Shown: piece by piece, positions 1 to 64,000 of the stretch
Position numbering within the stretch: the stretch's first letter is position 1
How the letters are laid out: every line of letters begins with the position of its first letter
DNA from: Candidatus Thiodiazotropha sp. 'RUGA'
GTDB lineage: Bacteria > Pseudomonadota > Gammaproteobacteria > Chromatiales > Chromatiaceae
Length of the DNA: 64,000 bases
Reading direction: 5' to 3'
Assembly (NCBI GenBank): GCA_016842065.1
Contig: JAEPDS010000001.1
Location: 1 to 64,000 of the forward strand
Notes under the pieces: model-generated
What the model was told of the DNA's origin: nothing
The model's input: only the letters and a program-made list of their open reading frames with translations
Databases searched by the model: none
Program-made: the position numbers and the translations under genes

Positions 1-2
1 AC

Positions 3-125
3 TGGGTGGATTCCGCTTTCTCTCTCTCCGATCGGGACATCAATGCCATGTCCAGACTGGTCAGAGCTCAATCCAGGATGATGGCGAGTCAACAACCCTC
101 CGTAAAGGAGAGCCTGACCGCCTGA
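3..125 (+). CDS. C-terminal fragment of an unidentified protein
   Basis: Frame 3 is open from the left edge and ends at TGA 123-125, giving 40 residues that finish in ...VKESLTA. The stretch is rich in Ser, Arg and Met and looks like an amphipathic helical tail (SRLVRAQSRMMASQQ). The start and nearly all of the protein lie off the left edge, so no family can be named. The other two forward frames also run for part of this stretch, so the call rests on composition and on the 470-base gap that follows. Confidence 0.4.
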   Translation, partial: WVDSAFSLSDRDINAMSRLVRAQSRMMASQQPSVKESLTA

Positions 126-597
126 GACCCGGCACTCCAACAAGCGCCGGTATCTGCAGAATTCAGGATGGTTAACTGTGACGGCTAGTGGTGTCTAGTC
201 TTTCAGGTTCCGGTCAGTTGTTGCGATGCGTGGTAAAGCACGTTTCGGTAACAACTGAGAGATTAAATATAACATTGTTTACTTAAATGATCGGCAGACA
301 ATTCATTTTTCCAGGACCAGCACAACAAGCCAGCCGTTTCAGAACGTCTGACAGTTGCGTTACGCCAACCTAATCACCTCAGCACCACCCTGCACCGGGC
401 TATCGGGATGAGGTGTTGCATATTCAGACCAGTGAACTATAAATTGAACATCGTTTGGTATGTAGACCCATTTCCCCATAATTCAAGGAATAAACCGACT
501 AAACTGAGACTGAATGACAAAATTGTTCAGCCGTTTTCATACCAGTTTCCAAACAGTAGATATAATTTAATTGGGTAAATAGATTAATTAAGGCGCT
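126..597. other. Intergenic region without a recognisable gene
   Basis: I see no credible coding frame here. The stretch becomes AT-rich from about 470 to 597, just before the metalloprotease-like gene, and presumably holds that gene's promoter, but I cannot point to a convincing -35/-10 pair. An AAGG at about 590 is the likely ribosome site for the gene starting at 598. Confidence 0.4.
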
Positions 598-1281
598 ATG
601 GACCTCTCAATCGGCAGAATTTCGACGCTTGGCAGCCAATCCCAGCTAACGGGAAGGGTACCGGCCGAGAGTCGGGAACAGCCCCCTGTCATGGGGTCTG
701 GTGAGACTGCTGCCCCTGCGGAAAGCAAACAGAACGAGAGTCAGAGACCGGTCAGGGAGACCACCCAGAGCAGCGAGCTCACTCGGGAAGAGCAGGCTCA
801 GGTCAGAGAGCTGCAGCAGCGTGACCGGCAGGTGAGAGCCCATGAAACAGCGCACCGCTCAGCTGGAGCCGGCATGGTCTCTGGTGGCAGCTACACCTAC
901 CAGACCGGCCCGGATGGCCGAAGATATGCGGTCGGTGGCGAGGTAACGATCAGTGCCTCCTACTCCGGCAGCCCACAGGAGCGACTGCGCCAGGCAGAGA
1001 CCCTGCGTCGTGCCGCTCTGGCGCCGGCAGACCCTTCCCCGCAGGACAGAATGGTTGCCGCCCAGGCTGCGGCCATGGCATCTCAGGCACGGGCTGAAAT
1101 CAGTGCCGTCCGTCGGGAGGAGATGGCGCAACAGAATCAATCCAATGGTGCGGCAGAGGAGCGGGATGATGGGCGACTGTTTGACGCTCAGTTCAACAGC
1201 CGGGCAATTGCCGCATTCAATGGCGTCTCAGGCAGTGCCACGCTGCACAGCACACCCTCCACCATCGACGAAATCATCTAG
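598..1281 (+). CDS. SprA-related putative metalloprotease (CJM1_0395-like family)
   Basis: This 227-residue protein carries HETAH at about residues 82-86, followed by a Gly/Ser-rich segment with YTYQTGPDGRRYAVGGEV. That pairing is the signature of the SprA-related family of putative zinc metalloproteases. The first 70 residues are low-complexity and charged, the HExxH core is central, and the C-terminal third is Ala/Gln-rich. No signal peptide or membrane segment is visible, so it looks cytoplasmic. The ATG at 598 follows AAGG at a normal distance. The family is common in proteobacteria but no substrate is established, so peptidase activity is inferred from the motif. The gene stands alone and converges on rimI. 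Confidence 0.75.
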   Translation: MDLSIGRISTLGSQSQLTGRVPAESREQPPVMGSGETAAPAESKQNESQRPVRETTQSSELTREEQAQVRELQQRDRQVRAHETAHRSAGAGMVSGGSYTYQTGPDGRRYAVGGEVTISASYSGSPQERLRQAETLRRAALAPADPSPQDRMVAAQAAAMASQARAEISAVRREEMAQQNQSNGAAEERDDGRLFDAQFNSRAIAAFNGVSGSATLHSTPSTIDEII

Positions 1282-1313
1282 CACTCATCAAGACGAATCC
1301 AATACCTCCTGCA

Positions 1314-1406
1314 GGGTCTGTTTTTGTGTTGAGCACGGCAGGATGAGCGTGGTGTAGCTCAGCTCCATGAACGATTGATAACACTTCTGGGTGCAAAAAC
1401 AGACCC
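1314..1406. repeat. 13-bp perfect inverted repeat between convergent genes
   Basis: GGGTCTGTTTTTG at 1314-1326 is matched exactly by its reverse complement CAAAAACAGACCC at 1394-1406, with 67 bases between the arms. It lies between the 3' ends of the metalloprotease-like gene and rimI. The spacer is too long for a classical intrinsic terminator. It could be an RNA hairpin protecting convergent 3' ends or the remains of a small element. Confidence 0.5.
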
Positions 1407-1526
1407 ACCCCCGAACGGTACTTGCTTAAGCGTTATTTGGTGAGGCATGGTGCCATCCGACCCAGCCCCTCTTTGAACTTGATTTGCGGGATTGCGTCTG
1501 AAAAAGGATCGATTGGATTCTTGTTA

Positions 1527-2009
1527 TCAGATCCTAGCGCTGAATCTTTCGAGAGAGAGCAGCAGTGCGTCCTCCCGGTTATCGTTGTGATCCGGATAGT
1601 AGGCCTTACGCATGCCAACTTCGACGAAGCCGATCTTTTCATACAATTGCAGCGCCGCCCGATTACTCACCCGAACCTCAAGAAACACCGTCTCTGCACC
1701 GTGCTGCGCCGCCACTTTGATCAACCGCCTCAGCAGCTTCTCACCCAGCCCCCGCCTCTGCCACTCCGGTGAGATGCAGATATTCAGAATATGGGCCTCA
1801 TCGATTACGACCGACATCACGCCATAGCCGATCACCAGATCGTTCATGGTAAGCACCCAGCATGAGTACCCCACTCTGAGACAGTCGTTGAAGATCCCCT
1901 CGGTCCAGGGAAAGGGGTAGACCTCATTCTCAAGCGCGAAGACCTGGGCCAGATCATCCTCCCGCATTGGACGCATACCCAGCAGGGGGTCGGTGACCAG
2001 AGCGCTCAT
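1527..2009 (-). CDS. rimI: Ribosomal protein bS18 alanine N-acetyltransferase
   Basis: This 160-residue single-domain GNAT protein matches the RimI length. The N-terminus MRPMREDDLAQVFALE, the segment YPFPWTEGIF, the acetyl-CoA loop EWQRRGLGEKLL (Q/RxxGxG/A) and the late FLEVRVSNRAALQLYEKIGF with YYP are all typical. The family acetylates the N-terminal alanine of ribosomal protein S18. The ATG at 2009 lies two bases beyond the stop of the uracil-DNA glycosylase gene, so the two are almost certainly co-transcribed; the rimI/family-4 UDG neighbourhood is common in gammaproteobacteria. Confidence 0.93.
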   Translation of the reverse strand: MSALVTDPLLGMRPMREDDLAQVFALENEVYPFPWTEGIFNDCLRVGYSCWVLTMNDLVIGYGVMSVVIDEAHILNICISPEWQRRGLGEKLLRRLIKVAAQHGAETVFLEVRVSNRAALQLYEKIGFVEVGMRKAYYPDHNDNREDALLLSLERFSARI

Positions 2010-2011
2010 GC

Positions 2012-2782
2012 TCAGGCTTGACCCTGGTCCCTGCTGACAGGCCCCAGCACCGAGAGAGCCAGTTGCAGGTCCTGCCAGGCCTTGCTCTTCTGTTCGGGCG
2101 AACGCAGCAGATAGGCGGGATGATAGGTGACCACCAGCGGAATATTGGTCTCGCCAAATGCATGTACCCGCCCCCTCAGCTTGCCCACAGCAATATCCGT
2201 CTGAAGCAGATTCTGCGCTGAGATCCTGCCGACCGAAAGAATCAGTTTCGGTTGAATCAACACGATCTGTCGCAGCAGGTAGTCCTGACAGGCCAACGCC
2301 TCTTCTGCAGCGGGGTCCCGATTGTCAGGTGGCCGGCATTTGACGATATTCGCAATAAACACCGCCTCCCGTTTGAACCCCATGGCCAGCAGCATGGCAT
2401 TCAGCAGCTGTCCCGCACGACCGACGAAGGGCTCCCCCTGACGATCCTCATCCGCACCGGGCGCTTCACCGATTACCAGCATATCGGCCTGCTGATTGCC
2501 AACGCCAAACACAGTCTGGCTGCAACCGGCACGTAAGCCACACTGCCGACACGTTTTCACCTGTTCCCGGAGCGTCAGCCAATCGGACTGATCCACTGCG
2601 GTCGTGACAGGGACAGTCGGCTCAATGAGATCACCCGCCGGAGCCGGCCGTTCCACGAGACTGACATCCGCTTCAGCTTCCGCAACGGCTTGCTGTATCG
2701 CTTCAGGGGAATCGCTCTGGCGCAGTCGCCACTGGGTTACCCCCATCATCCGCAGATAGTTTTGACGTCTCAGCTCATCCAT
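2012..2782 (-). CDS. Family 4 (type IV) uracil-DNA glycosylase
   Basis: The protein has about 256 residues. A poorly conserved N-terminal region is followed by CRQCGLRAGC, then VIGEAPGADEDRQGEPFVGRAG, NIVKCRPPDNRDP and a late VVTYHPAYLLRSP. GEAPG and the paired cysteines (CxxC; KC...LAC about 15 residues apart) are the active-site loop and 4Fe-4S ligands of family 4 UDGs, which remove uracil from DNA. I prefer ATG 2782 (MDELRRQNYL) over an upstream in-frame TTG at 2800. The N-terminal extension resembles proteins annotated as DNA-polymerase-related, a known misnomer. It lies directly upstream of rimI. Confidence 0.92.
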   Translation of the reverse strand: MDELRRQNYLRMMGVTQWRLRQSDSPEAIQQAVAEAEADVSLVERPAPAGDLIEPTVPVTTAVDQSDWLTLREQVKTCRQCGLRAGCSQTVFGVGNQQADMLVIGEAPGADEDRQGEPFVGRAGQLLNAMLLAMGFKREAVFIANIVKCRPPDNRDPAAEEALACQDYLLRQIVLIQPKLILSVGRISAQNLLQTDIAVGKLRGRVHAFGETNIPLVVTYHPAYLLRSPEQKSKAWQDLQLALSVLGPVSRDQGQA

Positions 2783-2811
2783 TGCACAGGTCTGCGTCAA
2801 GCTGACTGACG

Positions 2812-4362
2812 TTATACATCACCGGTTTGCGGGTGGGCTTTGGTGATCGGTATCATGATCTTGTTCACCGCATTGATATAGGCCTTGGCCGAGGCGATCA
2901 CGATATCAGTATCCGCACCCTGACCATTGGCGATGCGTCCATCCATCTCCAGCCGGACCGTCACTTCCCCCTGGGCATCGGTACCGCTGGTGATGTTGTT
3001 CACCGAGTAGAGTTGCAGCTCGGTGCCACTGCTGACGATACTCTCGATCGCCTTGAAAGTGGCGTCCACCGGTCCACCACCGACCGCAGTGCCCGGCTCT
3101 TCCGCCCCATCCAGACTCAGCGTGACATCCGCCTTGGGGGTCTCTCCGGTTTCGGAACAGACCTTCAAAGAGACCAGTTTGATCCGCTCGTTGAAGGATT
3201 CGGTCTTGGTGTCGGTCATCAGTGCCTGCAGATCCTCATCGAAGATCTCATGCTTCTTATCGGCCAGATCCTTGAAGCGGGTGAAGGCCGCATTGACCTC
3301 CTCCTCCGATTCGAAGCTGATCCCCAGACTCTCCAGACGGGTGCGAAAAGCGTTGCGCCCCGAGTGCTTGCCCAGCACCATGCGATTCTGGCTCCAGCCC
3401 ACATCTTCGGCGAGCATGATTTCGTAGGTCTCGCGGGATTTCAGCACCCCGTCCTGATGAATGCCGGACTCATGGGCAAAGGCATTGGCACCAACAATGG
3501 CCTTGTTCGGCTGAACTGGAAAGCCGGTGATGTTGGAGACCAGTTTGGAGCAACTGACGATCTGGGTGGTATCCAACCGGGTCTCACAGGAGAAGACATC
3601 CTGACGGGTCTTCACCGCCATCACGATCTCTTCCAGTGAGGCATTGCCGGCCCGTTCACCGAGACCATTGATGGTACATTCAACCTGGCGCGCCCCATTA
3701 CTGACAGCCGAGAGTGAGTTGGCCACCGCCAGTCCAAGATCATTGTGGCAGTGCACAGAGAAGACCGCCTTGTCGGAATTGGGTATCCGCTCGCGCATCT
3801 GCCGGATCATCTCCCCAAACTGATGCGGCATGGCATAGCCCACCGTATCCGGCACATTCAGAGTGCGGGCCCCCGCCTCGATGACCGCCTCGAAGATACG
3901 GCAGAGGAACTCGATCTCGGAGCGTCCCGCATCCTCGGCTGAGAACTCCACGTTATCGGTATATTTACGCGCCCGCTTGACCGCATGGATCGCCTGCTCA
4001 ACCACCTGATCCGGGTTCATCCGCAATTTATGCTGCATATGAATCGGCGAGGTGGCGATGAAAGTATGGATGCGTGAGGAGTTGGCGTGTTTGAGCGCTT
4101 CGCCTGCCCGGTCGATATCCTTGTCCAAGGCACGGGCCAGGCCGCAGATGGTGGAATCCTTGACCACATTGGCGACCGCTGAAACCGCCTCGAAATCCCC
4201 CGGACTGGCGATTGGGAAACCGGCTTCGATGACATCCACCTGCAGCTTTTCCAAAGCCTTACCGATACGGACCTTCTCATCCTTGGTCATGGATGCTCCG
4301 GGACTCTGCTCACCATCCCGTAAAGTGGTATCGAAAATGATCAGTTGATCGGCTTGACTCAT
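2812..4362 (-). CDS. leuA: 2-isopropylmalate synthase
   Basis: LeuA condenses acetyl-CoA with 2-oxoisovalerate in the first committed step of leucine synthesis. The 516-residue protein has the full bacterial layout: a TIM barrel starting [16 protein letters not shown], the metal site [12 protein letters not shown], the [14 protein letters not shown] loop, and a C-terminal LeuA regulatory domain for leucine feedback. I chose ATG 4362 because GGAGAG sits six bases upstream; the longer frame begins at a TTG without such a site. About 260 bases separate it from pssA upstream, and no leucine-rich leader peptide was recognised there. Confidence 0.97.
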
Positions 4363-4622
4363 GCTTCTCTCCGGCAAGCCAGGGGACCCACAGACAGGCA
4401 GATCTCAACCCGGAAGCTTGCTCACAAAATAGTTACTTGAGGGCCTGTTAGCACCAGTCCGGCAGGCCACAGCAAAACCTAGAAAAATCTGTTTTAAGAA
4501 TAGTATGTTATCCGATCCCGGTCATGCCAGGAACAGAGAATGCAATCGGGCGGCTGAGCGCTGTTTGTGATTGACCCGGCGAATATAACCCAGCATCAGG
4601 GAGTTGCCAATCGCAGGGTCTG

Positions 4623-5408
4623 TTATGACTCTCTATTCTGTTCCGCTTCGCTATCCTGGTCGGTGGCAACCCGATCCTCCCGGTGTTTGCGCAGCTGGGC
4701 GAGAGTCAGTACCGGTCCGGAGATGGCATAGACCAGAAACAGCACGAACAGCACGGTGGGGGGATGGGTCTGGATAATCGCCAGCACCACCATCACAACG
4801 ACCAGCACAATGAAAGGTACCTTGCCGCTGAAGTCGATCTCCTTGAAGCTGTGATAGCGGAAATTACTCACCATCAGCAGTCCCACCAGAGTGGTCAGCA
4901 CGGCCGCCACCCAATCCAGACTTTGACCGGAAATCTCATAGTCCACGCCGAGCCATACCCCACCGGCCATAATTGCGGCAGCAGACGGGCTGGGCAGACC
5001 CTGAAAATACTTTTTATCGGCGATGCCGATCTGAGTATTGAATCTGGCCAGACGCAGAGCACTGCTGGCGGTATAGATGAACGCCGCCAGCCAGCCCAGT
5101 TTACCCAGATCGCTGAGCGCCCAGATATAGACCACCAGAGCGGGCGCCAGGCCGAATGAGACCATATCAGACAGGCTGTCATACTCGGCGCCGAAAGCGG
5201 ATTGGGTTTTGGTCAGGCGGGCCACCCGACCATCCAGACCATCCATCAGCATGGCGACAAAAATCGCTACCGAAGCCACTTCGAACTTGCCATTGACGGC
5301 GGCCAGAATCGCATAGAAACCGGCAAACAGGGCTGCCGTGGTAAACAGATTGGGCAGCAGATAGATACCTCTGCTGCGTTTCTTAGGCTTAGCCTCTTCA
5401 GTCTCCAT
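4623..5408 (-). CDS. pssA: CDP-diacylglycerol-serine O-phosphatidyltransferase
   Basis: This integral membrane enzyme makes phosphatidylserine from CDP-diacylglycerol and serine, feeding phosphatidylethanolamine synthesis. The 261-residue protein holds the complete CDP-alcohol phosphotransferase motif, DGRVAR followed by G and D...D (DGx2ARx8Gx3Dx3D) at about residues 59-81, plus six or so hydrophobic segments. Both ends are charged (KPKKRSRG at the start, HREDRVATDQDSEAEQ at the end). It is the membrane-spanning subclass II PssA, not the peripheral E. coli type. The order pssA-leuA matches branched-chain amino acid clusters in related bacteria. Confidence 0.95.
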   Translation of the reverse strand: METEEAKPKKRSRGIYLLPNLFTTAALFAGFYAILAAVNGKFEVASVAIFVAMLMDGLDGRVARLTKTQSAFGAEYDSLSDMVSFGLAPALVVYIWALSDLGKLGWLAAFIYTASSALRLARFNTQIGIADKKYFQGLPSPSAAAIMAGGVWLGVDYEISGQSLDWVAAVLTTLVGLLMVSNFRYHSFKEIDFSGKVPFIVLVVVMVVLAIIQTHPPTVLFVLFLVYAISGPVLTLAQLRKHREDRVATDQDSEAEQNRES

Positions 5409-5847
5409 TACATCGATCGCCTTTACGTTTTATTTGGCAGAACCAGGGCTCTCTCAACAGCTGCAATCTCGTGCAGTTTCCCACCAAAGCCGCTTTTCAG
5501 AGTAGCGTAGCGATTAACCTGGCGAACAGGTTAACCGTCGAGCGGTTAAGTATATTACTTTCAGCCGGAGTATGTCTGCCTTTGTATAATCAATATGTTA
5601 GGGATCTCAAACCGGCCTGACAACAGAAGTAAACGAGACAATAGTGAAGCCTTAGTAAGTTTTTCATCTTATCCTCAGGTCAAACGCTTCGCGTACACCC
5701 TCTCCCCAACCCCTCTCCCATCGAGGGAGAGGGGCTTTTAGTCCTGCTGCCTGTAAGATTGAAAGCTGATGGGACAGCAGCAGGCAATGACCACTTTTTT
5801 AAGTTGCAGCATTGAATCTATGCGAGAAAACTGAGGTCAGCGGACAA
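5409..5847. other. Intergenic region between pssA and the DUF58 gene
   Basis: No coding frame is credible here. The stretch must hold the pssA promoter and the 3' end of the membrane operon. The only clear structure is the GC-rich hairpin at 5710-5734, listed separately. Confidence 0.4.
5710..5734. repeat. GC-rich hairpin (repeat-like), possible terminator
   Basis: CCCCTCTCCC at 5710-5719 and GGGAGAGGGG at 5725-5734 form a perfect 10-bp stem with a five-base loop, followed on the plus strand by CTTTTA. A further CCCTCTCCCC lies just upstream. This CT-rich/GA-rich hairpin resembles extragenic palindromes found between genes in many proteobacteria. It lies downstream of the minus-strand DUF58 gene and could stop or protect that transcript, but the minus-strand side lacks a good T-run. 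Confidence 0.5.
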
Positions 5848-7152
5848 CTACAAAGCCCCGGAAGCTTTGACATCCAGATAGGCATTCACCAGATTGACCG
5901 GCAGCTGCTGAGGGCGACTGTCGATAACCAGACCACCCCGGTACTGCAGTCGCTCATGGCTCTCTCTGCGCTCACCAAGATAGTCGATTACCGCTTGAAA
6001 GCGTAGTGCTCCGGAGCGGTCCGTGACCGGTCTATCCAGCACCTGATCCAGGCTTGCCTCATGCAGATCAGCAATCACCACCAGGTGTCGCTTGGCCAGA
6101 ATCGAAACCGCCTTCTGCAGTTCGCTCTGGTCCTCGGTTCGACTGTTGGTGAGGATCACCAGAAGCGCTCTGCGGTTTTGCAGAGACATCAACTGACGGG
6201 CTGCAGAGAGATAGTCGGCAGCCTCCAGGGTAGGCTCTATATCGTAACTGCGGTCGAGTATCCGTCGCACCAGATCACCGCCTTTGATCGGCGGTTGCCA
6301 ACGGTCGATGCCGCCAAAACTGAGGAAACCAACCCCATCCCCCTGTCGCTCAGCCACATAACTCAACAGCAGCATGGCATTCAATACATGATCGAGATGG
6401 GCGCCCTGTTCATCCCGGTGGCGCATATGGCGTCCGCAATCGAGCAGAAACACCAGCTGCTGATCCCGTTCATCCTGATACTCTTTGGAGATCAGTCGGC
6501 GATAGCGGGAACTGGCTTTCCAATCGATCTGGCGTAACGCATCACCCACCCGATACTCTCTGAGCTGATGGAAATCACTGCCCTCTCCTCGTCGTTGACG
6601 CCGTCTGACCCCCATCTGGCTGAGATGGTTGTCTGTCGCCAACAGTGCAAAATGGGCAATCTCCCGAAAATTGGGATAGACCCTTAGCTTGGTCTGGCGA
6701 TCGACAAACCGTTTCAAACGCCACAACCTCAAACTTGAATGGATCACCAGATCAACCCCGGCAAACTGCTTATCGCCGCGACTTCTCGGCAGAATCTGAT
6801 AGTTGATGGTCACTTGGCGTTGAGCCGGCAGTTCAAGGGTAAGCGGCTGATCCCTGACGTCACAATCCGCTGGATGGTGATCATGAACCGTAACCATCAG
6901 GTTGCGTGCGAAACGACTCTCCAGTTTCAGTTGAACCCGGGTCCAGACACCGACCGGGATCGTCGAATGGAGCAGACGCTCCACCTTCGGGCACGGAATC
7001 TGTCGCACCCACCACAGATCCAGCGCAGCCAGAAACAGCAGTAGAACCGCACCCGCCACCCAGAGATAAGCCCAATAGGGATACCAGACTGCCAGCAGCG
7101 CTGGCAGAACCAGCAGTCCCGAGGCGAAGATCAATCGACGCGTGGGTGTCAC
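5848..7152 (-). CDS. DUF58 domain protein (vWA-like), partner of MoxR
   Basis: Two hydrophobic segments near the N-terminus (about residues 10-45) precede the DUF58 core GDALRQIDWKASSRYRRL and QLVFLLDCGRHM, the start of a von Willebrand A-like fold. Length is 434 residues. It starts with GTG at 7152, overlapping the TGA of the upstream moxR gene by four bases (GTGA), so the two are translationally coupled. MoxR AAA ATPases and DUF58/vWA proteins are thought to act together as chaperone pairs in envelope or metalloenzyme assembly; the client here is unknown. It is the last gene of the operon read leftwards from 13717. Confidence 0.88.
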   Translation of the reverse strand: MTPTRRLIFASGLLVLPALLAVWYPYWAYLWVAGAVLLLFLAALDLWWVRQIPCPKVERLLHSTIPVGVWTRVQLKLESRFARNLMVTVHDHHPADCDVRDQPLTLELPAQRQVTINYQILPRSRGDKQFAGVDLVIHSSLRLWRLKRFVDRQTKLRVYPNFREIAHFALLATDNHLSQMGVRRRQRRGEGSDFHQLREYRVGDALRQIDWKASSRYRRLISKEYQDERDQQLVFLLDCGRHMRHRDEQGAHLDHVLNAMLLLSYVAERQGDGVGFLSFGGIDRWQPPIKGGDLVRRILDRSYDIEPTLEAADYLSAARQLMSLQNRRALLVILTNSRTEDQSELQKAVSILAKRHLVVIADLHEASLDQVLDRPVTDRSGALRFQAVIDYLGERRESHERLQYRGGLVIDSRPQQLPVNLVNAYLDVKASGAL

Positions 7153-8120
7153 TTTCTCGGTGCCGGCAGGTTATCCAGAAGGTCTTTCAACACATCTTCC
7201 GGTCGGTAGCCCTCGATTTCCAGATCGGTCGTCAACCGAACCCGGTGTCGCAATACCGGCAGGGCCGCACTCTTGATGTCATCCGGCGTGACAAAGTCCC
7301 GCTCGCCGAGAAAGGCCTCCGCCCTGGCGGCCCGCAGCAGGGAGATGGTACCCCGTGGCCCCGGGCCCGCCTCAATACCGTTCCAATCCCTCGCCGCCCT
7401 GATCAACCTCACCGCATAGTTGACGATCTCATCATCCACTTTCAGGCTGGCCACATGGTTCTGGATCTGCGGTATCTCTTCGGCACGCATCAAAGGCCGG
7501 ATCGTCGAGGTATCGAGCTGGTCACCCACCCGGCCATCGGTGATCTGTTTGACCATCTGTTGCTCATCGTCCTCTGCCGGATAATCGATGAAGACCTTCA
7601 GCAGGAAACGATCCAGCTGAGCCTGCGGCAAGGGATAGGTGCCCTCCTGCTCGATCGGATTCTGGGTGGCAAGCACAAGAAATGGCGCGGTTAACGGAAA
7701 GGTCCTGCCTTCGATGGTCACCTGCTGCTCCTGCATCGCTTCCAGCAGGGCTGACTGGGTTTTTGCCGGTGAGCGGTTGATCTCGTCCGCCAGTAACAGG
7801 TTACAGAACACCGGACCCTTGCGTACCCGGAAATTCTCGCTCTTCATATCGAACATGATATGACCCGATATATCGCTGGGCATCAGATCGGGGGTAAATT
7901 GAATGCGACTGAAATCACCCTGTATTGCCGCCGCGAGGCTTCTCACCAACAGGGTCTTGCCCAGTCCCGGCACCCCCTCCACCAATACATGGCCGGCGGC
8001 CAACAGGGCCAGGACCACTTCATGGATCACTTGCTGCTGGCCAATCACCGCGCGGGCTATCTCGCTCTCCAGTTGCCTGGCCCGCTGCAACCTCTCCTCA
8101 GGGGATATCTCTTCTTGCAT
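7149..8120 (-). CDS. MoxR-family AAA+ ATPase
   Basis: A canonical MoxR protein of 323 residues: Walker A GVPGLGKT, the FTPDLMPSDISG segment, Walker B LLADEINRSPAKTQSALLEAM, sensor LATQNPIEQEGTYPLPQAQ and the C-terminal lid ending GYRPEDVLKDLLDNLP. The ATG at 8120 (MQEEISPEERLQ) is preferred: the 52 extra upstream codons in this frame overlap the end of the DUF4350 gene and do not resemble MoxR. It is probably a chaperone ATPase acting with the DUF58 protein that follows. Confidence 0.93.
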   Translation of the reverse strand: MQEEISPEERLQRARQLESEIARAVIGQQQVIHEVVLALLAAGHVLVEGVPGLGKTLLVRSLAAAIQGDFSRIQFTPDLMPSDISGHIMFDMKSENFRVRKGPVFCNLLLADEINRSPAKTQSALLEAMQEQQVTIEGRTFPLTAPFLVLATQNPIEQEGTYPLPQAQLDRFLLKVFIDYPAEDDEQQMVKQITDGRVGDQLDTSTIRPLMRAEEIPQIQNHVASLKVDDEIVNYAVRLIRAARDWNGIEAGPGPRGTISLLRAARAEAFLGERDFVTPDDIKSAALPVLRHRVRLTTDLEIEGYRPEDVLKDLLDNLPAPRK

Positions 8121-8122
8121 CT

Positions 8123-9268
8123 CTATTTCACTTTCCTGTCCGGATGTAGTGCAGCGTACAAACGCTGCAGATTGATACTGTTTTTGATCATTTGGGTAGT
8201 GTCCGGTTGATCCGGATCGAGCGCCTTGCAGATCGCCGTTGCACTCAACCCGGTGCGTTTGGCAAGCCATTCGCAACGTGCTTCACCATCGAGCTGCTGG
8301 AGTACCGGATGTGCGCTCAGCCAGCGTTTCTCAATCTGATGTCTGGCGCCATCCAGAAGCCCGGCCTTGAGATCGTTGCGCCAGGCGAACTCAGCACTCG
8401 CTTCCAGATGCTCCAGCAGATTGCGCCGATCGGATGTTCTGTCTGCCAATTTTGCGCCACTGCTTCTGCTCATCCACCAGGTCGTCAGCAACAGCAGCAG
8501 CACCAGGGTCACCACAAGATGGGGCGCCGATTGCCAAATCAAGCTGAGCAGCGAAGGCACCTGTGCACTGTGAAGCAGCCAGACACGACCACCAGCAGGC
8601 GCCACATGGGCCAACAGACGGGCATGCTCATACTCGCCAATCCGGTTATTGGTGAACACGCCACTGTCGCTGATCAGAGTGACAGTTCCATCCCCCCAGG
8701 CAAACTCAAGATAGCGGGGATCCTCAACCCGTGGTGCAGCCCCTTCGTGGCTTTCATCGAAGGCAAAACGCTGCGCCATCTCAACCTCGACCTGCAAGCC
8801 GTCGATCAGGCCGGAAAGATCGAGTGCCGGTGTCGCCTCCTCTTGCCAGGCCTCATCCGGGTCGACCAGGCTAACCCCTAACCTTTCCAGCAGGTTATGT
8901 TTGCCGCCCGCTTGCAACTGGCCACTTGGCGCAGCCACAAGGTGGCCGCCCCGCTCCACCCAGTCAAGCAGCTTGGTCACGCCACTCTCTGTCAGTGGGG
9001 GTCCCAGATCCCGCACCAGCAGCAAGCCCTCTTCTTCCGGTGGCTGGATCAGATACTCTCTTCCCGTTCTACTCTCAACCGACAGGCCAAGCCGGCTTAG
9101 AAACATCTCCGCAGCCAGCATGGGATTGCGCCTGGCTTCCATACTCATGGTGCTTCTCACGACCTTTTCACGGCGCTCAAAATTCTTTTCGAACCAGATC
9201 CAGCCGAGCGTACCGAGCATAGCCAACAGCACGATCAGTAACAGGGCTGTTTTGCTACTATCCCGCAT
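8123..9268 (-). CDS. DUF4350 domain membrane protein
   Basis: An N-terminal membrane helix (LLLIVLLAMLGTLGWIWF) is followed by an extracytoplasmic DUF4350 region (NPMLAAEMFLSRLGLSVES, then LLDWVERGGHLVAAPSG), a second helix near residue 265 (HLVVTLVLLLLLTTWWM) and a charged cytoplasmic tail. The start could be GTG 9277 or ATG 9268 (MRDSSKTALL); I favour the ATG. Its 5' end overlaps the DUF4129-like gene by about 11 bases. This gene type recurs in MoxR/DUF58/SpoIIM/RDD operons; its function is not known. Confidence 0.8.
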   Translation of the reverse strand: MRDSSKTALLLIVLLAMLGTLGWIWFEKNFERREKVVRSTMSMEARRNPMLAAEMFLSRLGLSVESRTGREYLIQPPEEEGLLLVRDLGPPLTESGVTKLLDWVERGGHLVAAPSGQLQAGGKHNLLERLGVSLVDPDEAWQEEATPALDLSGLIDGLQVEVEMAQRFAFDESHEGAAPRVEDPRYLEFAWGDGTVTLISDSGVFTNNRIGEYEHARLLAHVAPAGGRVWLLHSAQVPSLLSLIWQSAPHLVVTLVLLLLLTTWWMSRSSGAKLADRTSDRRNLLEHLEASAEFAWRNDLKAGLLDGARHQIEKRWLSAHPVLQQLDGEARCEWLAKRTGLSATAICKALDPDQPDTTQMIKNSINLQRLYAALHPDRKVK

Positions 9269-10754
9269 CGCGGTCACCGAAATGCTCAGACCATGCCTGG
9301 CAAAGTTCGATCAATTGCTGCTTCTGCGGTTGATGATGAGCGTAGGCAAGCCTCTGCCAGACAGCGGTCAACTCACCCAGGTATTCGAACAGACCTGGGA
9401 TCTGCAGCTTTCGACTCCTCTCCAGACACTGCCCCTCGGTATCCCCGGCCTTGATCGGCAAGTCATAGTGGTGCAGCAGCCGGGAAAGACTGGCCCGGTA
9501 GAGCAGCGCCATCCCCTCCCTGGTGCGCTCCTGTTGAATCATCTCAAGCGCTTCGTCAGAAGGGTTGTCAGGCATGCTTTCAGGGCGAAGATCCAGACCT
9601 GCGATAACAGTTGGTGCGGGTTGTCTGCCAGGCCCCTCAACAATCGACCCGCCGAAGCTCGATCTGTTTTTCAGATACCAGTGAAGCAGATAGACGAGCA
9701 GCACAGCCACCAGGATCCAGAGCAGCAATTCACCGAGCCTGGCGGCAGAACCGGCGATCGACTCCAGCCAGAGTAAAAATGCGGAATCCGACGCCTCCGA
9801 TGGATCATCCTCCTGATCCACATATTCCCAATAGTGAATCGTCCGCGCCTCACCAAAGGCATCATCAGCCAATACCTCCTGAATCAGGCTACGGGCCTCC
9901 TGATGGCTCATCTCCACCGCCTGCAGCGTTCCCGGCATGGCGATATCGACCAACAAAAGAGCCAAACAGGCAAGCACGGTATTGCGCAGTGTTGAAGATC
10001 GAGTCGCCTCTGCCCGATCGGATTTGTGCCGTTGCGCCATTTTGCGCAACCCCAACTCCAGATCCCAGGCCTCCAGTTGACTGCGCCGGTTCAGATAGAG
10101 CGCGAATCCAGCTGCCACATAGAATGGCGCAATCAGTGACATGGCGGCCAGGGCTGTAAGATGGTGCAACCACTCACTGAGCGGATCAGGATCGAACAGA
10201 TAGCTCTGCCAGTCGGTCCACAATAGATCTTGCGGTATCAGGGCCAGAATCAAACCCAACAAGCCAAACTGCAGAATCACTTCGAAATGGATCCCGACAA
10301 AGGTCAGCCAGGAGACGGCACCACTGTTTTTAGCGAGTATGTTGATCCGCTTACTGCGCCTTTCACCCCGTAACCCTTCCAGTACCACCACCGGCATGAC
10401 AAAAGAGCGGGCCGGGGTCAACCGGCGCCAGCTGAGCATGGCGAACAGCTGGGGCAGCACAACACTTCTCCAATTGCTGAACACGCCCTTCAAGCCGATC
10501 GATTCCGAGAATACCCGGCGACTCATCCAGTAGAGGAGTGGTGGCTCATAGAGCGGCTTCAACCACCACAGTATAAATCCCGCCAGCCACAAGGGCAGTG
10601 GCAGAACAACCAGCAGCAACATCACCGGCAGTGCACTGCAGAGCCAGATCAGCCACAGATTGACGAACCATGCTCTGGCCATGGTGAAACCGAGATCGAT
10701 ACCTTCCCAGCTCTGCCGCGGGCGCAGCTTGATGGCGATTCTATCCAGATCCAT
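9258..10754 (-). CDS. Membrane protein with C-terminal DUF4129 domain
   Basis: The 498-residue protein has several hydrophobic segments in the first half (including VNLWLIWLCSALPVMLLLVV and a pair near residues 160-215), one at about 265-280, and another near 345 (LLLWILVAVLLVYLLHWYL). A C-terminal cytoplasmic domain (MALLYRASLSRLLHHYD ... ELTAVWQRLAYAH) matches DUF4129. The ATG at 10754 lies inside the end of the SpoIIM-like gene (14-base overlap). DUF4129 is common in operons with transglutaminase-like, MoxR and DUF58 genes; its role is not established. Confidence 0.72.
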   Translation of the reverse strand: MDLDRIAIKLRPRQSWEGIDLGFTMARAWFVNLWLIWLCSALPVMLLLVVLPLPLWLAGFILWWLKPLYEPPLLYWMSRRVFSESIGLKGVFSNWRSVVLPQLFAMLSWRRLTPARSFVMPVVVLEGLRGERRSKRINILAKNSGAVSWLTFVGIHFEVILQFGLLGLILALIPQDLLWTDWQSYLFDPDPLSEWLHHLTALAAMSLIAPFYVAAGFALYLNRRSQLEAWDLELGLRKMAQRHKSDRAEATRSSTLRNTVLACLALLLVDIAMPGTLQAVEMSHQEARSLIQEVLADDAFGEARTIHYWEYVDQEDDPSEASDSAFLLWLESIAGSAARLGELLLWILVAVLLVYLLHWYLKNRSSFGGSIVEGPGRQPAPTVIAGLDLRPESMPDNPSDEALEMIQQERTREGMALLYRASLSRLLHHYDLPIKAGDTEGQCLERSRKLQIPGLFEYLGELTAVWQRLAYAHHQPQKQQLIELCQAWSEHFGDRDAG

Positions 10755-11727
10755 CGTTGCGCCCCATCAAGACCAGGTAGAGAACAACCACTAACCAGAG
10801 AATCGCTGCGACACTGTATTTTGTCGCAATGGCCACAGAACTGGATGACCAGAAGGCCTCGATAAAGGCGGCAAACAGCAGCATCAAAGCCGCCCCCATC
10901 ACCAATGGCAGCGCCTCAAGCGCCCTCGTTTTCAGTGCCTGAAGACGTGTCTGTTGGCGCGGCGCCAACAGAGCGTGACCCAGCATCAGCCCAGCTGCAC
11001 CGCAGATCACGATCGCGGTCAACTCAAAAGAGCCGTGGCCGGAAACAAACGGCCAGAAGGTATCGTGATAGCCCAGCCGGCTTAAATGGCCAGCCACCCC
11101 GCCAATCACCAGACCGTTAAACAGAAGAAAGAACAGTGAGCCGATACCAAACAGAATCCCGGAGGCAAAGGTTCGGAAGCCGATACCGATATTGTTCATG
11201 ATATAGAAACCGAACATCATGAAATCGGTATCCGAACTCCGCTCCACCGATCGACCAGGCCGATCATTCGCTGGATCATAGTTCTGCTCCATCTGCGCCA
11301 CCGTTGATTCATCCATCACACTGTAGATCAGCTCGTCATTGAGAAAACAGGCTGTTCCCATCAGCAGACCGGGCACCAGGAAGGCCAGCAGGGCGATCAG
11401 AAAATAGATTTTCTGGCGTCTTAGGGCCCGGGGGAATCCACTGAAAACGAATTGCAGGGTTCGCCAGCCCCACTCCCCCTTGAAGCGATAGAGCAGCGGA
11501 TGCCCTCGCAACACCAGAGTGTGCAACTGATCCACCAGGGCCGGACTGAAACCACGACTGCGAGCCAAGGCATAGTGACTGCAGAGCTTGCGATAGAGGT
11601 GTGGAAACTGAAGATGCTGATGCTTGCTCAGCTGTCGATGCTGGCGCTTGCGTTGCAGATCGTGAATCAGGGATTCGATCTCATCCCACAAGGGTTGATT
11701 TTCAAGTTCAAACTGTTGTTGCTTCAT
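10741..11727 (-). CDS. SpoIIM/stage II sporulation protein M-like membrane protein
   Basis: The 328-residue protein has an N-terminal cytoplasmic helical region with an HYALARSRGFSP segment, then several membrane helices; a long polar loop (about residues 128-170) lies between the first helix and the rest. NNIGIGFRTFASGILFGIGS and the GHGSFELTAIVICGAAGL segment are typical of the SpoIIM family, which is widespread in non-sporulating bacteria despite its name. Its ATG overlaps the RDD stop as TGATG. A membrane-assembly role is inferred only from the operon. Confidence 0.85.
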   Translation of the reverse strand: MKQQQFELENQPLWDEIESLIHDLQRKRQHRQLSKHQHLQFPHLYRKLCSHYALARSRGFSPALVDQLHTLVLRGHPLLYRFKGEWGWRTLQFVFSGFPRALRRQKIYFLIALLAFLVPGLLMGTACFLNDELIYSVMDESTVAQMEQNYDPANDRPGRSVERSSDTDFMMFGFYIMNNIGIGFRTFASGILFGIGSLFFLLFNGLVIGGVAGHLSRLGYHDTFWPFVSGHGSFELTAIVICGAAGLMLGHALLAPRQQTRLQALKTRALEALPLVMGAALMLLFAAFIEAFWSSSSVAIATKYSVAAILWLVVVLYLVLMGRNDGSG

Positions 11728-12428
11728 CAGCGTCCCTTGAGAATCCAGTTGGCGTAGCGGTAGAGGGCCTGCTCAGCGGCACCACCCTGTAAACCGGTCT
11801 GCGGGAAAAGCAGCTCCGCCAACTCCTGCCGGCGCTCTTCGGAGAGAGTCTCTCGTCGCTCGGCAAAATTCAGTATCACCAGTTGCTCCTCCTCAGAGAG
11901 ATCCATTGGCGGCTTAAGGGCAGTGGAAGTTGTCGGCTCCATGCGCTCAATGTTCTGATCACGGTAGACCACCAGTGTTCCGGCGGTCAGATCCCCCAGC
12001 CGCTGGAAACTGCGATTGCTGAGCATGGATACCAGCCCGATGCCATACAGAAAAGGCAGAAAATCGACGCTGCGCAGCAGATTTCGAATCACCGAGGCAG
12101 CCGGGGTGACTGGAGTGCCATTCTCCTGAATCACCAGAATACCCATGGCACGTTTGCCGGGTGTGGCACCGTTATGCAACTCAAATACCACCGGATAGAA
12201 CCACTCAATCAGAAAGAACCCGATCAGCATTACGCCTAAACCCAACTCCCCCAGGTAACCCAGCAGTATCGCAAGACCAAGGTAGATTAAGGTTCTGATG
12301 AGCGCATCGATCGCCCAGGCACAAGCGCGCACCACCGGACCGGCAACTCGTAGATGAAGCGTTACCCCTTCAGGTATCTCATATTGCCTGAGGGTATCGA
12401 GAGGGGAATCAGGAATCCTTTCCATCAT
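11727..12428 (-). CDS. RDD family membrane protein
   Basis: The protein has 233 residues. After a short soluble start come VVRACAWAIDALIRTLIYLGLAILL (the RDD motif segment with conserved R/D positions), a second helix pair, and a characteristic GATPGKRAMGILVIQ loop followed by the SVDFLPFLYGIGLVSML helix and FQRLGDLTAGTLVVYRD. The C-terminal third is soluble and charged. RDD proteins are small integral membrane proteins of poorly known function, some linked to ion transport. It begins 14 bases after the zinc-ribbon gene and is translationally coupled to SpoIIM. Confidence 0.88.
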   Translation of the reverse strand: MMERIPDSPLDTLRQYEIPEGVTLHLRVAGPVVRACAWAIDALIRTLIYLGLAILLGYLGELGLGVMLIGFFLIEWFYPVVFELHNGATPGKRAMGILVIQENGTPVTPAASVIRNLLRSVDFLPFLYGIGLVSMLSNRSFQRLGDLTAGTLVVYRDQNIERMEPTTSTALKPPMDLSEEEQLVILNFAERRETLSEERRQELAELLFPQTGLQGGAAEQALYRYANWILKGR

Positions 12429-12442
12429 ACCTGTGCCACATT

Positions 12443-13717
12443 TCAGTCGTAATAGATATCCGTGTAAGCCGAATAGATTGCGCCGATCTGTACTGGAAAC
12501 AGAATCAGCAGACCGAGCCCGAAGAGTGCGCCTGTAAGCACTAGCGAAACGGGAGACAAAAGCATAAACAGACCGTTCAAAAGAAACAACAGTAGTGCAA
12601 GGATACTGTATAAAGTAAGTGGTAACAGATTCTTCAGACAGCCCATGAAGCTCATTTTCATGGCCTGCCAGGCACTCTGATCATCCAGCGCCACCAGAGC
12701 CGGTGCAAACAGGTAGGCCATCAGTAGCAGCAGAAAGGCCACCATGCCGACGGCGAAACTGGCGATCATCGGTGTCGTGACCGCCATCCCTGCCGCGGCT
12801 TCCAACTCACCCACCTGAGGAAACACACTCTCCAGGGAGCCGAACACGCTAACCATCATGGTGATGACAATCACACTGGAGATGATCATATAGAACAGAC
12901 CAACCAGGATCGTCTGCCCCGCATTGTGGCTGAAACCGGCAAACAGATGGCTGGGCGTAAACGACTCACCCTCCTCCTGTTCCCGACATCCAACCATGAA
13001 GCCGGCCACCAAGGTGGGCGCCAGCAGGGTAACCGCTATAGCTCCGACAAAGGGCACCATGGCCAGCAGCACATTGACCACAGCCCACAGCACCAGCGCG
13101 ATCATCCAGGCAATGGGGGACTCTTTGAAAAAACCCCAGCCCTCTACCACCCAACTGAATCCACGCCCGACGGAGACCGACCTTGGGCCGACCAGGCCAC
13201 CTTCACCGGGCTCTTCCAGATCCGCTTCCGGTGGGGTGTAGGGATCATCCTGACGAACCTCCTCGTCGGCAGATACTGCTGCATCGCCTCTGGCCTGAGC
13301 GGCAAGAAACTTTGCCGCCACGATGCCGCAATCCTGGCAGATCCCCAGCTGCATGTTGCCTGAACCGCATTTTGGGCAGCGCGCCCGATGAATCTCAGAT
13401 TGATCCAACACCTCGGTAGTCTCATCATCACCACCGCTGTAGATGTCGAGAGTGAGCTCCGAGGGTTCAGCTGCAATCAAATCGGGATCCGGATCGATGG
13501 TGATCACCATGCCCAGTTTTTCAAGTGACTCCTGATACTTGAGTGCCTTATCCAGATCAAGGTCTTTCTTAAGGGTAATTGGCCTTCCACCCTTGATCAG
13601 TCGCTGTGCCTTCTCCTGACCCAGCTTGAATTTTTCGCTGAACAGCATGACCAGGCGGGACTCATCTGCATAGGGCTGCAATTTGCCGCTATAGATGACT
13701 TGATAAACTTCTGACAT
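12443..13717 (-). CDS. BPSS1780-like membrane protein with zinc ribbon
   Basis: Three parts are visible in 424 residues. The N-terminal 90 residues (YQVIYSGKLQPYADESRLV) look like a small alpha/beta domain. A zinc ribbon CPKCGSGNMQLGICQDCG (two CxxC pairs) lies at about 115-132. The C-terminal half has six or so membrane helices, with the GRGFSWVVEGWGFFKESPIAW entry typical of the BPSS1780 family. It heads the minus-strand operon that continues with RDD, SpoIIM, DUF4129, DUF4350, MoxR and DUF58, so the promoter probably lies in 13718-13800. Function unknown. Confidence 0.75.
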   Translation of the reverse strand: MSEVYQVIYSGKLQPYADESRLVMLFSEKFKLGQEKAQRLIKGGRPITLKKDLDLDKALKYQESLEKLGMVITIDPDPDLIAAEPSELTLDIYSGGDDETTEVLDQSEIHRARCPKCGSGNMQLGICQDCGIVAAKFLAAQARGDAAVSADEEVRQDDPYTPPEADLEEPGEGGLVGPRSVSVGRGFSWVVEGWGFFKESPIAWMIALVLWAVVNVLLAMVPFVGAIAVTLLAPTLVAGFMVGCREQEEGESFTPSHLFAGFSHNAGQTILVGLFYMIISSVIVITMMVSVFGSLESVFPQVGELEAAAGMAVTTPMIASFAVGMVAFLLLLMAYLFAPALVALDDQSAWQAMKMSFMGCLKNLLPLTLYSILALLLFLLNGLFMLLSPVSLVLTGALFGLGLLILFPVQIGAIYSAYTDIYYD

Positions 13718-13802
13718 TCCTATGATTCTCCAATCTGCCCGGATGGGTGTCCATTATTGTTAGTAGAATGGGTCTCAAGTGAAACCCCATTTTCCACACC
13801 CG

Positions 13803-13828
13803 AAAAAAACCCGGCTTACCTCCGGGTT
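13803..13828 (-). terminator. Rho-independent terminator of the DUF302 gene
   Basis: On the minus strand AACCCGG (13828-13822) and CCGGGTT (13814-13808) form a seven-bp GC-rich stem with a seven-base loop, running straight into seven consecutive T residues (13809-13803). This is a textbook intrinsic terminator for the DUF302 gene ending at 13960. It lies between that gene and the operon starting at 13717, making the two transcriptionally separate. Confidence 0.85.
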
Positions 13829-13959
13829 ATTATTCTATTACGGCAAGTAATTGATGTCCTTGAATTTATTTCAACATATGCGCGATTGCACAGTTATTTA
13901 GGATTTTGTTTCCCGATCAGGAGCAGCCTTACGCCGACACCCCCTCCTAACCAATTGTT

Positions 13960-14424
13960 TTATAAGGACTCTTCCAGAATAGTCTCGAACAACTCAACAA
14001 TATCCTCAGACACCTCATCACCAGCCCCCATCAACCTGGGAACAAGGTAAGAGGCATAGACCTTTTCAGGCTCGCTCTTCTTTACATATACAGCGATGGT
14101 GAATGGGCAGATGGCGATATTCTCCGCAGCGGCTTGAGCCATCTTGTGTGAGATCAAAGCACTGCAAAACTCAACCGATTCGGCTTTGCTGAATATCTCT
14201 GAATAGCCAAGATCTGCCGCCGTGCGGTTAAGCATATCGCTGACGTGCAGGGTACCACTGACCAGCAGCCCCTGATCGACGATCGCCATTTTGATATTCT
14301 CCACCAGATCCTCGAATGACTCTTCCGAGGTAAATACACGCACCGGGTCACTCTCCGCCATTTCCGAGGCCAGGCTCAGATTGGGACCAACCAGCATCAA
14401 GCCAATCAACAATAGAAACTTCAT
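13960..14424 (-). CDS. DUF302 family protein, secreted
   Basis: The 154-residue protein begins with a signal peptide (MKFLLLIGLMLVGPNLSLASE) and continues with the DUF302 fold: SFEDLVENIKMAIVDQGLLVSGTLHVSDML, then AESVEFCSALISHKMAQA, IAICPFTIAVYVK. ATG 14424 is the right start because GGAGGTGG lies just upstream; the longer frame adds ten residues ahead of the signal peptide. DUF302 proteins are small alpha/beta domains of uncertain role, often periplasmic in sulfur-oxidising bacteria. It is a single-gene unit with its own terminator. Confidence 0.85.
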   Translation of the reverse strand: MKFLLLIGLMLVGPNLSLASEMAESDPVRVFTSEESFEDLVENIKMAIVDQGLLVSGTLHVSDMLNRTAADLGYSEIFSKAESVEFCSALISHKMAQAAAENIAICPFTIAVYVKKSEPEKVYASYLVPRLMGAGDEVSEDIVELFETILEESL

Positions 14425-14817
14425 CACCACCTCCAACTCTAGGGTCTTACACACACTCAGCCTGAGTACACATACGAAACCGCTGTGCGTACCAGATCAT
14501 GTGACCGGCAACCACCTCCAGTCATGCTCGAACTCCCATACACAGCAGAGCGACAGACAACCCGGTCATTGAGTACAATAAGTGATTGGGAATCCAGGCA
14601 GTAAGGAATCAGTAAATACCCAACCGGCATTCCGGCAATCAGTATACTCAGTGAGCCTGATCTGTACACTCACGCAATGTCTCTTAGGCAGCACGATAGC
14701 ATATTGAATCAAATACCGGCTTGATAGAGACTAAATCCGGAAATATTACAGTGGTATTGGTTTTACCTTGCCCACTGCCACACAGAGTTTCATAGAGACG
14801 GTTCAGAACAGCAAACC
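14425..14817. other. Intergenic region between divergent genes
   Basis: No gene is supported. A 70-codon minus-strand frame inside it has no recognisable features. The region must contain divergent promoters for the DUF302 protein (leftwards) and the polysaccharide deacetylase (rightwards), which I could not place precisely. Confidence 0.35.
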
Positions 14818-15591
14818 ATGTCAGTCATTAGAAAAGTCTTACAAGAATCGAAAACCTGGCTCTACGCATCCTTCGTAAATGACCGGCGTGATATCGAATT
14901 GAAGCAGGCGATCATCAGCTTCAGTTTTGACGATGTTCCCAGCAGTGCAGTGGAAAATGGTATTGCTATCCTGGACCGGCATTCCGTCAAGGCAACCTTC
15001 TATATTTCATCCGGCCTGGCGACGGGTGATGAGCAGGCCAACGCCGAGATAGGGGAAACCTATCTCAGTCGTGAGGATATTGCGCGGCTCGACAAGGCGG
15101 GACACGATATCGGCTGCCACACCTACAGCCACTACAGGTTGACTCAAGGCAGCGCAGAGGAGCTCACCGAAGATGCCCAACGCAATGTCAGGATGCTCAG
15201 CAGATGGCTTGACGGGAAACCGATCGAGCACTTCTCCTACCCTTTCGGACTGGTGGACTTCAAGAGCAAAAGGCGGCTATCCCAACACTATAAAACCCTT
15301 CGCAGCTCAAGACCCGGCATCAATCAAAAGGGTACCGATCTGTACCTGCTGAGGGGCACCAGCCTCTATAATCCAAGCTTCGATCGGGCAGCCATCCAGC
15401 GGGTGATCGACAACACGCTGACGTCCGGCGGGTGGTTGGTGTTCTATACCCACGGCGTGGACGACAACCCCGGAGATTATGACTGCACACCACAACAGTT
15501 GGAATGGGTGCTCGAACAGGCCGTAGCGAGCGGGGCCCGCATTCTGCCTGTTGCCGATGCTTATGATGTAATCAACGGCAACAGGCCGTAA
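14818..15591 (+). CDS. Polysaccharide deacetylase family protein (CE4)
   Basis: The NodB-homology core is clear in 257 residues: ISFSFDDVPSSAVENG (motif 1, catalytic/metal Asp pair), GHDIGCHTYSHYRL (motif 2, the HxxxH metal pair), FSYPFGLVDF (motif 3), and a late WLVFYTHGVDDNPGDYD (motif 5 His). The family removes N- or O-acetyl groups from carbohydrate polymers. No signal peptide is visible, so a cytoplasmic or inner-membrane-associated role in exopolysaccharide or lipid-linked sugar synthesis is more likely than wall modification. It converges on the DUF4382 lipoprotein gene ten bases away. Confidence 0.9.
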   Translation: MSVIRKVLQESKTWLYASFVNDRRDIELKQAIISFSFDDVPSSAVENGIAILDRHSVKATFYISSGLATGDEQANAEIGETYLSREDIARLDKAGHDIGCHTYSHYRLTQGSAEELTEDAQRNVRMLSRWLDGKPIEHFSYPFGLVDFKSKRRLSQHYKTLRSSRPGINQKGTDLYLLRGTSLYNPSFDRAAIQRVIDNTLTSGGWLVFYTHGVDDNPGDYDCTPQQLEWVLEQAVASGARILPVADAYDVINGNRP

Positions 15592-15601
15592 TCATCACGA
15601 C

Positions 15602-17287
15602 TTACAAATCCCGTTGATCATCAACGATCGCCACAATCTCTGCCAGGTATCCCTCTGTACTGCAACTGCCATCAACACCGACACTCTGTCCGGCCTGTAT
15701 GGTGCCGCCCTGGGTTATTTCACTGACGCTATCGGTGATCACAACCGTGATAATTGAAACATCCTCTGCCAGGGTGACCTGCAGGTTGGTGGTTGTCACG
15801 CCACATACCGTATCTGTCGTGGGTGCAAGCACAAAACCATTGGTACCGGCCGAAACGACACTACCCGTGATCTGACCGCTCTCGTCGGAACCCTCATCAT
15901 CGGACTCCGTATCGATGATGACCAGCGCTGCATTAAGCGTCTCTACTGTTGCGGATGAATCCACAACACCATCGACCTGTACCTGGCGAGGTACCAGGAT
16001 ATCGAGCGGGGTCAACAGATCACCTGATTTGGAGACCACCCGGGTACCGTTAACCCCTGATTCACCCATTTGATGGACAACTTCAAGCAGGGTATCGGCG
16101 ACAAATCCATCGCCCACAGAAACCGTCATGGCGAATCCTGAGGTATCGGAATCCCGGTTTACACTCCCCTCCAACTGAAGGAACTCGCCCAGCTCAACAA
16201 CCAGCGCATCCACTTCCATGAGCGGATGATATCGCTCGCCCACAACCCCTTCATGATCAACCAGCACAGTATCATCGGTCACATCATCTTCCAGCTCCTC
16301 GCAATCACCTGGCTCTGACTGCCGACCTGGAGGCACACCCTCCTCCCACAGCCGACATTCGCCTGGAGACGGCAAGTGCCCTGGAGGAATACGCACAGAG
16401 GTTGAGGAAGCCACATGGTGGTCCGGTTTGCCGATTACCGTGATCTGTTGACCCACCATGGTTTCAACCAGGAGCTCCGAAAGCGGTCTGGGTGTTCCGG
16501 TAGAGTTCAGGTTATCGAAAAAGGCGCTGTCATCCCCGAAACGCACCTCAACGCACTCCATGTTGTTCGACTCTTGTACGGGTAGTGCATCGCAGAGCAG
16601 CAGTGCATTCTCTTCCGGCATGACCTCTCCGATCTCACCACTCAAGCGTACCAGTTTGCTCTCAAAACCCTCTTCAAGCACATCGACGAAGACAACCGGT
16701 CTGAAGTTATATCCACGGTTGTTCTCCACGATATGGATTGAATTCCCGGCATCCATGTCAACCTGCACAGTGATCACATTGCCTTCATCAACCGTAAAAC
16801 AACCACGCACCAGGAGATCGAGATTGCCGTTACCCGGCAGATTGGGATGGTAGGTTTCATTGTCCGTCAGATCATCCGGCGTATCATCGACCAGCACCAG
16901 CTCTAGATCGCTGAGTGTCAAACGTATCTTGCAGTAACGGCCTACTGGCACATCGTCCCGAAAGGTGAACGGAATGGATTCGTTTCTCAGTCTCAGCAGA
17001 TCAACCGTCTGTGGTGCATCGGCATAGAGCACGACTGACTCCTCCCCATCAGGCCCAAGCAGCTCGACCTGCTCAATGGTTGTATTGATGGAAAGGAAAA
17101 GGTCCGGGTCAGCCGGTTTGTCCGTCAGCAAAATGCCAACCGTACCGGTGCTTTGGGTCGTGCTGGCGTTCGTATCGTCTGATGTAGCGCTGCTGTCGCT
17201 GCTGCCACCACCACCGCAGGAGATCAGTGCAAATGTCAGCGATAGTGCCAGTGCTATAGGGGACAGCAGAGTTGAGATCGGTTTCAT
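15602..17287 (-). CDS. DUF4382 domain lipoprotein
   Basis: The protein starts with a lipoprotein signal (about 23 residues, lipobox LISC) and a Gly/Ser/Thr-rich linker. A DUF4382 domain follows (TVGILLTDKPADPDLFLSI ... GRYCKIRLTLSDLELV), then repeated beta-rich segments of DUF5666 type (VDALVVELGEFLQLEGSV, ALLLCDALPVQ). About 561 residues, strongly acidic, so probably anchored in the outer membrane and binding cations. I chose ATG 17287 because AAGGTG lies at the right distance; an in-frame GTG is three codons upstream. Function unknown; DUF4382 proteins are common as surface lipoproteins in marine proteobacteria. Confidence 0.82.
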   Translation of the reverse strand: MKPISTLLSPIALALSLTFALISCGGGGSSDSSATSDDTNASTTQSTGTVGILLTDKPADPDLFLSINTTIEQVELLGPDGEESVVLYADAPQTVDLLRLRNESIPFTFRDDVPVGRYCKIRLTLSDLELVLVDDTPDDLTDNETYHPNLPGNGNLDLLVRGCFTVDEGNVITVQVDMDAGNSIHIVENNRGYNFRPVVFVDVLEEGFESKLVRLSGEIGEVMPEENALLLCDALPVQESNNMECVEVRFGDDSAFFDNLNSTGTPRPLSELLVETMVGQQITVIGKPDHHVASSTSVRIPPGHLPSPGECRLWEEGVPPGRQSEPGDCEELEDDVTDDTVLVDHEGVVGERYHPLMEVDALVVELGEFLQLEGSVNRDSDTSGFAMTVSVGDGFVADTLLEVVHQMGESGVNGTRVVSKSGDLLTPLDILVPRQVQVDGVVDSSATVETLNAALVIIDTESDDEGSDESGQITGSVVSAGTNGFVLAPTTDTVCGVTTTNLQVTLAEDVSIITVVITDSVSEITQGGTIQAGQSVGVDGSCSTEGYLAEIVAIVDDQRDL

Positions 17288-17512
17288 CAAGTTCACCTTC
17301 GAGTGGTAATTGGGATAAATTTACCACTTACTCAATAACAATCTGTGACCTTGGTGGATTTTTTACATTTTTCTCAAAAATGTCGGTTTATTTTTCTTAT
17401 AGCTGCCCGTTTTAGGAATTTTCTTCGCCTATCGATTATTGTTCCTTATTCGCTATATATTGCTCACAGGCACAATCAACCTTGGAAATCTTCCCTTAAA
17501 TTTGAAGGAATA

Positions 17513-18175
17513 CTATCCAGTTATCTCCTGTTGGAAAAAATCGATGACAACCTGCCAGGCCGCTTTGTCTGCGGCCTCATCATAACGCGGGCTGGTTGGA
17601 TTGGTGAAACCGTGGGCTGCATCATAGCTCACAGATTCGGTATGTTTGCCAGCCTCACGCATCGCTTGCTCAAAGGCATGCTGCTTATCTGGCCAATTAC
17701 GCTCCTGCTCTGCGTAGATTGCCAATACCGGATCCTGTAAATGGGCCAGCTTGGAGGGGTCTGTCTCCATCCGGCAATAGGCTATAGCGGTGGCATCCAC
17801 CAGCTCCGGTTTCAGCAGAGTGGCCTGCATCGCCTGCTTTCCACCAAAGGAGCAGCCGTAGACAGCAATTTTACGACCATCCCGAGCAAGATATTCAAGA
17901 GCAGCAATCAATTTATGATCCGCCGCTTGCTGGTCGATCTCCCGCATCCACAGAGCAGCCTTTTCAGCATCGTCTGTCACACGTCCGTCATACAGATCCA
18001 CAACCAGCGCCTGATAACCGGCATCCGCAAATTGATCTGCCCATTGGCGATTATGAGGCTTCACTCCCCACCACTCATGCAGGATCAGGATTCCGCCCCT
18101 GCACTCATCGCTGCCGGTTAGATAAGCCTGGAATCGCTCACCCTGTTCAGTCGTCAGCTCAATCTCTTGTCCCAT
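17513..18175 (-). CDS. Dienelactone hydrolase family protein
   Basis: An alpha/beta hydrolase of 220 residues with the dienelactone hydrolase features: E36 in ILHEWWG, the nucleophile C108 in VYGCSFGG, and H188 in DAAHGF. The acidic triad member normally seen as Asp in a GxxD turn appears here as AEQER (Glu about 158), a mild deviation. The family hydrolyses lactones and esters, but most bacterial copies have no assigned substrate. It reads as a single gene and starts with an ATG after a spaced purine run. Confidence 0.85.
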   Translation of the reverse strand: MGQEIELTTEQGERFQAYLTGSDECRGGILILHEWWGVKPHNRQWADQFADAGYQALVVDLYDGRVTDDAEKAALWMREIDQQAADHKLIAALEYLARDGRKIAVYGCSFGGKQAMQATLLKPELVDATAIAYCRMETDPSKLAHLQDPVLAIYAEQERNWPDKQHAFEQAMREAGKHTESVSYDAAHGFTNPTSPRYDEAADKAAWQVVIDFFQQEITG

Positions 18176-19087
18176 GGCAATTACTCATTATTCCAGCTTT
18201 TGTTATTCACCATCTGATGCGATCTCCGCCAAACAAGCGGATTAGATGATTGCAACTCATTTAAACTTGATACGTAACCCACTCTACCGGAATGGCTCCA
18301 CCAGGCAAACATTCTTGAACTGGGGTTGCCTGTTAGGGACGCCAATCGCATCAGAATAGACCAATTTGATCTGTACTTGAGGTAATTTTGACCTGATTAC
18401 GTATCCGAACCTAGCGTCGACCACCTGCTGAAACCCGAGTCCCATGTGGCTCCGCTCAGACAGGCTCCTGTAGGCGAAGCTCAGCCGATAGGCGAATACT
18501 CTGGTATAGAGGGTGCGGAAGTAGAACAATTGAAAATCCAGGAGCGCAATTGATCCACCCCTACGTTAGTTCATATGGGCCCGCTATCATGCAAGGAACA
18601 TCTACCAGGCCATGCGGCATTTCTATTGATTATGTAATGGATGATTCTTTCTTCAAATAGAAGTAAAGATGCTCAGTCGTGCAGCAGAGTAGTTGGTTAA
18701 GGATCAGACACATTTCCATCTGATCCAGAACATGGGTGATTACCTGCTTTACAAATGCGGGCTACTGGGCTCATTTTTTGCTGTATTTACTGATGCATTC
18801 CACCGGTTTAGGCAACTCTCCCGAGCCCTCGATAGGCTTGCTCATGACTGCCAGCTTGGACCCAAGGCGTGAAATTTTCAGTAGGGATTTTGCTTCCCAT
18901 CAATCTCATAGAATACCCATACAGAAGGGGCACTTGTTGTTAAATATTACCGATTATTCAACAACTAAGACCCTTTCTTTTAGTTTACCATATATAGTAG
19001 TATTGCAGTCTCAAGCCAGCCGTAAATCACAATAAATCTGCATCAGTTCAGGAGATGAGGGCACGCGCCTGCAGGATACTCGTATAA
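18176..19087. other. Long intergenic region, possible gene remnant
   Basis: There is no convincing intact gene in these 912 bases. On the minus strand an open stretch from about 18556 down to 18284 has alternating aromatic/charged residues (VFAYRLSFAYRSLSER, then FGYVIRSKLPQVQIKLVYS), like the last strands of an outer-membrane beta-barrel, but there is no good start. It may be a decayed C-terminus. The plus-strand frame at 18736-19035 has no family features. The last 150 bases hold the promoter region of the MBOAT gene. Confidence 0.35.
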
Positions 19088-20626
19088 ATGCTATTCAACT
19101 CATTTGAATTTATTTTTTTATTTCTACCAATAACCTTCTTCATATTTTTTTTTATTGGCAAAAGAAATCATCATAGAGTAGCAATATCCTGGCTTATTCT
19201 CTGCTCCCTGTTTTTCTACGGCTGGTGGGATCCAGCCTATCTTGGTCTGATTCTCTTCTCCATGCTCTTCAACTACTCCTTTGGAATCATGTTGAGTAGC
19301 GACAGTAATGGTATTTACAAAAAAACGCTTCTTATCATAGGCGTAGCGGTCAACTTATCCTTACTCGGCTATTTCAAATACACAAACTTCCTTGTCGATC
19401 AGATCAATATCGTCGCCGGCACTGAGTTTAATATAGAAAGAATTGTCCTGCCTCTGGCCATCTCTTTCTTCACCTTTCAGCAGATCGCCTATCTGGTTGA
19501 TGCATATAGAAAAGAGACCAACGAATACAATTTCCTGAAATACTGTTTGTTCGTGACTTTTTTCCCTCAATTGATCGCCGGGCCGATTGTTCACCACAAG
19601 GAGATGTTGCCCCAGTTCGATCAGGACTCGATCTATAAGATCAATAATCACTATCTGGCGCTTGGTGTAACGATTTTTTCGATCGGCCTTTTCAAGAAAG
19701 TTGTACTTGCAGACAACGTCGCCGTCTACGCCAACCTGATCTTCAGTGCGGCTGAAAACGGCGAGCCACTCTCTTTCTTTGAAGCCTGGGTCGGCGCCCT
19801 GGCCTACACATTTCAGCTCTATTTCGATTTTTCCGGATACTCGGATATGGCGATTGGGCTGGCCTATATGTTTGGTATCAAGCTACCGATCAACTTCAAC
19901 TCACCCTATAAAGCGACGTCAATCATCGATTTTTGGCGAAGATGGCACATCACCCTATCGAGATTTCTCAGAGACTATCTCTATTTCACACTTGGTGGGA
20001 ACAAGATGGGGCTTGTCAGGCGCTACGCCAATCTGTTCATCACCATGCTGTTAGGTGGTATCTGGCACGGGGCTGGCTGGACCTTTGTATTCTGGGGGAT
20101 GCTGCACGGTTTCTACCTGATGGTAAACCACGCCTGGCGTAAATTCAGATCGTCCGTTCTGAAATGGGGTAACCACTACTCCAGAGCCGAAACCCTGGCT
20201 GCCGGATTAATCACCTTTCTCGCCGTCGTCGTGGGCTGGGTCTATTTTCGCGCGATTAATCTGGAAGGCGCCAACAGCATGCTCTATACGATGGTTGGGG
20301 GCAATGGCATCTCCCTGCTGAAGTCCCTTGAAAACTATCCGGAACTGGTATCCACAATCGGTGCCAGTGGTTATTTCACGTTCGAAGGGATATTCCCACA
20401 CTACTTTGCAGAGCTGGAAGGCAGCCTGCTCTGGATAACCGTTTTGGCCATGATCAGCTTTCTAGCACCAAACTCCATTGAAATCATCAGAAAGGTGGAA
20501 GAGACACTCGAGCACAAAATTCCGGCTTATTATGTTTATACGTTCTCTTTGTACGTTTCAGTCCTTTTCATCCTGGGCATCTCCAGCCTGATGAGAGTGT
20601 CTGAATTTTTATACTTCAACTTTTAA
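19088..20626 (+). CDS. MBOAT family O-acyltransferase (AlgI/PatA/DltB-like)
   Basis: The 512-residue polytopic membrane protein has the full MBOAT pattern: an N-terminal FNSFEFIFLFLPITFFIFF, the LSLLGYFKYTNF segment, FSGYSDMAIGLAYMFG, NFNSPYKATSIIDFWRRWHITLSRFLRDY and GGIWHGAGWTFVFWGMLHG with the catalytic His. Such proteins transfer acyl (usually acetyl) groups across the inner membrane to extracytoplasmic sugars, as AlgI does for alginate. It is followed after one base by an SGNH-like gene, the standard two-component arrangement, so the pair probably acetylates a secreted polysaccharide. The codon use is AT-richer than the left half of the window. Confidence 0.93.
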   Translation: MLFNSFEFIFLFLPITFFIFFFIGKRNHHRVAISWLILCSLFFYGWWDPAYLGLILFSMLFNYSFGIMLSSDSNGIYKKTLLIIGVAVNLSLLGYFKYTNFLVDQINIVAGTEFNIERIVLPLAISFFTFQQIAYLVDAYRKETNEYNFLKYCLFVTFFPQLIAGPIVHHKEMLPQFDQDSIYKINNHYLALGVTIFSIGLFKKVVLADNVAVYANLIFSAAENGEPLSFFEAWVGALAYTFQLYFDFSGYSDMAIGLAYMFGIKLPINFNSPYKATSIIDFWRRWHITLSRFLRDYLYFTLGGNKMGLVRRYANLFITMLLGGIWHGAGWTFVFWGMLHGFYLMVNHAWRKFRSSVLKWGNHYSRAETLAAGLITFLAVVVGWVYFRAINLEGANSMLYTMVGGNGISLLKSLENYPELVSTIGASGYFTFEGIFPHYFAELEGSLLWITVLAMISFLAPNSIEIIRKVEETLEHKIPAYYVYTFSLYVSVLFILGISSLMRVSEFLYFNF

Positions 20627-20627
20627 C

Positions 20628-21806
20628 ATGTACAAAAAGTTTATCAGCACATTTTTTATATTTGCGTTCCTGATATTTTGTGTTCAGTTGATCGTCAATT
20701 ACTATTTCGATCCATATGGGTTTAATGGCAAGTTAAAACACATTGACAGCAAGGCCGTCAAAATTTTCAAGCCATATGATGTTATTGACAAAGACCCCTC
20801 CACAGTAATTATCGGTAATTCGCGTAACTACTACTCGTTCTCCCCCGAACATACCGGAAAGAACAGCGCCTACAACCTGTCGTTTCCCGGCATTGGCATT
20901 GCCCAGATACGCGCGCTTTATGAGCATATTTTGAAAGCTGAGATCACTATTGATGAGCTGGTTATCACCCTGGATTCGTTCTGCGACCCACTGACCATTC
21001 GATCAATAAGTAATAGTCTTGATGATCGGGTCTTGATCTCTGATGACAACCCTCAGATAAGAACATTGGTCAATAAAGTACTCTTCTATCTAAGCCTTGA
21101 TGCCAGTTATACTTCATACAGAAATATAAGAAAGCCAAAAGATAATTACATGTCCGTTGACGGGCGAGCAGTCAAATTCAATGAATACAACTATCTAAGA
21201 AATGGACCGGGCAATGCTTTAATTGAGAGAGAATCCAGAAATATATTCCAAAGAGTCAACAGAACAAACAGCATTAAAGCCACCAGTTACACTGATTATA
21301 AAAAACAGTGCGAAACCTCGAATTTAGATTTTATTATCAATTCAACAATAGAAAACAATATCAAAGTCAACTTCTTTTTGAACCCGGTAAACGCAAGATA
21401 CTGGGAAATATATGCATACTTTGACGGCCTCTCCAGTTACGTACACTATCCAAAAAAACTGATTCAAGAGAAGCTGAAAAACATAGCTGAAGAGAAGCAA
21501 TATCTATTCGAGGGGTATGATTTTTTAAGGCTAAACGCTTTCACATTGGAGCCACTGAGCTACTCAGATAGTGAGGAGCGAACCTATTGGTACGAATCAT
21601 CACACTATAACCTGGCATTTGGTAACATCGTCCTCTCAAACATATTCAACGAAGATTTTAAAAGAACACAACTGGTTGCTAATTTGAAAGAGGTCGATCT
21701 GGATAGGGATTTCGAAATACAGAAATCATTACTCCAAGTGTGGAGAGAAAATAACCCTGAACTCAAAAAAGAAATACTTAACTCAATAGAGAACAATACT
21801 AATTAG
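20628..21806 (+). CDS. SGNH-hydrolase-like membrane-anchored protein, MBOAT partner
   Basis: A single N-terminal membrane anchor (FISTFFIFAFLIFCVQLIV) precedes a periplasmic domain of about 360 residues. TVIIGNSRNYYSF near residue 60 is a block-I-like GxSR motif with Asn in front of the nucleophile Ser. NLSFPGIGIAQIRALYEH follows, and WYESSHYNLAFG near residue 325 supplies a candidate acid/His pair. These are features of the AlgX/AlgJ/DltD-like acyl-transfer partners of MBOAT proteins. It starts one base after the MBOAT stop. Nothing else of known function shows up in the sequence. Confidence 0.72.
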   Translation: MYKKFISTFFIFAFLIFCVQLIVNYYFDPYGFNGKLKHIDSKAVKIFKPYDVIDKDPSTVIIGNSRNYYSFSPEHTGKNSAYNLSFPGIGIAQIRALYEHILKAEITIDELVITLDSFCDPLTIRSISNSLDDRVLISDDNPQIRTLVNKVLFYLSLDASYTSYRNIRKPKDNYMSVDGRAVKFNEYNYLRNGPGNALIERESRNIFQRVNRTNSIKATSYTDYKKQCETSNLDFIINSTIENNIKVNFFLNPVNARYWEIYAYFDGLSSYVHYPKKLIQEKLKNIAEEKQYLFEGYDFLRLNAFTLEPLSYSDSEERTYWYESSHYNLAFGNIVLSNIFNEDFKRTQLVANLKEVDLDRDFEIQKSLLQVWRENNPELKKEILNSIENNTN

Positions 21807-21958
21807 GGAGTTTAACTACCAACAGTGTCGTTTTTGATGTATCGTTTTTAGTATGAGCTTAAATTAATTGAAATAAATTCCTACTGAATTTGATCACACC
21901 GTTCATCAGAGAATACTAATTTACTTTCGGTTCTAACTTGACCGTATAAGCCGTAGGA

Positions 21959-22005
21959 CCACCCTCTAACCTTTTAATATCGAGCTATCGAGGAGGTGGC
22001 TTTTT
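21959..22005 (+). terminator. Possible terminator after the MBOAT-SGNH pair
   Basis: CCACC (21959-21963) pairs with GGTGG (21995-21999), and an imperfect inner CTC/GAG pairing extends it. TTTTT follows at 22001-22005. The loop is long and the stem has a mismatch, so this is a plausible but not strong terminator. The rest of 21807-22117 shows nothing else recognisable. Confidence 0.4.
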
Positions 22006-22117
22006 CTATATTAAATCTTCATAAATTGAACCTCCTGGTGAAATACTATTTAACAAATTACCCCACCAACTGTGCTAAAATAGGCGTAGTAAGATCACAT
22101 TGCTACTTGATGGTCCC

Positions 22118-22705
22118 ATGAACCTCAATCAAACCGCCATCATTCTGATTGGATTTCAGAATGACTATTTTCTCACGGACGGGGCATTGCATGGAGCACT
22201 CGAAAGTTCAACTGCCGCAGGCCTGGCTCTCAGCAATACGGTCAGTCTTTTAAATCGTCTGAAAGAGTCCCCTGTCCTGCTGATCAATACCCCGATTGTA
22301 TTTACTGCTGACTATTCCGAGATCACCCAACCAGTCGGTATCTTAAAGACCATCAAGGAGATAGAAGCCTTTAAACAAGGCACTACAGGGAGTGAAACAG
22401 TTGACGAGATCAGGGCATTTAGCGACAGAATCGTTACCGTGCCAGGTAAACGTGGATTGAACGCATTTTCCAATACATCACTGAATGAGCTGTTGCAATC
22501 ACACGATATCACCGATGTTGTATTCGCTGGAGCAGTCACCTCAATCTGCATCGATACAACTGCCCGTACCGCACTCGATAAAGGTTATTCAGTCACAATT
22601 TTAAAAGACTGTACCACTGGACGCAGCAGCTTCGAGCAGGAGTTCTATTGTGAGGAAATATTCCCACTCTATGCCGAAGTCATCAACTCATCACAACTGA
22701 ACTGA
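22118..22705 (+). CDS. Isochorismatase-like cysteine hydrolase
   Basis: A 195-residue single-domain protein with the three catalytic residues of the isochorismatase-like fold: Asp in GFQNDYF, Lys in VPGKRGLNAF and Cys in GAVTSICIDTTARTA. The family includes nicotinamidases and other amide or vinyl-ether hydrolases; the substrate cannot be told from the sequence. ATG 22118 (MNLNQTAIILIGFQ) is preferred over an upstream TTG because alignment of the family begins there. Its stop is 23 bases before the GTG of the GGDEF-EAL gene, suggesting co-transcription. Confidence 0.85.
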   Translation: MNLNQTAIILIGFQNDYFLTDGALHGALESSTAAGLALSNTVSLLNRLKESPVLLINTPIVFTADYSEITQPVGILKTIKEIEAFKQGTTGSETVDEIRAFSDRIVTVPGKRGLNAFSNTSLNELLQSHDITDVVFAGAVTSICIDTTARTALDKGYSVTILKDCTTGRSSFEQEFYCEEIFPLYAEVINSSQLN

Positions 22706-22728
22706 CAACTTTTATTCTCTAATCTACA

Positions 22729-25272
22729 GTGAATAAACAGATTACAAGCGACGAATTACAGGCCCAACTAAACCTGAAGTTGCTTGAACGTCTACGGGCC
22801 TCTGAGCGGCGTTACCGGGAACTTGTCAGCAATCTCAAGCAGATTGTATTCCAGTTGGACCAAGATGGCCGTTTCGTCTTTCTCAATCAGGCCTGGGAAA
22901 ACATTACCGACATACCAATCGTTTCAGCGCTCGATCAACAACTTTCTCACTTCCTGCTTGAAACGGATCGTCCTGAATTCAATGACATCATAGCGCAGAT
23001 ATTAAATAATAACGGTCAAGTATTCTCCTTTGATTCCGTATTGATCGGTGAAGACGATAGACAGATACCGGTCGAAATGTCCCTGAATCCTCAACTGGAA
23101 ATCAACGAGATCACAGGCATCATAGGCACCATAATCGATGTGACCGAACATAAAGAGATGTTGGACGAACTCGCTATGAATAGGGAACGTCTATTTCTCG
23201 CATTACAGGGAGCCAATGACGGTTACTGGGACTGGAACCTGGAAACTGACGAGGTTTACTACTCTCCCCGCTGGAAAAGCATGCTGGGTTACAGGGATGA
23301 TGAATTGCAGCAGAATGATCTTTCAGTCTGGTCGGATTTGGTAGATCCCGAAGACAGAGAGAGTACACTCGAACAAGTCAATCAGTATCTCAACGGTATA
23401 ATCGACAAGTTTGAAGTTGAATTCCGTATGCGACATAAGGCAGGCCATTGGGTCAATATCTTATCCAGGGCATCATTGGCCTGTGATGACAACAATCAAC
23501 CCTTGTCGCCAAAGCGCCTGGTCGGCACTCATGTCGACGTCACAGAACGCAAGCAAACTGAATTAAAGATGCTCAAGCAGAACCTGGCGCTTGAAGCAGC
23601 AGCCAACGCCATTTTTATCTCTGACCCGGATGGCACTATTGAATGGGCAAACCAGGCTTTTCTCAAAATGACTGGTTACAAAATGGATGAAGTAGTCGGT
23701 AAAAACCCAAAGCAATTGATCTTTTCTGGTCAGCAGGAATATGAGTTTTATGCCGATATGTGGCAGACCATCAGTTCAGGACAGGTCTGGCATGGTGATT
23801 TAATCAATCGCAAGAAAGATGAAAGCCTCTACGATGAACACATGACCATTACCCCGGTAATGAATGCTGAGGGAAACATAACTAATTACATCGCAGTAAA
23901 GGATGACATTACCCATCGTAAGCAGATCGAAAAGGAAGTTGAGAAACTAGCCTTCTACGATGCTCTCACTCGCTTACCCAATCGCCGCCTGTTTATGAAC
24001 CGTCTGAAACAGGTCATTCTCAACAGTCGACATCAACAGAGTTACTCTGCCCTCCTCTTCATCGATCTTGATCACTTTAAAAACCTCAATGACAGCTACG
24101 GACATGATATTGGTGATCTGCTGATTATCGATGTGGCGTCGCGTATTACATCCTGTTTGCGTGAAGATGACTTGGTGGCTCGCCTTGGCGGTGACGAGTT
24201 CGTCGTGATTCTGGAAAATATTGGTAAAGACAGCACGGATATCAATAACAGTGTAGTGACCATTTGCGAGAAAATACTCGAAACGGTTGCCGCCGAAACA
24301 AAACTTAATAATATCACCTACTCAAGTACCTGTAGCATCGGCGTCTGTTTGTTCATGGATGAGTACCAGCGTGCGGAAGATATTCTTAAACGTGCTGATA
24401 CTGCCATGTACGAAGCTAAAAAGTCTGGACGCAACGCAATACACTTTTTTAACCCTGAGATGCAGAAGGAACTCAAAAGCAGACTCCAACTTGAGCAGGA
24501 ACTGGCAACTGCGATATCACAACAACAGTTTCAATTATACTACCAAATGATAATTGATCAGCATCGTGACGTAGTCGGTGCGGAAGTGTTGTTGCGATGG
24601 CAACATCCAGATAAAGGAGTGGTCGGCCCCGATCAACTTTTCCCATTAATTGAACTTAATGGCATGATCATTCCGATAGGTGAATGGGTAATCAAGGAGA
24701 GCGTACGTCAGTTGCATCGCTGGCAACAGAACAGTGAAACACGCTCTCTTACACTGTCAATTAACATCAGTGCATTACAATTTAAAAAGCCGGATTTTAT
24801 CAGTTATCTTTCCATGACAATCGATAGATACCCGATTGATTGCAATCAACTCTACCTTGAGTTGACCGAAAGCACCCTGATAACAAACTTATCCAGCACC
24901 AAAGAAAAAATTGAAAAACTCAACAGTATGGGTATCAATACCTCTCTCGATGATTTTGGTACCGGATATTCCTCATTGAGTTACCTGAAGCGCTTCAATG
25001 TCACACAACTGAAAATTGACAGATCTTTTGTTAAAGACATCCTGGTGGATGACGGCGACCTCACTATGGTCAAAACCATTATCGAAATGGGTAGAAATCT
25101 TGGCCTTGAGGTAGTTGCCGAAGGTGTAGCTAGTGAACAACAATTCGAGCTGTTGAAAAGCTGTGGCTGCAAACGCTTTCAGGGATATTGGATCAACCGA
25201 CCGTTCCCGCTTGACCAGGTCGATACGCTACTTAATCATCACAAAAAAAACAAAAGCTTACATGCAAGTTAG
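22729..25272 (+). CDS. PAS-PAS-PAS-GGDEF-EAL cyclic-di-GMP protein
   Basis: Starting with GTG, the 847-residue cytoplasmic protein has three PAS domains (about 20-140, 150-275, 280-400; FQLDQDGRFVFLNQAW, NDGYWDWNLETDEVYYSP, IFISDPDGTIEWANQAF). A GGDEF domain follows with an intact RLGGDEF at about 487, then an EAL domain with EVLLRW in place of EAL at about 617 and the loop DDFGTGYSSLSYLKRF. No membrane segments are visible. The intact GGDEF implies diguanylate cyclase activity. The EAL catalytic set looks complete (ELTES, DDFGTGYSS, VAEGVAS), so phosphodiesterase activity is also likely despite the A-to-V change. Confidence 0.93.
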   Translation: MNKQITSDELQAQLNLKLLERLRASERRYRELVSNLKQIVFQLDQDGRFVFLNQAWENITDIPIVSALDQQLSHFLLETDRPEFNDIIAQILNNNGQVFSFDSVLIGEDDRQIPVEMSLNPQLEINEITGIIGTIIDVTEHKEMLDELAMNRERLFLALQGANDGYWDWNLETDEVYYSPRWKSMLGYRDDELQQNDLSVWSDLVDPEDRESTLEQVNQYLNGIIDKFEVEFRMRHKAGHWVNILSRASLACDDNNQPLSPKRLVGTHVDVTERKQTELKMLKQNLALEAAANAIFISDPDGTIEWANQAFLKMTGYKMDEVVGKNPKQLIFSGQQEYEFYADMWQTISSGQVWHGDLINRKKDESLYDEHMTITPVMNAEGNITNYIAVKDDITHRKQIEKEVEKLAFYDALTRLPNRRLFMNRLKQVILNSRHQQSYSALLFIDLDHFKNLNDSYGHDIGDLLIIDVASRITSCLREDDLVARLGGDEFVVILENIGKDSTDINNSVVTICEKILETVAAETKLNNITYSSTCSIGVCLFMDEYQRAEDILKRADTAMYEAKKSGRNAIHFFNPEMQKELKSRLQLEQELATAISQQQFQLYYQMIIDQHRDVVGAEVLLRWQHPDKGVVGPDQLFPLIELNGMIIPIGEWVIKESVRQLHRWQQNSETRSLTLSINISALQFKKPDFISYLSMTIDRYPIDCNQLYLELTESTLITNLSSTKEKIEKLNSMGINTSLDDFGTGYSSLSYLKRFNVTQLKIDRSFVKDILVDDGDLTMVKTIIEMGRNLGLEVVAEGVASEQQFELLKSCGCKRFQGYWINRPFPLDQVDTLLNHHKKNKSLHAS

Positions 25273-25436
25273 AATATTGAGTCGCCTTCCTCCTAATAAT
25301 AATCTGCCCTCAAACTGATAAGCATCAGAAGTTAGGTCATCGTCATTAACCCAGTACGAATAAGTCGTGTAATTGCAATTTAAGTAGTTGTGAAGTTGTC
25401 GGAACCGATGAGCTCAGCCACGATAAAACACTGGGC

Positions 25437-26273
25437 TTATTTTCGGGGAAATGAGGGAAGTTCCACTGAGTCATCCAACACACCGTAATGATAAGCGCCT
25501 TCAAGTACACCACTCACATAATAACCATTAAGCCCTTTGAAATTTCCTTTAGAGTGATAAATCTCCAAGGCATCATTATTCTGCTTGGCCTTGGTCACCT
25601 GTTTGACCAACTGCTCATCCGCGTTACGCACCATGACCCCAAGGAAACTCGCTGTGAGGGGGAATACGTCATTGCCGCTGTCACCACAAAACACAACATC
25701 CCTACCCGCCTCGTAGACTTTGGCGACATACTCCAAAGAAGTTTGCTTGGTAGCACTTGCCGGAAGCACATCCAACAGACCATTGCCATTGCTTGAGTCA
25801 AAACTGTAGACAAGTACTTCATCAAATTTACCGCCGATCAAGCTTTCCACTTCTCTCATTATGGCCTCGTGGTTTTGATGATCCACATAGTAACTCTGTT
25901 TGAATTCATTTTGATGTTCAGACGCCTGCTCTTGCAGGCCGTCGACCCCTTCCAATGCACTTCGGATTGCTGAGTTATTCCAGCCAGGGCTCATGCGATG
26001 TACATGCTCCACCCAACCAAGGTCCTTCGACCAGGCATTATTGTCATAATGTCGAATGGTGGTACCGACATCGCCACAAAGGATATCAGGGAAGCGTACA
26101 CCGAATTCATCTATGGCCTTTTCCGTCAGATCAAGGTTTCGACCAGTTACATAGACAACCAGCACACCCTGTTTGGCAGTCCACTCATTAAACAGCTCGA
26201 TAGCGTATTCATCCACCGGCCATGAACCGTTAGGTAACAGAGTACGATCTAGGTCAGTGGCGAGTATTTTCAT
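25437..26273 (-). CDS. HAD-IIB sugar phosphatase, sucrose-phosphate-phosphatase-like
   Basis: The protein begins MKILATDLDRTLLPNG, HAD motif I with the DLD nucleophile pair, and continues with VVYVTGRNLD (motif II), a cap domain, a candidate motif III lysine, and FCGDSGNDVFPLT (motif IV GDSGND). This is the sucrose-6F-phosphate phosphatase type of HAD enzyme, 278 residues. ATG 26273 is chosen over a start 30 codons upstream because the HAD fold begins exactly there. It lies 14 bases downstream of a GH13 gene that resembles sucrose phosphorylase, so the pair probably handles a sucrose-like or glucosylglycerate-like compound. Confidence 0.85.
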   Translation of the reverse strand: MKILATDLDRTLLPNGSWPVDEYAIELFNEWTAKQGVLVVYVTGRNLDLTEKAIDEFGVRFPDILCGDVGTTIRHYDNNAWSKDLGWVEHVHRMSPGWNNSAIRSALEGVDGLQEQASEHQNEFKQSYYVDHQNHEAIMREVESLIGGKFDEVLVYSFDSSNGNGLLDVLPASATKQTSLEYVAKVYEAGRDVVFCGDSGNDVFPLTASFLGVMVRNADEQLVKQVTKAKQNNDALEIYHSKGNFKGLNGYYVSGVLEGAYHYGVLDDSVELPSFPRK

Positions 26274-26286
26274 AATTAAAAATGCT

Positions 26287-28029
26287 TCAAGATTTGGTGT
26301 AATGATAAAGTTGAGTGCCATCCTCATCCGAGACGTGAGTGATGGTGAATTCATGGTTTTCAAGATTGGCCTTTAAAGTGGCCGTATCGCCTTCATTTAT
26401 CCAGGACAACTCCAGTTCTTCAGTTGGTGTATCGGCAATTATCAAACTGCCGTTAAACGCCGCCGCCCTATTTCGAAGGCGCATCATATCCAGTTGATCC
26501 AACACTACGGTGCTTTTTAGACCCGTTTCTACCATTTCATTGGTTAATGTTGTTCGATTAATCTCCTTGTGACCCGCTGGCCCTCCCCGGTCAGCGGCAG
26601 CATAGTCATTTCTACCGGCAAATAGATCAAGATACCAGACCTGGGGAATACCTGGCATGAAGAGCTGGATGGCACGTGCCAATTTCAGCTTTTGTTCGTC
26701 CTCCCCCAAAGCACTGAAGTAGGTGGCATTGACCTGATAATAGGCGATCTTTTTGCCATCAGGACCAAACAGGTTCTTAACCCTGCCACCCCGTTCAAGT
26801 ACCCGTTCAATGATTGTTTCAATATCGGCTTTCTCCAACAGCCCTGCCTGGTAACCAGAATCTGTTTCAAAACCATCCAGATCAAGAACAGGAATTCCAT
26901 CGTGACAACCGAGCATATTGATTGTCTCTATACCCTGAGTCTGAATCTCACCAATCCAGCGCAAAAGATGGATGTTTCGCCCTTGATCCAGAGCATCCAG
27001 AAGCAGACCGGGTAGGAAAAAATCGTATATGGGGTACCCTGCTTCTGCAACGGCTGAGTGCAGATGTTTACCGTATTGTGCATGGATTTCTGGCAACAGG
27101 GTAAGTTGGTTTTCCCGGGCTATGGTATTGAGACGATCCAGGTACTCCCAAGTACCTGGTACGTTAAAAAAATTGGTCAAGCCTGGTTTTTTATGTAAAT
27201 AAGCAAAAGCGTCCAAACGTATCAACTTGCCACCAAATTCTGCAAGTCTTTGTAGCGTCTCATCATAAAACTCCCAGACCACCTCTGACTCAGCATTCAA
27301 ATCCATCTGGCCCAGATAGCGGCGCTTGGATTCGACTATGCCGATCACCTGTTCAAGATAATCCTGGTAGGGACCCAAGTCGATATTATGAAATGGTTTT
27401 CCTGCAGAAATTCTAGCATTGACCTTAGCAAGAATCGTTTGTATCCCCTCAGGCGGCAACATCCGAAAATGATTGATATCATCGGATTCCAGAGTTCGAT
27501 AGTGTATCTGTTGATAAAAGGTATTCCAGTACGGACGCTCCGAGCCATCGGGAAAGCGCACCAATAGAATCGGAAGCTCAGGTTTACGCATAAAGAGTTT
27601 ATTGAGATGTGCTTCATTCGGAATAATGTAACCATCCTCTCCCATCTCACCTTCACCCTCCCAGAAGCTATTCCAATCAATAAAAAAGTCTCGATAGTGA
27701 GAGTGGAAACCCTTTTCCAGTATATCGAGGAACTGAGGTGAACGTACCGAAAGGTGATTCAGCACCAGATCAAACTTGAGAACAATGTGCATCTCTTTGA
27801 GTGAAAGAAGATCCTCTTCTGAGACCAGTTCATCATTGAGTTCGTAACGGTTTATGGAAAATCCACGATCCAGATCACTTTGGAAAAATGTAGGTAATAT
27901 GTAGAAGAGGGAAAAGACATCATGCAACTCAGGACGTTGCAGCAGCGTAATGGTATCACTCAATTTCAACCCAATACTATCAGGGTAAGCATTGAACATG
28001 ACCCCATTGGGCAAAGATTTATCTAACAT
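26287..28029 (-). CDS. GH13_18 family glycoside phosphorylase (sucrose-phosphorylase-like)
   Basis: A 580-residue alpha-amylase-fold enzyme. The family signatures are visible: LPNGVMFNAYPDSIG at the start, FDLVLNHLS, the nucleophile Asp in LIRLDAFAY, the acid/base Glu in LLPEIHAQYG, and LGCHDGIPVLD with the transition-state Asp, followed by GIPQVWYLDLFAG. These place it in GH13 subfamily 18, whose members reversibly phosphorolyse sucrose, sucrose 6'-phosphate or glucosylglycerate. The sequence alone does not decide between these; the HAD sugar phosphatase next to it argues for a phosphorylated partner. It is the first gene of a two-gene minus-strand operon. Confidence 0.88.
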   Translation of the reverse strand: MLDKSLPNGVMFNAYPDSIGLKLSDTITLLQRPELHDVFSLFYILPTFFQSDLDRGFSINRYELNDELVSEEDLLSLKEMHIVLKFDLVLNHLSVRSPQFLDILEKGFHSHYRDFFIDWNSFWEGEGEMGEDGYIIPNEAHLNKLFMRKPELPILLVRFPDGSERPYWNTFYQQIHYRTLESDDINHFRMLPPEGIQTILAKVNARISAGKPFHNIDLGPYQDYLEQVIGIVESKRRYLGQMDLNAESEVVWEFYDETLQRLAEFGGKLIRLDAFAYLHKKPGLTNFFNVPGTWEYLDRLNTIARENQLTLLPEIHAQYGKHLHSAVAEAGYPIYDFFLPGLLLDALDQGRNIHLLRWIGEIQTQGIETINMLGCHDGIPVLDLDGFETDSGYQAGLLEKADIETIIERVLERGGRVKNLFGPDGKKIAYYQVNATYFSALGEDEQKLKLARAIQLFMPGIPQVWYLDLFAGRNDYAAADRGGPAGHKEINRTTLTNEMVETGLKSTVVLDQLDMMRLRNRAAAFNGSLIIADTPTEELELSWINEGDTATLKANLENHEFTITHVSDEDGTQLYHYTKS

Positions 28030-28802
28030 ACAAGCCCTTCTTTTTGTTATGACTAATTTAAGACTTTGGCACTACCCATCGTTATTATAATACATGACAG
28101 TTGATACCACTCAACGAGGTTGTTCCCGCAAAACACCCGGTACTCTTTATCGCCTGGAGTACAGCATCCATATCTATGCTGGGAGACCGATACTGACATA
28201 ATAGAACTGGAGGAGTGAGTCAAGGCCAGTTACAGCCTGAATACCAAAAATACAATAGATACCTACCACCTAGTAACCATGAATAGCTGACAAATATCGT
28301 ATGTCATGAGAGCTAAAGATTTTATTTATGATATAAACAGTGGGTAATAAATCGTGTTTATCCGCACCGGTTCTTTTGCTCGTAAAGCGATTTTCAGATT
28401 GTAAACCGACCCAAAAGTAAACGCACCAGAGAATATGTAGGCTAACTACCCTCCAAATACTCTGTTTGAAGTGAATTCATTGGTAAGCTATATGCTGCAT
28501 CTGACGAAGAGGCATAAATCATATAATAAAATACTAATCATTTACCATTATCGATTAATAATATTTATCATTACTGGTAACTATTAGCGCACTGGATATG
28601 CATATACACACAATTGGTAGTTAACTTTGCTTATTGATCTAGATAGGTGATTGAAATTACTAAATTTCGTCTAGCCTGAATTAGTTACAATTTTGTTGTG
28701 ACAGGTCATTGTCTTAATCTCAATATAAGGACATTATCATTCGGTAAAATGCCTTAATTCTCTCCTATGGATGGGATTCGACACTGCGAGCGGGTAACGA
28801 CT
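28030..28802. other. AT-rich divergent intergenic region
   Basis: This 770-base stretch between the GH13 gene (leftwards) and the substrate-binding protein gene (rightwards) is clearly AT-rich and has no credible gene. It presumably holds both promoters; a TATAAGG near 28725 is one possible -10-like site for the rightward unit, without a good -35. I see no RNA gene or repeat. Confidence 0.4.
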
Positions 28803-29798
28803 ATGCGCACTTCGAATTCTCTCTTCACACACTGCTGCTTGGTTATTCTATTAATTGCCTCATCAAACCTGTGGTCGGCTGACCATCGTGTTCTAGTTGT
28901 CATGAGCTACGAGCAAAACAATCCCTGGTGTAAGGAGATTAAACAGGGTATAGACCGAATTCTTGGTGATCATGCAGAGCTCACCTACTTCTACATGGAT
29001 ACCAAAGTGAATCTGCAGGGTGGTAAAGAAAAAGCTAAACTCGCTCACGAGTTATACCACGAGCTGAATCCGGATGGCGTAATCACAGTCGACGATAATG
29101 CTCAATCTATGTTTGTTGTGCCCTATCTGATGGGTAGGGTCACCACCCCTATCTTTTTTTGTGGTGTAAACAATGACGCTTCAGCATACGGTTACCCAAA
29201 TCATCACATTTCTGGGACTTTGGAGCGCGGTCACATTCGTGAATCCATCGCCTTTCTCAAACAACTTCTTCCAGATTTGGAAAACACCTGCTTTGTGACT
29301 CGATCCAGTCCTTCTGGTGTCGCTCTCAGGAGACAGGTGGAGAGTGAGCAAACAACCTATATCGTGCCGATCGAACAGTTTCTCCTGGTAACAAGTTCCA
29401 AGCAGATTAATGAGTTTATCGAAAGCCATGGTAACCACTGCGATGCCATCTATGTAGATAGTCTTGAAGGCATCATCGATGAAAGTGGTAAACCAATGGT
29501 AAACAGGCAAGTAATAGAGCACCTCAAAACCATTTACAAAGGTCCTGTAATTGGTGGTAACAGCTACCACGTAGAAGACGGTGCAGTCAGCGCGGTAGCC
29601 AAGACCGGTCAGGAACAGGGTGAAATTGCAGCAAGTATGTTGCTTGAGTCTTTGAATGGCACACCGATGGAGAAACTTCCGGTTACACGCAACTATAAAG
29701 GTCGTCGTTACATCAATGTAAACAGCATTAAAGAACTTGGCATTCACCCACGCCCCATAATACTCAGGGGCGCGACTCTGGTAACCACCCCTCAATAA
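28803..29798 (+). CDS. ABC-type substrate-binding protein (COG2984-like)
   Basis: The 331-residue protein has a signal peptide (about 25 residues, cut after NLWSA) and a periplasmic binding fold: HRVLVVMSYEQNNPWCKEIKQG at the start of the first lobe, FFCGVNNDASAYGYP, and GPVIGGNSYHVEDGAVSAVAKTGQEQGE as the hinge region of the second lobe. This resembles the ABC-sub_bind (PF04392) family. There is no permease or ATPase beside it. Instead a membrane GGDEF-EAL protein begins 36 bases later, so it probably acts as a periplasmic ligand sensor feeding that protein. ATG 28803 follows a purine-rich stretch. Confidence 0.82.
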   Translation: MRTSNSLFTHCCLVILLIASSNLWSADHRVLVVMSYEQNNPWCKEIKQGIDRILGDHAELTYFYMDTKVNLQGGKEKAKLAHELYHELNPDGVITVDDNAQSMFVVPYLMGRVTTPIFFCGVNNDASAYGYPNHHISGTLERGHIRESIAFLKQLLPDLENTCFVTRSSPSGVALRRQVESEQTTYIVPIEQFLLVTSSKQINEFIESHGNHCDAIYVDSLEGIIDESGKPMVNRQVIEHLKTIYKGPVIGGNSYHVEDGAVSAVAKTGQEQGEIAASMLLESLNGTPMEKLPVTRNYKGRRYINVNSIKELGIHPRPIILRGATLVTTPQ

Positions 29799-29834
29799 TA
29801 TGAGTCTGTTTTATACTGAGACTTGTCGATCACC

Positions 29835-32800
29835 ATGAACAACCGATATGGCAGATTGAAGATCATATCCAAAATATGGATCTTTATTGTCATATTTATT
29901 GTAATTATCTCACTTTCCTTGATAGTACTGCAAAGGACTCTAAACACAACGTATGAACTTGTAAAAGAGGTTGCGGATACCCGACTCAACGAATTGACGG
30001 CTACTGCAAAAAAAACCAGACAGCTGGCAGCAATCTCATCCGATATCAATCGACTCACGCGTACATACTCAATCAGCAACTCACTTGACGAGGAAGGTAG
30101 ACTAATATCTGAGAATCTTTCACTTATAACAGGAGATATTAACAATCAGATACTTTTTGAAAAACTGGAAAGTTATTCCAGTGCATTTGACCGCTTCTTG
30201 ATTTACGCAAAAAATATCCGCCAGTTGCAAGATAATTTCCAACGACTCTTTACTTCAGCGCAGAATGAAATCACATTACTGGAGAATTTAATCAGCAATT
30301 GGATGATCGAATCGGCACTGCAGGGTATTGATATCGATTACTACGATCAACTACTAAGCCTGATTACTGGATATCGAGAAAGTTTTTTAATCATAGATAA
30401 GAAGACGACGGAATACATTACCGCTTCTGATCCTGATAAATATGAACACAGTGATCTTTACAATGAACTCTATTCACTTCACCTGCGATTACAGACCATC
30501 ACCGCATCCACACCAGAGGTCGCGGTACATGGTCGCAAGTTAGCTCAATACGTACAACAGTATAAGAATCATGTTAAAGGCTTGAAAAAGGAGTTGACGT
30601 CTCTCCTAAGCGTACTTCAGCTATTGGCCGATAGCGAATCATCTATTCATGATCTGGTTTCCCAGAATGAGAGGGAGGCGTCATTATCTGCAGAACAGAT
30701 CAAAGATGAGATTGATCTACTTTTTATCGATGTTTTAACTCGCATGGGCATGTTCATGTTGATCATGGTGCTTATGATTATCGGCACTATGTATTACATG
30801 CTACGGCGGCATATCGAAAAACCTCTCAAAACCCTTACAGGAGTGGTGTCCGATATTGGCGCGGACCATTTAGACAAGGCGATCGTGCTTGGCCGGGATG
30901 ACGAATGGAAAATCATAGAGAACGCCCTGAATGAAATGAGCAAAAAGCTCGCCAAGTCCTATGCAGAACTCCAGATTAGCCAAGCGAGTTATCATACGCT
31001 TGTAAATAATGTTCCAGGCATTGTTTACAGCTGTCAAAATGACTCTAATTGGACGATGGAGTATCTTAGTGACGAATTCTGTGATCTAACTGGCTATGAT
31101 ACGAGTGAAGTACTGAACAACAGAGACATCAGTTATTCAGAAATAATCCACCCCGAGGATAGGAGTGAGGTGGAGAAAAATGTCAACAACGCTGTGCAAC
31201 AGGGTAGACCGTTTACACTCGAATATAGAATTATAAAGAGAGATGGCGAAATTCGTTGGGTATTTGAGCAAGGTCGAGCAATCGAGTATCTAAGTAATCG
31301 CAACAAAACACTAAATGGCATAATACTGGATGTTACTCAACAGAAACAGTTGATGGATGCACTTGGTGAAAGTGAGACCAGATACAGACTACTGCTGGAA
31401 CACACAACAGAAGGTATTTTTGGCTTCGATGAAAATGGCGTGACCACATTCATCAATCAAGCGGCTTCAGAAATGCTCGGCTATAAAGCGTATGAGATCG
31501 TTGGCTCTAACAATCACCACTTGATTCACCATTCAATGCTAGATGGAACAGCAATACCGGAAGAAGAGTGTTGCATGATGCGTCCCATCAAGGACGGAAA
31601 TGAGTATCACGTGGAGGACGAGGTGTTGTGGAAGAAGAGTGGCGAACCCTTCCCGGTTGAATACTGGTCAGCACCGATCTGGGGTAGTGAAAAGGTTATT
31701 GGTTCGGTAGTCTCCTTTCATGATATTTCCGAACGGAAACGTTCTGAACAGAACATGCAACATCTTGCCTATCATGACTTGATGACTGGCCTGCCAAACC
31801 GGGTTATGTTTAACATGGAACTGAAGCAGGTATTGGCGCAGTATCGCCGTCGTGATGAGTTATTTGCTGTACATCTGCTGGATCTGGACCACTTTAAGGA
31901 GGTTAATGACAGGCTAGGACACCCAATGGGAGACAAGTTACTCAAACAAGTCGCCGAAAGATTATTGCAAGCCATTCGGGAGACAGACGTCCTATCCCGC
32001 TTGGGAGGTGATGAATTCGCGTTAATCCAAAGGAACGTCGAATCGGTCTCGGATGCATCCTATCTTGCCTCGAAGATTCTCGATATTATCAATGAGGAAT
32101 TCATAATAGATGACAATACGATCTATATCGATACCAGCATCGGCATCTACATACCAGAGACAAAAACACTCAAGCAGGAAGATGTTCTGAGTAAGGCGGA
32201 CCTGGCGCTGTATAAGGCAAAAGAGGCCGGCAGAGGCATGTTCACCTTCTTTGGGGATGAAATGTCACTCCAGATGCATAATGAGTTGAGCCTTTCCCAT
32301 GATCTTGTTGTTGCGCTCAAGCAGGAGGAGTTCTTCCTTCAGTATCAGCCACAATTTTATGCAGTAAGTCAAGAAATCTGCTGCATCGAGGCGCTGGTAC
32401 GATGGAACCACCCAAAACGTGGTGTGCTGAAACCTATAGATTTTATCCGGATTGCAGAAAAAAGGGGGATGATAAAGCAGATATCCGATTGGGTTTTATA
32501 TGAAGCCTGTAAACAGGCAAAATTATGGACCGATCGACACTATCGCTTTGGTCGTATCGCAATAAACCTCTGCGCAAAGCAGGTCAATGATACATTGTTT
32601 CAGCAGAGTATAGAGAACTTACTCTACATCACCGGTTTACCCGCCACTCTACTCGAACTGGAGTTTACTGAGACTGTTTTCATGGAAGCCACGGACGATA
32701 CAAAACAGAGCATTCGTCATCTGTCCAATCTTGGAATTCATTTTGCAATTGACGACTTTGGTACAGGTTTCTCCTCCTTGAGCTATCTACATAAATTCAA

Positions 32801-33059
32801 AGTAGACAAACTAAAAATTGACAAAGAGTTCATCCATGATGTAAATCAACATCGACATGACGCAGAGATCGCCAAGGCGGCTATAGCGCTTGGAAAATCC
32901 CTGGCACTGACTGTGGTTGCGGAAGGGGTTGAAACACAGGAACAGGTCGATTTCCTGTTACAGCATGAGTGTGATCTATTGCAAGGCTTTCTGTTTGGAC
33001 ACCCTGTCTCTGCTGAGGAGTTCGAAACCAAATATTTGACAAAGTTAGTAGACGCTTGA
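29835..33059 (+). CDS. Membrane HAMP-PAS-PAS-GGDEF-EAL cyclic-di-GMP protein
   Basis: Domains in order across 1074 residues: a membrane helix (IWIFIVIFIVIISLSLIVL), a helical periplasmic domain of about 270 residues, a second helix (MFMLIMVLMIIGTMYYML), a HAMP-like linker, two PAS domains, GGDEF with SRLGGDEF at about 723, and EAL with IEALVRW at about 851 plus DDFGTGFSSLSYLHKF and VAEGVETQEQ. Both catalytic sets look intact. ATG 29835 is chosen; the frame extends four codons to a TTG. It follows the substrate-binding protein by 36 bases and probably receives its signal through the periplasmic helical domain. Confidence 0.93.
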   Translation: MNNRYGRLKIISKIWIFIVIFIVIISLSLIVLQRTLNTTYELVKEVADTRLNELTATAKKTRQLAAISSDINRLTRTYSISNSLDEEGRLISENLSLITGDINNQILFEKLESYSSAFDRFLIYAKNIRQLQDNFQRLFTSAQNEITLLENLISNWMIESALQGIDIDYYDQLLSLITGYRESFLIIDKKTTEYITASDPDKYEHSDLYNELYSLHLRLQTITASTPEVAVHGRKLAQYVQQYKNHVKGLKKELTSLLSVLQLLADSESSIHDLVSQNEREASLSAEQIKDEIDLLFIDVLTRMGMFMLIMVLMIIGTMYYMLRRHIEKPLKTLTGVVSDIGADHLDKAIVLGRDDEWKIIENALNEMSKKLAKSYAELQISQASYHTLVNNVPGIVYSCQNDSNWTMEYLSDEFCDLTGYDTSEVLNNRDISYSEIIHPEDRSEVEKNVNNAVQQGRPFTLEYRIIKRDGEIRWVFEQGRAIEYLSNRNKTLNGIILDVTQQKQLMDALGESETRYRLLLEHTTEGIFGFDENGVTTFINQAASEMLGYKAYEIVGSNNHHLIHHSMLDGTAIPEEECCMMRPIKDGNEYHVEDEVLWKKSGEPFPVEYWSAPIWGSEKVIGSVVSFHDISERKRSEQNMQHLAYHDLMTGLPNRVMFNMELKQVLAQYRRRDELFAVHLLDLDHFKEVNDRLGHPMGDKLLKQVAERLLQAIRETDVLSRLGGDEFALIQRNVESVSDASYLASKILDIINEEFIIDDNTIYIDTSIGIYIPETKTLKQEDVLSKADLALYKAKEAGRGMFTFFGDEMSLQMHNELSLSHDLVVALKQEEFFLQYQPQFYAVSQEICCIEALVRWNHPKRGVLKPIDFIRIAEKRGMIKQISDWVLYEACKQAKLWTDRHYRFGRIAINLCAKQVNDTLFQQSIENLLYITGLPATLLELEFTETVFMEATDDTKQSIRHLSNLGIHFAIDDFGTGFSSLSYLHKFKVDKLKIDKEFIHDVNQHRHDAEIAKAAIALGKSLALTVVAEGVETQEQVDFLLQHECDLLQGFLFGHPVSAEEFETKYLTKLVDA

Positions 33060-33136
33060 TCAAAGCTCAAACCTCACCGCAATACTATACAACAGCAAAG
33101 CTGATCCTCATCAAAATAACCACTTGCTTAATTGTG

Positions 33137-33907
33137 CTAACCAACCAGAGATGATCGCAAACTCGAAAGAAACTTGATGTATTGTTTATCATCGTTAACA
33201 TCTTCAAACAGGTCAGTTCTCAATTTAACAATTCTTTTTGCCGTAATCGCTTTGTCTGATTGGGCCATTTCGACTTTCATGGTCTCTACCATGGTAAGCA
33301 GCTTTTTATGGTTATCATGGTGCTCAAGAAAGTCTGGATAGTTGTGCCGCGCCATAAAATGTTCTTCAAAATCGAAGTGCTTTTCAATCGTCTGGGACAG
33401 TTGAGTAAAAGTGCTTTTCAGGTCATTAAATTTACCTTGGTCGCTAAGTTGGATCAGTTCCTGGAAAGCTGTACCCAACTGAATATGCTGTCGGTTCACT
33501 TCAGCGATATGGCTCTCAATGTGTTGCTGCAGACTCTTATAGACCTCCTGGATAAAACGCCGCGGGTCATACGGCTTAAGTATGATTGCATTTACGCTGG
33601 CAACACTAGAGATTTTCAAGATCGAGGGGTTGCTGTTTGAGGCCAGAATGATCTTTGGGATGCTACTCCACTGAGCCTGATTGTTCATCATTTCCAAAAG
33701 TTGGACGGCTGTGATCTGTAATTCACCCTGTTGAGGCAGATCCGCATCCATGACGACCAGGTCCGGTACATCGTCAGTCAGAATCGTATTCCAGGCTTTT
33801 AGACCACATTCTGAAGTTCTTACGCGGAACTTCTCTGGGCCCAGCATCAATTGGAGCAGTTGAGAATCAATACCCGGAGGCTCAATTAAAAGGATTGAGA
33901 AGTGCAT
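33137..33907 (-). CDS. Receiver-like domain fused to a hemerythrin domain
   Basis: Residues 1-125 are a receiver domain: D54 in VVMDADLP is the phosphoacceptor and K111 in ILKPYDP is conserved, but the N-terminal acidic pair is reduced to one Glu (LLIEPPG). Residues 130-250 form a hemerythrin domain with H141, H177, E181, H196 and H200 in the expected spacings (HFDFEE, HHDNH). In the last helix the family's HxxxxD pattern appears as E235...D240, so one iron-ligand His is replaced by Glu. The protein may sense oxygen, NO or redox state. It sits between two GGDEF-EAL genes. Confidence 0.85.
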   Translation of the reverse strand: MHFSILLIEPPGIDSQLLQLMLGPEKFRVRTSECGLKAWNTILTDDVPDLVVMDADLPQQGELQITAVQLLEMMNNQAQWSSIPKIILASNSNPSILKISSVASVNAIILKPYDPRRFIQEVYKSLQQHIESHIAEVNRQHIQLGTAFQELIQLSDQGKFNDLKSTFTQLSQTIEKHFDFEEHFMARHNYPDFLEHHDNHKKLLTMVETMKVEMAQSDKAITAKRIVKLRTDLFEDVNDDKQYIKFLSSLRSSLVG

Positions 33908-34457
33908 GAAACAACCTGATACTTAATAATTAGAATAGCGATCATATGAATCATTTATATACTATTTTAACCTCACATCACCTTGATTTGAAACAAGCTA
34001 TTTCATCCACAACGCCCATTCAGTATTCAAACTACGTCTGATCTGGCTTTCCTGACCATCGAGGAGACTCGGAAACCGAATCAGGTCAGCTTGAAGGTAG
34101 TCGCTGAAATATTCACACTAGGGATAACCATACTGAACTGAAAAATTCTCGATAGCTCTTGATCTGAGGCATCTATGGAGGATTTGAACCTGTTCCCAAA
34201 GAATTAAGCAACGGAAAAAATAGTCAAATTGCTATACTTTTTAGAAAGTTACCATGCTATATATTACCCAATTCACATAACTTTTAGGACAAAGGAGCCC
34301 TGATTGTGGAAACGTACTGTTACCTCCATACACGGCAACACGTAGGCTGGGTTCTTGTTAGTGAATCGCTCCATCTGAATCCGGCTCGAATTACAATCTG
34401 ATTTAACACACAGCTGTAAATACCCAACGGGTTGTCGACTGCATTACTGAAAGCCGA
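33908..34457. other. Intergenic region, no gene seen
   Basis: These 550 bases carry the upstream region of the receiver-hemerythrin gene and the 3' flank of the SBP-GGDEF-EAL-CZB gene. I find no coding frame with family features, no RNA gene and no clear hairpin with a T-run. Confidence 0.35.
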
Positions 34458-37400
34458 TCATAGATCACCCATATCCCTCACATCGGATCCTGCTTGACTT
34501 GGGTTTGAATCAATCAACTCCATTAGTCCGGACACCAAATGATCACGTAAAGTGTAGAGTTGTTTCAGATTGTCTATTGCATTTTCATTTCTTCCCTTCG
34601 AACACAGGTCGATCAAATAGGCAGCAAATTCATGGATTTCACTGTGTGATTTGTCTATAGAAAGTAGCTTTGGATGATCTGAGAACTGCCTATTTGCCCC
34701 GGAATTCAACCATTTACCGAAGTTACACTGTCCTTCGTCAAGAATAGGAGGAGACTTTAGCCTACTACGAATAAATGCCTCAAGTTCTTTGACCCAAGCT
34801 CGATGTTCCGTAACAGCATACAGTACTTGCCGATACTCCTGATTAAGAGGTTGTTGCTCTTTCCACTCAGGTGGACATACCCAGCTCTCCAACCAATTAG
34901 ATAGATCATTCACTGGCATTGGTCTGGCAATGGCATACCCTTGTCCAAGCTGGCATCCAAATTGGAGTAACAGTATTCCGTGCTCAACAGTCTCTACGCC
35001 TTCAGCGAGCACTTCGCGGTTGAAAGCCTTGGCCAGTCCTATAATTCCATCCAGGATAGCAAGGTCTTCCGGATCATAGTGCATATCACGGACGAAACCC
35101 TGGTCAATCTTGAGTTGATTCGTGGGTAGGTGTTTCAGATATTGTAAAGATGAATAACCAGTGCCAAAGTCATCTATTGCAATCCGAATGCCCAGTCTCC
35201 TGCACTCTGAGATAACAAGCGATGTCTTTTTGACATCTTGCAGGGCACTGGATTCAAGAATCTCCAACTCCAGCATTTCAAAGTCGAGTCCTCGCGAGCG
35301 TATCTTGTTGGCCAGATTTTGAACAAAGCTGTCTTGTTCCAACTGCAGAGCACTGATATTGATGCTGACCGGCAATTCGATCCCCGATTTACTTAGCTCA
35401 ACAAGCTGATTCAAAGCCATATCCAACACGAGTTCGCCAAGCCGAATCATGACAGGGTGCTGTTCAATAGCAGGTAAAAATTTCGCGGGTGACAGTGTGC
35501 CTTGATGCGGATTATTCCACTGTAAAAGCGCCTCCAAACCAACCACTCGACCGCTATGCATATTGACTTTAGGTTGATAGTGGAGATTGAACTCCGAGTT
35601 ATCGATACCTTTTATGACACTTTGGATGTTTTCGTAGTCGCTACGTACTTGGTCATCTCGTTCCATATCGAATAGATGGAAACAGTTCTTTCCAGACAGT
35701 TTTGCCTGGTACATAGCCTGATCGGCCTGCCGAATCAATTGCTCAGCCTCGATGGATTCTTCTTTTTGCGGAAAAAAGGTAACACCGATACTCGATGATA
35801 CCTGAACAGTTACTTCATCCAGGTCGATCGATTGGGAGGTCGTATCCAGAAGTCGATTTAGCAAGGATGTGCAGGAGGAAGTTTCATCAAGATTGGGAAT
35901 AAGAATGACGAATTCATCTCCACCGATCCGCGCAATCGTATCCTCGTCACGCAATGCAGCCTGCATTCGCTGTGCTAATACATCCAGTAATTTATCGCCA
36001 ACCACATGCCCATAACGGTCATTGACCTGTTTGAAACCGTCCAGGTCCAGAAAACCGACTGCAATTTGCGTATTGTGCCGCTTCGAATGAAGCATAGCTT
36101 GGTTGAGGCGGTCAGTCAGTAATATACGGTTGGGTAATTTAGTCAGATCATCATAATGCGCCTGCAGTAGAATTTTTTGTTCCTGCTCTTTCTGTAAAGT
36201 AATGTCGTGGACTGTACCGGTCGATATAAGGGGCGCTCCCTCGTTATCGTAAGTTGTATTACATCGCTCATCGACATATTTAATGCGCCCGTCATTCATC
36301 AGCAGTCGGTGCGTTATCTTGTAAGGGGTCTTATTTACAAGTGAATCCTCATAGGCGAGTTTTACCCTCTCACGATCTTGCGGGTGAATTGCATTGAGAA
36401 ACGCATCGTATGTTGCTGAAAAAGTACCTGAATCAAGTTCGAATATCCGATATACCTCATCGGACCAGTGGAGTTCACCTGTTTTTACATCATGTACCCA
36501 GCTGCCCATATGAGCGATTCGCTGGGCTTCAGTAAGCGATCTCTGAGCATCCGTTAACTTTCTCTCAAACTCCAGACGTCGCCTTACCTCACGCTGTAGA
36601 TTGCTGTTGGAATAGATGATTAAGCCAATGATGGTCAATAGGGAGAACGCCACAATCAACGTGATGGTGTAATCGACTTTCTCAACGTATTGAGAGCGGA
36701 TCCACTTATGATAGATTCCTTGTTTTATCGGCGGCTCTATTGCATGCAGAGCCTTCTCAATGAGTGAGTGGAGTAAAGGCAGGTCTTTGTCAACGAAAAG
36801 GGTGAGATTCATAACAATCGGCGTTTTACCTACGATACTCAAGTTATGCAATCCCATCTCGGCCATATGGTAGCTGGCCAGAGCCATCGTCACGAGCATG
36901 GCATCCAATCGCCCCTGGGATACACCAGACAAACCTTCCTGGATGTTCTCGACCTCAATAAAGTCGATATCAGGATAGATCCTGTATATGTCAGCGGTGT
37001 AACCGTAATCCTTGATAATCGCTATGCGTTTGTCCGATATCTCGTCCAAATCGTTGATGAATGATACCTGGTGATCCATAACGATGACGATTGGATTTCT
37101 ACTGTAAGAATCTACTGGATGAAAACTCTGATTGAGGATTGCATCTGCTGCGTCGCCTGATATGACAGACACCTCTCCACCCATTGCTAATTGCAATGAT
37201 TCTGTCCAGGTTTTTACGGGTAGCGCGTTAAAAGTCAGCCCGGTAGTTTCTTCAATCAGCGCCAAATGATCAGCGACCATGCCAATATACTGCCCATCGG
37301 GATCAAATGCTTCGTAGGGAAGCCAATTTGGGTCACCCGTGAAATTGACAATTGGGTTTTCTCTGATCCAGTTAAACTCTTCCACAGTCAGTTCGAACGG

Positions 37401-38246
37401 AGAAAAGTTAACGCCTATCCACTTTTGAGTAATTGCGTTGATCTCGATTTGCCGGAGAGATACGACAGCCTTATTCAGAATTGAAGTGAGTTCTGGCTTA
37501 TCTTTGCGTACACCGATCCTGCCGAAGCCGATAGGAGGAAGGTACTTTGAGTAGATGACGTTCAGGTTGGAAACCAGCATAGAGCGTAAATTCTGTACGA
37601 TCTGATCGTAATTGGCGAATCCCGCATCTGCCTGACCGGTAATGATTGCATTGATGATGTCAGGGTTACCGCTAACACTGACACGTTTTATACAAGGAAA
37701 ATTCTCCTTTAGAAACCGCTCACGACTCGTACTTGCAACAACAGCGACTTTTCGCCCGCAAAGGGCACTTAAATCGTTAATCTTCTGCTCATCTCCTCTG
37801 GCAATAATTGCTTGAGGTGTCGCAATATAGACAGAAGTGAAATCGAGAAATGACTCGCGACGCTTGTTCTTGGAAGCATTCATGATAGCGTCGACTTCTT
37901 TGTGTCGCACACTTTCAAGCGCACTTTTCCAGTCTGAAGGCACCAACTCAATCTTTACACCAAGCCGTTCCTCGATCAGAGCAAGAATATCGACATTGAT
38001 ACCTTGTAAATTTCCTTGTCCATCTAGAAATGCCCGCGGCGGATTGGTATCGGCAAACGCCACAGTAATAACAGGATTTGCCTCAAGGTATGTACGTTCT
38101 CCCGGGGTAAGTTCGATAAACTGATATTGCGACTCGTCCCGTTCACTTACTGTCGCTGCGTCTGGAGGGATTACTTGGCCATGCGCAGGTAACAGAAAAT
38201 TGCACAGCCAAAAAAGAATAGAGATTGAGAGCCAGCCTTTAGGCAT
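34458..38246 (-). CDS. SBP-SBP-PAS-GGDEF-EAL-CZB membrane cyclic-di-GMP protein
   Basis: A signal peptide (MPKGWLSISILFWLCNFLLPAHG) is followed by two tandem periplasmic SBP_bac_3 domains (VITVAFADTNPPRAFLDG; VNFTGDPNWLPYEAFDPDGQ), a membrane helix near residue 540 (TLIVAFSLLTIIGLIIYSNS), PAS, GGDEF (RIGGDEF near 774) and EAL (LEALLQW near 904, DDFGTGYSSLQYLKH). The C-terminal ~115 residues match a CZB zinc-binding domain, with H1148, C1174 (in CNFGKWL), H1201 and H1205 (HSEIH) as ligands. ATG 38246 follows GGAAGAG and starts at the signal peptide; a GTG start 12 codons upstream is less likely. CZB normally accompanies chemoreceptors or stand-alone GGDEF proteins. Confidence 0.92.
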   Translation of the reverse strand: MPKGWLSISILFWLCNFLLPAHGQVIPPDAATVSERDESQYQFIELTPGERTYLEANPVITVAFADTNPPRAFLDGQGNLQGINVDILALIEERLGVKIELVPSDWKSALESVRHKEVDAIMNASKNKRRESFLDFTSVYIATPQAIIARGDEQKINDLSALCGRKVAVVASTSRERFLKENFPCIKRVSVSGNPDIINAIITGQADAGFANYDQIVQNLRSMLVSNLNVIYSKYLPPIGFGRIGVRKDKPELTSILNKAVVSLRQIEINAITQKWIGVNFSPFELTVEEFNWIRENPIVNFTGDPNWLPYEAFDPDGQYIGMVADHLALIEETTGLTFNALPVKTWTESLQLAMGGEVSVISGDAADAILNQSFHPVDSYSRNPIVIVMDHQVSFINDLDEISDKRIAIIKDYGYTADIYRIYPDIDFIEVENIQEGLSGVSQGRLDAMLVTMALASYHMAEMGLHNLSIVGKTPIVMNLTLFVDKDLPLLHSLIEKALHAIEPPIKQGIYHKWIRSQYVEKVDYTITLIVAFSLLTIIGLIIYSNSNLQREVRRRLEFERKLTDAQRSLTEAQRIAHMGSWVHDVKTGELHWSDEVYRIFELDSGTFSATYDAFLNAIHPQDRERVKLAYEDSLVNKTPYKITHRLLMNDGRIKYVDERCNTTYDNEGAPLISTGTVHDITLQKEQEQKILLQAHYDDLTKLPNRILLTDRLNQAMLHSKRHNTQIAVGFLDLDGFKQVNDRYGHVVGDKLLDVLAQRMQAALRDEDTIARIGGDEFVILIPNLDETSSCTSLLNRLLDTTSQSIDLDEVTVQVSSSIGVTFFPQKEESIEAEQLIRQADQAMYQAKLSGKNCFHLFDMERDDQVRSDYENIQSVIKGIDNSEFNLHYQPKVNMHSGRVVGLEALLQWNNPHQGTLSPAKFLPAIEQHPVMIRLGELVLDMALNQLVELSKSGIELPVSINISALQLEQDSFVQNLANKIRSRGLDFEMLELEILESSALQDVKKTSLVISECRRLGIRIAIDDFGTGYSSLQYLKHLPTNQLKIDQGFVRDMHYDPEDLAILDGIIGLAKAFNREVLAEGVETVEHGILLLQFGCQLGQGYAIARPMPVNDLSNWLESWVCPPEWKEQQPLNQEYRQVLYAVTEHRAWVKELEAFIRSRLKSPPILDEGQCNFGKWLNSGANRQFSDHPKLLSIDKSHSEIHEFAAYLIDLCSKGRNENAIDNLKQLYTLRDHLVSGLMELIDSNPSQAGSDVRDMGDL

Positions 38247-38662
38247 GTTGTTCTCTTCCAACTGGAATCTGGGAGGATTCACTCAGTCACATCAGGGCTA
38301 TTTACAGCGAGCAATAGTCCCAAGTTACAAGTATGGCAGATCCACTTGCTGTTGCATTGATGCCAGTCATTCCAATCATCGCAAGATCCGAAACAACTGA
38401 CCATTTCCGTTCCCAGTAATAGAAAACTGACTGATTTAAGATTTCATTTCCAATGACTTCTCCTCTTCCATTTAATTAACCATATTTCATTAGTGGTTAT
38501 AATTAGGAACAGAAACCCGTGTATTTTCGCCGAACTAATAAGAGGTTCTAAACGATTAAGATAACTAGCATCAAAACAAACAAAATACTATGCCGCACTC
38601 TACTCCATACTAGCGAAGACCTGTTTACTGTCACTCAGGTAAAAATCAATCGATGCCTGTTT
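38247..38662. other. Intergenic region, no gene seen
   Basis: About 415 bases between the CZB-containing gene start and the end of a small membrane protein gene. The right half is AT-rich (38420-38600) and could hold the promoter of the large minus-strand gene. No RNA gene, repeat or coding frame is supported. Confidence 0.35.
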
Positions 38663-38857
38663 CTAACCGAGCAGTATGGTTGTAACCACCAATGCTATAC
38701 CTCCTAGGACAGCGCCATTGATCAAACCACTCCATATGCGGTTACTCATTCCCTGCTGCTCAACACTGCTCATCCTGCAGTAACCAGCAGGCTTCCTAAA
38801 GCCCCAGATGATCCCAAATAGAGCGGCAACACCTGTAATCATTACGATTTCAATCAT
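38663..38857 (-). CDS. Small two-helix membrane protein
   Basis: A 64-residue protein with two predicted membrane segments (IEIVMITGVAALFGIIWGF and LINGAVLGGIALVVTTILLG) around a short polar loop containing a Cys. ATG 38857 has GAGGAG a few bases upstream, which is a real ribosome site, and the frame's longer version begins at TTG. It matches no family I recognise. The good ribosome site and hydrophobic pattern support a real gene. Confidence 0.55.
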   Translation of the reverse strand: MIEIVMITGVAALFGIIWGFRKPAGYCRMSSVEQQGMSNRIWSGLINGAVLGGIALVVTTILLG

Positions 38858-39332
38858 CGACTCCTCACTTTTCAATCCACACTCAATAGAATCCCATTGT
38901 CACCACAGAAACACTCATGGTCCAGGGCCTGCTCTCAGCCGATAAGCGTCAGCGATTCATCGTTCAGGAGGAGTCAGAGCATAGCTCCACACTCCTCACT
39001 CGTCCCTGCACTTTTTCATACCAACATAACCTAGCAAAATCGACGACAAGGGATGAACCGACAATCACTCTAACTCACCAAGTCCGGAATGCTTTGATAC
39101 CCGCTAGAGATGGGTCAATTCGGTAACGAACAACACGGCCGAACTTACGGACAACTGCACCAGCTCGGCAAAAAAGAGGTCATTTCTCGCACTGACTTGG
39201 TGCGACCAGTCTGGCGAAACTCGTTGCGAACCAGATTTTATATACTAATATCAATTACTTATAAAGATTCCGCTCAACTGGTACAGCTGTTGCAATATTA
39301 CTATCAACTGATATTGATTTCCGGGGGTTGCC
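38858..39332. other. Intergenic region, no gene seen
   Basis: Some 475 bases before the aminotransferase gene. Short frames here have no family features. The last 80 bases are AT-rich (about 39235-39315) and end in GGGGG before the ATG at 39333, so the aminotransferase promoter and ribosome site probably lie there. Confidence 0.4.
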
Positions 39333-40646
39333 ATGAATGTCGTCAATCTGAATCGTGCAAGACGTGGCTCGGCGTCACCCTGCGTACACCTTAACCTGAA
39401 TGTGCGGGGACTGGATACATCGGCCACGCTGGCGATCAATGAAGAGAGCTCTGCCCTGCAGCGGGCCGGGAAAACGATCTATCGACTGGGACTCGGTCAA
39501 TCACCGTTCCCGGTACCCGACAGTGTCGTCGCTGCGTTGCAGAATAACGCACATCAGAAAGATTACCTGCCGGTACGTGGCCTGCAGCCATTGCGCTCTG
39601 CCGTTGCGGACTTCCACGCCCGGGTCAACGGTATCGAACGCACGGCGGATGATGTACTGATCGGCCCCGGCTCGAAGGAGCTGATGTTCATTCTACAGTT
39701 GGTGTTCTATGGCGACCTGGTGATCCCGGCTCCCAGTTGGGTCTCCTATTCGCCGCAGGCCTCGATCATTGGGCGCCAGATCCGGCGCGTCAATACGCTG
39801 GCCGAGAACGGTTGGCGCATCCAAGCCGAGGAACTCGAAGCCATTTGTCTTGAGGATCCTGGCCGGCCTCGCCTGCTGATCCTGAACTACCCGAATAACC
39901 CCGTCGGCATCACCTACAGCGATGCAGAGTTGAAGGCGATCGCAACGGTCGCAGAACGCTACGGCATGCTGGTTCTATCGGACGAGATATACAGCGAACT
40001 GCACTACGAGGGCGAACATCACTCCATCGCACGGCACTACCCGCAAGGCACCATCATCAGCAGTGGTTTGAGCAAATGGGCCGGCGCTGGTGGCTGGCGC
40101 CTCGGTACCTTCCTGTTTCCGGAAGGTCTTCGCTGGTTACTCGACGCGATGGCCGTCGTCGCAAGCGAAACCTTCACCACGGTGAGTGCGCCCATCCAGT
40201 ACGCGGCGATCCGAGCCTTTGAAGGCGGTCCGGACATCACCGATTATCTGAGTCGCTCACGCCGCATACTCAAGGGCTTGGGGCAGACGCTGACCAGCCG
40301 ACTGCGGCATATGGGCTGCCAGTTGGCAGACCCTGAAGGCGGTTTCTATCTGTTCCCAGACTTCAGCTTGCATCGTGAACGCTTTGCCGCTTGCGGGATC
40401 AAGACTTCCCGCGACCTGTGCAAGCAACTGCTCGACGATGCGGGTGTAGCCTGTCTGCCCGGCACCGACTTCGGCCGGCCGGCCACAGAGCTCACTGTGC
40501 GCATGGCCTATGTCGACTTCAATGGTGAACGGGCACTCGCTGCGGCGGATCCTGAAACAGAGATCGACGAGGCGTTTCTGAACGAATACTGCCCGAACCT
40601 GATCAATGCGATGGAGCGGATCGAGATGTGGCTGAAGAGATCATAG
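39333..40646 (+). CDS. Class I/II pyridoxal-phosphate aminotransferase
   Basis: A 437-residue fold-type I PLP enzyme: YLPVRGLQPLRSAVADFH, GPGSKELMF near the phosphate-binding loop, LILNYPNNPVG, LVLSDEIYSELHYEG with the PLP-interacting Asp and Tyr, and SSGLSKWAGAGGWRLG with the Schiff-base Lys. The last 40 residues give an unusual acidic tail (ALAAADPETEIDEAFLNEYCP). The substrate is not evident; aspartate- or aromatic-type aminotransferases are the closest in style. A decayed duplicate of its central part lies at 42331-42476. The GC content and codon use are higher than in the signalling cluster to the left. Confidence 0.9.
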   Translation: MNVVNLNRARRGSASPCVHLNLNVRGLDTSATLAINEESSALQRAGKTIYRLGLGQSPFPVPDSVVAALQNNAHQKDYLPVRGLQPLRSAVADFHARVNGIERTADDVLIGPGSKELMFILQLVFYGDLVIPAPSWVSYSPQASIIGRQIRRVNTLAENGWRIQAEELEAICLEDPGRPRLLILNYPNNPVGITYSDAELKAIATVAERYGMLVLSDEIYSELHYEGEHHSIARHYPQGTIISSGLSKWAGAGGWRLGTFLFPEGLRWLLDAMAVVASETFTTVSAPIQYAAIRAFEGGPDITDYLSRSRRILKGLGQTLTSRLRHMGCQLADPEGGFYLFPDFSLHRERFAACGIKTSRDLCKQLLDDAGVACLPGTDFGRPATELTVRMAYVDFNGERALAAADPETEIDEAFLNEYCPNLINAMERIEMWLKRS

Positions 40647-41128
40647 TGCCTGTAGAGTAAACAGACACCCTTAAGAACAGTGCAGTGCGTACTGACGCAG
40701 CCTATTCATATGCCTCGCTGCGTTCCTATGGCGAAGGGAGTGGTTTTGAATGCCAGCAAAATCCATCTCTACCACAAACTTGCAGTGCTGTAGGTAGCAT
40801 TTACAACTAAAGGTATCTTAAACAACCATCCGGTTTACCGACTATTGAGGCTGGGGTTATACAGAATCAAAAGCATTCCCGTGTGCGCCCGGAATACGAC
40901 AACAAATACCACGCTACTTTTGGGTGATCCTGTCGATGCTTGTATCAGCTTCATCACCCCAACCATAGACGGTGCCAGCTTCGATGGTTACATGCCATCG
41001 ATCATCTCTATTGAGTTCACCCCTAAAGGGAATTACACAGCAGTTCCGCTGTCAATAATTCAACATCTACCATCAACGAACAGCTTCGCTGTGGATTAGT
41101 CTCAGACCACCTCAGCTGCCAGTAACAA
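40647..41128. other. Intergenic region, no gene seen
   Basis: About 480 bases after the aminotransferase. An 84-codon forward frame at 40845-41099 has no family features and no ribosome site. I see no hairpin with a T-run close to the aminotransferase stop. Confidence 0.35.
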
Positions 41129-41977
41129 ATGAATAAACAGATCATTTTTATCCCCGGCCTGTTTGCTCTCGGTATCCTCACCGGCATCTTCATGATGGTG
41201 TCGCAACAGGACGATGAGCCCATCGCGCCAGCGATGGCAGCCACACCCACACAGCCATCCGAACCCGCGATCACCCCAGTTGTCACCGCAGCACCCGACG
41301 CATTGCAGAGCAACGACCTTGAATCGTTGCAAACCCGTGTCGATCAACTCATCTCTCGGGTCGAGAAACTGGAGCAGTCGTTACAAGAAGTGGATATATC
41401 AGAGCCCTCAGATACGTTGGGTAGCGATGAAACGACATCAAGCAGTGCGGAAGTTCCGTCCAGCGATAATGCACGCGCCTTTACCAACAACCTGCTGAAT
41501 GCCGGCGTCGATCCGGTAATGGCGGAGGAAGTCGTTCGCCGCAGGAGCGAACTCGACCTGAAAAGGCTGGAACTGCGTGATAGCGCGATCCGCGGTGGCT
41601 ACATAGACACGGAGCGCTACCGGGATGAGCTCAACGAACTGCTGGCACAGGATATCTCGATACGCGAGGAATTTGGTGACGACGTCTACGACCGCTACCT
41701 ATACAGCAACGGTCAGTCGAACCGGATTCGCATCGACTCGGTGATGATGAGCTCTGCTGCCGAACAAGCCGGCTTCAAATCCGGCGACATGATCATGGAC
41801 TACGACGAGCAACGACTGTTCGACTATACCGAATTACAGCAGGCAACCACCCAAGGCACACGCGATGAGTATGTCAGCGTCACCGTCGAACGTGACGGGG
41901 AGCAGATGATGCTGTGGATCCCGCGCGGACCGATGGGTGTACGTTTGACCAACACACGTATCGATCCGGACCTCTGA
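41129..41977 (+). CDS. Membrane-anchored PDZ domain protein
   Basis: The 282-residue protein has an N-terminal anchor (IIFIPGLFALGILTGIFMMV), a Pro/Thr-rich linker, a short coiled coil (LESLQTRVDQLISRVEKLEQ), a helical region and a C-terminal PDZ domain (MMSSAAEQAGFKSGDMIM, then the DEYVSVTVERDGEQMML strand pair). No protease domain is attached. It probably scaffolds or regulates an envelope protein, like the PDZ parts of DegS or GspC. Partner unknown. Confidence 0.82.
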   Translation: MNKQIIFIPGLFALGILTGIFMMVSQQDDEPIAPAMAATPTQPSEPAITPVVTAAPDALQSNDLESLQTRVDQLISRVEKLEQSLQEVDISEPSDTLGSDETTSSSAEVPSSDNARAFTNNLLNAGVDPVMAEEVVRRRSELDLKRLELRDSAIRGGYIDTERYRDELNELLAQDISIREEFGDDVYDRYLYSNGQSNRIRIDSVMMSSAAEQAGFKSGDMIMDYDEQRLFDYTELQQATTQGTRDEYVSVTVERDGEQMMLWIPRGPMGVRLTNTRIDPDL

Positions 41978-41990
41978 TGTTTCGATGAAA

Positions 41991-42020
41991 AAAAGCCCTG
42001 CGCTTTCGTAAATGGCTTTT
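41991..42020 (+). terminator. Weak hairpin after the PDZ gene
   Basis: AAAAGCC (41991-41997) pairs with GGCTTTT (42014-42020), with a 16-base loop, starting 14 bases after the PDZ stop codon. The run of A before and T within the stem makes it a possible bidirectional terminator, but the stem is short and the loop long. Confidence 0.35.
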
Positions 42021-42330
42021 CAGCGTCGATCGCGGTCCGTTTAACCTGAACCGGTTCTGTCCAAGCCATCGTCGCAATGCCTCGAAATGTTAGTCGCTGT
42101 ATCCAGCTAAAGAACAAACTTCCAGTACTCAACTTGGTCCACATTGAGCTGCCATACCAAGTCACACAAAGCATTCAGAATTGTGTCCAGACGGGCAGTT
42201 TGCGGAAGCTGGGCAGCAACGATCCATTCGGCCTGACTGGTTGGGTTGAAGAACATACCGATCGCTTCAGCGCTGTTGGCACGAATGCTCATGAAATAGT
42301 CGAGAGACTCAGCAACGCCATCGTGATTGA

Positions 42331-42476
42331 CTCGATGGCCGTCGTTACGAGCGAATGCTTCAACAGCGCGATTGTGCGTCGATTCATGCTTCCAAAGGCG
42401 GTCCGGATATCACTGAGTACCTGACTCACACACGCCGCATACTCAAGGGCTTGGGACAGATGGTGACCGTCCGATT
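42331..42476 (+). pseudogene. Decayed partial copy of the aminotransferase gene
   Basis: This stretch repeats, with many substitutions and at least one deletion, the part of the aminotransferase gene at about 40145-40310. The shared islands include ATGGCCGTCGT, AGGCGGTCCGGA, and ACGCCGCATACTCAAGGGC followed by TTGGG-CAGA. Read in the aminotransferase frame it meets a stop (CTGAGTACCTGA) and a shifted frame, so it cannot code. The parent is intact 2 kb to the left in the same orientation. It is a direct, degenerate duplication; I could not extend the match upstream of 42327. Confidence 0.8.
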
Positions 42477-42553
42477 GGGTGCTCCCCTAACAGGATCTAC
42501 CTGTTGGGTCTGATCAGCAATTGAGGCCGGCTCAGTCCGCAAAGCAGCCTGAA

Positions 42554-43126
42554 TCACCCCCCAATCAAAGGCACTCCGGCAAGGTGTACGTGAAAGCGCA
42601 GCACCAGTGCGGCGATGCCAACACCCACTACCACAACCAAGAGTTCGCCATACCAAGCCATGGTCGTCTCGGGTTTGATCCAGTCACCGTCACGGCGATT
42701 GATCAACAGCATCGAGATGACAGTCCAGATCGCCATCACCGAGAACAGCAAGAGTGAGCGGCTGTCACCATTGGCCAGGAGGTGGGCCAACGCCCACAGC
42801 AATACACCTGTCAGTTGCGGGTGACGAATCAGGCGTTTGACGCGCGTACGCGGAAAACTGGCCGCCGCCATCAATATGAATCCGATCACGACCAAAAGCA
42901 TCGCCGCATGACGCAAGCCGGCCGGTGGCGCATAGACCTGGGTCGGCACGGTGCCACGCCAGCCGAAAACAATCAGAATCACCCCCGTGAGAATCAACAA
43001 CGCAAACAGGCCTTGGTACGGACCGTCACCGATCCGCTTGACCAGGCCATCGCGCATCTGCGGTAACAAGGATGGGAAGAGGTGGACGCCGGCCCACAGG
43101 GTCAGCCCGATCAATAGCAGCATCAT
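42554..43126 (-). CDS. NnrU family membrane protein
   Basis: A 190-residue protein with five or six membrane helices and the NnrU pattern: LIGLTLWAGVHLFPSL, PYQGLFALLILTGVILIVFGW, then RLIRHPQLTGVLLWALAHLLANGDSRSLLLFS with the conserved RHPQL and GD positions, and a late LRFHVHLAGVPLI. NnrU was named in nitric oxide reductase regions and is related to NnrU/isoprenylcysteine-methyltransferase-like membrane proteins; its biochemical role is uncertain. No denitrification genes are nearby. Confidence 0.88.
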   Translation of the reverse strand: MMLLLIGLTLWAGVHLFPSLLPQMRDGLVKRIGDGPYQGLFALLILTGVILIVFGWRGTVPTQVYAPPAGLRHAAMLLVVIGFILMAAASFPRTRVKRLIRHPQLTGVLLWALAHLLANGDSRSLLLFSVMAIWTVISMLLINRRDGDWIKPETTMAWYGELLVVVVGVGIAALVLRFHVHLAGVPLIGG

Positions 43127-43262
43127 GTTGATTTCTCCACGTTGACAGGCATCTGAGTTTAAACCAAAGCGAATTAGTGCCCAAGGGCAAAGGCCGTCAT
43201 TTTATAATCATAAAACGTTAACGAATTCGTGGATTCCCTCATATACCCGTAGATCCTTGGGG

Positions 43263-43535
43263 TCAATGGGGTGCAATTTTCCTGACATAGGGCCTGTTGG
43301 ACCATGAAGGATTACCCGGCTGTCGGACCAGGTAGGTTTGTGGAGGCGCTAATGCGCCTTTCTTTATGAGGTAAGCCAGTATCTTGTCGATGATCGACTG
43401 AGCCTCAATGCTGGCGAACACCCGGGCTTCACCGCCACACTGCGGTCAGCTCGACACATCAATGTAGAATATCCGTTTCAGTCACTGTGCCCAGGTCATA
43501 GCCTGGTGGCGCTGTTGCGGTTTCTTTACTCATCA
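43263..43535 (-). mobile_element. IS91-family transposase C-terminal remnant (copy 1)
   Basis: Read on the minus strand this gives RHQAMTWAQ-stop-LKRIFYIDVSS, then a stop in place of the first zinc-finger Cys, then PQCGGEARVFASIEAQS, IIDKILAYL and a tail ending at TGA 43263. WAQRLKRxFxID...CxxCGGxxRVIAxIEDPxVI is the C-terminal signature of IS91-family (HUH, rolling-circle) transposases. Two in-frame stops make it dead. A second copy with the same segments lies at 45300-46015 in the same direction, on the far side of the cytochrome P450 gene. Confidence 0.82.
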
Positions 43536-43544
43536 TTATTGCTA

Positions 43545-43793
43545 CTACTTTGTGGCTGGTCTTTGGTGACTTTTTCGAGTTAGCTTAAGGGCTTTAAGAA
43601 GCATAGATAGGCTTCTGAAGCAGTGTGCGATTCCAAGCAGGATTATTCCATGATGCGCGTTAAGTGAAAATTCTTTGCCAAAATCTGCAATTGTTTCGTT
43701 AACCCCAGTTGCCATCAGAATAATTCCAAAAAACAAGTTGACCCATGGGTTATTTACGATCGAATCGACAAAGTGTATTAATTTGTCCAGCAT
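43545..43793 (-). CDS. Small hypothetical membrane protein
   Basis: An 82-residue protein with two hydrophobic segments (NPWVNLFFGIILMATGV and HHGIILLGIAHCFRSLSMLL) and a basic tail (KLTRKSHQRPATK). It lies 120 bases downstream of the P450 gene, in the same direction and the same AT-rich block, and its stop is ten bases from the IS91 remnant. It may be part of the imported module. No family recognised. Confidence 0.5.
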   Translation of the reverse strand: MLDKLIHFVDSIVNNPWVNLFFGIILMATGVNETIADFGKEFSLNAHHGIILLGIAHCFRSLSMLLKALKLTRKSHQRPATK

Positions 43794-43913
43794 GATTATA
43801 GTTGACTAATTGCAAGTTTATGTTGTTTGTAGATTAGTGACAGGAAACATGTCTAGCCCTTACACGCGCATGACTTTTACTCTTATTCGCAGATTCTGGG
43901 TAACAAAAAACAA

Positions 43914-45173
43914 TCACAGCGAGCAGATATTGATCCGGTCATCGACAGGGAATGATACTAGACGCCCGCTAATTGGGATGGGGAGTCCTTCGTGGTTTCC
44001 ATTGTATTCCTTCGGAAGACGCAGCTTCCAGGCGAAACTTTCCGAACAGATGTATTTAAGAGTGTTGATCATCATTTGAATTGAGTATGATCTGCCAATA
44101 CATGAACGATTGCCCATGCCAAATGGGAGGTATTTATAACCACCCGCAATTCCAGGCGTTAAAAATCTCTCTGGGTAAAATTTCTCTGGATCCTTCCATG
44201 CTTTTTCGTTTCGATGAAGATCCGATAAGCTAACCATGAAATCAGTTGCTGTAGTAGCGGATTTGTTGCGCTTTTCCCAGGTGCCTTTTTTTTCGTAACC
44301 GAAACGGCGAAAGGGGCTGTATAAACGCAGCACTTCACTTACGAAACACCTGGCCATTTTTTCATTCTCACGTATCTTTATCACATACTCTTCCAGAACA
44401 GCAATGCACAATAGCATCGAGCAAAGTGCAGATGATAATGAGAAAGAAGATACAAGCATGCTTGTTAGCTCGCCTCTATATTGAGGGTGTGTTATTTTTC
44501 CTTCTTCCTTGAGCTCGAGCAGAACTGATAGCCAGCTACCATCTTTTGGCGTGGCATGCTTATCTACAAGTTTTTCCAGCTCTTTGGCAATTTTCCGTGT
44601 GTAGTGTTCGCCCCTGAAATAAACGAAGTCTACTATATTCCGCATCAGAGATACTCCAGGCAATTGCAAGCTGAAGGCAAACATCAGACCCTCTAGGTGT
44701 ACAGGTCTTGAACCGGGTTTGAATTTGGTATCTTTAATGTGCTGGATCAGCTCAGTAGATAGGTTTGCTCCTAACATGTTCTCAAGTAAGCTGATGTACA
44801 CTTCACGTATCAATTCGCTCGACAAATGATGTTCCTCGTTTGTCGAACCATCGTTCATGGAGCAGAACAGCCTGTCTATCAGTTCCTGTGAGATTTCTGG
44901 ATATGCTTCTTTCTTCGGCAGGCACCTGCTGAACCGTTCTCTTAGGAAATGGGCGTGCTCATCATGACTGACAACAATGGAGTTATTGCTCAGATGAAAA
45001 CGTGTCAGCAGATCTATTGTTAGTTGGGATCTGGTGAATGCACTTTCCTTTGCAAACTCTTTTACCCTGTTAGGATCAGCGCTAAATTCTATGCGATTTC
45101 TTAACCAGGGCAGACTATATATCTTATCACTACCCCGCCATGACAGATTGTCGAGAATAGTTAACTTTGACAT
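43914..45173 (-). CDS. Cytochrome P450
   Basis: The 419-residue protein has the P450 landmarks: ExxR as EVLR (residues 280-283), the meander DPEKFYPERF, and the haem loop FGMGNRSCIG with the thiolate C358. There is no membrane anchor, as usual for bacterial P450s. The I-helix (residues 237-256, TSMLVSSFSLSSALCSML) lacks the usual A/G-G-x-D/E-T oxygen-activation motif. No ferredoxin or reductase gene is nearby. It lies in an AT-rich block between two IS91 transposase remnants, so it was very probably acquired. The substrate is unknown. Confidence 0.9.
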   Translation of the reverse strand: MSKLTILDNLSWRGSDKIYSLPWLRNRIEFSADPNRVKEFAKESAFTRSQLTIDLLTRFHLSNNSIVVSHDEHAHFLRERFSRCLPKKEAYPEISQELIDRLFCSMNDGSTNEEHHLSSELIREVYISLLENMLGANLSTELIQHIKDTKFKPGSRPVHLEGLMFAFSLQLPGVSLMRNIVDFVYFRGEHYTRKIAKELEKLVDKHATPKDGSWLSVLLELKEEGKITHPQYRGELTSMLVSSFSLSSALCSMLLCIAVLEEYVIKIRENEKMARCFVSEVLRLYSPFRRFGYEKKGTWEKRNKSATTATDFMVSLSDLHRNEKAWKDPEKFYPERFLTPGIAGGYKYLPFGMGNRSCIGRSYSIQMMINTLKYICSESFAWKLRLPKEYNGNHEGLPIPISGRLVSFPVDDRINICSL

Positions 45174-45299
45174 ATTGAATCCTTATTATATTTACTTTCG
45201 AGCCTGAATTTATGGCCAGATGATGGATTGAGTCAATACCAAGTATAGAATGAATAAACAATCCCACCCTGCATCACAATTACGCAATCCAGCCAGGCA

Positions 45300-46015
45300 C
45301 GCATTGTCGGTAGATACCCCGGGGGATGGTGAAAATGCGCGGTTCTTCATGGGATGATCTAGGATTTTGTTTATGACAATCTAGCCCTCAATACACGCAA
45401 TTATCCTGGCTTCGCCCCCACACTGCGATCAAATTGATACGTCTATCTTGAACAACCGTTTGAGGCGTTGTGCCCAGATCATAGCCTGAAGGCACTGCGT
45501 CCAAGTCATGACCTGGTGGCGCTGTTCGGGTGTTATGTCTTGTTTTTCATTCTGCGCGCGGCATTTACTCGCTTGACGGCGTCACATCTACCCGGTATTT
45601 GCTATTCGACGCGATTACGCCATGCAGCCACGTCAGGATCACCCTGGGCTTGGCTACCAGCGCCGCCAGCTTGGCGATAAAATCCAGCAGCTCAAAGGTA
45701 ACATGCCTGATCCCATCATTGTAGGGCGTTTTGAGTAGCTAGCGGGTATTCCCGGAAGGGGTCAATGATCGGCGTTTCTCCGATACCTCTGGTCTTGAAA
45801 TATCGACATGGCCTCTCCAGCTTCTGCCGTTCCCAAGCTTGTGACGTGACACCGGCATGCAGGCTAAACCCAGCCACTTTCAGCACCAGGACAAAGCGGT
45901 CATCTTCTTATAAGACGGAGATGGTCTGCAGCGTGAAAACCTTGCACCCTTTGTTGAGGGCCGACGGCAAAGCGGCAACCCACTGAGTAACCTAATACCT
46001 GTTGCAGTTCTGCAG
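45300..46015 (-). mobile_element. IS91-family transposase remnant (copy 2)
   Basis: Translating the minus strand in shifting frames gives, from the right: VGPQQRVQGFHAADH, then VAGFSLHAGVTSQAWERQKLE, RPCRYFKTRGIGETPIIDP, LLKTPYNDGIRHVTFELLD followed by FIAKLAALVAKPRVILTWLHGV, and finally WAQRLKRLFKIDVSI-stop-SQCGGEARIIACIE. These are the ordered segments of an IS91-family transposase (GFSLHAG; KLERLCRY; TPY.DGT.HV.FEPLDFIA; LVP.PR). Several stops and frameshifts kill it. A short internal duplication repeats the MTW..Q segment. It also explains the otherwise empty stretch 45174-46050. Confidence 0.85.
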
Positions 46016-46050
46016 GTACCAAACCAGCGCAGAGGATTGATGCTCTGCTG

Positions 46051-46905
46051 TCAAATCGACTCCAGTGACATAATCTCAACTGAGGGTGGTAACCGCCTCA
46101 ATCGCCTTACGCCGTCCCCACCGATCCAGATACGAATCGCCCGTGGGAGGCGCTCTGCCAGTTCTTCAAGATCGTCTCTGATCGCGTTCCGGGTATAGCA
46201 CCCACTGAAAGAGAGCGCCACTGTCGATACCCCCGACCGTTCCGCCGCGGTAACTATCTCATCAAGCGGGACATCCGTCCCCAGATTCAGGGTGGCCCTG
46301 CCTGAGTTTATTAGCAGGGCCTCGGCCATCAGCAATCCCAATGCGTGCTGCTCGCCAGGAAGAGTACCCAGCAGCACCTCAGGATTCCCAGGCGGGTATC
46401 CAACGCGGCTCATGGCTACTTCCAGGAAGCGCACCAGGTGTCTGGTGAGTATGTGCTCCTCGAAAATCTGCAGACGCCCAGCGGCCCAGAGTTCTCCGAC
46501 TGATTTGGTCAAAGGTGCGAAGGTATCGAGCACGAATGAGCTTAGCCCCTCCCGGGCAAGGACCTGCTCCAGTGCTGAATTGAGTGCCGGGATATCGCCG
46601 GAAGATGCCAAATCGATTAGTCGGGTATGGGCGGGATCGATGCCCCTTTGACTCAATAAGACATCGTGCAATGTGTCGGCAAGCTTGTTGAGGGCTTCAT
46701 CCTCGAGTGGTACCACTTTACCGGGCCGGAATCCCTGATCCAACAAACGCCGGATCCGTTGCAGGCGTTGAATTTGCTCAGCGCTGTAGACGCGCTCGCC
46801 CTTATCGTTACGCTCAGGTGTCGGGAAACCGTAGCGTCTCTCCCATATTCGCAGGGTATCCCGACTAATGCCGGTGTCGCGCTCCACAGAACCAATCGCA
46901 AACAT
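46051..46905 (-). CDS. MerR-family B12-binding regulator, CarH/LitR-like photoreceptor candidate
   Basis: Residues 1-70 are a MerR winged helix (AIGSVERDTGISRDTLRIWERRYGF). A helical bundle and a cobalamin-binding Rossmann domain follow. The light-sensing set of CarH is present: a Trp in GELWAAG followed nine residues later by the EH pair (Wx9EH, residues W140, E150, H151), and the lower cobalt ligand in GEQHALG (ExHxxG, H187). LGTDVPLDEIVTAAERSGVS and a late IWIGGDGVRRL complete the B12 fold. Start ATG 46905 has GAGAG before it. CarH-type proteins repress in the dark as adenosylcobalamin-bound tetramers and release DNA in light. Target genes are inferred from the operator at 46971. Confidence 0.9.
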   Translation of the reverse strand: MFAIGSVERDTGISRDTLRIWERRYGFPTPERNDKGERVYSAEQIQRLQRIRRLLDQGFRPGKVVPLEDEALNKLADTLHDVLLSQRGIDPAHTRLIDLASSGDIPALNSALEQVLAREGLSSFVLDTFAPLTKSVGELWAAGRLQIFEEHILTRHLVRFLEVAMSRVGYPPGNPEVLLGTLPGEQHALGLLMAEALLINSGRATLNLGTDVPLDEIVTAAERSGVSTVALSFSGCYTRNAIRDDLEELAERLPRAIRIWIGGDGVRRLRRLPPSVEIMSLESI

Positions 46906-46958
46906 CTCTCTATCCAATTAAGTCTAAGACATTACCTACAATTCATAATCTATCATAA

Positions 46959-46964
46959 ATTATA
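46959..46964 (-). promoter_or_regulatory. -10 box of the merR-like gene
   Basis: On the minus strand the perfect consensus TATAAT lies 54 bases upstream of ATG 46905. The matching -35 region (about 46980-46987) falls inside the palindrome at 46971-46987 and is weak (TTGTCT at 15-bp spacing), suggesting that a regulator bound there would block its own transcription. Confidence 0.5.
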
Positions 46965-46970
46965 AGCATT

Positions 46971-46987
46971 TTTTGTCCTAGACAAAA
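46971..46987. promoter_or_regulatory. Palindromic operator candidate in the divergent promoter region
   Basis: TTTTGTCCTAGACAAAA has seven-bp perfect arms around CTA. A weaker related site, GTCTAAGAC, lies at 46922-46930; both share GTCnnnGAC, and the centres are about 53 bp (five helical turns) apart. The pair sits between the B12-dependent MerR gene and the divergent 55-residue gene, where autoregulation by the MerR protein is the simplest reading. On the plus strand TAGACA (46979) and TAATTT (47001), 16 bp apart, form a possible promoter for the small gene. Confidence 0.6.
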
Positions 46988-47070
46988 GAAATTTCGATGC
47001 TAATTTTAAAATCATGTCGGTTGCTAATCACCGGCACACTAACCCAGAGAATTATGATAGGAGAATGACC

Positions 47071-47238
47071 ATGAGTTTCCACCAAGATCAGATTCAGACA
47101 CCAGCTACGTATTCCGGACCGGTAATGCTAAATGTCGATCATGACGATCGAGAAATTCCATCACCTGTCGACGCGGAAGGTGATGAGCATGAGTACGAAT
47201 GGGCCGATGTACTTAAGGAAGTGGAACCTTACTATTGA
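47071..47238 (+). CDS. Small acidic protein, divergent from the B12 regulator
   Basis: A 55-residue protein (MSFHQDQIQTPATYSG at the start, EYEWADVLKEVEPYY at the end), rich in Asp, Glu, His and Pro with a central DHDDREIPSP segment. ATG 47071 is preceded at six bases by AGGAGA (47059-47064), so it is likely translated; the longer frame starts 19 codons earlier without such a site. It faces the MerR-B12 gene across the palindrome. No family recognised, and no signal or membrane segment is visible. Confidence 0.6.
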   Translation: MSFHQDQIQTPATYSGPVMLNVDHDDREIPSPVDAEGDEHEYEWADVLKEVEPYY

Positions 47239-47276
47239 GCGATGAATAAGGTCAGAGAGTCTTTGATTGGGTTGCA

Positions 47277-47426
47277 ATGTTTCATCCGGTGAACATTTCG
47301 AGCACCGGGTGGGACATGGTTATTCGAAGTGCAGCAGACAGCTATATTGACGTTAACAATTTCTCCACCATGTCTGAACGTGCGGCCTATGTTAATGCCG
47401 ATAGAACGCTCCAAATTAAGAGTTGA
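47277..47426 (+). CDS. Possible 49-residue protein or remnant
   Basis: An open frame from ATG 47277 to TGA 47424-47426 encodes MFHPVNISSTGWDMVIRS and continues to RTLQIKS. It lies 38 bases after the acidic small protein in the same direction. There is no clear ribosome site, and I recognise no family. It could be a second small gene of the unit or the end of a decayed gene. Confidence 0.25.
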   Translation: MFHPVNISSTGWDMVIRSAADSYIDVNNFSTMSERAAYVNADRTLQIKS

Positions 47427-47459
47427 TTAGAGGGGGAAGCGGCTCCTGCTCCTTTCGCC

Positions 47460-47512
47460 CCGGAGAAAGTGTTAACGATGTCTCCGGAATAAGGTGTTAC
47501 CTATGTGCCCGG
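47460..47512. repeat. Paired 19-bp direct repeats, probable insertion-sequence end
   Basis: GTGTTAACGATGTCTCCGG (47469-47487) and GTGTTACCTATGTGCCCGG (47494-47512) are direct repeats 25 bases apart; CCGGAG at 47460 also inverts CTCCGG at 47482. Strings of the type GTGTTAAC.ATGTCTCCGG are familiar to me from the ends of integrase-type insertion sequences, so this is probably the leftover end of one, immediately outside the tRNA scar. The element itself is absent. Confidence 0.4.
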
Positions 47513-47530
47513 TAAGCACCGAATCTATTT

Positions 47531-47576
47531 TGGTGGGCCATGAAGGATTCGAACCTTCGACCAATGGATTAAGAGT
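47531..47576 (-). other. 3' fragment of tRNA-Lys(CTT): attachment-site scar of a genomic island
   Basis: On the minus strand positions 47576 to 47531 read as the end of tRNA-Lys: the anticodon loop and 3' anticodon stem ACTCTTAATCCA, the variable loop TTGGTC, the T-arm GAAGG-TTCGAAT-CCTTC and the acceptor ATGGCCC followed by ACCA. The 5' half (D-arm and 5' acceptor GGGCCAT) is absent; the sequence beyond 47576 is unrelated. It is a truncated tRNA, as left when a tyrosine recombinase integrates within the anticodon loop. The tRNA 3' end points left, so the inserted element extends to the right. Confidence 0.85.
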
Positions 47577-47734
47577 ACGCAAAGGATATTGCAGGCCCTT
47601 ATTTTTCAATAAGTTACCGAGACGCTCGTTGCCCTTTTTGCAGGATTACGCACGACAATGCAGGACTGATTTCCGCAAAAGTTCCACAAAACACAATCAC
47701 CAACCTTTCATTACTGCCATAAGCATAAATATAT

Positions 47735-49171
47735 TTAATTGATTTTATGTTGAATCGTCAACGCTTCCCAATTTGGCTGTGAGTCTAGGCTTTTATTTGG
47801 TTGTGTGTCTAGGCTTTTATCGTTCTCAAGTTCGATTCTGAACTGTTCAGTGCGTTTCCCCGGTAGTCCATTCTTACGATACCGTAATCCCCATACAACG
47901 AAAATGACACACCGTTCTAGGGCTAAAACATCCATTCTTTCTACCTCGACACGTACGTAGCTTTTACCAGTCTCAATCAACACAATATCCCCAACTTCGA
48001 TGCCAAGAACATCCTGGCACAGGAGCACAGTTTCACTCTCGAGTTCCTGCTCCCAAAATTCGAGATCAGCCTCCAACTGCCGCCAAGCCTGTCGTGCGCC
48101 CATAAACGGCCCAGACTCTCCCCGAGAAAACCACAGTCTATCTAACAGCGTGAGTCTTTCATTCGGCAAAGCCGTATCAACGTCGTGGGATGCTTCAACC
48201 AATGCCTCATAGACCACTTTTGCCTCATGGAGTGCTTGAAGACGATCTGCATAGGGCTTGATCCCTGATCGTCTAATCTTCCCTGGCAACCGTTTGTCAT
48301 TTGCGGGCATAAGGTCAATCGGGCAAACTTCCCTCAGCGGTATCCGAACCGTTTCAAACCAATCACGAGACCAGAGATCATCCACGTCTGCCCGAATCCA
48401 GACTTCATGGGATGATACACACAGCTCTGTTTTGGCTCGTGAGTATTCCCTTGGTGAAAAAACCTGCTTCACCGACCAGGCGTGGTCTAAGGCAGACATA
48501 TCGGCCACTGCATAAGTCAAACCGTTGTCACGCGCCAATCGTGAGAGGTGCGAAATACGCCCAAGAAAATCTGACGTCGCCCTGACAGAGATTGTGGGAC
48601 TATCATCACTTGAGTGACGACCATCTGTCTTGCGGCGAAATATCAGCAGTTGCTCCTTCGCATGTGGCTGCAACTTACCAACCAGGTTACTCAAACTACT
48701 AAGCCCCCCATTCATACTTGTCGCAGCTACCCTGTCAGCCAACCACTTCTCATATTGGGTCTGTAAAACAATCAGAATCTGTGCTACTAGCTCTGGGGGA
48801 ATGGAACGAATCCCATCATAGGCCAACTTGCAAACCTTGGTATTTACACCGCTGTTCGACAACTCTTCTAGTGCATAGTTGAGGAATTTAAGCTGCAACT
48901 TGGACAGCAGAACCTGGCTTTTTGACTTTACTTGTTTTCTTAGACGCTCTTCGATTTCGGCGCGGTATGCCGGTAGCGGCGGGCGTTTCGGCGTTCTACC
49001 TGATGCCACCCTTGCCCAATATCCTCTCGGTGGTTTAGGAACCTGTAGTTGTCGGCAAAGCTTGCCTAGGGCCACGTCAGAAACCCCCAACTCGCGGGCC
49101 ACCTCTGTGGTGGGTCGCTCCCATATTAGAGCAAATAATTCCTCGCGTGACAGTGACTTATTCTTCAACAT
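47735..49171 (-). CDS. HTH-containing hypothetical protein of the island
   Basis: The 478-residue protein begins with a helix-turn-helix (REELFALIWERPTTEVARELGVSDVALGKLCRQL, then PKPPRGYWARVASGRTPKRPPLP), a start frequently seen in uncharacterised proteins of mobile islands. The rest is a soluble mixed region with no motif I can name. The C-terminus holds two imperfect copies of KSLDTQPN encoded by a 24-bp tandem repeat. It is the leftmost island gene, 147 bases after mcrC in the same direction, and may have its own promoter. It could be the island's regulator. Confidence 0.7.
   Translation of the reverse strand: MLKNKSLSREELFALIWERPTTEVARELGVSDVALGKLCRQLQVPKPPRGYWARVASGRTPKRPPLPAYRAEIEERLRKQVKSKSQVLLSKLQLKFLNYALEELSNSGVNTKVCKLAYDGIRSIPPELVAQILIVLQTQYEKWLADRVAATSMNGGLSSLSNLVGKLQPHAKEQLLIFRRKTDGRHSSDDSPTISVRATSDFLGRISHLSRLARDNGLTYAVADMSALDHAWSVKQVFSPREYSRAKTELCVSSHEVWIRADVDDLWSRDWFETVRIPLREVCPIDLMPANDKRLPGKIRRSGIKPYADRLQALHEAKVVYEALVEASHDVDTALPNERLTLLDRLWFSRGESGPFMGARQAWRQLEADLEFWEQELESETVLLCQDVLGIEVGDIVLIETGKSYVRVEVERMDVLALERCVIFVVWGLRYRKNGLPGKRTEQFRIELENDKSLDTQPNKSLDSQPNWEALTIQHKIN
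47775..47822. repeat. 24-bp tandem repeat inside the HTH protein gene
   Basis: Two consecutive 24-base units (47775-47798 and 47799-47822) share TGTCTAGGCTTTTAT-type cores (first GTGAGTCTAGGCTTTTAT, second GTGTGTCTAGGCTTTTAT). They encode the two C-terminal KSLDxQPN copies and keep the reading frame. Confidence 0.75.
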
Positions 49172-49318
49172 ACATCATCCTTGGTTATCTGCTGTGTTCG
49201 AATATACTTACTGTTTCTATTTCATGGTAACTAAGCGTCAGTATAATTACTTTGGGTATTGAGTTATGTATCTTTCTCCGCTGGAAATCCCTGAGTGTTT
49301 AGTAGAGTAAGTCATTAT

Positions 49319-50572
49319 TCAATGCCACTCTCCTAGAAACTGACTTGGTAGTGTGTGATTCTTTCTTGCTGTGATATCGAAAGGCACAACAATCACCATC
49401 GCTCCTGATCCTTTAAGATGCAGCTGAACCGGTATCGTCATCTTATGTTGCATGGGATAAACCATAAACAACTGTTTAACACGATACCTTGTTGCGTAAC
49501 TTTCCATCTGATATAGATCTGCCTGAATTATTCCGAGCTTTCTTTGTCCTTCATCCAGAAGTTTCCACTTAGCATCCGCAATAGCTACAACCTGATTTTT
49601 CTTGTTCAGAAAAGAAATATCTGGCTTCATCATGAAGACATTCTGATCGCCATCCATACGTCGAGCTAAAAACTTCTGTGGGCCCTGCTCTCTTACTCGC
49701 AGTCCTTTACTCCACGCGTTCTTCCTTAATTCGGCACCAATATATAATTCAAACAAATGGTTCATATCAAATAAGAGCGATACACAGGTTTCCTTTCCAG
49801 ACAGAACATCTGGATACAAGCCCATCAGAAACCACTTGCATTGTTCAAATATCGATTCATATCTGGCAGTTGAACGATCAAATCTCAGTGAATTCAGTAG
49901 ATCGATGTCTACAGCTATATCACTTATTGGGTCAAATCGCATAAGGAGTTCAGCTACATGAATACGAACACGGTTCCCTATTGCTATTTTTTGCAAGATT
50001 TTCAGTACATGCTTCAATATCTGATTGTGGACATTGTCATCGCTTAACTCATCATATTGACAAAACAGTCGTTCACGATGAGTCAGATTCTGCTTGAGCT
50101 GCTGTTCAATTCGTAACCTACCACGCAGTACGTTGAGATTCTCGTTTCGCTCAATGTAAGTTCTAATCATCCCCTGCATCATCTCGGCATGCAGCTGGTC
50201 ACAAAAATGAAGTATGAATACATCCAGAAGACTGTGTTTCTGGAGCGCAATTCCTGCTGTGCCTGCGCGACGGAGTTTCAGTCTGCGAGCCTTGGAAAGC
50301 ATGCGTACCAGCGCAGCCCGGCTGGATCCCAGATCAACCTCAAGGCCGTAAATCTTTGGAAGAATCTCTATAGATAAATTACCTAATGAGATGACACCAC
50401 AATAGTGCCCGAATTTGATTTGCTGATTCCCCCAAGACCACGCTCTCGTTGACAGCTCTTTCTCAAGCCTGGCGAGCGTGTCTGCGTGGGAATAGTCGAG
50501 CGCCTTCTGCCCTCTTCCACGAGATCGTAGAATTTGTAGAGACTCGTGCTCGATTACTGACAGCACCTCCAT
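49319..50572 (-). CDS. mcrC: McrC-type restriction endonuclease subunit
   Basis: The 417-residue protein matches McrC in length and layout. An N-terminal GHYCGVISLGNLSIEILPKI leads to NVLRGRLRIEQQLKQN, and the C-terminal PD-(D/E)xK nuclease has D318 in MMKPDISF and D333-A-K335 in IADAKWK, followed by QADLYQMESYA. In McrBC the McrB GTPase ring loads DNA and McrC cuts it. ATG 50572 lies two bases beyond the mcrB stop, so the two are translated together. The catalytic residues are intact. Confidence 0.92.
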   Translation of the reverse strand: MEVLSVIEHESLQILRSRGRGQKALDYSHADTLARLEKELSTRAWSWGNQQIKFGHYCGVISLGNLSIEILPKIYGLEVDLGSSRAALVRMLSKARRLKLRRAGTAGIALQKHSLLDVFILHFCDQLHAEMMQGMIRTYIERNENLNVLRGRLRIEQQLKQNLTHRERLFCQYDELSDDNVHNQILKHVLKILQKIAIGNRVRIHVAELLMRFDPISDIAVDIDLLNSLRFDRSTARYESIFEQCKWFLMGLYPDVLSGKETCVSLLFDMNHLFELYIGAELRKNAWSKGLRVREQGPQKFLARRMDGDQNVFMMKPDISFLNKKNQVVAIADAKWKLLDEGQRKLGIIQADLYQMESYATRYRVKQLFMVYPMQHKMTIPVQLHLKGSGAMVIVVPFDITARKNHTLPSQFLGEWH

Positions 50573-50574
50573 GA

Positions 50575-53205
50575 TCAGGCACTCTCTTCGTACACTTTCC
50601 TGACCGCATCGGGCGTGATCTCATCCGGATCCACAATCCAATATTCTGTCAGGTCTTCGAAGTCATCATGATCGAATCCTAGGACATCTTCTTCATTCAG
50701 CGTGTCATGACACACAATCTGTGGTTCCAGTTTTTCTCCCCCTGGTCCCACATCTCGAAATACCAACTGGATCCTGTGCCAGTCCTCATAGAAATATTCC
50801 TGTAGAAGAGGAATAATTTTGTTAAAAAGAACTTCCCTAAGACCAGAAAAATCACGCACGTTGATGAAATAGGCATGCCCAAGCGTCATATCTCTGTTTA
50901 ACAGGAAACGGATACGACGATTCATAGCCTCCAGTAACGCACGCAGATTGATAACACCGCCATCCCCATCTTCTATATAACCATCGCCACGTGAGCCGCT
51001 AATTACGCCAGCATCGGGCATTAATTCTTTGAATTGGAAACGACGGCGTAATGCAGTATCCAGTAGCGCTATTGAGCGGTCCGCCGTGTTCATTGTCCCG
51101 TAGACATCCAAATTTCCAGGCACACCAAATCGTGCACCTGAATAAGGAAGAGTCAATTCCATCCCCGACTTCAGGAATCCAGCATCGTTATATATCGCCC
51201 TTTTATCTTCTTCTATCAAGGTAATCAACTCGCCAAATATTTTGGCAATGTTCCCCCTGTTTATCTCATCAATAAATATCGCGTACCGCTGATCGGGGTC
51301 TGCTTTTGCTCTTTGACATATCCTTTTGAATACACCAGGCACTACCTGATACCCTATATCTCCGGTTTCCTCATCCTGAACTGGTCTAATACCCTCGACG
51401 AAATCTTCGTAGCTATAAGCTTGATGGAACGTCACGTACTCAAACCGTTGATGGGACGCCTCTTGCTTCGGGCCAGCCTTCCATTTCTTGGCTTGTTCCA
51501 CCTGCTCTGCACATTCTTCTTCCCAGTCATCGACCAGTGACCATACGCTGTTTTGCTTCTTGTCAAATACAAGCGGCGCATTACGGTTCTTATATTGAAC
51601 GGTACTGGAGTTTTCACGAGTATGTGCCTGAAGAGTTGCCCATATTGTTTGCGCGATGTTCCGGTCACGCCCCAGGGCCTTCGCCTTCATCTGCACATAC
51701 TCATGCTTTAGAATTGCGTTGACTTTTCCTTCACCGCCAAGGTCATACAATGCGCCAAAGATCACATCAAACCACCTGGCATCCAGCAACTCCTGAATCA
51801 ACCATGCATCACGGCTTAGAGATTGCTTTCTGCTTGAATACTTTTCTACCAGGCGATTAAGTTGATAGGTCTTTCCTGTTCCTGGAGGCCCATACAGAAT
51901 CTGGTTTAGGGCAACCTTGACACTTCCACTGCGCTTTTTATCATCTGGCTGCTTTGCCGCCTCAACGACCTTTTCCCAGACCTTCTCCAGAATCCCGGCC
52001 GATCGCTGCTTTATCTCTATTCCAGAAGCCTGCGGTGACCATTCCTGCTTATCGACAGTAATCCTCTCTAAATCGGCTTCCGTTATATAAGGATCATTCT
52101 GTAGTGGATCCTGAATCCGTGAGAATGCAACATCCACATACCGGTATACTTTGCCCTGCTCGGCCTTTGCTTCGTCCCAATGAGGCGCCTCATAAGGGTC
52201 GGATACCACATTACCAATAGCTATGATTCCTTTCGGAGGTTCGCCCGTCCTCACCAGAAATGCTTTGTCACCGGTACTGGCATCTTTATTGGCACATCCC
52301 CATCGATGAGTTACCGTTCTTCCTTCATGTGTAGCTTCCCGGTCATCAGCTATTGACTCCCACTCCCAATTGCTTGGATTCCAACTAAACAACCACGTCC
52401 TTACCCTGGCGTCACCCCAGAGATCACGAAGCGGTGTAACATAAAAGTCTAACTCCTTGGTGCCATACTCCTCTTCCTTTTGCTTGCGTATCTCAAGGAG
52501 GTTCCGGTCGATCTCTAATGCCGAAAGATTCCTGACCTGTGCCGCAGATTTTCCTGAGAAGGTCCGGACAATTCTTCGTCGATCTGTCCCCCCGAATATA
52601 CGCTCGAAATCGTCAGGGAATAGTAAAAACAGCAACATATGGCGCAATTGACGAGCATCGCATTCAGGCACTTGTTCAAGCCACTGGGCGAATTCCCAAC
52701 CATCGGAAAGAAACCTATTCCGTTCCTGATTCGTAAGACTCTTGAAGGCAATCATTGCACGAATAAAAAATACCAGCTCCCGCCAACGATTGGTGTTAAA
52801 ACTTGTTCCTGCGCTTCCTACGCCGCCCAGAACACCATCCCTTATCCACTCGGAATCCTCTGGAAACGCCTCCCCCGACCATTCCCAGATACTCTTGATG
52901 CCTTCGCGCTTCTTCGATTCGCCAATGTTGCTAGGGCAGAGAAACATTAGCCACAGCATCTCGGCTGCGAGTTGTTTCACCCCTGACGCAGTCGGATCCA
53001 GCTGGACCTCTAGTTTCTCGAAAAAGCTTCCCTCTCCTTCATCCGGCTGATTTACGAAGTGCTGATCTAGGGCTTCGAGATTTGGCAATGTCCATATTGA
53101 ACCTCTATCGAATATGGAACTATCCGACAGCAATCCCACTTCTTTCCAATGTTGAGCCGCGCGGAGTATTGGCTCGACTATTTTTTCACCGCAATACCGG
53201 CTCAT
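50575..53205 (-). CDS. mcrB: McrB-type AAA+ GTPase with an EVE domain
   Basis: Residues 1-260 form a helical N-terminal domain. Residues about 268-380 read as an EVE (PUA-like) domain: RTWLFSWNPSNWEW, HRWGCANKD...GDKAFLV and GIIAIGNVVSDPYE. The AAA+ motor follows with Walker A GPPGTGKT (439-446), FHQAYSYEDFVEGIRP, Walker B AIFIDEINRGNIAKIFGE and the McrB signature MNTADRS (705-711). EVE domains read modified bases, so this McrB probably targets DNA with modified cytosine or another modification. ATG 53205 has GGAGAA upstream. 876 residues. It is coupled to mcrC. Confidence 0.93.
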   Translation of the reverse strand: MSRYCGEKIVEPILRAAQHWKEVGLLSDSSIFDRGSIWTLPNLEALDQHFVNQPDEGEGSFFEKLEVQLDPTASGVKQLAAEMLWLMFLCPSNIGESKKREGIKSIWEWSGEAFPEDSEWIRDGVLGGVGSAGTSFNTNRWRELVFFIRAMIAFKSLTNQERNRFLSDGWEFAQWLEQVPECDARQLRHMLLFLLFPDDFERIFGGTDRRRIVRTFSGKSAAQVRNLSALEIDRNLLEIRKQKEEEYGTKELDFYVTPLRDLWGDARVRTWLFSWNPSNWEWESIADDREATHEGRTVTHRWGCANKDASTGDKAFLVRTGEPPKGIIAIGNVVSDPYEAPHWDEAKAEQGKVYRYVDVAFSRIQDPLQNDPYITEADLERITVDKQEWSPQASGIEIKQRSAGILEKVWEKVVEAAKQPDDKKRSGSVKVALNQILYGPPGTGKTYQLNRLVEKYSSRKQSLSRDAWLIQELLDARWFDVIFGALYDLGGEGKVNAILKHEYVQMKAKALGRDRNIAQTIWATLQAHTRENSSTVQYKNRNAPLVFDKKQNSVWSLVDDWEEECAEQVEQAKKWKAGPKQEASHQRFEYVTFHQAYSYEDFVEGIRPVQDEETGDIGYQVVPGVFKRICQRAKADPDQRYAIFIDEINRGNIAKIFGELITLIEEDKRAIYNDAGFLKSGMELTLPYSGARFGVPGNLDVYGTMNTADRSIALLDTALRRRFQFKELMPDAGVISGSRGDGYIEDGDGGVINLRALLEAMNRRIRFLLNRDMTLGHAYFINVRDFSGLREVLFNKIIPLLQEYFYEDWHRIQLVFRDVGPGGEKLEPQIVCHDTLNEEDVLGFDHDDFEDLTEYWIVDPDEITPDAVRKVYEESA

Positions 53206-53292
53206 ACAGATTCTCCATTTGTATTGGTTACCCCACCTACTCGAGGACGCCTTCGCGCAACATTTAAACCTGATACATTCAACTGCCGCATA

Positions 53293-55023
53293 CTAGACAC
53301 CTTGCTTGGCTGCATCGTAGATATTCCGGCATACAGGTGAAGAAGCGACCACATATACTACCGATTTCGCACGGGATAGCCCCACGTACAGCAACTCTTG
53401 TTCCCGTTCAAGGTCAAGGGCATCCAACCCCCACAGAAATACTATGGCTGATTCCAGCCCCTTGAACCGCTTCACAGTATCTAGCAACACTGTTCCTTCT
53501 CTACGCACACCTTCCCCGGACCATTGGTTTGGTCGTGGTAGCGGCCGCTCAAGAAGCTCATCATAGTATTCCTGTTTTCGTAACCCGTCGGCCACAAGAA
53601 CCACTATATCGCCTGCAACAACTCGCTCTCTCGCAATTAAATCGACTATCTTCGAATGCAATCTATCCGCCTGCGCATCACGGCGTGTCCCTTCAATCAC
53701 CTGGATATCTTCACCGGCTATACCTGGCGGAGAAACTGGCTCCCCTTCATAATATTGGTATGCTGCGTCATGTATCTGATCAGTGTTTCGACAATTAGTT
53801 ACCAACAAATAAGGTTCGTTCTTGATTGGAAATGAGCGTGCTCTCGAATAGACGTTTTGATTGTCATCAAAGAATATATAGAGCGGGCTTGTTTCATAAT
53901 CTGCTAGTAGCATCTCAATGGGAAACCAATACTCTTCCCTAAAATCCTGGCCCTCATCACAGACAATCGCATCATACTGATTCTGGACGACATCCAGTGA
54001 GTACGTGAGGGCCGCCGGATATTGCACATCAAACAAATCCATCCCTGGATATGTTTGTTTCGCCTCCTCGAGCACATCGCGACCACTCTGTTCTCCCGCC
54101 ATCCTTACGCGCAAATAGCAGAGCTGATGAAAGCTCATTACATCAAGATTCTCGATACCGCCGCAAACTTCTGACAGATGATCTGCCAACTGCCTGTTGT
54201 AACAGGTAAGTAGTGTGTTAAATCCCTCAGAGGCAATCCTCTTCGCCTTCTCGACCGCTAACACTGTTTTACCTGTTCCTGCACCTCCACTGATTGATAC
54301 CCGGCGCTGGGATCTAAGCACATCAAGCACGCGAAGCTGATCTTGTGTAAGCTTGAGACGCTGTTCTTCTTGATCTCTAATCCGCGCCGACACAAGCGGA
54401 GATACTTCAAACGAATGGGCGAAGGTGTTTTTAATTATCTCAATACCTTGTGGACCTATTGGGGCCGCCCTGTCATCATTGCCTGACCAATATTCCAATG
54501 CCGACTGTATCCATTCCGGAATATTTCTCAGATCGTCCTCTATACCGATGAGGCATCCCGGAAGATCTGCCCGGACAATTGGCCCGGCCTCGTTGATATC
54601 TGGAAAAAATACGGCGTGCCCACAAGCGATGCGACCAGGACCATGTCGACCCCATCGGGGGCTCTCCCTTAGCTTTGCTAGAATCGAATACTTTGCCCGC
54701 AACGCCTGCTCAATCGGGTTCTTTATTTCATGCTTGGCATTATGACGGTCAATGGAGTACCAGTGCCCATTGTCACCGTCGAAACAGACACCACCACCTT
54801 TTACCTCGACGCAAATATAGCCATGCTCAGGATGTGCAATCAGAAAATCAGCTTCTCCATCTCGGGCCTGATCATCTTCCCTGCGCAGAATCCAGTTCAC
54901 CTGAAACAGCACGAGGTACTCTCTGGGCAATCGATCTCGGAGAGCCCGATAGAGTTTGGCCTCGGCCGCTGATTCCAGTCGATCGAGTTCCTGTTCGCTG
55001 AGCTCAGGGATCATCTGGCCCAT
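53293..55023 (-). CDS. NERD-domain SF1 helicase (UvrD-like)
   Basis: A 576-residue fusion. The N-terminal NERD nuclease-related domain (DGEADFLIAHPEHGYICVEV then KGG) covers about residues 10-130. The SF1 helicase has Q-motif/Walker A GGAGTGKTVLAVEKA, Walker B VCDEGQDF, NCRNT, VKRFKGLESAIVFLWG and motif VI LLYVGLSRAKS. It probably unwinds and may nick DNA. ATG 55023, with GAGGAAG upstream, is preferred over a TTG four codons earlier; it overlaps the end of the Hsp90-like gene by about 20 bases. Its 87-base gap to mcrB is the only loose joint between this cassette and mcrBC. Confidence 0.88.
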   Translation of the reverse strand: MGQMIPELSEQELDRLESAAEAKLYRALRDRLPREYLVLFQVNWILRREDDQARDGEADFLIAHPEHGYICVEVKGGGVCFDGDNGHWYSIDRHNAKHEIKNPIEQALRAKYSILAKLRESPRWGRHGPGRIACGHAVFFPDINEAGPIVRADLPGCLIGIEDDLRNIPEWIQSALEYWSGNDDRAAPIGPQGIEIIKNTFAHSFEVSPLVSARIRDQEEQRLKLTQDQLRVLDVLRSQRRVSISGGAGTGKTVLAVEKAKRIASEGFNTLLTCYNRQLADHLSEVCGGIENLDVMSFHQLCYLRVRMAGEQSGRDVLEEAKQTYPGMDLFDVQYPAALTYSLDVVQNQYDAIVCDEGQDFREEYWFPIEMLLADYETSPLYIFFDDNQNVYSRARSFPIKNEPYLLVTNCRNTDQIHDAAYQYYEGEPVSPPGIAGEDIQVIEGTRRDAQADRLHSKIVDLIARERVVAGDIVVLVADGLRKQEYYDELLERPLPRPNQWSGEGVRREGTVLLDTVKRFKGLESAIVFLWGLDALDLEREQELLYVGLSRAKSVVYVVASSPVCRNIYDAAKQGV

Positions 55024-58000
55024 CGTCTTCCTCAATGACCGTCATTGTTTTTAGATTAAGTGCCAGATACTTTTTGCCTTTAGTCTCTCCAAAATCGACA
55101 AGCAGCGATTTAGTCATTCCGCGATTTTCTACTTTCTCTATAGTGCCTACACCGAGCAGCCCGCAATCTATCTTTTTTCCTTCCTTATAACGGAGAGTTG
55201 GATCCGCTGCTTCGTCAACAGCGACCTTCCGCCACTCACCGTCAAACATATATGAATCAACCTTCATCGCTGGACTCTGAATCGCATGAATACGAGCGCA
55301 GGTTTCATCGAGCGCGTGCTCAACAACATACAACCAGTACTTGTCACCATGATTCTGTGCTTCGCTAAATTGAAGGCGGGAGATGCTAACTCCCCTGTTC
55401 TTCCACTCCCCGCTTGTCCCCTTTACCTCAATGTACCTGTCAATCTCATCATGACCAATCTGCCGGCTGACGATGTCATAACCGGGATGTGTTTGCGCCA
55501 TCTCCTCAGGGTCTCGTCCCCTTTCTTTCTCGTAGGCACAGGCGATTGCTCTGGATGCCACCTCGATAGAGAGCTTGTATTCCCGGTCCACCTCCGAACT
55601 CTCGCGGTCCCGCTCATCTGTTTCCCGTTGCTTAACATAAGATATAAGCTTCCTATCCCAAGTCTTCTTGCTGGGATCCCTCCTCCGCGGCTTTTTCTTA
55701 GTCCCACCTACCCCTCCCTGACTGTTTCCGCTAACTGCTTGCGACCGACCCCCGGTGACGACCTGCTCACCTGCCGGATCAGCTACATCCTGATCAGTTT
55801 GGCCTTCGATAAATGACTTGGCAGCTTCCCCCTCTTTTGTACCTGTTGCCAAACTTGTAGACCGCGAAGCACCTTCTTCCGAGGGAATGCCTGTCCGGGC
55901 ATCTGCCTCGTCGCCTTCGCCTTCCCCTTCCCCAATACCACCCAACTCCGGGGAGACCAGGTCTAACTCTCCGCCCTCCTTACCTTCTGCTCCAAGAACA
56001 GGAATATTCGCTTCAGTCAGGAACTCCTCTGCATCAACGACCGACATACCTATCATCTGGAAGAAGTTCATGCTTATCTGGGCAATATGTGCCGCTTGCT
56101 CCTCAGGCATCAGACGATGGAGTATCACGGTAAAGATATACAGCCACACACGTTCTCCCACAGGCCTGGACAACACCAACTTTTCCATAGATTCATCACA
56201 GAAGGCCTTTACAGATGTCGGCTCAGAGGAAACTGGTTCATCAGCTATAACAACCGACGCCACAATCCTTACTTCGTCATGGCTCAACACAGAAATATTC
56301 TGAAATACAGAGACCAACCTTCTGCGCGTTTCGACTGGCTTGTCGTGGAGCATACGGGCAAATACACCGCTTCTCTCTAACATCTTGTCTCGTATCTGTT
56401 CTTCTACCTGCTCAACCCCATCTACGTACTCGAGATCAACGCTAGCCTTTCTCGTCAGTCGCTCAACCCCGAGTTCCGCGAAAAACGGCCACCATGCAGG
56501 ATCCGGCTTGCATAGCATAGGTGAGAGTTCATCGCCGAAGTGTCCTGCATGCCATTCACTGTCGTGAAGAAGAACTTCATCCGGGTGGCAAAGCACACCT
56601 GTGATACTTAGAACTGTCGGAGCCTGCTTAAGGCGTAAGAGGTCTTCCGTGCTGATGTCATCATCCATGCCCCATGACTGAGCAAGCGCTTCCATACAGT
56701 GCTGATAGATTGCATTGTCTTCGGGAGATATCTGGGCTTGACGAGGATAGTTTTCCTCGACAATATCAAGAACTATATCGATGTAGTCTTTCGGCTCCGG
56801 CTCCTTCTTGACACCGATCACCTCGAAAAGGTCTTTGTATTGGTCGAGTTCTCCAGGGACTGAGAATGAATACTTACCGAGGTTCTGTGGGATTAGATAT
56901 AGTTGATTCGGACGGACATATCTCTCTTGGGCGTCAAGGTATATGCATGGCTTTCCGCGCAGTCTGGATAATTCACCATCCCTCTGCCTTGCCCGCTCGT
57001 TGAGCACCTGATAAACAAGATTGCTGGCTGGCGCCTGATAATCTACACAATGCAATAGGTGATTCACAACCAGACGGGTCTCGGCCGTGGTATTGACCGA
57101 CAATGCCTTCAAGAGGCCACTATTCAACTTCTGTGTATTCTTGAAATCGAGAATATGTGCCTGTGACTGGAATGCCTGATATCTGAATGGTGCATAAACC
57201 TCTTCAGGCATATACCAGTTCCCTGTATCACCATCCACCGGCAGACAACGGACGGATACCAGTCTGTTCAACTCTGCCTCAATATCCTTATCGTTACTAT
57301 CCTCGTCATAAATATTACAGATTTCGTAGAACGCTGTTTCGCTAGCTTTCCTTGCCTTTGTATCCGGAAGATAAGACTCGGCAACTGCTAGTATTCTATC
57401 TACCAGATGGCGCGTAATTGGGGAATCCAGAAGGCCCAGATTCACAATAAATACATGGACGGATCGCTCGGATGGCAACCGTTTCTCGTCTACCCATAGT
57501 GATCTGTATTCACCAAGAAGAACAGCCAGCTCGTCAGTACGGTAATAGAGCTGATCGGCCCGCCGCCATCCACCATCGCTGGCCGGCACTAGCGGCGTTA
57601 CTTCCAGGAGTGAACGTATCTCGTCGTTGTCCAGCAGTCCGGCGTGATCCGCAAGTGCCAGAATCAGACGTCTGTAGGCATCGAGATCCTCCGGGCCGTC
57701 TTCACCAAAAAACAGAGGTACTACGGTTCGGACATACTCCTCAATTGTTTGGCGTTTAACCTGAAGTTTTCGCTCAATGAATACCTTTGAGCTTGCAGAT
57801 AGACAGGATTGATCCAGCAGTTCCGCTTGACCCGTTGGGTCTTCAAAATCACCAGGCAACAAGACATGCTCCAAAGAAGACATGCCGTTCCCGGTTCTCC
57901 AGATTGGTAGTGCTCTCAACGTGTCATACGCTTCTTCGTCATCTTCTCCAGTTTCATCAAGCCTGCCAAGCATTGAGTAGAATGAACGAAGTGTCTCCGG

Positions 58001-59785
58001 ATCATTGCCTATTACTTCTTCTAAGCATCTCTCACCATCATCCAATTGGGCCTCAAGCTCGCCCGCCCCACGCCCAATATCGAAATGATCAACGAGTCCA
58101 TAGAGTTTTGGATATGGCACCAGCTTGTCATTGACAAACTTTAGATATTGGAAAGAGCTAGCCAGGTTCTCTCCACTTATCCCTACTGGCGCTCGATAGC
58201 ATTGATCAATAGAAAAGACTCCTAACTCGGTATCAAGAATAAATGGAAGCCTCTTCAGTTGGCGTACTGATTGTTGCACAGCAGATGACGGGGATTCCGT
58301 GCCCGGTAACAAATCCTCAGCAATCGCCCAAAGTGGTTGAAAGAAAGAATCCTGGTGATCCGGCGTAGCTTTATCATCCCCTGCACTTGACGATATCAAT
58401 GATTCATCGGCAATGGCCACAAAGCGTTCTAGCGTTAGCTCCTTGACACCCAGCTGAATAAGCGCATTACGGTGTGACCTGAGCGCTTCATTGATCAACT
58501 CACCGCCGATCTGATGAAATGCCGCAAGTTCGTGCTCGGATAAGGTCTTTCTGGACAACAGCAGATCAGAGGGAGGTTTATATTCCCCCTTTTCCGAATA
58601 CCCAACCTCTGCCCCATCGGCTACGGCTGCTTTGAACGCCTCCCAGAATGATTTTAGAGGCTCTGGATATCTCGACTTTCTGTCCTGTGCGACAACTAGA
58701 GTTGCGGACAATAATTCCCATAATTGCGTGTGGCCGAGCCGGTCTCGAAGCCCTACCAGGTCCTCCGCTAGTGCGCTTGCCGCTGTACGAACCAGTAGCT
58801 CATTCCATGCCTGCTGGTGCTGATGACCTTCAAATATTATGGCCTTCCGGCTATCCTCCGGGAAAAAATCCGCGTTCAGATGGAATGGGAGACCGGTCGA
58901 CTGCCTCGTTGGTAAGAACGCATAGAGCAGCCCTTCTTCCAATGGCTCGGGATCCACTCGAATAGCTACTGAGACATCGGTCTTTCTATCCAGCGGTTCC
59001 AGCTGAGGGTATCTTTCGTAAACGGGCCTGGTTTGAGAAGCGGCATCTGAGCGGACAATGAACCAGCGTTCTACTTCTCCCTTTGGCTCAAAGGACACGA
59101 TAAGTTCTGCGTCATCCCCCCGATCCAGCTCCACCACCAACAGCACTTCACCATTCCGCCGCAGCTCCGCTTTTTCCAAATTCCGCAAGAAAAGCAAGCT
59201 CTCGTGTAATACATTCTGACAGTCTTCCACAACCTGTTGAATATGGTCCTGGGTAACGTGCGACACTCCAAGCGCCTGCCTTCCCGGTGAAGTTGGGTCA
59301 GTTGCCCAGGGGAGATAGAATGTCGTTCCATTTTCTCGCGGCTCGGGTTTTCGATAGCATTTGCCTTCTTCCGGTACAAGCGTAAGTTGAATACCCGCCG
59401 AATGAATCTCGGGATGGTCGGCGATTTGATAGGTCGATGAGAAGCCAATACCAAACCGGCCTATATTCTCGGAACGTGAAAGCTTTCCCCCACTCCCAAA
59501 ATCTGAAATCCGGTGAAAATCACAGCTGTATCCTTCTGATGTTTGGTGCGGACACGGTTTCTTACCCAACTCACCACAATAGGTAAATGTCCCGCTATTC
59601 CATACAAGCAGCCCTTCCTCCTGAATATCGAAAACGATCTGTTTTGCCTTTGCATCGTCGGCATTCTGAATAAGCTCAAGGGCCATCGTATCGAACCCCT
59701 GCAACCCCTGCAGGTGTGAACGGATGTTGCCCAATAAATTGGAGGTATAGTCGCTGCTTTCACCAAGTACAGATGCCTGCGCCAT
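55004..59785 (-). CDS. Hsp90/sacsin-type ATPase with C-terminal DUF3883
   Basis: The 1593-residue protein starts with a GHKL ATPase: LELIQNADDA (catalytic Glu and Asn), VWNSGTF, and GRFGIGFSSTYQIADHP (G2 box), as in sacsin-like proteins. A Cys/His cluster (C70, C78, H80, C89, H91) lies in the lid region and could bind zinc. The middle 1150 residues are unassigned. After a Glu/Gly/Ser-rich linker comes a DUF3883 domain (HPGYDIVSRQIGHDEIDRYIEVKGTSGEW), a restriction-endonuclease-like fold in mobile defence proteins. ATG 59785 overlaps the PLD-like stop as TGATG. It probably acts as an ATP-driven sensor or effector in defence. Confidence 0.87.
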   Translation of the reverse strand: MAQASVLGESSDYTSNLLGNIRSHLQGLQGFDTMALELIQNADDAKAKQIVFDIQEEGLLVWNSGTFTYCGELGKKPCPHQTSEGYSCDFHRISDFGSGGKLSRSENIGRFGIGFSSTYQIADHPEIHSAGIQLTLVPEEGKCYRKPEPRENGTTFYLPWATDPTSPGRQALGVSHVTQDHIQQVVEDCQNVLHESLLFLRNLEKAELRRNGEVLLVVELDRGDDAELIVSFEPKGEVERWFIVRSDAASQTRPVYERYPQLEPLDRKTDVSVAIRVDPEPLEEGLLYAFLPTRQSTGLPFHLNADFFPEDSRKAIIFEGHQHQQAWNELLVRTAASALAEDLVGLRDRLGHTQLWELLSATLVVAQDRKSRYPEPLKSFWEAFKAAVADGAEVGYSEKGEYKPPSDLLLSRKTLSEHELAAFHQIGGELINEALRSHRNALIQLGVKELTLERFVAIADESLISSSAGDDKATPDHQDSFFQPLWAIAEDLLPGTESPSSAVQQSVRQLKRLPFILDTELGVFSIDQCYRAPVGISGENLASSFQYLKFVNDKLVPYPKLYGLVDHFDIGRGAGELEAQLDDGERCLEEVIGNDPETLRSFYSMLGRLDETGEDDEEAYDTLRALPIWRTGNGMSSLEHVLLPGDFEDPTGQAELLDQSCLSASSKVFIERKLQVKRQTIEEYVRTVVPLFFGEDGPEDLDAYRRLILALADHAGLLDNDEIRSLLEVTPLVPASDGGWRRADQLYYRTDELAVLLGEYRSLWVDEKRLPSERSVHVFIVNLGLLDSPITRHLVDRILAVAESYLPDTKARKASETAFYEICNIYDEDSNDKDIEAELNRLVSVRCLPVDGDTGNWYMPEEVYAPFRYQAFQSQAHILDFKNTQKLNSGLLKALSVNTTAETRLVVNHLLHCVDYQAPASNLVYQVLNERARQRDGELSRLRGKPCIYLDAQERYVRPNQLYLIPQNLGKYSFSVPGELDQYKDLFEVIGVKKEPEPKDYIDIVLDIVEENYPRQAQISPEDNAIYQHCMEALAQSWGMDDDISTEDLLRLKQAPTVLSITGVLCHPDEVLLHDSEWHAGHFGDELSPMLCKPDPAWWPFFAELGVERLTRKASVDLEYVDGVEQVEEQIRDKMLERSGVFARMLHDKPVETRRRLVSVFQNISVLSHDEVRIVASVVIADEPVSSEPTSVKAFCDESMEKLVLSRPVGERVWLYIFTVILHRLMPEEQAAHIAQISMNFFQMIGMSVVDAEEFLTEANIPVLGAEGKEGGELDLVSPELGGIGEGEGEGDEADARTGIPSEEGASRSTSLATGTKEGEAAKSFIEGQTDQDVADPAGEQVVTGGRSQAVSGNSQGGVGGTKKKPRRRDPSKKTWDRKLISYVKQRETDERDRESSEVDREYKLSIEVASRAIACAYEKERGRDPEEMAQTHPGYDIVSRQIGHDEIDRYIEVKGTSGEWKNRGVSISRLQFSEAQNHGDKYWLYVVEHALDETCARIHAIQSPAMKVDSYMFDGEWRKVAVDEAADPTLRYKEGKKIDCGLLGVGTIEKVENRGMTKSLLVDFGETKGKKYLALNLKTMTVIEEDDGPDDP

Positions 59786-61095
59786 CAAAACAACTCTCCA
59801 GCAGTTTCTGGCGCGGCATCGTGCTCACTGAACAGTTCATGGACCCTGTTTTTCGGGATCTTAGATAGCTCTAATGCGGCTCGGAAGCCAGCGTCATGTA
59901 TTGTCTCGTAGGATACATCCTTGAACTTAAGCTTTATGACTGGTAGAGAAATATCGTCCACGTTACCGAAATGCGATTTCAGATCTTCCGTGAGCATGGT
60001 TGACAGATCTTCATCACTGATCTTGTCGGGCGTGAAAGATGATTTGAGATACCTGGCCGGGATGTTGTTTCTCACCAGTGGCAATAATACGGTTACCAGC
60101 TTAGCGATTGTCGTGTCGATAGAATCCTTGATCTTTTGCTTTAGAGCCTCATGATAATCAGCAAGCTTCATATTGAAGATTTCTATAGCTTTGTCAAAGG
60201 CCGCTCGCCGTGACCTGAATATAACGACATCGTAGTTTGGTATCTTATACAGAAAATCTTCCTCGATCTTCTTCCTGTCTCGCTGAATAGTGACCTCATC
60301 GTACTGTATTTTTACTTCTCCGCCTTCTTCCGTCTGCTTGATGTCACCCTTCTCGTCTCTCGCTGGTATTTCTACTTTGAGACTATCTGCGCTGTCGAAC
60401 ATCTTGAACGCATTACGCCAGCGATTTCGGATTTCTTCATTGTCCTGGAGCCCCATCAAATCCGCTGGAATGGGCGCAATCATTGACGACAATTTGTATT
60501 TGTTTAGCTTGAACTCAACATACTGAATTCTGGAATTGAAGACGCGCTCAATCCGCGCCACTGAATACTGCTTTGGCGGCACCTCCTCGAGATCTTTCTT
60601 CATTGCCGCTAATGACTCCGCCTTTACAACAGATCTTCCGATTTCCGCATCTTGAGGCAAGGTGCCACCCGTTGTCGCACAAGCCTTTTCTAACGCATCT
60701 GTTGCTGTGGGAATGACAATAGCATTCGGCTTGTCCTCCTGATCTGAACCCGCCTCGATCAAATGCGGCGTCGGAGAATAGACCAGCGTGGTTTCATCCG
60801 TGATAAGTACTCCGATTCTTACACCGGGCTGCTGCCGAAGTTCCAGCATGTGCTCGTCAGACAGTTTTTTGATGTGATCAAGGCCCTCCGTATCACCGTA
60901 GCCCAGGCGATATACTTCCGGGTCATTATCAACAATAATGGTCATTGACAATGACCCCAAGCTACCGAAGCGAGCACCTAATGCCAATGCAACTGCTTTG
61001 CTGATACCCGGCGCAATATATATAATCTTCGATGCTGCCTTACTGATCGCATCAGCAAGTACAACGTCATTTACCACTGTAAAAGTCTGGGTCAC
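59785..61095 (-). CDS. PLD-like fold protein with degenerate HKD motif
   Basis: The N-terminal 130 residues look like a phospholipase D fold (ADAISKAASKIIYIAPGISKAVALAL, MTIIVDNDPEVYRLGYGD, GVRIGVLITDETTLVYSPTP). In place of the HxKxxxxD motif it has R93-I-G95 ... D100: the His and Lys are gone and the Asp remains, so catalysis is unlikely. Residues 150-400 are alpha-helical, with a charged coil, and have no recognised family. GTG 61095 is the start. It lies 51 bases after the SMC-like gene and is coupled to the Hsp90-like gene by a TGATG overlap. Confidence 0.68.
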   Translation of the reverse strand: MTQTFTVVNDVVLADAISKAASKIIYIAPGISKAVALALGARFGSLGSLSMTIIVDNDPEVYRLGYGDTEGLDHIKKLSDEHMLELRQQPGVRIGVLITDETTLVYSPTPHLIEAGSDQEDKPNAIVIPTATDALEKACATTGGTLPQDAEIGRSVVKAESLAAMKKDLEEVPPKQYSVARIERVFNSRIQYVEFKLNKYKLSSMIAPIPADLMGLQDNEEIRNRWRNAFKMFDSADSLKVEIPARDEKGDIKQTEEGGEVKIQYDEVTIQRDRKKIEEDFLYKIPNYDVVIFRSRRAAFDKAIEIFNMKLADYHEALKQKIKDSIDTTIAKLVTVLLPLVRNNIPARYLKSSFTPDKISDEDLSTMLTEDLKSHFGNVDDISLPVIKLKFKDVSYETIHDAGFRAALELSKIPKNRVHELFSEHDAAPETAGELF

Positions 61096-61146
61096 CGCTT
61101 AGCCCCCATGTGTATTCTTTCAGTGATTAACATACGCAACCAAACC

Positions 61147-63096
61147 TCATAGATCACATTTCAAAAGACGTTCACTCGCGGGTGTCCCACGAAGTGTAAG
61201 ACGCAACCAAGGAGGTTTCGCCAGCTCTGGTGGCGGGCGAGTCGTAGTAGTCACCACATATTGAAAAAGCGGCTGTCCACCTACCTCTTCCAACCTTCTC
61301 GCAAGATAGAAAACCTGGTCATATAAAGGAAGCCCAAGGTCAGCTTCGCGCGGACTGTCGTGGACCAGGAAAGTTGGCACACGGGTTTTTCCCTCGATAC
61401 TGAGACAGAGCGACCCGAGGTCGAAGGCGATCACTTTTAGCGAATCGATCGCCGATGTCGACCTATTGCCCCCCATTTTCACAGTCAAATTCAAACCGTT
61501 GCCAGTAAGCGCGATACTGCCTTTCGCATCCTGGCCAACCAACGTTCGAATAATGGGGTCAAATTTCTGGCTAAGTTGTCCTAAGACACGCGCCTGTTGA
61601 TTAAGAAAAGCGCCAACATGTTCGCGTCCCTGCTCGATAGTAGCGATAAGTTCACGTAGTGAGTTGTTAGCAGCCTCCTGCTGATCCACCAGACCAGCAA
61701 GATTCTCGACATCATCGGCGAGCCGTTTTGCCGAATACCAGACTGATTCGTGTGACCTGCGCGCCGCTTCCAGTTTCTTCAGGCGCTCTTCTAAACGACT
61801 CGCATGCTGTCGTGCGATGGAAAGCTGTTGCTTGGCTTGATTTCTTTCGTTCTTCGCATTGTTAAGGCGTTCAGTTTCATCAGTCAACTCCTGACGGTTT
61901 CTATCCAGACGCCGCCGACACTCTTCTACATCCGGCAACTTGTGTGACAGGTCACATTTACTAGCCAGAACGCGATCGACAGGTACTTCGCAAATAGGAC
62001 ATGGAAAACTCTCTGCTTCCTGCAAAGCATAGGAGAGTCCAGGGTACTCTCCATTGATCTTGGCGATGATTCGCTCGCTGTTTGGGATTTCTGCTTCGAG
62101 GATTCCAATCCTACGGTCGAGTTGAACCACCTCCGCACGGGCAGTCTCGTACTCCTCTCGTGCGACTTCAGTCTCAGAAGATACTTCATCTCCGCTAATC
62201 CCTGCGGCCTTCGCGAGCCGTGCCTCCGCCGCCAAGCGTAGTGCTTCGATCTCAAATACGCCTTGGGTCAGCACATCCTCATCGGCCCCCAGTTCAGCTA
62301 ACAGCCGCGCCTTGCTCCTTTGGATTTCCCATTTCCGATGGCCGATCTCCTGCTCTATGGCGCGTTTTTCATCTTCGAGTTTAGTGATTTCCGCCCTCTT
62401 GGTATGCTCTTCCGGCGTGATTGCCTGAAGGAATGCTCGTAATGCATCTAGCTTTTCAGTCTGGTTTAATCCTCGGGCCGGTGAATCTGAATCCGAAGCG
62501 GCTGCACGCCAATCCAGGACGTGGTCGAAGCGGCATTCCTGATCTCTGGTTAACCAAGCAAGAGCAATTGGCCAACTCCTCCGCTCAAGTCGATGACCGG
62601 GAACTAGATCAGTCAATTCAGTTGTCAGGATGGTCTGTTCGACCGCATCCAAGAAAGGTTCAATTCCTGTCGATGCGGTCTCCCCCACCGCAATCTCATC
62701 CAGGTTTCCATTCTGAACCGCCACATGCCGACGCCGGTTGCCGAGAGGGCGGATAATTACCCAACAGATTTCATCGAGCATGACCTCTGCACCGACTAAA
62801 CCATTGGGAAACACCTCGCCGATTCGATCCCGTTGATCGTCGGGAGCAAAACGCTCCTCGCCCAAGCAGTATCGCAATAATCTGCAGAACAGGGTCTTAC
62901 CACCACCATGTCCAATTCCTTGGTCGTCTGGTGTCCAGATAATATTGAGGCCAGGACGGAGTTGAATGTCCCGGACTGGCTCTTCACCAGGTTCTTTCCA
63001 TATTGTGAGGCGACGCACCCACAAACGCGGACCGGACACATCCGGTGGAAGTTGGACTTCCAGTTCCTGTTGAAAGAACTCATGCTGCTGCGGCAT
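61147..63096 (-). CDS. Rad50/SMC-like ATPase with zinc hook (DUF2326-type)
   Basis: Walker A GHGGGKTLF near residue 62, a long coiled coil (about 225-340 and 395-500) and a zinc hook C366-P-I-C369 with a further C381 between the arms. The C-terminal part carries STSAIDSLKVIAFDLGSL and VPTFLVHDSPREADLG as Walker B, where the usual catalytic Glu after the Asp is Ser, as in DUF2326 ATPases. 649 residues. It probably senses or bridges DNA ends. Its ATG overlaps the end of the methylase gene by 17 bases, so they form one unit. This pairing resembles the methylase and ATPase of Hma systems. Confidence 0.82.
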   Translation of the reverse strand: MPQQHEFFQQELEVQLPPDVSGPRLWVRRLTIWKEPGEEPVRDIQLRPGLNIIWTPDDQGIGHGGGKTLFCRLLRYCLGEERFAPDDQRDRIGEVFPNGLVGAEVMLDEICWVIIRPLGNRRRHVAVQNGNLDEIAVGETASTGIEPFLDAVEQTILTTELTDLVPGHRLERRSWPIALAWLTRDQECRFDHVLDWRAAASDSDSPARGLNQTEKLDALRAFLQAITPEEHTKRAEITKLEDEKRAIEQEIGHRKWEIQRSKARLLAELGADEDVLTQGVFEIEALRLAAEARLAKAAGISGDEVSSETEVAREEYETARAEVVQLDRRIGILEAEIPNSERIIAKINGEYPGLSYALQEAESFPCPICEVPVDRVLASKCDLSHKLPDVEECRRRLDRNRQELTDETERLNNAKNERNQAKQQLSIARQHASRLEERLKKLEAARRSHESVWYSAKRLADDVENLAGLVDQQEAANNSLRELIATIEQGREHVGAFLNQQARVLGQLSQKFDPIIRTLVGQDAKGSIALTGNGLNLTVKMGGNRSTSAIDSLKVIAFDLGSLCLSIEGKTRVPTFLVHDSPREADLGLPLYDQVFYLARRLEEVGGQPLFQYVVTTTTRPPPELAKPPWLRLTLRGTPASERLLKCDL

Positions 63097-64000
63097 CTAC
63101 CCAACCCCTCAGTTCGCTCGGTAACGCCGTCAAAATTGTGTCTGTGTCATGCCTTTTCAGAACATCGGCTACCATCCTGGCTCGTCCATCTGGCCAACCT
63201 TCCGTTACAATGCCGTCTAGTCCAGTCCCCTGTGCCCATGTGCCTGCTTGAGCATCTTCGATAAGTTGACCGTTGGTGCGTAAATACCGCACCGCCGCGC
63301 CCCATGCTTGGTCAGTGCGCGCAATAAAGGAAGAAGCACCCTGCGACAATGGAGCGGCCTCGTCGCCAATTAGACGTCGCCACGTAGCCGCCTCCGCCTC
63401 GCTCAGATATGGCAGCAATAAGCGCGGTTCGAATGCCAATAATGCCGCTAGTCGAACTTGTCGTGCCGGCAGCGCTTCGGTAATCACCTTGAGAATTGCC
63501 GCAAGTTGCGCGCCTAATTCAGCCCGAGGATCCTGCATGGGCCGAGCCCAAGCATTGGCGGGCAGGGTTGAAAGATCCACAACCGCAGCCGGTCTAGCAA
63601 TCATGCGAGTTGTTGAAGGCTGTGCAATTAGCTCCCCGCTTTCCAATCGATCCCAGGCTTCTAGAACCAGACGCTTTGTGCGGTATTCTCCGAATTCGTT
63701 GACTTCCTTGTTCTTCAGCACACGGAATGTTTCTGAAGGATAGTCTTCACCCATCACGTCCGCGGGATCGAGGATATAGCGCAGTTCATCTCGGGTCAGG
63801 TCGTAGAGTTTGGCGTAGTACGCATCCAGTTCGCATTTGAGCTGGTGGCGATTATCAGGGTTAAAGGGGTAAGGATCGCCTTGGTAGCCAAGGTCCTCTG
63901 CCCATGATTTGAGATCCCAAGCAGTGTAGGTGAGTTCTAGGACCCTGGGCACTATGAATTCGAGGTCTGATTCCAGATATCTTGATGGCGGGAGATTCGT
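63080..64000 (-). CDS. C-terminal part of a COG1002-like DNA methylase, cut by the window edge
   Basis: The frame is open to base 64000 with no start inside the window; the first internal GTG at 63952 is not the start, because family-like residues (LPPSRYLESDLEFI) continue upstream of it. The 306 visible residues include VLELTYTAWDLKSWAEDLGY and YYAKLYDLTRDELRYILDP followed by ADVMGEDYPSETF and GEYRTKRLVLEAWDRL, which belong to the C-terminal region of large Eco57I/COG1002-type adenine methylases. The catalytic domain is off-window. It is the first visible gene of the minus-strand defence operon, coupled to the zinc-hook ATPase. Confidence 0.78.
   Translation of the reverse strand, partial: TNLPPSRYLESDLEFIVPRVLELTYTAWDLKSWAEDLGYQGDPYPFNPDNRHQLKCELDAYYAKLYDLTRDELRYILDPADVMGEDYPSETFRVLKNKEVNEFGEYRTKRLVLEAWDRLESGELIAQPSTTRMIARPAAVVDLSTLPANAWARPMQDPRAELGAQLAAILKVITEALPARQVRLAALLAFEPRLLLPYLSEAEAATWRRLIGDEAAPLSQGASSFIARTDQAWGAAVRYLRTNGQLIEDAQAGTWAQGTGLDGIVTEGWPDGRARMVADVLKRHDTDTILTALPSELRGWVDAAAA

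Follow-up and report, generated by a model that had tools for sequence, protein, structure and literature searches.

A nine-gene array on a tRNA-Lys island of Candidatus Thiodiazotropha sp. 'RUGA' is best read as co-inherited defence modules, two of the four in apparently uncatalogued forms

Among the defence systems closest to the locus described here, Tiamat is reportedly a one-gene system. In ARMADA Type I, a YprA-like helicase, a BrxHII/SNF2-like helicase and a PglX-like methylase follow one another in that order on an integrative element (PMC12458937), and the words SMC and Tiamat are absent from the main text of that paper. Methylation-based systems are also encountered beside modification-dependent type IV enzymes, as in BREX accompanied by BrxU (in the available part of PMC8565348), and McrBC has been associated with a DISARM-like cassette (in the available part of PMC11090510).

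The window analysed here comprises the first 64,000 nucleotides of a contig from Candidatus Thiodiazotropha sp. 'RUGA'. The ORF map, together with the sequence past position 64000, revealed an array of nine minus-strand genes spanning contig positions 49319-75639 (∼26.3 kb), which the window end cuts within a methylase gene. A preliminary description of the window had listed seven minus-strand ORFs, regarded them as one contiguous, tightly spaced unit and suggested looking beyond 64000 for a helicase gene preceding the methylase. All seven ORFs lie where it placed them, its gaps and overlaps were confirmed, and two helicase genes (945 and 1,744 aa) were found upstream of the methylase, one of SNF2 and one of YprA/DruE-like type, with a 4-nt overlap between them and a 15-nt gap to the methylase. 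The methylase and SMC-like ATPase genes overlap by 17 nt, and a 51-nt gap separates the latter from a gene encoding a 436-aa protein, whose stop codon shares 1 nt with the ATG of tmtA (TGATG). The tmtA and NERD genes overlap by ∼20 nt, followed by gaps of 87 nt before mcrB and 2 nt between mcrB and mcrC. A chance origin of these ORFs is of no concern: domain or profile matches exist for eight of the nine proteins, and full-length homologues of the remaining 436-aa protein are present elsewhere. A promoter and terminator scan gave 8 promoter-like sites versus 18.2 in shuffled sequences and 15 terminator-like sites versus 12.9, with no terminator-like site in the 51-nt and 87-nt gaps; the scan, on the whole uninformative, gives no sign of separate transcripts.

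The array is cargo of a 34.7 kb island with copies of a tRNA-Lys repeat at its two ends. At its far end (47531-47576) lies a 46-nt direct repeat of the 3′ part of tRNA-Lys(CTT), identical at 44 of 46 positions by local alignment to the copy at contig 82206-82251. Outside the window are the tRNA-Lys gene itself (contig 82206-82281; L131:1206-1281), two tyrosine recombinases (contig 78025-80825) and an integrase (contig 81055-82137). A 478-aa minus-strand ORF at the left end of the island (47735-49171), whose N-terminus resembles RWP-RK only weakly, at a score under the Pfam cut-off, was left out of the array. In our view, this array probably consists of four self-contained modules (A to D) that have been inherited together as a layered defence, each able to work alone. 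From sequence comparison, two of the four are best read as occurring in forms that the searched catalogues do not describe.

Module A begins, outside the window, with the YprA/DruE-like helicase (contig 70405-75639, minus strand). It matches DruE models with up to 328 bits and carries the MZB domain expected of the DUF1998/MZB helicase of ARMADA Type I (43.1 bits; cut-off 24.2); its putative nuclease tail, where that system would have a Vsr-type nuclease, scored 17.2 bits against DUF559, below the 20.6-bit cut-off. Matches to this protein (E ≤ 1e-100) occur in 8 of 274 whole genomes, its own included. The SNF2 helicase (contig 67571-70408, minus strand, outside the window) matches the DpdE, DrmD, HmaA and BrxHII profiles with 675, 297, 208 and 204 bits, respectively. 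The methylase, whole at 1,491 aa (63080-67555; L002:1081-5556), has its C-terminal part in the window (63080-64000, minus strand); it is ArmB/PglX-like, matches the DrmMI profile with 242 bits and has an NPPW motif at residue 762. By its predicted relationships it takes third place in a core resembling ARMADA Type I, formed by a YprA/DruE-type helicase, an SNF2 helicase and a PglX/DrmMI-like methylase. Gene order and carriage on an integrative element are thus common to ARMADA Type I and the present array, which adds a C-terminal domain on the methylase (residues ∼1310-1491) and, as a fourth gene overlapping it by 17 nt, an SMC/Rad50-like ATPase (61147-63096, minus strand).

The ATPase had been described as a zinc-hook protein of SMC type, and it does contain Walker A, CPIC hook and HDSPR motifs, the CPxC hook being kept in 11 of 13 homologues. 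Sequence of the methylase C-terminus was found directly upstream of the SMC gene in all eight plasmid SMC loci examined and in the genome G409; none of these nine stretches matched the 436-aa protein, TmtA, NERD or McrBC. The methylase C-terminal domain is also present on a type III restriction protein. A type IV enzyme does not come after every ARMADA-SMC locus: in the five annotated plasmids, the gene that follows encodes an HNH endonuclease (three cases), a DUF262 protein or a transposase (one each). In G409 a type IV methyl-directed enzyme model lies 36 nt after the SMC gene. At E ≤ 1e-50, the ATPase was detected in 3 of 398 whole genomes, its own included. Loci of such ATPases were seen in G165 and G367. 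What appears to be new is an SMC-like ATPase gene that lies behind the methylase gene, shares a conserved overlap of 17 nt with it and goes together with a methylase C-terminal domain. In module A, the methylase would mark self DNA and the helicases would act on unmarked foreign DNA, while the ATPase may sense or hold foreign DNA, docked through the methylase C-terminus.

Several described systems resemble parts of this module. Lamassu LmuB and Rad50-like ATPases are likewise SMC-like, with coiled coil and zinc hook, and LmuB matches the ATPase here with 75 bits; in the present case, however, the ATPase is paired with the methylase C-terminal domain, and the family lists of the eight scanned window proteins contain no LmuA. 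The proposed resemblance of the methylase-ATPase pair to Hma found no support, as no Hma model is among the 16 families matching the ATPase at E ≤ 0.01 and the methylase is DrmMI/ARMADA-like; the SNF2 helicase does match HmaA, below DpdE and DrmD. ARMADA Type II needs, as fourth gene, a GajB-like helicase with an N-terminal RelE, whereas the fourth gene here is SMC-like and the UvrD-type gene carries NERD. DISARM was rejected as well: its class 1 needs separate DrmA and DrmB and the PLD nuclease DrmC, whereas here helicase and MZB are fused in 1,744 aa and the PLD-like protein lacks HxK. So was BREX, since pglZ and brxC are absent from the matches of the nine proteins (the best 25 PADLOC families for the methylase and the two upstream helicases).

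The 436-aa protein (59785-61095, minus strand) constitutes module B. It had been taken for a degenerate PLD protein, in agreement with the replacement of both the H and the K of HxK in six of six homologues. With an alignment of two rows as input, AlphaFold2 gave a poor model (mean pLDDT 42.7); in a Foldseek search with it, most of the best 50 of 330 matches had a PLD-fold look, the best E value being 3.7e-3 and none reaching ≤0.001. The protein matched no Pfam, NCBIfam or PADLOC model, a scan of the genome contig collection gave no relatives, two members of the family used as queries found none in viral contigs, and searches of the phage collection and of PDB sequences were likewise negative. 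Homologues occur in 5 of 398 whole genomes (2 of 274 by profile), the genome of origin included in both. G212 contains a weak match. This pseudo-PLD protein belongs to a family that has no name, whose members occur with type I RM, BREX and other genes and which looks new by sequence comparison; the protein probably binds or regulates rather than catalyses. Instead of being a free accessory, it could be part of module C or of methylase modules. It adjoins the TmtA-NERD genes in one other locus (L039) as in the present array, so that module B may belong to C; it lies between pglX and pglZ in a BREX-1 operon; and it stands beside type I RM genes, identified by eye, in G321 and, in broken form, in G019. 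Its presence in 1 of 78 TmtA loci and the lack of a match in the eight plasmid and one genome ARMADA-SMC loci examined argue against a component role, which we regard as possible but somewhat doubtful.

In module C, the DUF3883/sacsin protein TmtA (Tiamat type; 55004-59788, minus strand) matches the PADLOC model PDLC03969 over its full length (1,693 bits, residues 12-1584). It combines a sacsin/Hsp90-like ATPase (Pfam SACS) with a C-terminal NOV_C domain bearing a PD-(D/E)xK-like motif (D1438, E1454, K1456), and these motifs are conserved among the TmtA loci compared. The NERD nuclease-UvrD helicase fusion (53293-55035, minus strand, likely start ∼55023) matches Pfam NERD (40.1 bits) and UvrD_C_2 (34.5 bits). 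The preliminary description had stated that the three middle genes match no named system; TmtA does match one, which makes the cassette partly catalogued, whereas the other two genes match no system, the NERD-UvrD protein reaching only PADLOC RTasNERD-Hel (235 bits). The TmtA model was reached by 2 of 274 whole genomes at E ≤ 1e-100, the genome of origin included. Of 49 distinct well-matched loci, 38 have NERD-UvrD paired with TmtA, and other array genes are almost never present there, a well-matched locus being defined as at least 450 bits with more than 1,200 positions spanned, a band chosen after the data were seen, and one duplicate contig having been removed. When no band is applied, the pair is present in 41 of 83 rows (40 of 82 distinct). 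Three of the 11 unpaired loci within the band (L027, L045 and L060; the others are L043, L047, L051, L056, L061, L069, L074 and L083) retain NERD remnants in the right place. More distant TmtA proteins are mostly without NERD; in four of them (L056, L069, L081 and L098) a related ORF of ∼950 aa, UvrD-like by eye, precedes TmtA instead. The likeness to Tiamat is thus a full-length TmtA match, and the difference is that this TmtA clade forms a conserved pair with a NERD-UvrD helicase, in place of the one gene of Tiamat. In such a pair, TmtA might be a switch, an Hsp90-like ATPase that carries a nuclease-like domain itself and cooperates with the helicase-nuclease.

The neighbours of this pair vary. 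Across 78 TmtA loci (L023-L100) there was no SMC gene, one 436-aa gene and one McrBC, the latter on the other strand; ARMADA-type genes lie near some of them, with an opposite-strand YprA in L047 and L063 and an SNF2-type gene in L061, L073, L078 and L100. The closest TmtA (89% identity) and its NERD partner are located between mad6-8-like (MADS-like) and ZacABC genes, and L037 has the same pair amid unrelated defence genes. A bolder and somewhat doubtful reading is that the zinc-hook SMC-like ATPase is a plug-in sensor, carried with a docking domain that is fused to the C-terminus of its restriction partner (ARMADA Type I methylases; a type III restriction protein) and coupling various restriction systems to one DNA-structure sensor, and that, alongside it, TmtA-NERD/UvrD is a widespread independent two-gene system.

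Module D was correctly recognized as a type IV pair. EVE-McrB (50575-53205, minus strand) has an EVE domain and an AAA domain with GPPGTGKT and the GTPase NxxD signature (NTAD at residue 706), and McrC (49319-50572, minus strand) matches Pfam McrBC with 251.4 bits and carries a PD-(D/E)xK nuclease motif (D318...DAK). McrC follows EVE-McrB at 2 nt, as known for EVE-McrBC type IV restriction, with no notable difference. Among the plasmids examined out of 304 matching records, EVE-McrBC is free-standing on three and broken on a fourth. This module would cut phage DNA whose modified bases let it evade module A, the same pairing of a methylation system with a type IV enzyme as in BREX plus BrxU, although the protein families, as far as the available part of that source describes them, differ on both sides.

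A second copy of the array, in a genome of another family (G627), bears on its history. Both ends are present there in the same order with ∼80% DNA identity and different flanks, so the array has travelled together. An IS3-type gene occupies the place of the array middle; YprA and TmtA are truncated, and the NERD, McrB and McrC frames are still open, and comparison of the two copies gave dN/dS values of 0.03-0.09 for NERD-UvrD, McrB and McrC. The shared ends and the TGATG coupling of the 436-aa and TmtA genes fit one co-inherited unit.

Co-inheritance could reflect one integrated composite system, as earlier proposed, in which self is marked by the methylase, TmtA serves as trigger, and the NERD helicase and McrBC are effectors. 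The close packing of the nine genes, which overlap at four junctions, the retention of the two ends in another family and the low dN/dS values speak for it. The modules are found without one another, however, in the TmtA loci, the plasmid SMC loci and the free-standing EVE-McrBC; the 89% TmtA relative has other neighbours; and in G627 three frames remain open despite truncated YprA and TmtA, a loss that may be recent. A single system is not supported by these observations and seems to us quite improbable. At the other extreme, the array might be an ordinary defence island with no functional logic, its known systems lying side by side and in the same orientation by the way they landed, in line with the varying neighbours of TmtA-NERD and its position in L037. 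Against this stand the TGATG coupling at one module border, the same gene order in G627 and the recurrence of ARMADA-like genes beside modification-dependent enzymes (McrBC, in the available part of PMC11090510; the type IV model in G409), and we consider it unlikely, though less so than a single system. Gene order, domains, motifs, the ends of the island and the separate occurrence of modules were observed directly, and the biochemistry, the functional autonomy and the division of labour of the four modules are inferred; the layered arrangement of modules inherited together is the reading we favour.

These results suggest that defence-gene catalogues may misscore two units, TmtA when it is counted as complete by itself and ARMADA Type I when it is counted with three genes. 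The methylase C-terminal domain and the SMC-like ATPase form a testable module, through which the sensing of foreign DNA structure by methylation-based systems may be explained. The array is also one more example in which a methylation-based system travels together with a type IV enzyme, here one that would cover the loophole left to modified phages.

The seven consecutive minus-strand genes that, in the preliminary description, may form a single composite defence system (49319..64000) were recovered as open reading frames (ORFs) at the same positions in the window, and belong to a longer array. Contig JAEPDS010000001.1 measures 264,224 bases, of which the window is the initial 64 kb. Reading on past the window end completed the methylase (1,491 aa) and revealed two helicase genes upstream of it, encoding an SNF2-type helicase of 945 aa and a DEAD-box helicase of 1,744 aa that carries an MZB (DUF1998) domain. 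The whole array, contig 49319 to 75639, counts nine genes, all on the minus strand; neighbours overlap by 4, 17, 1 and ~20 nt or are separated by 15, 51, 87 and 2 nt. It is cargo of a 34.7 kb tRNA-Lys island: the tRNA-Lys gene (contig 82206-82281) adjoins a 360-aa tyrosine integrase, two further tyrosine recombinases are encoded on the contig, and a 46-nt copy of the 3' part of the tRNA (44/46 identical) lies at window 47531-47576. Adjoining this repeat, at the far island end, is a 478-aa ORF whose N-terminus weakly resembles RWP-RK (window 47735-49171).

The two helicases and the methylase form an ARMADA Type I-like core. In PADLOC searches, the 1,744-aa YprA-like helicase matched DruE (328 bits), the SNF2 protein DpdE (675 bits) and DrmD (297 bits), and the methylase DrmMI (242 bits). 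The ARMADA preprint (PMC12458937) gives the Type I gene order as YprA-like helicase, BrxHII-like helicase and PglX-like methylase, with which the RUGA genes agree in order and in the three families. This core was invisible to the preliminary description because the window stopped inside the methylase, and the comparison made there with Hma was mistaken. According to PMC11090510, from the same group as the ARMADA preprint, one McrB branch is often found with a DISARM-like system; an ARMADA-like core adjoining McrBC is therefore already known. A close YprA protein occurs in 8 of 274 genomes. The gene for an SMC-like ATPase is present in two of these (RUGA itself and G409, of the same class) and unmatched in two (G591 and G617); G627 has lost the middle of the array, the stretches from G638 and G652 are too short to judge, and G594 was left out. 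In the ARMADA-like operon of an Acidithiobacillus caldus plasmid (L115:12514-19915), the annotation places a Phd/VapC toxin-antitoxin pair between the SNF2 gene and that of the methylase.

The RUGA array differs from the three-gene core, as published in PMC12458937, by this additional SMC-like ATPase; SMC as a word is absent from the main text of that preprint. The ATPase matched in ten plasmid-collection records, of which the eight at ≥36% identity were examined. Methylase C-terminal sequence lies directly before the SMC gene in all eight, and all three ARMADA genes were matched in seven, the exception (L114) having a methylase fragment only. Genome G409 has the same gene set, with identities to RUGA of 77.7% for the SMC gene and 41% for the methylase. 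The methylase/SMC overlap is 17 nt in RUGA, L109, L110, L111, L112, L113, L120 and L127, and 14 nt in L128 (counted for L109 from the annotated start, the ORF call giving 20, and for L111 from the ORF start, the annotated start being later). Within the stretches examined, the 436-aa gene, TmtA, NERD-UvrD and McrBC were unmatched in these nine SMC loci (eight plasmid loci plus G409); on the five annotated plasmids among them the SMC gene is followed by a gene for an HNH endonuclease (three), a DUF262 protein (one) or a transposase (one).

Sequence comparison indicates that the C-terminal domain of the methylase accompanies the ATPase. Among the 40 methylase matches listed, of 360 plasmid records, five reach at least residue 1464, and each of these five records also matches the ATPase; the remaining 35 end at or before residue 1336, with none in the ATPase list. 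At the examined ARMADA loci without the ATPase (L115-L118) the methylase match reaches residues 1304-1312 only. A viral-collection contig, L136, carries the same domain (28% identical, with the W, WG, GTW and GR residues kept) at the end of a 1,237-aa protein that is otherwise of the type III restriction kind (PADLOC REase_III, 1,090 bits), and the ATPase is again the next gene (L136:6316-11992). We infer that the domain docks the ATPase. The latter retains the GKT of Walker A and an HDSPR motif in 13/13 homologues and a CPxC zinc hook in 11/13 (L134 and L135 lack it). An ARMADA Type I variant with this SMC-like ATPase and methylase C-terminal domain appears to be new.

The middle of the array had been described as uncatalogued, which does not hold for TmtA (PADLOC PDLC03969, 1,693 bits, residues 12-1584). 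This protein combines an Hsp90/sacsin-type ATPase (Pfam SACS, 70 bits; E 7e-6 against sacsin structures) with a NOV_C domain at its C-terminus. Across 64 aligned sequences, one contig being represented twice, 58 of the 59 that cover its QNADD box have the first D and all 59 have the other four residues; D1438, E1454 and K1456, the pattern of a PD-(D/E)xK nuclease, are present in 62/62 covering sequences. A scan of genome contigs yielded 184 TmtA relatives, the best 80 of which were kept (78 loci); together with three viral-collection loci, one plasmid locus and one genome locus they make 83 rows. A NERD-UvrD gene directly follows TmtA in 41/83 rows, and in 39/50 at ≥450 bits with >1,200 positions spanned (38/49 minus the duplicate contig); NERD gene remnants occur in three of the 11 unpaired rows of that band. 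Within up to 10 kb per side of the 78 loci, many contigs ending earlier, the SMC gene was found at none, the 436-aa gene at one (L039), McrBC at one (L025, other strand), the YprA helicase at two (L047 and L063, other strand) and the SNF2 helicase at four (L061, L073, L078 and L100). At L037, the nearest relative among the best 80 of 184 (89% for TmtA, 92% for NERD-UvrD), mad6-, mad7- and mad8-like genes precede the pair and ZacA, ZacB and ZacC matches follow it on the same strand. The pairing counts, the neighbourhoods and the L037 setting argue that TmtA-NERD/UvrD is a module of its own, joined to differing systems. Narrow literature searches found no paper on tiamat, mokosh and NERD or on tiamat, helicase and DUF3883, and none with both sacsin and NERD among the matches; the two-gene module appears to be new.

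Three further observations concern TmtA relatives. The L037 stretch (L037:103-22596, a Thiotrichaceae MAG), with mad6/7/8-like genes, TmtA, NERD-UvrD and ZacA-ZacB-ZacC in one direction, is another head-to-tail array of defence modules. On a Microvirga plasmid (L018/L047), TmtA without NERD adjoins an opposite-strand set that looks ARMADA Type II-like (UvrD helicase, DEAD helicase, methylase, DEAD helicase). At four more distant loci (L056, L069, L081 and L098), a related ~950-aa ORF, UvrD-like by eye, directly precedes TmtA and no NERD-UvrD follows, so a helicase partner of TmtA may be general.

The 436-aa protein matched no Pfam, NCBIfam or PADLOC model. Six full-length members of its family, that of RUGA included, align end to end, and in all six the PLD motif HxK is changed to RxG or RxA. 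Its predicted structure is of low quality (mean pLDDT 42.7), with no Foldseek E-value ≤0.001 among the best 50 of 330 matches; even so, most of these 50 appear to be PLD-fold proteins, including the non-catalytic TrmBL2 and FAM83. Homologues lie after an apparent type I RM cluster (by eye, G321), between pglX and pglZ in a BREX-1 operon of an Acinetobacter towneri plasmid (L022:13986-15242), in a cluster holding a DrmD-like helicase (G224), on a Caballeronia plasmid two genes ahead of what is left of an McrC gene, after TmtA-NERD (L039) and, as a partial copy, amid type I RM pieces (by eye, G019). We take the protein to be a putative non-catalytic accessory subunit, of a new pseudo-PLD family.

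The EVE-McrBC genes had been correctly recognized as a type IV pair: EVE (32 bits) and AAA_5 (55.6 bits) matches in McrB and an McrC match of 251.4 bits (Pfam) indicate a standard pair. EVE-McrB was matched in 304 plasmid records; of four examined, three carry a free-standing pair (L123, L125 and L126), and in the fourth (L124) McrB is broken. Neither ARMADA genes nor TmtA were matched over the surrounding 16 to 18 kb in any of the four.

Genome G627, from another family of the same class, bears on whether these modules form one machine. Comparison of 100 kb with 54 kb revealed that the two genomes share only 49366-55369 (80% identity) and 73604-75644 (79%), that is, the two array ends and none of the flanks, so the array was passed on as one unit at least once; this speaks for the preliminary description, which is right as regards co-inheritance. 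In G627 an IS3-type transposase ORF (by eye) separates the shared ends. YprA and TmtA have truncated ends there, while the NERD-UvrD, McrB and McrC frames are open, with dN/dS between RUGA and G627 of 0.086, 0.031 (dS near saturation) and 0.086 (first 300 codons), respectively. Some parts of the array have thus survived the loss of others. This speaks against a single machine, and the single-system proposal does not hold on the evidence so far.

The best explanation, which we consider probable, is a four-module array acting as layered defence. Confidence in it is slightly lowered because a few TmtA loci do have ARMADA-type helicases nearby, and because only part of the ARMADA-SMC loci precede a type IV enzyme. 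G409 is another case of the ARMADA-SMC module adjoining such an enzyme: 36 nt after it begins the gene of a protein that matches a model for methyl-directed restriction enzymes of type IV (305 bits). We infer all biochemical steps as follows. The ARMADA-SMC module would act on unmethylated foreign DNA. The TmtA-NERD/UvrD module would add a nuclease gated by an ATPase and partnered by a helicase-nuclease. EVE-McrBC, on the reasoning that the BREX-BrxU paper (PMC8565348) states in its title, would cut foreign DNA with modified bases, able to slip past methylation-based recognition.
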